Below, piece by piece: positions 1 to 22,332 of a stretch of 22,332 bases of DNA; positions within the stretch are counted from its first letter, which is position 1; each line of letters starts with the position of its first letter. The DNA lies in IMG/VR virus record IMGVR_UViG_3300007539_000257, positions 1 through 22,332 of that record. One strand, given 5' to 3'. The DNA comes from a virus. A program made the translations under genes and the position numbers. The notes beneath the pieces were generated by a model. It made no database searches. It saw only the letters and a program-made list of their open reading frames with translations, and was not told where the DNA came from.

Positions 1-6
1 AGCCAT
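1..6 (-). CDS. Probable first codons of the next gene, cut by the window edge
   Basis: Downstream of the 77-codon gene the minus strand has a purine-rich AAAGGG followed by two closely spaced in-window ATG codons, at 10-8 and 6-4. The ATG at 6-4 lies 7 bases after the GGG, which is a normal Shine-Dalgarno spacing, and would begin Met-Ala. The ATG at 10-8 is only 3 bases away and would begin Met-Asn-Gly. I chose the first of these for its spacing. Only two codons are visible, so nothing can be said about the product. Its tight spacing to the previous stop suggests it belongs to the same late structural operon. Confidence 0.3.
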
Positions 7-13
7 TCATCTA

Positions 14-19
14 CCCTTT
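14..19 (-). promoter_or_regulatory. Shine-Dalgarno-like AAAGGG for the gene leaving the window at the left edge
   Basis: On the minus strand, AAAGGG is followed by ATG codons 3 and 7 bases downstream. It is the clearest ribosome binding site in the window, since the other internal gene starts lack a good one. It sits between the stop of the 77-codon gene (23-21) and the next start. Confidence 0.35.
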
Positions 20-20
20 A

Positions 21-254
21 TTAACTATTTAGTTTCTGCACTATGGTGGATAACATATCTTTGATGTCACCAATATCACTTTTTACATTGTCCAGTTCTT
101 CTTTCATTTTGTCAAATTCTTCACTTTTTTCTTCCATAGTCTTTTTTCTGGATATATAAGACTCATATTCATGTTTATTCTTATTGATAATAGCGGAGGA
201 ATAAGGGTCTCGATAGAGACCCGACATTCCTTCAACTGGAATTAAATTATCCAT
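21..254 (-). CDS. Small conserved phage protein with C-terminal coiled coil (77 aa)
   Basis: This 77-residue protein has an N-terminal segment with the motif LIPVEGMSGLYRDP followed by SAIINKN and a Tyr-rich stretch (EYESYI). Residues about 35-77 are rich in Glu, Lys and Asp with heptad-spaced Met, Leu, Val and Ile, so a coiled coil is likely. From memory, small proteins with the LYRDP...AIIN pattern plus a coiled-coil tail recur in T4-like cyanophages and related marine myoviruses, usually as hypothetical or virion-associated proteins. Its function is unknown to me. The start is fixed by a TAATG overlap with the stop of the DUF4815 gene. There is no Shine-Dalgarno sequence at a useful distance, so translation probably depends on coupling. 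Given its place in the baseplate operon, a small structural or chaperone role is an inference only. Confidence 0.8.
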   Translation of the reverse strand: MDNLIPVEGMSGLYRDPYSSAIINKNKHEYESYISRKKTMEEKSEEFDKMKEELDNVKSDIGDIKDMLSTIVQKLNS

Positions 255-256
255 TA
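252..256 (-). other. TAATG stop/start overlap (translational coupling)
   Basis: The TAA stop of the 2515-codon gene (256-254) shares its last A with the ATG of the 77-codon gene (254-252). The nearest purine-rich stretch upstream (GAGG) is about 18 bases from the ATG, which is too far for a normal ribosome binding site. Termination-reinitiation is therefore the simplest way for the small gene to be translated. Confidence 0.6.
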
Positions 257-3200
257 TGCAAGTGCAATGCCTCTGAGTTCTTTGATAATAGGAGGTTGAG
301 ACTGATCTGTTCCAACCATATCAATTTTAATTTGGAACTTAGTAAATGGTGGCAGAGTTCTGGAATTAAATCTATAATCTTTAAACTCTGTTCCGATACT
401 AGGAGTAACAAGGTTGTCAGGTTGACCATTGCTATTTGAAACGTTAATCACTTTACCATTTTGGTCAATGTTTGAATATCCTGGGAACAATTCAAAGTTT
501 TGATTAATACTATCTTCGGTTGAACCCTCAGAAATAATCTTATAGAAAGCTCTGATATCAGAACTTGGTCTTCTATAAGCAGCAAACTCAAGTAAGATTT
601 GAGTTGCTGGATTTTCAAGAACAATGACCTTAGAAACATAGGTTGCGGAACAAGGATCCTGACCTGTGATGTCTACTCTATCATCCGTTGCAAAGTTACT
701 CACTGGGTTATTGATTCTATTGGTGGTAGTAATTACACTTACGCGATCCAAATCAATAACGGGAGATACGTCACGATTAGTACTTGACATAGTAACTTCA
801 AATGTCATTGACTTATTGCCAGGTAGAGTTGAAAGTTTTTCTCTTTCATTAATCTTAGAGGCAATCATTCTTGGATTGGTCAGATGATTCTGACCAGCGA
901 TGTCAATTGATTCGAATCCACGATCAACGAATGACTCTTCTTGGCCACCAATACTGGTTGCAGTAATTGTTCTGACTCTTGCAGCAACAGAAGTTCCTGG
1001 AGGTGTCATCGTTTGGATGTTTGGAGTCAGAGTTTCAAATTGAATGTTTTGTGTAGCCTTAACATTCAATCCACCACTGCGTTTGGTCGATGTGAAGAAT
1101 CTATCCGATAAAGTTCCGCCACTTCTATCCGTTCCATTACTATTCATATCGACTTTGATGTGATAATAATCGAGATCCTTTGCATTTGGAACTGTGACTG
1201 CGGGATTATTCATATTATGATTTCGGTTAATTCTTCTAAGAGAAACACCACCGAATTCATACTTTCTAACTTCTGTGCCTGATGGATATGTAAATGAGTT
1301 GGTATTGTCAACACCTCTAGTAGTAATACCAGTGATTGTTCCGGATCCAGTTCCTGTATAGGAAATAATCTCATTACCAATTTTCAGATATCCGTAGTTG
1401 GTAGTTCCAACTCCAACACCTTCAAATGTGTCGAAGTTTGATGAGGCCACAACAGAAATGTCTGCGGTAGAATCATTTGTATAGTCTGCAGTTAGTGTTG
1501 TTATGGGTACATCAGATTCAACACCAGAGATAGTTACAAAGTTGTTGAAAGCGTGCATTCCGTGAGCACGATGATTTACCTTGAAGTGTAATCCGTCATT
1601 TGTAGAATCAACATCGAAAGTGTTGATTGTGCAACCATTTCCAACAACTGCAATTGTTGATCCATTATTATAGGTAATGGTTCCAACACCAGTTACGAAT
1701 GATCCTTGAATGTTATCCAGAATCAACGTGTTGGTTGATGTAATAATACCAACGGCCAAGACAGCACCACTTCCATTTCCAAGTCCAAGTGTTCCGACTC
1801 CAACGGTATCACCAGCAGCAAAGTTCTTACCACCATTGGTAACAGATACTGCAGAGATTTGTCCGTTGTTAACAGTTACATTACCGACCATTCCAGATCC
1901 AGATCCAGTAAGTGTTGGGAGTGGAACATTAGAATAAACAAGACTTCCACTTGATGGAGTATATCCAACACCAGCATTAATGATACTAAATGTATCAGAA
2001 CCAACACTTGCGATACCAGCAGTGTTGATCAAAGTTGCAGAAGCGTAGAGATTACCATCTTGTGTAATGGTTACACCTGGAACAAGTCCTGCTGGAGTAG
2101 CAAAAGTTGTTCCAAGACCAACTACAGCTCTTCTTGACAGAATTTCAATTGGGTTGGGGGGAAGTTTAATAATTTGATTATTACCTTCACCAAGATCTGG
2201 GTTGAAGAATCTAGCGGCACCAGGAGTGGTATCAAACTGAGCCTTATAGAGGGTAAACTTCAGGTCTTCATATTGGCTTGGATCCCAAGTTGTACCGTTC
2301 TGTGATTTGAACAGTGAACCAAGATATGGTTGTTGGCTGATGAGAACCTGTTGTTCATCTGGCAGATTTGCAGTTGAGATGTCAATCTCACCCATTCTTG
2401 AAATCCAAGCATTGTAGTTCTCGGATGGAGTTACAAGTACGATAGCATACTCTTGTTCACCACTCAGATAAACTGGAGAATCGAATGTAAATCTAGTTGG
2501 AATTGAAGCATCTTCAGATACATTAACCTCTGAAGGTTCCTTGACAACAATACTGAAAGGAAGAATCTTAGATGTAGGAAGACCTGTTTCTACAGTTCTA
2601 ACCTGCATTGTCAGAGGAAGCTCTTCGTCTTTATCTCTCAGATAAACATCTACGGATGTAATAAACGCACCGGTGGTTTCATCAACTCTAAATGTTTGTG
2701 CCAGAGGGTCATAATACTGAACACCAGTTGCAGTTACTTCTTCTTCACCAACCGCCGCAGTAATTCTATTTTGAATAATTCTTTGATCCTGTACGGTCAA
2801 TCTTTCAATCTGTGGAACTTTGATGCTCAAAACATTCTCTTGGACAGTCTGTAATTCACCTTGAGCATAGAAGTTGGATTCTGCAGAACCAGTTACAGTT
2901 CCTCCAACCAAAGAGTTGGTTGAACTTGTAGTCAGTCTCAGTGTCTTGGTTCCAGTCTCCCATCTTGGGTTAGCCGAAACATTTGGATTTGGAATGTTGA
3001 AAGAACCTCTAAGGTTACCAAGAGAGTCTGTGATAAGTCTTAGATTTGAAATAGTAGCCTGTGCACCACTGGTCTGTCCCTGAAGTTTCATTCCATTTTG
3101 AACATAACCAAAGAATCCACCTTGAACCTGTGTTGCGAGACTAAATGTGTCTACGTTTAACAGAGTTGATGAAGTTGAATATACTGTAGAAATTCCAGCA

Positions 3201-6200
3201 GCATTAACGTAAGGATTTACGCCATAAACACTAGTTGGTGCGTTATATGGGCCATCTTTATGATTTGGCGAAGCAAGTCTAAAGGCAAAAGATGCTGGAG
3301 ATCCATCGGAAAGTTCCTGTGGAGTATATCCAAATACAGTTTCTCCAGTCTGGAACAAACCAGAATCCATCGCAACTTCGAGAAGTTTTGGAGTTACGTA
3401 ATTTGTAACATCGACACCATCGAAGAATGCATAGAATCTAGTTCTGGGTTTCATTCTTGTAGAAATGAGTTCGATATTTCTCGATCTCATATAGGGAATA
3501 ATATCCCTACTGACAAGTCTATCTCCCAAAGACTCTTGATCTTCTGTTGGAGTTACTTTAAACTGAATTCCTTCTCTGGATTGTTGTGTAGTAATTTCAG
3601 TATCTTGGAATTCTTGTCTACGTGTAACAGTTACGTCATCAATTACAGCTTCACCCGTACCAGCCCATCTACCATTTCTTGCAACAGTAGCATTAAAGTC
3701 AGCAATTCTCTGAATTTGTAGATTACTAATGTCTTGTGGAAGATCTTGAGGTCTCATCTGACCCAAGAACTCTGTGCTGACTTCTGTTCTAAAGGTAACT
3801 CTCTCAGAACTCCAGTTGGTTTCCCAAACACCCCAGTCAACTTCACTCAAACCACTTTGAGTATCGATACCAAGAATAGCGACAGCACTATCATATTCAC
3901 TTGTTCTTCTAATAATATTGGCATCAAGTCTCTTAGTGTCCATCCAGATATCAGAATCTGGATTCAACTTCAAGTCACCCGCATAATAGACGATCAGGAA
4001 TGGGTTGACATTCTCAACTCTAGATGCATAGACCTGAGTGATCATTGGAACTTCTGTGTAATTCAGAGTTACCAATCGTCCGGTTTTCTTGACATTTTGA
4101 CCATCAATGTCACTAACATAATTTAAGTCAAGAGTTGGATTTGCGGTGGTTCCAATTCCAATAACCGATTGAGAACCAATGACCAGATCAATAGCCGTAG
4201 TGTAATGAGATGGTCTTAAATAACCATTCTTTGTATCAATACTTGCAGAGAAGTCTAAGTGTCCAATCTGGTGAGAATCGTGAGACTTAAAGTTGTCAAC
4301 AAAGAATCCAGACTTGAATCTATTCAGACCATTTGCATCAGTAATCTGCAAGTTGGCAGTATCCGATTCAAGAAGTGAAAGTCTGGTATAATATTCTACA
4401 TTTTTAATTCTATCCTCAAGTCTTCCAATATCTGCCATAGTGAAACGTTTATGTTTCGTCTTGGAGATAGTGATATCACTCATACTATAGACATAAGCTC
4501 TAAGATTGATCTTAGCAATCTCTAAAGCGTCTCCAATTGATGGAGGTTCTACTGGGTTATCTGAAGGAACGCCTTGCAGATAGGTAAATTTACCATCTCT
4601 GTCCAAAAACAGTCTGTCTTTTCTTGGTAAGTAATATGTGTAACTTACGATCAGTGATTCATCTGGAACCAAAGGATCTGGAATGCTGCTACCAGAAGAA
4701 GAGAATACTCTTGATCTGAAATCAAATGGTGATAATGTCGATGTAGTATCATATGTACTAACCCTTGGTCTGATATCGATCAGATCACTTGTCAGAGCCT
4801 TATATGATTGATTGATAGGCACCAGTTTTCTGGCATCACTTGAATAACTTGATGCACTAAAGAAGTCTCCATTGTCATCTGAGGTCACAAAGAAGTTCTT
4901 AAATACTACCTTCAATCTATTTGATGGTTCTGGGAAGGTTCTGCCTCTTTCAATGTATGAGAAATCATAATATGTTGGTTTATCATTCACACCCAAAGAA
5001 TATTGATTAGTGACATCTCTATCACCTCTAGTTGTTGCGGCCAGAATTGCAGTAACACCAGAATTTGTACCCTTAACGGTCTCACCCAAAATGAACTGTT
5101 TTTGGTTGAGGGGAACAACACCAACAGTGACAGTATTTGGTTTTTCAACAACCACAGCAACAGCATTACTTTCTAGACCAGTTACTGTTTCGCCTACAAT
5201 TAGATCAGTGTTATTTCCACTAGGTCCGGAGTAACCACCAAGTGTGATGGAGGGCAGATCTGGATCACTGGAATCATTTGACTCATAAACCGCCATCAGT
5301 TGTGCGGCATCAGGAACGTTCAGTGAAATTTTTCTATCTTGAACTCTGGTTCCATAAACTCTACTGTATGTCAGTCCATCATTTAGTGTATTGGTTCCGA
5401 TACCAGATGAGGTAAGTTTGGATCTATCAATGATAATAACATTAGCGTTATTAAGTTTTTTGAGTTTGTTTCTTACAGTACCCTTGAGAACGGTGGCAAA
5501 CAGATTTGCTTTACCACTAGTCTTACTGAGACCGACAAAAGTTACAGTTTTCTTATCAGCAGCCAAAGTCATCTGACTCGAAGTCAGTGGTTCTACAGTG
5601 CCGTCATCATATGAGATAAAGTATCTCTCTTCATCAAATGGTTGGAAGAATAGATTCGAACCAGCATTTGGTGAAGTGAACGAGTTATTAATTACATTAT
5701 TGTCCGAATATTGTTTTCTGAATTGAACTGTAGTGTTGGTTACGTCAAGAGTTTCAAGGTTTTTATGATTGGTGGGAGTTACAAAATTATTCTCACCAAC
5801 ATTAAAACTAGTATTACGAACAATCAAATCATTAACAGAAGTGGATCCTGCAGGAACACCACCTTCACAAACATTAGGAACGGTTGTAATTCCACTTACA
5901 GTTACAAAAGTTCCATCTGTAGCAACTCCTGTAATTCTATTGAAAGTTGGAATTGATTGTCCAGCTCTACTATAACTAATGACACTACCACTTGTTACAA
6001 TACCAGCAAAGTTTGAACCAGCCGCTGTGATGATTCCAGTGTTTCCGCTTGTACTTACTAATTGTAACTCACCAGAAATTAAGTTAGAAAGTCTAGTTCC
6101 ATTGTTTAAAACAATATCTGCTTCGAAAGTAGAAACGCCAACGAAACTACGAAGAGATTTAACGTCATTCAGTCCATAATGAACTGCCTTCGTGATAACT

Positions 6201-7801
6201 CTGCCATCAGAAATTCCATTGATCGTAATTGACTCATCCTTGAGAAACTTTCCAACAGAATCAATAAGTGTAAGTTCTGTGAGGTTTGATCCTCCAGTTA
6301 CCACAAAACCACTAGCACCACTTCTAGAACCCTGAATAACATCAGAGGCTGTTACAGATGTAATAGCAGTCCCTACTGTGAGTTTTGTATATGTTTTGAT
6401 ATCAAATAGTCTTGTCTCATATTGTGATGACTCATTAACATAACTAGCAGCCTGAGCCTTAAAATCATACAGTCTAGCAACACCAATCTCTTCTCCGCCA
6501 GGAGCAACACCAACAGTAGTAAGACCAGCTCTTCTTGTATTCAGAAGAGATACTGTTGCTGTGGTGCCAATTCCAAGACTTGGGGAACCAAAAACATTAT
6601 TAACAAACAGTGGTGAACCTGTGGAGTAACTTACAGATTCTTGCTCAACTTCTGCTGTTGTTCTGGGTTTTTGTACATCAATAAAACTGGAAGCAATCTT
6701 TTCTACATCATAACCTTTTACATACGCTTTACCAGGAGATACCTGGATCAACATCAAATCATCGGAAGGTGTTCCACCTTGTTGGGTCTTCTGCTCCGAT
6801 GTATAAATGCCCTTATTTCCAATCTGATCATTCAGAGACTCTTTGGCAAACAATTCAAATGGTTTTACATAATAGTCTCCAGACTCATCATAAGTTCTGG
6901 CTGCAAGAGTATCTCTGATTAAATTATATTGAGTATCTTTGACGAATGTCTGAAGAATACCACCCTCTACACGAGCAACTTCTACAAAGTTTTGGTCGTT
7001 TCTATCATCGAGGGCTTTTTTGGCAAGATTTACCGAGATTCTAAGTCTATCAGCACCAGGAGCTGAGAAATTAGTAAATCCAGAAGCGTTATCATTTAAG
7101 GAATCATCTTCATCAGCAGTTACAAAGTCCTCCGATACGTTGAAACCAATTCTGTAAGATGGAGTGTTGGAATATTGATCTAAAATCAGAGTTTCACTCT
7201 GAACTTGTACAAAACAACCTCTCAAGAAATATACACCATCACCAACAGACATTGCAGATCCTGTTGATGCTGCACCAAAAGCAATAGTTGAAGCTACTGG
7301 TTCATTGGTCGCAATTACACTCAGTCCATATGCAATATCTCTATCCGTTAAAAGATTTTCCCCATCAAAAAACTTTTCCTGAGAAAAATCATCTAATCCA
7401 GACTTTTCATATTTAATATAAAGAGTAATATTTCCTCTTTCAGAGTCGTCTTCTGTTAAAATCTTCTTAACTGTAGCAGTAACACCAGATCTTGCCCCAG
7501 TCAGTCTAATACCTAAAAGTTTGTCAAGATATAAAGAAACTGGAACACCAAGAAAAGTGGGTTCTAGTTCTATGCATTGGAAGTTATTATCATATGTCAG
7601 GTTACCAGGAATAACCTTCGATCCCTCTTTGAAAAAGTGAGTACCAAATTGTTCAATCTGATTCTGAAGAATCGATTGAAGGGTACTCAGTTCTCTGGCT
7701 TGTACAGGGATACCAGGTTTGAACAGAACACGATAATAGTTCTTATCTTTATCAAAATCGTCAAAGTAAGGATTGACGTTGAGGTTAGTTTCCTGTGGCA
7801 T
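254..7801 (-). CDS. Giant DUF4815-type virion structural protein, probable baseplate/tail-fibre component (2515 aa)
   Basis: The N-terminus is a recognisable DUF4815 start: residues 12-55 carry YFDDFDKDKNYYRVLFKPG, then QARELSTLQSILQNQIEQFG. Family-like blocks continue at about 677-794 and 1050-1154 (YYLPRKDRLFLDRDGKFTYL, then a DIGRLEDRIKNVEYYTRLSL helix). Beaded inserts lie between them, including two GETV-G-SGA modules at about 865-925. Further on are a block with KPRTRFYAFFDGVDVTNYV near 1450, a jelly-roll-like domain starting YYDPLAQTFRVDE (about 1692-1804), two GG-Y modules (about 1935-2000), an HG-type module and a glycine-rich turn module (about 2070-2200), and a C-terminal domain from about 2344. 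DUF4815 proteins occur in phage virions, but their exact function is not established. The gene follows gene 8 after 6 bases and fills the place of T4 genes 9-12, so a peripheral baseplate or fibre role is inferred. No good Shine-Dalgarno sequence is visible, so coupling to gene 8 is likely. Confidence 0.85.
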   Translation of the reverse strand: MPQETNLNVNPYFDDFDKDKNYYRVLFKPGIPVQARELSTLQSILQNQIEQFGTHFFKEGSKVIPGNLTYDNNFQCIELEPTFLGVPVSLYLDKLLGIRLTGARSGVTATVKKILTEDDSERGNITLYIKYEKSGLDDFSQEKFFDGENLLTDRDIAYGLSVIATNEPVASTIAFGAASTGSAMSVGDGVYFLRGCFVQVQSETLILDQYSNTPSYRIGFNVSEDFVTADEDDSLNDNASGFTNFSAPGADRLRISVNLAKKALDDRNDQNFVEVARVEGGILQTFVKDTQYNLIRDTLAARTYDESGDYYVKPFELFAKESLNDQIGNKGIYTSEQKTQQGGTPSDDLMLIQVSPGKAYVKGYDVEKIASSFIDVQKPRTTAEVEQESVSYSTGSPLFVNNVFGSPSLGIGTTATVSLLNTRRAGLTTVGVAPGGEEIGVARLYDFKAQAASYVNESSQYETRLFDIKTYTKLTVGTAITSVTASDVIQGSRSGASGFVVTGGSNLTELTLIDSVGKFLKDESITINGISDGRVITKAVHYGLNDVKSLRSFVGVSTFEADIVLNNGTRLSNLISGELQLVSTSGNTGIITAAGSNFAGIVTSGSVISYSRAGQSIPTFNRITGVATDGTFVTVSGITTVPNVCEGGVPAGSTSVNDLIVRNTSFNVGENNFVTPTNHKNLETLDVTNTTVQFRKQYSDNNVINNSFTSPNAGSNLFFQPFDEERYFISYDDGTVEPLTSSQMTLAADKKTVTFVGLSKTSGKANLFATVLKGTVRNKLKKLNNANVIIIDRSKLTSSGIGTNTLNDGLTYSRVYGTRVQDRKISLNVPDAAQLMAVYESNDSSDPDLPSITLGGYSGPSGNNTDLIVGETVTGLESNAVAVVVEKPNTVTVGVVPLNQKQFILGETVKGTNSGVTAILAATTRGDRDVTNQYSLGVNDKPTYYDFSYIERGRTFPEPSNRLKVVFKNFFVTSDDNGDFFSASSYSSDARKLVPINQSYKALTSDLIDIRPRVSTYDTTSTLSPFDFRSRVFSSSGSSIPDPLVPDESLIVSYTYYLPRKDRLFLDRDGKFTYLQGVPSDNPVEPPSIGDALEIAKINLRAYVYSMSDITISKTKHKRFTMADIGRLEDRIKNVEYYTRLSLLESDTANLQITDANGLNRFKSGFFVDNFKSHDSHQIGHLDFSASIDTKNGYLRPSHYTTAIDLVIGSQSVIGIGTTANPTLDLNYVSDIDGQNVKKTGRLVTLNYTEVPMITQVYASRVENVNPFLIVYYAGDLKLNPDSDIWMDTKRLDANIIRRTSEYDSAVAILGIDTQSGLSEVDWGVWETNWSSERVTFRTEVSTEFLGQMRPQDLPQDISNLQIQRIADFNATVARNGRWAGTGEAVIDDVTVTRRQEFQDTEITTQQSREGIQFKVTPTEDQESLGDRLVSRDIIPYMRSRNIELISTRMKPRTRFYAFFDGVDVTNYVTPKLLEVAMDSGLFQTGETVFGYTPQELSDGSPASFAFRLASPNHKDGPYNAPTSVYGVNPYVNAAGISTVYSTSSTLLNVDTFSLATQVQGGFFGYVQNGMKLQGQTSGAQATISNLRLITDSLGNLRGSFNIPNPNVSANPRWETGTKTLRLTTSSTNSLVGGTVTGSAESNFYAQGELQTVQENVLSIKVPQIERLTVQDQRIIQNRITAAVGEEEVTATGVQYYDPLAQTFRVDETTGAFITSVDVYLRDKDEELPLTMQVRTVETGLPTSKILPFSIVVKEPSEVNVSEDASIPTRFTFDSPVYLSGEQEYAIVLVTPSENYNAWISRMGEIDISTANLPDEQQVLISQQPYLGSLFKSQNGTTWDPSQYEDLKFTLYKAQFDTTPGAARFFNPDLGEGNNQIIKLPPNPIEILSRRAVVGLGTTFATPAGLVPGVTITQDGNLYASATLINTAGIASVGSDTFSIINAGVGYTPSSGSLVYSNVPLPTLTGSGSGMVGNVTVNNGQISAVSVTNGGKNFAAGDTVGVGTLGLGNGSGAVLAVGIITSTNTLILDNIQGSFVTGVGTITYNNGSTIAVVGNGCTINTFDVDSTNDGLHFKVNHRAHGMHAFNNFVTISGVESDVPITTLTADYTNDSTADISVVASSNFDTFEGVGVGTTNYGYLKIGNEIISYTGTGSGTITGITTRGVDNTNSFTYPSGTEVRKYEFGGVSLRRINRNHNMNNPAVTVPNAKDLDYYHIKVDMNSNGTDRSGGTLSDRFFTSTKRSGGLNVKATQNIQFETLTPNIQTMTPPGTSVAARVRTITATSIGGQEESFVDRGFESIDIAGQNHLTNPRMIASKINEREKLSTLPGNKSMTFEVTMSSTNRDVSPVIDLDRVSVITTTNRINNPVSNFATDDRVDITGQDPCSATYVSKVIVLENPATQILLEFAAYRRPSSDIRAFYKIISEGSTEDSINQNFELFPGYSNIDQNGKVINVSNSNGQPDNLVTPSIGTEFKDYRFNSRTLPPFTKFQIKIDMVGTDQSQPPIIKELRGIALA
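1430..2000 (-). repeat. Beaded modules inside the DUF4815 protein shared with its neighbours
   Basis: This stretch encodes two GG-Y modules (INAGVGYTPSSG at about 1970-2000 and VSVTNGGKNF at about 1825-1865). They are followed, toward the C-terminus, by an HG-type module (HRAHGMHAFNNFVTISG, about 1540-1595). The same module types occur in the gp7-like protein and, for GG-Y, in gp8. The 13-mer CCACCATTGGTAA at 1830-1842 recurs exactly at 11275-11287 in the gp7-like gene. Confidence 0.65.
5025..5210 (-). repeat. Tandem GETV-G-SGA modules in the DUF4815 protein
   Basis: Two consecutive copies of one pattern are encoded here: LIVGETVTGLESNAVAVVVE and FILGETVKGTNSGVTAIL. Each is a short strand-rich unit with a Gly-Glu-Thr-Val core. 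Related units are encoded at 14260-14415 in the gp7-like gene and at 8140-8260 in gene 8. Confidence 0.6.
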
Positions 7802-7807
7802 AGTTTT

Positions 7808-9379
7808 TTAGAATTCCAATACGATTTTGATGTCTTCCTTTTGCTGTGTGCTACGTGTGACAGATGCCCTGTTGTCCACGTAGATGATGTCACCACTGTA
7901 TTTTTCAACCTCGGGGTTAGCAGCACCCTTAACAAAACTCATTCCGAGATTATATGTCCTATTATTTATTGAGGTTGATACACCCGGAACTGATGATGTT
8001 CCGAAGTTTGTATCAATATTCAAATTAGTCGAACCACCAAAAACAGTGGTTCCTGCACCAGTTGTGGGGTCTGCAGTAAATCTGAACAGTTTATAACCAT
8101 AAGTAGGAGAAGTATTTGCGGTTCCATCGGTATTGAAACCAGCAAGAGTCTTGTCCTGCCAATACTTCAGAACACCAGTTGTTGAATCCCAACTGATAAC
8201 TCTACCAACAGCAGTAGATCCAATACCAATAGTTTGGGTAATCGTTGCGTCAGCTGCAAAAGTTGCAGTTGTAGAACCAGCACCAGTCAACTTAAGTGCA
8301 TAAGTTGCACTAGCCTTAGACAGAGTTAGTTTGTCACTAGATCCAAACGAGAATGGATCTCTTACAATTCCAATCCTTGAGAATTGGTTACCAGTAACAA
8401 AATCTGGATTAGTGGAATCGTTCTCAAGTCTGGAATAAATTAGAGTTCTATATGATCCAAGTTCTCTATAAATGTCAGCGCCGTGACCGTTTTGTGGGGG
8501 AATAATAACGTTGAAAGATGCATCTGTAGAACCACTTGGGTTTGTTAGTCCAACTGAATTCAGATCTACAGTACCAAAAGTATACTCAGAACCACCGTTG
8601 GTAACTTCTACAGAGTCAATTTTACCAGCAGCGTTGACAACTACGGAACATCTTGCACCCTCACCATCACCTTTAATGGGAACGTTGTTATAAGTGGTAG
8701 CAGTACCATAACCAACACCTCTATTGGTAATGGTAACAATTTTTAACTGACCACTGGTAGCAGCATTATTTCTTACCGCAGCCACATCATTATTTGTTGA
8801 CCAATTTTGGGGAAGAGGAATGAAACTTGTAGAATCAAACTTTACCAAATCACTTGGTTTAATAGTGAACAAATACTTCCAGATGTAACCATCACCAGAA
8901 CTACCAGCAGATCTTGGCTCAAGATCGGTAAACAGAGGTTCGTCAAGTGATGGTCTTCCATCTGGGTTTTCTGGATCAGTTCCATTCTGGAGACAAACAT
9001 AAACTCTGTAGTCAGAGTTCATTACATAGAAGTTTGTATCATACAAGTTTGTCGAACTTGTCTGTGGTGACAAGTTTGATCTTGAATAATCGTGGCGATA
9101 CATCTCATACGTTGTACCAGATGTCCAGGTGATTTTCCTAACAACCCGAACGATATCAGCTGCGTTGATTTTCTTCAACGCAATCATTGTATCCCAATAG
9201 TCGTTCTCTTCATTAAACGAGTCTTTTGGAGCAGGGGGAGTAGTGTCCCAGTTTGTGTCATACTCAGTTGCGTTTGGAAGTCCAACCCAAACATAATAAC
9301 TGTTAGTTGTTGACGCAATTCCTGCTACAAAATTCTCAGAATTCAATATACGAAGTTGATCAGTTATAATAGCTGACAT
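7808..9379 (-). CDS. gp8: Baseplate wedge subunit gp8, enlarged by repeat modules (523 aa)
   Basis: The C-terminus (about 495-523, SGDIIYVDNRASVTRSTQQ then EDIKIVLEF) matches the pattern I recall for T4 gp8 (SGEMIYMENRP... with EEINILFTF). GDGYIWKYLFTI at about 160-172 matches T4 GDGYVWEYLFEI, and FSRIGIVRDPFSF near 330 matches the T4 RQISIITNPLE block. T4 gp8 is a 334-residue wedge protein that binds gp7 and gp10 in the baseplate. This copy is about 190 residues longer. The extra length lies in two places: two GG-Y modules at about 213-276, and about 140 residues before the C-terminal block that include a GRVISWDSTTGVLKYWQ unit at about 373-413. The gene lies 28 bases after the gp7-like gene, as in T4 order 6-7-8. 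It has no clear Shine-Dalgarno sequence, and a CATAAATA late-promoter-like box sits 20 bases upstream of the ATG. Confidence 0.92.
   Translation of the reverse strand: MSAIITDQLRILNSENFVAGIASTTNSYYVWVGLPNATEYDTNWDTTPPAPKDSFNEENDYWDTMIALKKINAADIVRVVRKITWTSGTTYEMYRHDYSRSNLSPQTSSTNLYDTNFYVMNSDYRVYVCLQNGTDPENPDGRPSLDEPLFTDLEPRSAGSSGDGYIWKYLFTIKPSDLVKFDSTSFIPLPQNWSTNNDVAAVRNNAATSGQLKIVTITNRGVGYGTATTYNNVPIKGDGEGARCSVVVNAAGKIDSVEVTNGGSEYTFGTVDLNSVGLTNPSGSTDASFNVIIPPQNGHGADIYRELGSYRTLIYSRLENDSTNPDFVTGNQFSRIGIVRDPFSFGSSDKLTLSKASATYALKLTGAGSTTATFAADATITQTIGIGSTAVGRVISWDSTTGVLKYWQDKTLAGFNTDGTANTSPTYGYKLFRFTADPTTGAGTTVFGGSTNLNIDTNFGTSSVPGVSTSINNRTYNLGMSFVKGAANPEVEKYSGDIIYVDNRASVTRSTQQKEDIKIVLEF
8140..8260 (-). 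repeat. GRVISWD-type module inserted in gp8
   Basis: It encodes TITQTIGIGSTAVGRVISWD followed by TTGVLKYWQDKTLAGF. The core GRVISWDSTTGVLKY parallels GTVVSWNEKTKYLKI in the gp7-like protein (about 14350). T4 gp8 as I remember it lacks this segment, so it is read as an insertion. Confidence 0.6.
8555..8755 (-). repeat. Pair of GG-Y modules inserted in gp8
   Basis: Two units are encoded: VTITNRGVGYGTATTYNNVP and VEVTNGGSEYTFGTVDL. They are separated by a GDGEGARCSVVV strand segment. This is the same (V/I)-x-(I/V)-T-N-G-G-x-x-Y pattern found about fifteen times in the gp7-like protein and twice in the DUF4815 protein. At DNA level, CCACCGTTGGTAA at 8592-8604 differs by one base from the 13-mer shared by the other two genes. 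Confidence 0.7.
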
Positions 9380-9398
9380 TTTGAAAGACTTTTTGTTT

Positions 9399-9406
9399 TA
9401 TTTATG
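9399..9406 (-). promoter_or_regulatory. Possible T4-type late promoter box (CATAAATA) before gene 8
   Basis: The minus strand reads CATAAATA, matching 7 of 8 positions of the T4 late promoter TATAAATA. It lies in the 28-base gap between the gp7-like gene and gene 8. The ATG of gene 8 is 20 bases downstream, so the leader would be very short and has no Shine-Dalgarno sequence. The window is AT-rich enough that a chance match is quite possible. Confidence 0.25.
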
Positions 9407-9407
9407 A

Positions 9408-12400
9408 TTAAATGTAGGCCTCTTTAAGGTCTCTAGATCTTACAATCACCGGTCCAGTCTGAATGCCGGTGATACCATCGGTGTTAATTACAGTAAACTG
9501 ACTTGTGTCAGACTTAACGAAGTCATACAATCGACCCCAAGAATATTTTCCGAAGAAAATACTACTTCCAGTGCCAACACCTTGAATTGAATTCACACTT
9601 ACTGTAACTCTAGTCAGAGTAGTTGTTCCCACTCCAACAGCATCACCGGTCACATTTTCTACAGCCATTACTCTGTAGATGTTGTCAATGAACGAGGTTC
9701 CGATACCAACCGTGGTTGTTCCAGAAGCATCACCATATGCGGTGAGTCCATTTCCTGTATATGTATCAGATACGACAAAGTAGTAATCGGTTTTAATTCC
9801 ACTTGACGTAATTGGTGATGACATAATGTCAGAGGATCTCAGTGGTGAGTCCAGAGGAATGAAGAGATCGAATGTCAGACCAGTGGTTGCAATTCCAACA
9901 ACAGAAGTAGTTCCAATGCCAGTGATAATACCAAAGTCACCCTCATACTTAATATTTGTCAAGGTATCACTTGTCTGAGCTTCTGGTTCAATCATTACAA
10001 CTGGTGGATTGGTGTTGGTATATCCAGCGCCAGCACTTGTGATTGATACAGAGGAAACTGTTCCGAGACCAGAGATAACCGCGACACCCGTTGCATTGGT
10101 GTTCATCGTGATTCCAATACCAGAGTAAACAGTTCCAATACCTGCAGTAACACCGATTGAGACTTTAGGTGCGGTAGTGAAACCTGAACCACCATCAGAG
10201 ATGACGATACTTGTGATAGATCCTCCAGCGGAAACTACTGCGGTTGCGGCAGCTCCAGTCCTTTCAGTTCTATCCAAAATCAGAACACTCTGTTTTGCCT
10301 CATCAAGATCATCAATTTGATTAAAGACTGGAACAGCATTGTCAACAAACACTTCGGTTGAAGCAGAACCAACGTTATTAATAATGAAAGCTACTGGTCT
10401 GATTCCAGTTTCAAGTTCAGTTCTATCTTTAGGAACTTCGATGTTTCCAATGATAAGGTCTGCAACCTGTTTCTTCCAAGTTACTGGTCTCAGTACTGTT
10501 CTGTCAGTTGTAATACCGACATCGATGTAGGTATTTGTTGTAACAGTATCAGCAGTTGTGATGCCAGTTACTGTTCTTGCGTTTTGTTGATAACCATCGA
10601 TCAATCCGATATCTGGATATCTGTTGATTGTAAGTTCATCACCAGGTTTTACTGTCTCAAGGACATCTACCTCAACAACATCATTATCCGATCCACGATA
10701 GTAGTAGACTCTCAGTTTATCACCCAGTCTGGGAGCCTCAGAGAAAGTAACTTGAGAACCACCATTTAGAACATAACTCTCTGATGGAATTTGGAGAATA
10801 TCATTCAAGAAGATTATGAGGTTATCTTCAGATTTTATCGGGGAACCTTTAGCGGATCTAATTGTAATTGGAGTTGCAGACGCTCCGATTGTTTTGGTGA
10901 GATTGAATGTCTTTCTATCACCATCAAACAGATTTTCAAAGGTGTTCAGTTTTTCCAATTCACCGAATGTCCAACCAGCAAAACTGTCATTGAAAGTTTC
11001 GGTTACAGTCAGTCTGAATGAAGTGAATGCGACACCAGCGGATGCATCAGTTGGAATACCAGCCTGATTATCTGTAGCGAGTTCTAATACATCACCGATT
11101 CGATAGTTATATCCATAGTTGGTGATGTTGAAACTGATAACACTAGTCGCAGCACCAACACGTACCGAAACTGATGCACCGATACCAGAGTTACTGCCAA
11201 CCAGTCTCATATTCTCATAGTTGAGAGGTGATTCAAACTCAAGAGTTGGTGGTGTAGCAGAACTGAATCCAGAACCACCATTGGTAATTGTTACTGAAGT
11301 TACAAGACCTGCAGTAACGTTTGCGCGACCAATAGTTACGATTCCAGAAGAACCGATTGCCTTAACCAGAATGTTGGTTTGAACACCAACTCTATATCCA
11401 GAACCACTATTTCCAATGGATACGGATTCGATGGTTCCTGCAGCGGAAACGATTGCAGTACCACCTGCAGCTACGAGAGGTTGATAACCGAAGGATGTAG
11501 TTTCGGCAACAGAAACGATAACTCCACCTCTAGGAATAGAGGAAACGTTTACATCATAACTTACGGATGCTCCAGCACCAGTAAACCGAACAGAAGTGAT
11601 GCCCGCAGTTTCAGTAATAATATAATCGTCTGGAGCAATTGGATTCTGGAAGATTTCGTTCAGGAGGATAACACCAGTATTGGTTGAAAAACCAGTTACA
11701 TCTTGACCTTGAGATTTGAGAACAAATGCGGTTGTAACTCCAGTGAATTGATCCTCTACAGTATCAAACACATAGTTGTTTGAATATGTGTCAGTAGATC
11801 CATTTGGAATACCTGTTCTTATGAATGCTCTTGCAGCAAATGTTGATGTGGTGGTAAGTCCTGCAGGGCCTTTAGAACCTTTAGGAGCATCAACAAAGTT
11901 AATCGTGTCTTTTACAATCTGATAATTTCCAACATACTTGATAATTGTCGAACCAGAAGTATGTGCAACCAGATCTGAATTCAATTGAGCTCTCTTGACA
12001 AGAACTCTATTTGTATCACCAATACCAATTGTATCGATCTTCATATACTCATCGTCAATTCTGATAATATCACCAGAGAAGAACGAAGAGATACCTGCCA
12101 TTACAATGAAGTCTGTACCAGTGTCGATGCTGGTTGTAAGACCTGTGTTGATTGGAGACTGAATCAGTGGACTCTGGATGTTATTGTCCAGAGTTACAAT
12201 CATCTTAGAGTTCAGATTTTGTGAGGTGAATGTGTGAGTGGTTCCAACACCAACTGTAGTGATATCAAGAACAGTAGGAACAGTTTGAAGAGCCTCAGTT
12301 GCACTTGCAGCGACTTTGAACTTGTTCTCTGCAATCTTGACCGCATAAACGGTTGATGGAAGTTTATCTGTTGTGCCAAAACCAACAATAGAGGTTGTTC

Positions 12401-15400
12401 CGATACCGATACTCATTGTTGTACCAGCACCAGTTGGTGTGTATGTCAACCTTTCACCAGTATTGAAGAAGTGATTGTTGACAACGAACAGATTATTAGT
12501 TACATCTACAACAGCTGGATCGGAAGAATCAAATACCTTGTGGAATACTGAATCTCCTGCGTGTTTCAGATTAAATGAGAGTGCAACATCATTTTCTGTA
12601 CCGGTGTAGCTGCTATCTTCAGATCTAAGAGATGAATTGGTGAACGTGGTAACTCCGGCAGGGAATCCAGTTTCGGTAAAGTTGTATTGAAGAACTTTAA
12701 CGGTTACGTCAGTGTTGGATGGTGGAGTAAGTCTCAATTCTACATCAGGGCCAGTGGCAGAATAACCAACACCGATTGTTCCAATACCGGATCCGTTAAA
12801 TGTATCAAAATATCCAAATTCACTGAAGTAAACATTAGCGTTATCGTGAATCATTGTGACTTGTGTCACAGCAGATCTATTATTAGTAGTATCCTTAATT
12901 TCTACCAAACAATCTGCTGCCTGATAAGAACCAGATGAGAATCCACTGATTCGTGTAGATTGTGGTGTGGTTGTAGAAGCAATCGAGGTAGTCGTTGTAA
13001 GAATTTCCGTACCACCAATGGTGATACTGCCAATTCCAGAGGCTGAAGAATCGAAAGATGTTTGATGAATTCTCATCGTGACACCAACTCCAGCGACTGG
13101 AGTAAAGTAGACACTCGCAATACCAGATCTTACGTCAGCGCCAAAAGTTCCAAGACCAACGCTTGGTGAGTTGGTGATCGATGTATTCTCATTGATCATT
13201 TGAGCATAATCAAGAAGATATACTTCACTGCCGTCTTGATGAACAACCAACTCATTTACTTGACTTCTTTGATCACCTGTGAGTTCATTTGTGAGAACAA
13301 ACAGTTTTGAAGTTGTAGTGGTTGTTGTTCCAAATCCAACAACTTGTACTGGTGATGGATCGGTAGAACCAATACCTGCAGCACTAGAAATAATCTTGTA
13401 ACCAGATCCAATTTCTGTAGAACCAATACCAGTGGTTGTGTTTGTATTGGTAAAGAGTCTTTGTTGTAAGATTCTCAGTGCATAATTATTGACTTTTGAT
13501 TTAGCTGGTAAGAAACGCAACGATCCACTTGTTCCATTGATACCAAAGTCGAAGGTTCCAAGATCGATTGCAGTTTCTACTCTACCGAAAGGCATTACAT
13601 AACCAACAGAACCATCGTGCAGAAGGTTAACTTGGATAATTTCTTTTTCACCAGAGAAACGAGTATCAAATGCCATTACATAGAACTTACCACCACTCAC
13701 TTCATTAATATCAAACGTTGCGATGTCTGAATATGCTGTAGACCTTGGTTCATCATTGAACTGAGAACTTACACTGTCAATCGACAGGGCTCTATTGGTC
13801 TTGGCTTCAATGTAATCTGTAAGAATTCTTCCATCAAAATTAATTTCATCGGAAGCAAGTTCACCACCGATAATAAGAGAGTTTTCTGATACGAGGTCAA
13901 AATCATATTTCTTATGAAGTGACTCATTTTCACTGATCAGGTCTGCGACAGTTACAACAACATCCGAACCAACTCCAGGTCTTCCAGAAGCTCTGTTCTT
14001 ATCATCTGTAGAAGCAATAGATACCAAACTGATGTCAGCAAAGTTCTTGAATCCGACAACGTGACTAAGACTATTGACTGGATCTCTCCATCTAGTATAT
14101 TGAATTGGACTCTCCAGTGAATATGAGAAAGTCTGATAGTAGTCATTGTCCTGCAGTCTCTGCAGTTCATCATTCAGTTTACCAGTTTCTTTCTGCCATC
14201 CATTTTTGACTTCAGATGTTGGATTTACGCTGAAATATGAATCAAACTTGATTGTTTCTTGAATGATTGCAATAGACTTTGAGGAAAGTCCATTAATAGA
14301 TTCACCAACTGCAAATGAATCATTCGAAAGAATCTTAAGATACTTAGTCTTCTCATTCCAGGAAACAACAGTTCCATTCTTGTCACCAGTGCTTACAGTC
14401 TCTCCTTCACTGAAGTTGTTTGGAACAACTGAAACATCAAATACAGGCAGATCTTCGAAAGGAATAACTCTACCTGAGGAAGATGGGCCACTAAAGATGC
14501 CAGGACTTGTTACTGAAGAATCAAGATTATATGATACGGTTGCATTTCCACCACCAGGGTTAGTGTTAACTCCAGTAATCGTGAAATATCCATACTCGTA
14601 ATCAGATGAGTTGTATCCACTACCAGTGGAACCAATACCAATGTTCTCTACGTAGATTTTTCTACCGAGAGTGAATGGATAGTTAGAATTGGTGAACGTA
14701 CCATCAAGAGTCAGAGTAACAAGTCTATTTGAACTATTGTATGAAAGATCAGTGACTCTTACACCATTACTATTATTAGTTGACACCACTCTTGGATCGG
14801 TGTCATAAAGGTTTTTGGTATTTCTTATGATATTGACTTCTGACACGGAGGTGCCTTGAATCTCAGTGAAGGCTTCAATGTCGGTGTTGACAGTTCCAGT
14901 TACTCTATCAATAACCACAATGGATGGTGGTTGAGTATAATTTTTACCACCAGATGTGATGCCGATATTTGAAATACTGGAGAGTCGGTTCAGTCTTATA
15001 ATTTGTGGTAACTGAACTGATGGTTCGATAGTTTTGTCTGGAGAGTAGTCAAAACCAATATTTTTGATAGTATAGTTTCTAAGTTTGCCGATACTCTCAC
15101 TGGAAAGTTTGATAATACCACCAACACCCTCAGTGGATGCGATAGATGTAACAACAGGAAGGCTCTTATATCCCTTTCCACCAGAGACAATCCTCAAGGC
15201 ATCGATTTCACCAGATACTCTTGTAGAAGTAGTAGAATACTTCAGAGTAGTTGCTTCATTGATGGTATACGAATCTCTTTCTGGTTTAACTGGAATATTG
15301 AATGAGAACGTCGTACTACCAATACCCGAAACAACGAACGATCCATTATATCCACTATCAGATACATTCAATGTCGAATGATTGATTACATCAGTATCGA

Positions 15401-18400
15401 TGACTGGCGTCTTCTTGGTATCTGCAATAATGTCCAGATTAACTGGATTGAGTTTATAGAAAATTTGTTGTGGGCTGTTTTCTGTGAGTGAAAGATTAAC
15501 TACCGCAGTGGTTGTTACACCAACAGTGCCAACGCCAGATACTTGGAATCCAGTCTCTTCTGGATTTGAGTAGTATGGTTTAGTAAAATTAGTATCTCTA
15601 TACAGATTAAAGTCAAATACCTTTCTTCTCTTGCCAGAAACTGTTTGTCCCAGAGATGTATCTGATACCGCAAATCCAACATTGTAACCACGAACAACGT
15701 CAATCTTAGGATTGATCAGACCAACTTCATGATCGGAACCAGTAGAGGTAATTCCAATAACATCGGGAATAATTTTCTGTGATTTGTAGTATGTCTCGGC
15801 AAGTCTAAAGTTATCGTTGTCATCTCTTACAACAAAGTAAATCTCGTTGTTTACCAGTGGTAAAGCTGGATTTGTTGAGGTGTAGAGAAGTTTGTCACCA
15901 GTATTGTAACCGTGATTCGAAATGGTAATGGTATAGGAAGATGTATTGATGCCAGAAGATCCAAATGTCTTTGGATTTACAATGGTTCTCTTAGTAGTAT
16001 CATTATACTTCACATAATATGAAGTAGTGATTCCAGGAGTTAGTGAAACATTGATTCTATCATTTTGAAGTAATCCATGAGCTTCCTTACAAACGATAGT
16101 GCCTACAACCTTCTCTACAAATCCAGTGACCTCAGTCTTTTGTGGTTTAAAGCTATGAACTTCACCGTCACCATATCCAGTAAAGAATAGTTGATATGCC
16201 GTAGATCCAATACCAGTGATGGCTCCAGTGGATCCAATACCTAATGGATTAGTTGAAATACCAAGAAGATCCTTTCCACCGTTGATTGCATAAACAATTG
16301 AATTGTTTGGAAGAGTGAAAGTGGAGATTCCGTTATAAACTTGAATTGAAGTTCCTTCACCATTAGAATATTGAAGTTTCTGACCACTGAGGAATCCGTG
16401 ATCTGGCAAGTAAATATTTTGTGTTGGAATGAACTTGGAGGTCGTGCCACCACCAACTACTCTGTATGAGTATGATACAGTAGAACCAACTCCAACACCT
16501 GTTGTAGACCCTAGGGCAAGGCTCTCAGAGGGGTTAAAGTAGTATGGTACATTTCTCTCAGTAATGACATTGGTGTTAATTCCAATGTTGAAATTGATAG
16601 TTCTGTTCAGAACAGTTACCAGAGAAGTTCCAGTGTGTGCTGTGCCAAGGACACCATCAAATTCTCTCTTAACTCTGAGTTTGTTATTGATTTGATCAAC
16701 ATTCAGAACCAACATTCTTTCTGTTGAAATTCCAATAATATCATTAGGAGCGACGTTTGATGGTTGGAGGTTGCCACTTACAGAGATGTTGGTAACAATA
16801 CCAGTTACAGATGTCGATCCAATACCGGAGTTAAGAATCAGGAATGAAGTATTAAATCCAATGTTGTGTCTTCCATCCAGTTTCTTGAGAGAATCTGTGG
16901 ACAAACCAGAAACTGTGATATTGTCACCAACTGCCAGACCGTGTGGTTGGCTAGAGAATCCAATTACACCACCAGTGCGGTTATTATATTCAAATACAAC
17001 ATTATCAATTCTGACGACGGTAGAAGCGATAGAAACAACATCAACACCACCAACTCTAGAAATCTTAGCATCAAATCCATTACCACCATCAGTATTTCCA
17101 ATAACCAAACTTTCGTTTACACGATACCCAGTACCTGCGTTTTCAATCTGATATCTTTCAACACTACCAGGGGAAGCATAGTTAACTTCCGTCTCTTGTT
17201 TTATGAGTTTTCTACTGTCATAAACACCTTCATATGTAGCTCCTCTGCTGTCCAGTTTGTATGGATACGTGTTTCTCCTGAGTCTTAAATCATTGATATT
17301 AATATCTTGATTGTTTGTCTCAACAAAATTCCATTCATCTGGTTTTGCAGCAAATTTATCACCAATCAGATATGGGAACCTAGGAGAACGGAAGTTCTTG
17401 AAAGTTCCACTCGTTTCGTTTCTATCAGGATCAATAGTTGCAAAGTATGCATAGACACCTTGTGGGTAATCTGGGGTGATGCAGAAACGACCATTATTTC
17501 TATCAAGATCACCGTTTCCAATAAACTCATAGTCTTCAATGAAGAATCCAAGTTCAAAAAGACTCAGTGGTGGGCCATTTTCTCTGGAGGTCTTGAGAAC
17601 ATATCCAGAACGCATTGCGCGAACACTTCCACCATCTTTTCTGTCATATCCATATGGGCCGTAGATTGGGTTGCCATCATATGCCCAACCAATGATTGGT
17701 GAGTGTTTTGTTGATACCTGTTCGGAGTTATTGAGAATTACAAGGTCATCCTGAGCATAGTCAAGAGTTCCATCACTATTCTTCTGTTTGAGTGTTTTTC
17801 TTAACTCTCTGGGAACATAAAGTGAAGTGAACTTGATACCATCATCATTATCACCTCTTGTCAAGAATCCATCATCGGTGGTGAAAATATCTTTATATCT
17901 TTGTACGTTGTCAATGTTCCAACTCTGAACTTTCGTGAGGAACTTAACGCCAGCGCCTGGAATAACTTCCGATACGGAAACCTTAGAAGTTGTATATCCA
18001 ACACCGCCATTTGTGACGGTTACATTGGTAACTCTACCATTACCAATCTGAGAAATAACTTTTGCACCAACACCATCACCAAAGATCGTGAGATCTGGTG
18101 TAGAGGTATATTCGGTTCCAGAATTTGTAATGATTACAGATTGGACTTTGCCATTCTGAACGATGGCTTTGTATTCTGATGAAGAACCAGAAGATACTCT
18201 AACTGTTGGTGGTGTAGTGAAATTAAAGATTGTAGACGAGCCATAACCGATGCCAGACCGCTCTACGTTGATTGAGGTGATACTACCCCGTACAATAGGA
18301 TTAACGATTGCGTGGTAGTTTTCTGGAGATGCGGTATTGATACCGATCTTTCCTTTTACGTTGACTGTAATTGGAGGATAGTTGAATACGTGATCACCAG

Positions 18401-21400
18401 AACCAACGGAGGTCAGTCCAACATACTGTTTTGTCTTATAATTAACATCTGACAGGGTGGTTCCGATTCCTGCAGCAGCCAGTCTGAATCGATTATCATT
18501 GATCTTGATTACATAGTAATCTTGATTGGTATCCAATCCACCAATCTTTACAGTATCATTAGAATATCTAATTAACTCTCCATCACTAAATCCATGACCT
18601 TCATACTCAATATAATCTGAATAAGTGTTGATTCCTGCAGATGGTACGAGTCTTCTCTTGTTCTCATATCCTTCTCCAGGATTATCAATAATAATTTGAC
18701 TGAGAATCTGTTTTTTGTTCAAACTCTCAAATCTTTGAATACCATCAGCAAATGATGTGATATCAAGAAGATTGGATCTTGTCAGAGCATCATTTGAATT
18801 GTTTGCAAGTCTAATTGTTGACGCATCGACTTTTGCAACATAATAAATCGATTCATCAACCAGTCTGGTGCCACCAGAGAGTCCGATAGATCCAGTATTT
18901 CCAAAGGTCTTGTAGATTACAGCTTCACCATCTCTAAACTTGTGGAAAGTAGTGAATCCAATGGTATTATCTAAAAGATTGATTCTTCCACCAGTGGATG
19001 ATGCATCAAAGTCAATAAAATGATCTGCGAGTTTTAGAATAGATCTTGCAATCGCGTTTTTACCATTACCGCCATTGATTTCAATGACAGGAGGCTCGAC
19101 GTAATCAAATCCAGGATCAATAATATCAATTCTTTCAAAAGAACCTCTAACATTAGCTGTTGCAGTAGCACCAGCCCCAGCAGATGTACCAGTTTCAATA
19201 GTTACTGTGGGTGGAGTGATGACATCATATCCAGAACCACCTTCCAAAACATCAATGGACTCAATACCACCAAAGAATACAACATCACCAGACTTATAGT
19301 TGAGAACTTCTGTACCATTAATAAGAAGACCTGTTGTTCCTGGAATGGTCTCATATTCTTTACCATCAAAGTTTGGATTAAGGGAAATTCTCTTTAAAAG
19401 TTTTTGGTGTTCAAGTTTTTTGTTGGCAAGAACTGGAACAGAAATCTTAAATGAACCTGTTCCTGATGCATCAACATAAGTGCCATTTACAAGATCTGGA
19501 AGAGAGTTTGCAAGACGAATCTCATTGGAACTTACACGATTTACGAAATAATTTTTGCCATCTTCAAGATCTCCAAGAAATCCACTGATGATATTAAATG
19601 TTACGACCTCACCAGAATAGAATCCGTGGTCTTTTGCACCAGAGGTAACCTGAATAAGTTGAATAATATCTCCACCAGTTCCACCGGTCCAAGAAATAGA
19701 ACGATCAGATGCGGTGATTGGTTCTTGTCCAAGACTTGGAATTGAAGGAGAAGCTACATAAACGTGAGGATGTGGTGGAACTACATTTGGATTTCCACTA
19801 TCGTGATCATAAGTGTTTTGAACGTCTGTTGTGTACTTGGTAATATTATCGTGAACGGTACTGTTTCCTCTGTTGATTCTTCTTCTTACAAAGGAAACAT
19901 TGGATGGGTCAATACCAAGTAACTCACCAAGAGTAAAACTTTCTCTTCCCGTTATATCAGAGATTTTACCAGTTCCAAGAATATCGGAATCTGAGTTAAG
20001 AACTTCAATGAAATCGCCTGTTACAAAGTCGTGAGGAGAAGCCGTGACTACAGAGAATGCTGACGAAGAAACTCTAGTAAATGAAGTTGGTGTATGTTTT
20101 ACACAAACGTTGTGAATCCAAGAGTTGAACTTAACGTCCTCAAAACTCTTATTGACTCCAAGAGTGCCTACTCTGATTTTATCTCCCTTGTTAAAATAAT
20201 ACGATTTTGATGGAATTTCAAAATTTGAAAGAACACCAGTAATCAGAACTTCAATTTTATTTGTTGCATTACCTGCAGAATATCCATAAGCTACATTTCC
20301 ATATCGAACTTCATCAGAAACCTCATATGCAGAGGTCATCGTGGCCAAACCAACAAACTGGTTAGCGTTCTTACTGGAATACGTTACGATACCAATATTA
20401 GAACCATTTACGAGGTTTAGAGTACCACTTGTTGGGAATCCTACCGTAGAGTCAACTGTGACGACCGTGGCACCGATTGAAACTGCGTTTGTGATTCTTG
20501 TTCTACCAGGAATGATAAACTTCCCTTCGATAGACTCTTTAGAAACACTAACTTGGTAGTAATTCTCTCCACCATACAAGAATTCCTTGACATCGGAGAT
20601 AGCACCAGAACCACCAGTGATGGTGTCATCCTTATCATCTTTATCTTGGAACAAACTTGACCCTTTCAGAGCTCTAGGGTCTCCAGTGATTGCTTTTACA
20701 ACAAAATCTTGTGTGACACTATAGTCTGCGTCCGATGGTCTCAGAAGAAACTGAGATGGCTTGATAATATTGACTTCTTCGCCATATAATGCTCTGAACA
20801 GGATTTTGTAGGATTCTTCAGTACCTTTGGTTTTGTAAAAATCCTTAATTTGACGAATAAATTTAACTTCGTCAACATCACCATCCAGAGTTCTGTTCTG
20901 GAACCCATTTGCGAAGGTTGTTTTGAGTTTATTAAAGAATTCTTGTAAAAACAGGTTGGACAGGTTATAAACCTTGGTTCCACCAGTGTGAGCTGCACCA
21001 ACGGTTGACTTAAATGACAACAGATCTGGTCTAGTACTTCTTTCTAAAGCATCTACACCACTAAATCCACGAATACAACCAGTGAACGACGTTGTTCCAA
21101 TGCCAGTGTAGGTGATGATCTCATCATCGATTTTTAAGAGACCATATTTCTCTGGCCAACCTTTTGTCGTCTCGACGTAGATTGTAGTAGAGTATGATTG
21201 AGCGTCTGTAGACAGGCCAGTGTACTCTGTAAGCGCTGCCCCGACGTATGTCTGTAGTTTTGTATATCTATCAATATTTTCACCAATGTCAACCGTACCA
21301 CCCTGATATTCTTGTGAAACATAATATTGTTTCATAAACTCCACAAAAAGTGGATTGTCAGCTTGAACAAACTCAGGTAACTGATTCTCGATTACCTGAC

Positions 21401-21434
21401 TGATTTTGACTCTTTGAATAGAAGTGTCGATCAT
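9408..21434 (-). CDS. gp7: Giant gp7-like baseplate wedge protein with about 3,700 residues of inserted and appended modules (4008 aa)
   Basis: The gene sits between genes 6 and 8 exactly where T4 has gene 7. Residues 1-30 (LPEFVQADNPLFVEFMKQYY), 199-223 (FYKTKGTEESYKILF, then ALYGEEVNI) and 2429-2470 (DNDYYQTFSY, RWRDPVNSLSHVVGF, FADISLV) resemble successive parts of the C-terminal third of T4 gp7 as I remember it (FYSTKGIEASYKFLF; RW-x-VHPVGF-FIAITLL). T4 gp7 is 1032 aa and holds the wedge together with gp6 and gp8. Between residues 223 and 2429 lie HG-type, GG-Y and IDDEI modules and a YHYH-like domain. After 2470 come three tandem copies of a roughly 100-residue domain and more modules. 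Cysteines are very rare (about five). The start ATG follows gene 6 by 19 bases, with a weak GGGA 9 bases upstream. Without the gp7 match this would be an unnamed virion structural protein. Confidence 0.75.
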   Translation of the reverse strand: MIDTSIQRVKISQVIENQLPEFVQADNPLFVEFMKQYYVSQEYQGGTVDIGENIDRYTKLQTYVGAALTEYTGLSTDAQSYSTTIYVETTKGWPEKYGLLKIDDEIITYTGIGTTSFTGCIRGFSGVDALERSTRPDLLSFKSTVGAAHTGGTKVYNLSNLFLQEFFNKLKTTFANGFQNRTLDGDVDEVKFIRQIKDFYKTKGTEESYKILFRALYGEEVNIIKPSQFLLRPSDADYSVTQDFVVKAITGDPRALKGSSLFQDKDDKDDTITGGSGAISDVKEFLYGGENYYQVSVSKESIEGKFIIPGRTRITNAVSIGATVVTVDSTVGFPTSGTLNLVNGSNIGIVTYSSKNANQFVGLATMTSAYEVSDEVRYGNVAYGYSAGNATNKIEVLITGVLSNFEIPSKSYYFNKGDKIRVGTLGVNKSFEDVKFNSWIHNVCVKHTPTSFTRVSSSAFSVVTASPHDFVTGDFIEVLNSDSDILGTGKISDITGRESFTLGELLGIDPSNVSFVRRRINRGNSTVHDNITKYTTDVQNTYDHDSGNPNVVPPHPHVYVASPSIPSLGQEPITASDRSISWTGGTGGDIIQLIQVTSGAKDHGFYSGEVVTFNIISGFLGDLEDGKNYFVNRVSSNEIRLANSLPDLVNGTYVDASGTGSFKISVPVLANKKLEHQKLLKRISLNPNFDGKEYETIPGTTGLLINGTEVLNYKSGDVVFFGGIESIDVLEGGSGYDVITPPTVTIETGTSAGAGATATANVRGSFERIDIIDPGFDYVEPPVIEINGGNGKNAIARSILKLADHFIDFDASSTGGRINLLDNTIGFTTFHKFRDGEAVIYKTFGNTGSIGLSGGTRLVDESIYYVAKVDASTIRLANNSNDALTRSNLLDITSFADGIQRFESLNKKQILSQIIIDNPGEGYENKRRLVPSAGINTYSDYIEYEGHGFSDGELIRYSNDTVKIGGLDTNQDYYVIKINDNRFRLAAAGIGTTLSDVNYKTKQYVGLTSVGSGDHVFNYPPITVNVKGKIGINTASPENYHAIVNPIVRGSITSINVERSGIGYGSSTIFNFTTPPTVRVSSGSSSEYKAIVQNGKVQSVIITNSGTEYTSTPDLTIFGDGVGAKVISQIGNGRVTNVTVTNGGVGYTTSKVSVSEVIPGAGVKFLTKVQSWNIDNVQRYKDIFTTDDGFLTRGDNDDGIKFTSLYVPRELRKTLKQKNSDGTLDYAQDDLVILNNSEQVSTKHSPIIGWAYDGNPIYGPYGYDRKDGGSVRAMRSGYVLKTSRENGPPLSLFELGFFIEDYEFIGNGDLDRNNGRFCITPDYPQGVYAYFATIDPDRNETSGTFKNFRSPRFPYLIGDKFAAKPDEWNFVETNNQDININDLRLRRNTYPYKLDSRGATYEGVYDSRKLIKQETEVNYASPGSVERYQIENAGTGYRVNESLVIGNTDGGNGFDAKISRVGGVDVVSIASTVVRIDNVVFEYNNRTGGVIGFSSQPHGLAVGDNITVSGLSTDSLKKLDGRHNIGFNTSFLILNSGIGSTSVTGIVTNISVSGNLQPSNVAPNDIIGISTERMLVLNVDQINNKLRVKREFDGVLGTAHTGTSLVTVLNRTINFNIGINTNVITERNVPYYFNPSESLALGSTTGVGVGSTVSYSYRVVGGGTTSKFIPTQNIYLPDHGFLSGQKLQYSNGEGTSIQVYNGISTFTLPNNSIVYAINGGKDLLGISTNPLGIGSTGAITGIGSTAYQLFFTGYGDGEVHSFKPQKTEVTGFVEKVVGTIVCKEAHGLLQNDRINVSLTPGITTSYYVKYNDTTKRTIVNPKTFGSSGINTSSYTITISNHGYNTGDKLLYTSTNPALPLVNNEIYFVVRDDNDNFRLAETYYKSQKIIPDVIGITSTGSDHEVGLINPKIDVVRGYNVGFAVSDTSLGQTVSGKRRKVFDFNLYRDTNFTKPYYSNPEETGFQVSGVGTVGVTTTAVVNLSLTENSPQQIFYKLNPVNLDIIADTKKTPVIDTDVINHSTLNVSDSGYNGSFVVSGIGSTTFSFNIPVKPERDSYTINEATTLKYSTTSTRVSGEIDALRIVSGGKGYKSLPVVTSIASTEGVGGIIKLSSESIGKLRNYTIKNIGFDYSPDKTIEPSVQLPQIIRLNRLSSISNIGITSGGKNYTQPPSIVVIDRVTGTVNTDIEAFTEIQGTSVSEVNIIRNTKNLYDTDPRVVSTNNSNGVRVTDLSYNSSNRLVTLTLDGTFTNSNYPFTLGRKIYVENIGIGSTGSGYNSSDYEYGYFTITGVNTNPGGGNATVSYNLDSSVTSPGIFSGPSSSGRVIPFEDLPVFDVSVVPNNFSEGETVSTGDKNGTVVSWNEKTKYLKILSNDSFAVGESINGLSSKSIAIIQETIKFDSYFSVNPTSEVKNGWQKETGKLNDELQRLQDNDYYQTFSYSLESPIQYTRWRDPVNSLSHVVGFKNFADISLVSIASTDDKNRASGRPGVGSDVVVTVADLISENESLHKKYDFDLVSENSLIIGGELASDEINFDGRILTDYIEAKTNRALSIDSVSSQFNDEPRSTAYSDIATFDINEVSGGKFYVMAFDTRFSGEKEIIQVNLLHDGSVGYVMPFGRVETAIDLGTFDFGINGTSGSLRFLPAKSKVNNYALRILQQRLFTNTNTTTGIGSTEIGSGYKIISSAAGIGSTDPSPVQVVGFGTTTTTTSKLFVLTNELTGDQRSQVNELVVHQDGSEVYLLDYAQMINENTSITNSPSVGLGTFGADVRSGIASVYFTPVAGVGVTMRIHQTSFDSSASGIGSITIGGTEILTTTTSIASTTTPQSTRISGFSSGSYQAADCLVEIKDTTNNRSAVTQVTMIHDNANVYFSEFGYFDTFNGSGIGTIGVGYSATGPDVELRLTPPSNTDVTVKVLQYNFTETGFPAGVTTFTNSSLRSEDSSYTGTENDVALSFNLKHAGDSVFHKVFDSSDPAVVDVTNNLFVVNNHFFNTGERLTYTPTGAGTTMSIGIGTTSIVGFGTTDKLPSTVYAVKIAENKFKVAASATEALQTVPTVLDITTVGVGTTHTFTSQNLNSKMIVTLDNNIQSPLIQSPINTGLTTSIDTGTDFIVMAGISSFFSGDIIRIDDEYMKIDTIGIGDTNRVLVKRAQLNSDLVAHTSGSTIIKYVGNYQIVKDTINFVDAPKGSKGPAGLTTTSTFAARAFIRTGIPNGSTDTYSNNYVFDTVEDQFTGVTTAFVLKSQGQDVTGFSTNTGVILLNEIFQNPIAPDDYIITETAGITSVRFTGAGASVSYDVNVSSIPRGGVIVSVAETTSFGYQPLVAAGGTAIVSAAGTIESVSIGNSGSGYRVGVQTNILVKAIGSSGIVTIGRANVTAGLVTSVTITNGGSGFSSATPPTLEFESPLNYENMRLVGSNSGIGASVSVRVGAATSVISFNITNYGYNYRIGDVLELATDNQAGIPTDASAGVAFTSFRLTVTETFNDSFAGWTFGELEKLNTFENLFDGDRKTFNLTKTIGASATPITIRSAKGSPIKSEDNLIIFLNDILQIPSESYVLNGGSQVTFSEAPRLGDKLRVYYYRGSDNDVVEVDVLETVKPGDELTINRYPDIGLIDGYQQNARTVTGITTADTVTTNTYIDVGITTDRTVLRPVTWKKQVADLIIGNIEVPKDRTELETGIRPVAFIINNVGSASTEVFVDNAVPVFNQIDDLDEAKQSVLILDRTERTGAAATAVVSAGGSITSIVISDGGSGFTTAPKVSIGVTAGIGTVYSGIGITMNTNATGVAVISGLGTVSSVSITSAGAGYTNTNPPVVMIEPEAQTSDTLTNIKYEGDFGIITGIGTTSVVGIATTGLTFDLFIPLDSPLRSSDIMSSPITSSGIKTDYYFVVSDTYTGNGLTAYGDASGTTTVGIGTSFIDNIYRVMAVENVTGDAVGVGTTTLTRVTVSVNSIQGVGTGSSIFFGKYSWGRLYDFVKSDTSQFTVINTDGITGIQTGPVIVRSRDLKEAYI
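10680..11770 (-). repeat. Two related LN-x-I-x-Q-x-P hairpin modules
   Basis: Copy 1 (about 11530-11770) encodes NTGVILLNEIFQNPIAPDDY and then SVRFTGAGASVSY. Copy 2 (about 10680-10920) encodes NLIIFLNDILQIPSESYVL and then VTFSEAPRLGDKLRVYYYRG. Both share a strand, the I-x-(F/L)-L-N-(D/E)-I-(F/L)-Q-x-P core, a Tyr, and a VxF strand. Copy 1 is followed by a distinctive IPRGGVIVSV segment. I recall similar hairpin units in other phage fibre and baseplate proteins, but cannot name the family. Confidence 0.55.
12670..13710 (-). repeat. Three tandem copies of a roughly 100-residue domain in the gp7-like protein
   Basis: The copies are centred on VNLLHDGSVGYVMPFGRVET (about 13600), ELVVHQDGSEVYLLDYAQMI (about 13230) and VTMIHDNANVYFSEFGYFDT (about 12830). 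Each has an upstream strand pair (KFYVMAFDT, KLFVLTNE, DCLVEIKD), a downstream Gly-rich turn, and a closing strand that ends in YALRILQQ, VTMRIHQTSF or VTVKVLQYNF. This matches residues about 2575-2921. The arrangement looks like a beta-sandwich repeated in series. No known family is claimed. Confidence 0.7.
14020..14150 (-). other. Second gp7-core segment (residues 2429-2470)
   Basis: It encodes DNDYYQTFSYSLESPIQYT, then RWRDPVNSLSHVVGF and FADISLV. As recalled, T4 gp7 has a block with SYYVMKIKSNLPSSRW followed by a VHPVGFGFIAITLL segment, which aligns without large gaps. A GETV-type unit at 14260-14415 precedes it, and T4 gp7 also has a comparable short strand region before this block. The match was made by eye and from memory. 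Confidence 0.55.
17340..17717 (-). other. YHYH-like domain inside the gp7-like protein (residues about 1240-1365)
   Basis: The protein reads GWAYDGNPIYGPYGY at residues 1249-1263, then LDRNNGRFCITPDYPQGVYA, and later PRFPYLIGDKF. This is the layout of the YHYH domain family (GxAxDGfPIYGPYGY, then LDECNG, then YHYH, then yPY-iG). At the signature position (residues 1328-1331, bases 17442-17453) the sequence is Tyr-Ala-Tyr-Phe instead of Tyr-His-Tyr-His. The LDECNG position reads LDRNNG. The domain is therefore recognisable but lacks its name-giving histidines. Confidence 0.7.
20766..20840 (-). other. First gp7-core segment (residues 199-223)
   Basis: The segment FYKTKGTEESYKILFRALYG followed by EEVNI aligns with the T4 gp7 block recalled as FYSTKGIEASYKFLFKVLYN followed by EEVEI. 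Upstream, residues about 15-45 resemble the gp7 helix region before it. An IDDEIITYTGIGTT module (about 21050-21150) lies between them. This block is the main evidence that the giant gene is a gene 7 relative, together with its position. Confidence 0.7.
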
Positions 21435-21443
21435 TTATATTTT

Positions 21444-21447
21444 TCCC
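21444..21447 (-). promoter_or_regulatory. Weak Shine-Dalgarno (GGGA) before the gp7-like gene
   Basis: On the minus strand GGGA lies 9 bases upstream of the ATG at 21434-21432, in the 19-base gap after the gene 6 stop. It is short and slightly distant but supports this ATG as the start. Confidence 0.35.
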
Positions 21448-21453
21448 GCTGTT

Positions 21454-22332
21454 TTATGAATAATAGTTGGATGTGGACTTGGTTATTAAATTAGCGACTG
21501 CAATGTTTGATGTTGCAGACGACGAAACGGTTGTAAGTGCCGTTGATGCTACCGTTGACTTCGAATTTCTAACATAAGTTGGTACGTTGTAACTTGACTC
21601 TCTGGTGAATCTAGATCCAGAGGTATTTTCTCCAGAAGAGATAATATCCTGAATCATCGTCACAGTTGTGTTTGTCATATCAAGTCTCACATACAAGTCA
21701 CGTAACCCAATCACGTCATTGGAGTTAGGAATGGCTTGTACTTCTACCACATTGTTAGAAATTGTGGTAGAAAGAATATTTACAGTATCTATAAGAATTT
21801 CACCGATGTCATATTTGACGGTTCCTGCGTTCTTCTTGATGATATTAGGTGTTCCTCCTTCCGTATATGTAAAGAAGAAGATACGACCATTGTTTTTATC
21901 AACTACCTCATCGGCCATATAGACCATATCGGTGATACCATTAATTTTGAACCCCGTAGAGGTAATGTTATATCTGGATTCTGCAACGTGGAATCTGTTT
22001 CCAAAACAAAGTTCATATTGTGCGAATTGACCAATCTCTGCATTGAGATTTCTTCTCATCACGACTCTGGTGATGTTTGAAGTGATGGATGCATCGACTC
22101 CATCGATCAAAGTTTGTGATTTACTATACTTAAATCTACCACCAAACTTATTCACATCAATCGAACGTGAATATTGAGTCAATGCGCTGGTAACAATTGT
22201 CTTCAGGTTATTTGGATCATCACTGAAGTTTGTGTTATAATAGACGAATGATTCAAGCTCAACATAGAGATACTTGAGGTCAACAAATTCAGGTACAATA
22301 CCTGCAACTGCATAACTTCTCAGTTTTTGAAT
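21454..22332 (-). CDS. gp6: Baseplate wedge subunit gp6, C-terminal part (partial, 292 codons visible)
   Basis: The reading frame is open to the window edge, so the gene starts outside. The visible protein begins QKLRSYAVAGIVPEFVDLKY, then YVELESFVYYN, then a segment with FGGRFKYSKSQTLIDGVDAS and VVMRRNL. This is the C-terminal layout I know from T4 gp6 (PEFVEP...YLELDVTVKYNKNL, then FDGTFKFSNLVGAIDALDSSI). In T4, two gp6 copies pair with one gp7 to form the wedge core and join neighbouring wedges into a ring. A TTG at 22182 could be taken as a start, but the conserved sequence continues upstream of it. The stop is 19 bases before the gp7-like gene, as expected for the 6-7-8 cluster. Confidence 0.88.
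   Translation of the reverse strand: MQKLRSYAVAGIVPEFVDLKYLYVELESFVYYNTNFSDDPNNLKTIVTSALTQYSRSIDVNKFGGRFKYSKSQTLIDGVDASITSNITRVVMRRNLNAEIGQFAQYELCFGNRFHVAESRYNITSTGFKINGITDMVYMADEVVDKNNGRIFFFTYTEGGTPNIIKKNAGTVKYDIGEILIDTVNILSTTISNNVVEVQAIPNSNDVIGLRDLYVRLDMTNTTVTMIQDIISSGENTSGSRFTRESSYNVPTYVRNSKSTVASTALTTVSSSATSNIAVANLITKSTSNYYS

Follow-up and report, generated by a model that had tools for sequence, protein, structure and literature searches.

A giant cyanophage-type gp7 whose T4-like C-terminal core is very probably split by a large modular insertion

The closest structurally described relative of the protein analysed here is gp7 of phage T4 (PDB 5iv5 and 5hx2). In that protein ~630 N-terminal residues precede a helical domain (placed by Pfam, as Gp7_helical, at residues 643–689), the KGT helices (residues 726–762), domain V (residues 766–861), a short segment after domain V and a C-terminal domain VI, with ~100 residues separating the KGT helices from the short segment. 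Short gp7-like wedge proteins have also been reported: according to the available portions of the sources, XM1 gp17 and A-1(L) gp32 hold the wedge position and have loops that bear spikes or contact fibres. XM1 gp17, which we liken to the present protein from its published description, comprises 242 residues, with spike-binding parts at 80–106 and 201–242 (in the part of the source available).

In cyanophages with giant gp7s the protein is already known by annotation. In the accessible sections of the corresponding reports, a 6,619-residue ‘baseplate wedge initiator’ (S-SZBM1_208, gp7 by name) is recorded in virions with 71 peptides (13.5%), in a table that also holds a 615-residue ‘baseplate wedge initiator’ (S-SZBM1_205), and S-CREM2 ORF122 (1,937 residues by its coordinates, gp7 by its place) is recorded by virion mass spectrometry with 91 unique peptides. 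Comparative studies (again as represented by the portions available) differ: a 2010 comparison counts gp7 as one of the large and divergent members of the non-cyanophage core, a 2017 paper tabulates gp7 across T4-like phages at about 4–11% alignment identity, and a 2020 paper (PMC7029224) states that gp7 is absent and appears to be substituted by VrlC. No description of a split gp7 core was found in the literature searched, which was covered in part.

The DNA analysed here (‘the window’) is a whole virus record of 22,332 bases. Its largest ORF (Table 1) encodes 4,008 residues without an internal stop and, as the initial annotation had proposed, sits between genes 6 and 8, its neighbours matching the gp6 and gp8 families. 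The gp6 stop and the start of the ORF are separated by 19 bases, and gp8 is the next gene after it. A fourth protein on the minus strand (2,515 residues, with matches of its own to phrog_358 and DUF4815) is called VrlC because it follows gp8, as VrlC does in S-SM2. Residues 1–811 of the large protein match 476 phage records, all at <60% identity; the phage relatives are Kyanoviridae, and the nearest named ones are cyanophage genes, many of them annotated as gp7 or baseplate wedge initiator. The protein is one more member of the cyanophage gp7 family (phrog_2885), with 35.6, 38.0 and 31.6% identity over residues 1–811 to the gp7s of S-SM2, Bellamy and P-SSM2, which have the same architecture (spacers of 2,222, 2,232 and 2,233 residues, respectively). 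A search for DNA-level tandem repeats in the window found none. The gp8 of the window also holds a module resembling domain I of the sheath protein gp18, and the gp8 proteins of two relatives are 743 and 815 residues long, versus 334 in T4.

Table 1. Features of the window and of its gp7 (E-values of the N, C and module profiles at 1,000 sequences)
Feature	Residues	Position	Strand	Evidence
gp6, C-terminal part, cut by contig end		21454..22332	-	phrog_219 E 2.7e-48
gp7 (baseplate wedge initiator), 4,008 aa	1-4008	9408..21434	-	phrog_2885 baseplate wedge subunit, best stretch 4-3364, 3373 bits; between gp6 and gp8
Helical (core-bundle) domain, likely counterpart of T4 Gp7_helical	8-65	21240..21413	-	N profile E 1.1e-7
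First growth site (L1), with small beta module at ~72-120	66-160	20955..21239	-	H1-to-K distance 183 vs median 86; ~72-120 similar to 311-364
KGT helices (trifurcation region)	161-238	20721..20954	-	N profile E 3.2e-18
Domain V-like beta barrel, first part	239-308	20511..20720	-	model 234-408 on gp7 761-849; tile 211-300
Small beta module, apparently inserted in barrel	309-379	20298..20510	-	tail tube/tailspike fold matches
Barrel last strand (tentative)	380-408	20211..20297	-	low-confidence model; pLDDT 71-73 at 381-400, 35 at 401-410
Main modular insertion (L2), limits approximate	~409-2405	14220..20210	-	spacing; modules
GSGY (gp18 domain I-like) module	721-795	19050..19274	-	module profile E 3.5e-4
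HGF-type module	930-1023	18366..18647	-	tile 931-1020 matches 1826-1903, E 6.9e-25 (one-sequence search)
GSGY modules	1052-1170	17925..18281	-	1052-1130 E 1.5e-5; 1124-1170 E 0.063
YHYH-family domain, partial profile, no YHYH motif	1239-1336	17427..17720	-	Pfam E 2.5e-24
HGF-type module	1822-1903	15726..15971	-	similarity to tile 931-1020
C segment, counterpart of T4 863-897	2426-2473	14016..14159	-	C profile E 1.0e-12; hhalign T4 863-889, weak
C-terminal extension with modules	2474-4008	9408..14015	-	spacing; modules
Three related repeats in extension	2567-2940	12615..13736	-	tile 2671-2760 matches 2803-2885, E 5.9e-23
GSGY modules in extension	3334-3460	11055..11435	-	3334-3430 E 4.6e-6; 3433-3460 E 0.063
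gp8, 523 aa, one GSGY module at 213-292		7808..9379	-	Pfam Phage-Gp8 E 5.8e-12; phrog_438; module E 7.7e-5

The initial annotation held that three segments of the protein (residues ~15–45, ~199–223 and ~2429–2470) correspond to consecutive blocks of the C-terminal third of T4 gp7, and proposed a profile comparison as a check. We scanned 132 tiles covering all 4,008 residues against a profile of four T4-type gp7 proteins, using hhalign. The three highest-ranking tiles all contained residues ~191–227 and aligned to T4 726–762 (97.1, 97.0 and 73.8% probability), indicating that the KGT helix segment is present; the fourth, tile 211–300, aligned to T4 746–813 (33.5%). Ranks five and six were the tiles containing residues ~2437–2463, which aligned to T4 863–889 (13.9 and 12.3%, E 0.002), above a background in which the next tile reached 3.1% and the median tile 0.1%. 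The middle and last segments were thus both found as the best tiles and in order, the former strongly and the latter weakly, while the segment at 15–45 did not stand out in direct comparison with T4 and was recovered only through other gp7 proteins. Other direct searches matched weakly or not at all: the window protein alone matched T4-type gp7 weakly in the PDB (E 0.024, residues 193–224 on 728–759), Pfam Baseplate_wedge fell just under its cut-off (25.8 versus 27 bits), and Gp7_helical, Gp7_5th and Gp7_6th were listed neither for the window protein at E ≤ 1 nor for six relatives at E ≤ 0.01. Compared pairwise with T4 gp7, the last segment gave 33% identity with an E-value of 0.022 (phmmer i-Evalue 0.011), too faint a match to stand by itself, and we therefore sought a bridging family.

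Such a family was gathered by searching viral contigs with the gp7 proteins of phages Yut3 (503 residues) and BUCT-ZZ01 (607 residues). These ‘minimal’ gp7s of other phages (466–1,446 residues) have the same core and gene context as the window protein, but their core segments lie only 179–272 residues apart, around approximately one gp18 domain I-like module. An alignment of 46 of them displayed invariant residues at both ends. The flanks of six gp7s, minimal except for one of middle size, belonged to the gp6 family phrog_219 upstream (5 of 5 tested) and to the gp8 family phrog_438 downstream (5 of 5). From 40 minimal gp7-like sequences, comprising neither T4 nor any of the giant proteins, we built profiles (N, K, C and H1 among them), which found both ends of the core in the window protein (Table 1), in T4 gp7 (N, E 2.5e-10; C, E 0.016) and in nine further named non-T4 gp7s that were not among the seeds. 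The same C profile that marks the last segment of the window protein so clearly gave E-values from 0.016 to 5.8e-4 in four T4-type proteins (5.8e-4 to 1.3e-3 in the three other than T4).

The bridge also bears on the N-terminal end. Profile H1 matched residues 8–38 of the window protein (E 5.5e-10, at 1,000 sequences) and listed none of the four T4-types, while profile N aligned from its fourth position to T4 644–759 and from its fifth to K566 712–826; in CC2 and Tauntaun only the KGT part was aligned. In the opposite direction, residues 626–756 of the T4 profile phrog_964 aligned to a minimal gp7. The helical domain of the window protein, tied to T4 through this bridging profile, is accordingly described here as a likely counterpart. 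We also agree with the suggestion that the N-terminal two thirds of T4 gp7 are absent: the equivalent of T4 residues 1–~630 is missing, and the ORF begins 7 residues before the N-profile match. A query with T4 1–630 matched 1,431 phage records, and Synechococcus was not among the commonest 10 of 37 organism words. A T4-type N-terminal part may be encoded as a separate gene outside the 22-kb record. Aeromonas phage CC2 contains two ORFs between gp6 and gp8 (1249–2010 and 2064–4751), and the N-terminal part of its T4-type gp7 may be a separate protein.

Family profiles were also compared with the PDB. Profile A1 (built from 46 of 61 listed rows, rows having been removed by hand) matched T4-type gp7 (9f4a) with an E-value of 3.2e-13 in two ordered stretches, 733–834 and 865–908, the last of which taken alone has an i-Evalue of 0.88 (9f4a) or 23 (5hx2). 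Profile A2 (47 sequences; from 46 of 59 relatives, rows removed by hand and relatives cut at 840 residues) matched T4 gp7 with an E-value of 4.1e-6. Domain V is clear in the minimal gp7s. A predicted model of one of them (pLDDT 73.2, pTM 0.49) had as its top three PDB matches T4-type gp7s (E 9.6e-11, 2.0e-8 and 7.4e-7), and its best matches in a viral structure library were baseplate wedge subunits of uncultured phages. The beta part of this model is good (block means of 90–97 at residues 161–300), both ends are poor or middling, and the last segment has a pLDDT of 52–67, so that the model supports homology more than packing. Its residues 17–381 lie on gp7 632–898 with a whole-match rmsd of ~19 Å, and the match therefore says nothing about domain placement or packing.

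The model of the window protein is of low confidence (pLDDT 53.9, pTM 0.25). Gp7 was its first Foldseek match (E 4.8e-6), to which we give little weight because of that low confidence, and appeared at ranks 9 and 10 in VIA. Residues 234–408 of this low-confidence model superimpose on gp7 761–849 (Z 8.4–8.5, rmsd 3.6–3.9 over 87–88 residues). Residues 308–380 match a phage tail tube (9n71, Z 10.3) and residues 309–380 a tailspike (4ru4, Z 8.6); domain V of the window protein may itself be interrupted by a beta module in this region. The likeness to T4 gp7 comprises gene position and the KGT helices and post-domain V segment in the same order, with the likeness in the helical domain and domain V coming from indirect or low-confidence evidence.

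The distance between the KGT helices and the last segment, estimated initially as ~100 residues in T4 and ~2,200 in the window, measures 107 (758 to 865) and 2,188, and 1,535 residues (rather than ~1,540) follow the last segment. Across named phages the same spacer is 202, 263, 334, 526 or 805 residues and then 2,188–2,243 or 2,722–2,723; in 98 complete viral ORFs (a count that includes near-identical ORFs) it is 179–272 (50 ORFs), 340–583 (38) or 1,994–2,006 (10). Overall, the spacers fall into classes of 107 (T4), 179–272, 334–805 and 1,994–2,723 residues. The split had been put forward as a new architecture for the wedge; it is instead found in each of the six giant gp7s from named cyanophages that we measured (spacers of 2,222–2,723), and those of S-SM2, P-SSM2, S-RIM8 and Bellamy are already annotated as gp7 or baseplate wedge initiator. 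The lake Synechococcus phage BUCT-ZZ01 is an exception, with the minimal form and a spacer of 202.

Nor has a single loop grown, as had been supposed. Relative to the minimal gp7s the window protein has three growth sites: before the KGT helices (183 versus 86 residues), in or after domain V (2,188 versus 179–272) and at the C-terminal end, where 1,535 residues lie beyond the last segment. The distance from the helical domain to the KGT helices is 78–81 residues in four named phages (median 86 in 50 complete minimal ORFs), 183–189 in the window protein, HTVC008M and four giants, and 686 in syn9 and S-RIM8, and the C-terminal extension ranges in length from 16 to 2,888 residues. In a tree of the core (77 dereplicated rows of 142, T4-types left out; 266 columns, unrooted and with many weak branches) a single branch separates the 20 giants from all other rows (support 99/98; seen in 200 of 200 bootstrap trees), and the proteins with mid-sized spacers do not form one group (7 changes).

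The linker had been described as holding a YHYH-like domain and many repeat modules. Both are found, but the Y-H-Y-H motif is absent (from all 16 gp7s searched, including that of the window), the YHYH-family match (PF14240) covers only profile positions 87–184 of 193, and repeats are found beyond the last segment as well. Modules of the HGF type occur in about six copies (one of them partial), most of them in the main insertion. In the minimal gp7s a module region stands between domain V and the last segment, and their spacer module resembles T4 gp18 domain I both by profile (E 1.4e-6) and by predicted fold (Z 8.1, rmsd 2.6 over 76 residues); T4 gp7 has no such module that we could see at the corresponding place. 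Pfam Gp18_dom_I (PF22639) was shown by two of seven proteins, below cut-off in both. The GSGY modules of the window protein are linked to the fold of gp18 98–188 through the sequence profile of the minimal module, and residues 1048–1170 searched alone gave no convincing sequence match in the PDB (best E 0.3). Domain I of gp18 is the outward-protruding part of the sheath protein and binds retracted fibres, according to the portion of the source available. A DG.PIYG motif is present in one copy, at a similar place, in all seven giants checked (that of the window included).

Conservation among close relatives was measured over 66 of 89 ORFs, with 17–51 per 60-residue block. Identity per block is 0.74–0.84 in residues 1–300, 0.67–0.68 in the last segment and 0.49–0.78 in the insert, where the share of gaps is 0.06 at most. 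The insert is thus slightly less conserved than the core and nearly free of gaps, a pattern more in keeping with an outer structural layer than with a receptor-binding tip that changes quickly. The best-conserved block of all (identity 0.89) is residues 3301–3360 of the C-terminal extension (window 11175–11534), and residues 3361–3420 (0.84) equal the best block of the core region.

We conclude that the window protein is very probably a gp7 whose core, equivalent to the last third of T4 gp7, is interrupted by a very large insertion made of modules. What the data show directly is the homology and order of the core segments, the series of spacings and the gene context. The ancestral part of the protein would consist of the helical domain, the KGT helices, the domain V barrel and the short segment after the barrel, and by analogy with T4 the helical domain and KGT helices would link a pair of gp6 chains within the wedge. 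Growth would have come from small beta modules (some of the gp18 domain I fold) gained within or behind domain V, ahead of the KGT helices and at the C-terminal end; the spacer would have gone from about one module in the minimal gp7s to about 2,000–2,700 residues in the giant cyanophage group. The chain would then exit the wedge core, form a row of modules and re-enter to complete the core by packing of its two segments, which might make this part of the wedge, as initially suggested, the root of a very large appendage. The modules might best be explained as an outer layer of the baseplate that holds neighbouring baseplate or fibre proteins, as the N-terminal domains of T4 gp7 do, although we regard this role as roughly an even call. 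A stronger form of the idea is more doubtful: we think it rather unlikely that six giant gp7 chains, each passing out of the wedge core and back into it, alone build that layer, with the N-terminal domains of T4 gp7 and much of the gp9–gp12 rim replaced through amplification of small beta modules (including a sheath-type decoration module) chiefly at a single loop.

A different role, leaving the homology unaffected, would be that of a receptor-binding, fibre-like arm rooted in the wedge, formed by the insert and C-terminal extension and with the YHYH-family domain as its tip. The tail-tube-like or tailspike-like module near the start of the insert would suit such an arm, as would the annotation of the syn9 homologue as ‘putative fiber’, the link drawn between YHYH domains in these operons and host recognition (PMC7029224, in the part available) and the location of the most variable blocks (residues 421–540, identity 0.49–0.52) inside the insert. 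Block identities among the 66 relatives, however, reveal no hypervariable tip, the insert is nearly gap-free as noted above, and the YHYH-family part, lacking its motif, is among the better-kept blocks of the insert (0.76–0.78). We consider a receptor-binding arm possible but unlikely.

Two further alternatives would deny the split itself. The weak direct match of the last segment to T4 raises the question of whether it is due to chance or convergence, with only the N-terminal ~400 residues being gp7 and the remainder an unrelated, fused structural protein. Among 929 proteins (the 40 seeds and near-identical ORFs included), profile K exceeded 20 bits in 208, profile C exceeded 18 bits in 181 and both did so in 142, and the order of the segments was violated in none of the 142, even at spacings of 179–272. 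The best scores among 1,858 shuffled or reversed decoys were 9.6 bits for K and 5.2 bits for C. The 39 ORFs with C only are cut at the 5′ end in 38 cases, and the remaining one (L103) lies next to a K-only ORF; of 66 K-only proteins eight are complete, comprising four T4-types below the C threshold and four viral ORFs (L103, L175, L274 and L279) that are possibly frame-shifted. In 537 frames from 12 stretches of 11 named phages, one frame per phage carries N, K and C (in all 11 cases at the gp7 place), and C exceeds 3 bits only in those 11 gp7s. Profile A1, moreover, places the last segment on gp7 865–908, after the KGT part. A chance match is thus very unlikely. The published view that cyano- and pelagimyophages lack gp7 and use VrlC in its place (PMC7029224, as given in the part available) is harder still to reconcile with these data, and we do not find it supported for these phages: in both HTVC008M and S-SM2 the gene lying between gp6 and gp8 encodes the gp7 core (1,016 residues in HTVC008M), with VrlC encoded separately beyond gp8, and gp059, another HTVC008M gene that bears the name baseplate wedge initiator, does not match the core models. 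We judge it extremely improbable that gp7 is missing. The split core explains the reports of low or absent similarity, since comparison over the full length hides the core.

A gp7 core divided by modular growth would show how a conserved hub protein can turn into a very large component of the virion within one chain, with living intermediates. It argues against the published loss of gp7 in pelagi- and cyanomyophages, accounts for labels that disagree between family databases and points to where in a cyanophage baseplate map to look. As for such labels, HTVC008M gp055 (33435–36485) is annotated as ‘head closure Hc2’ yet carries the gp7 core; two later genes of that phage are named baseplate wedge initiator, gp059 and gp062 (the latter considered over its first 109 codons only). 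The PHROG families that contain the gp7 core are labelled variously as connector, head and packaging, unknown or tail.
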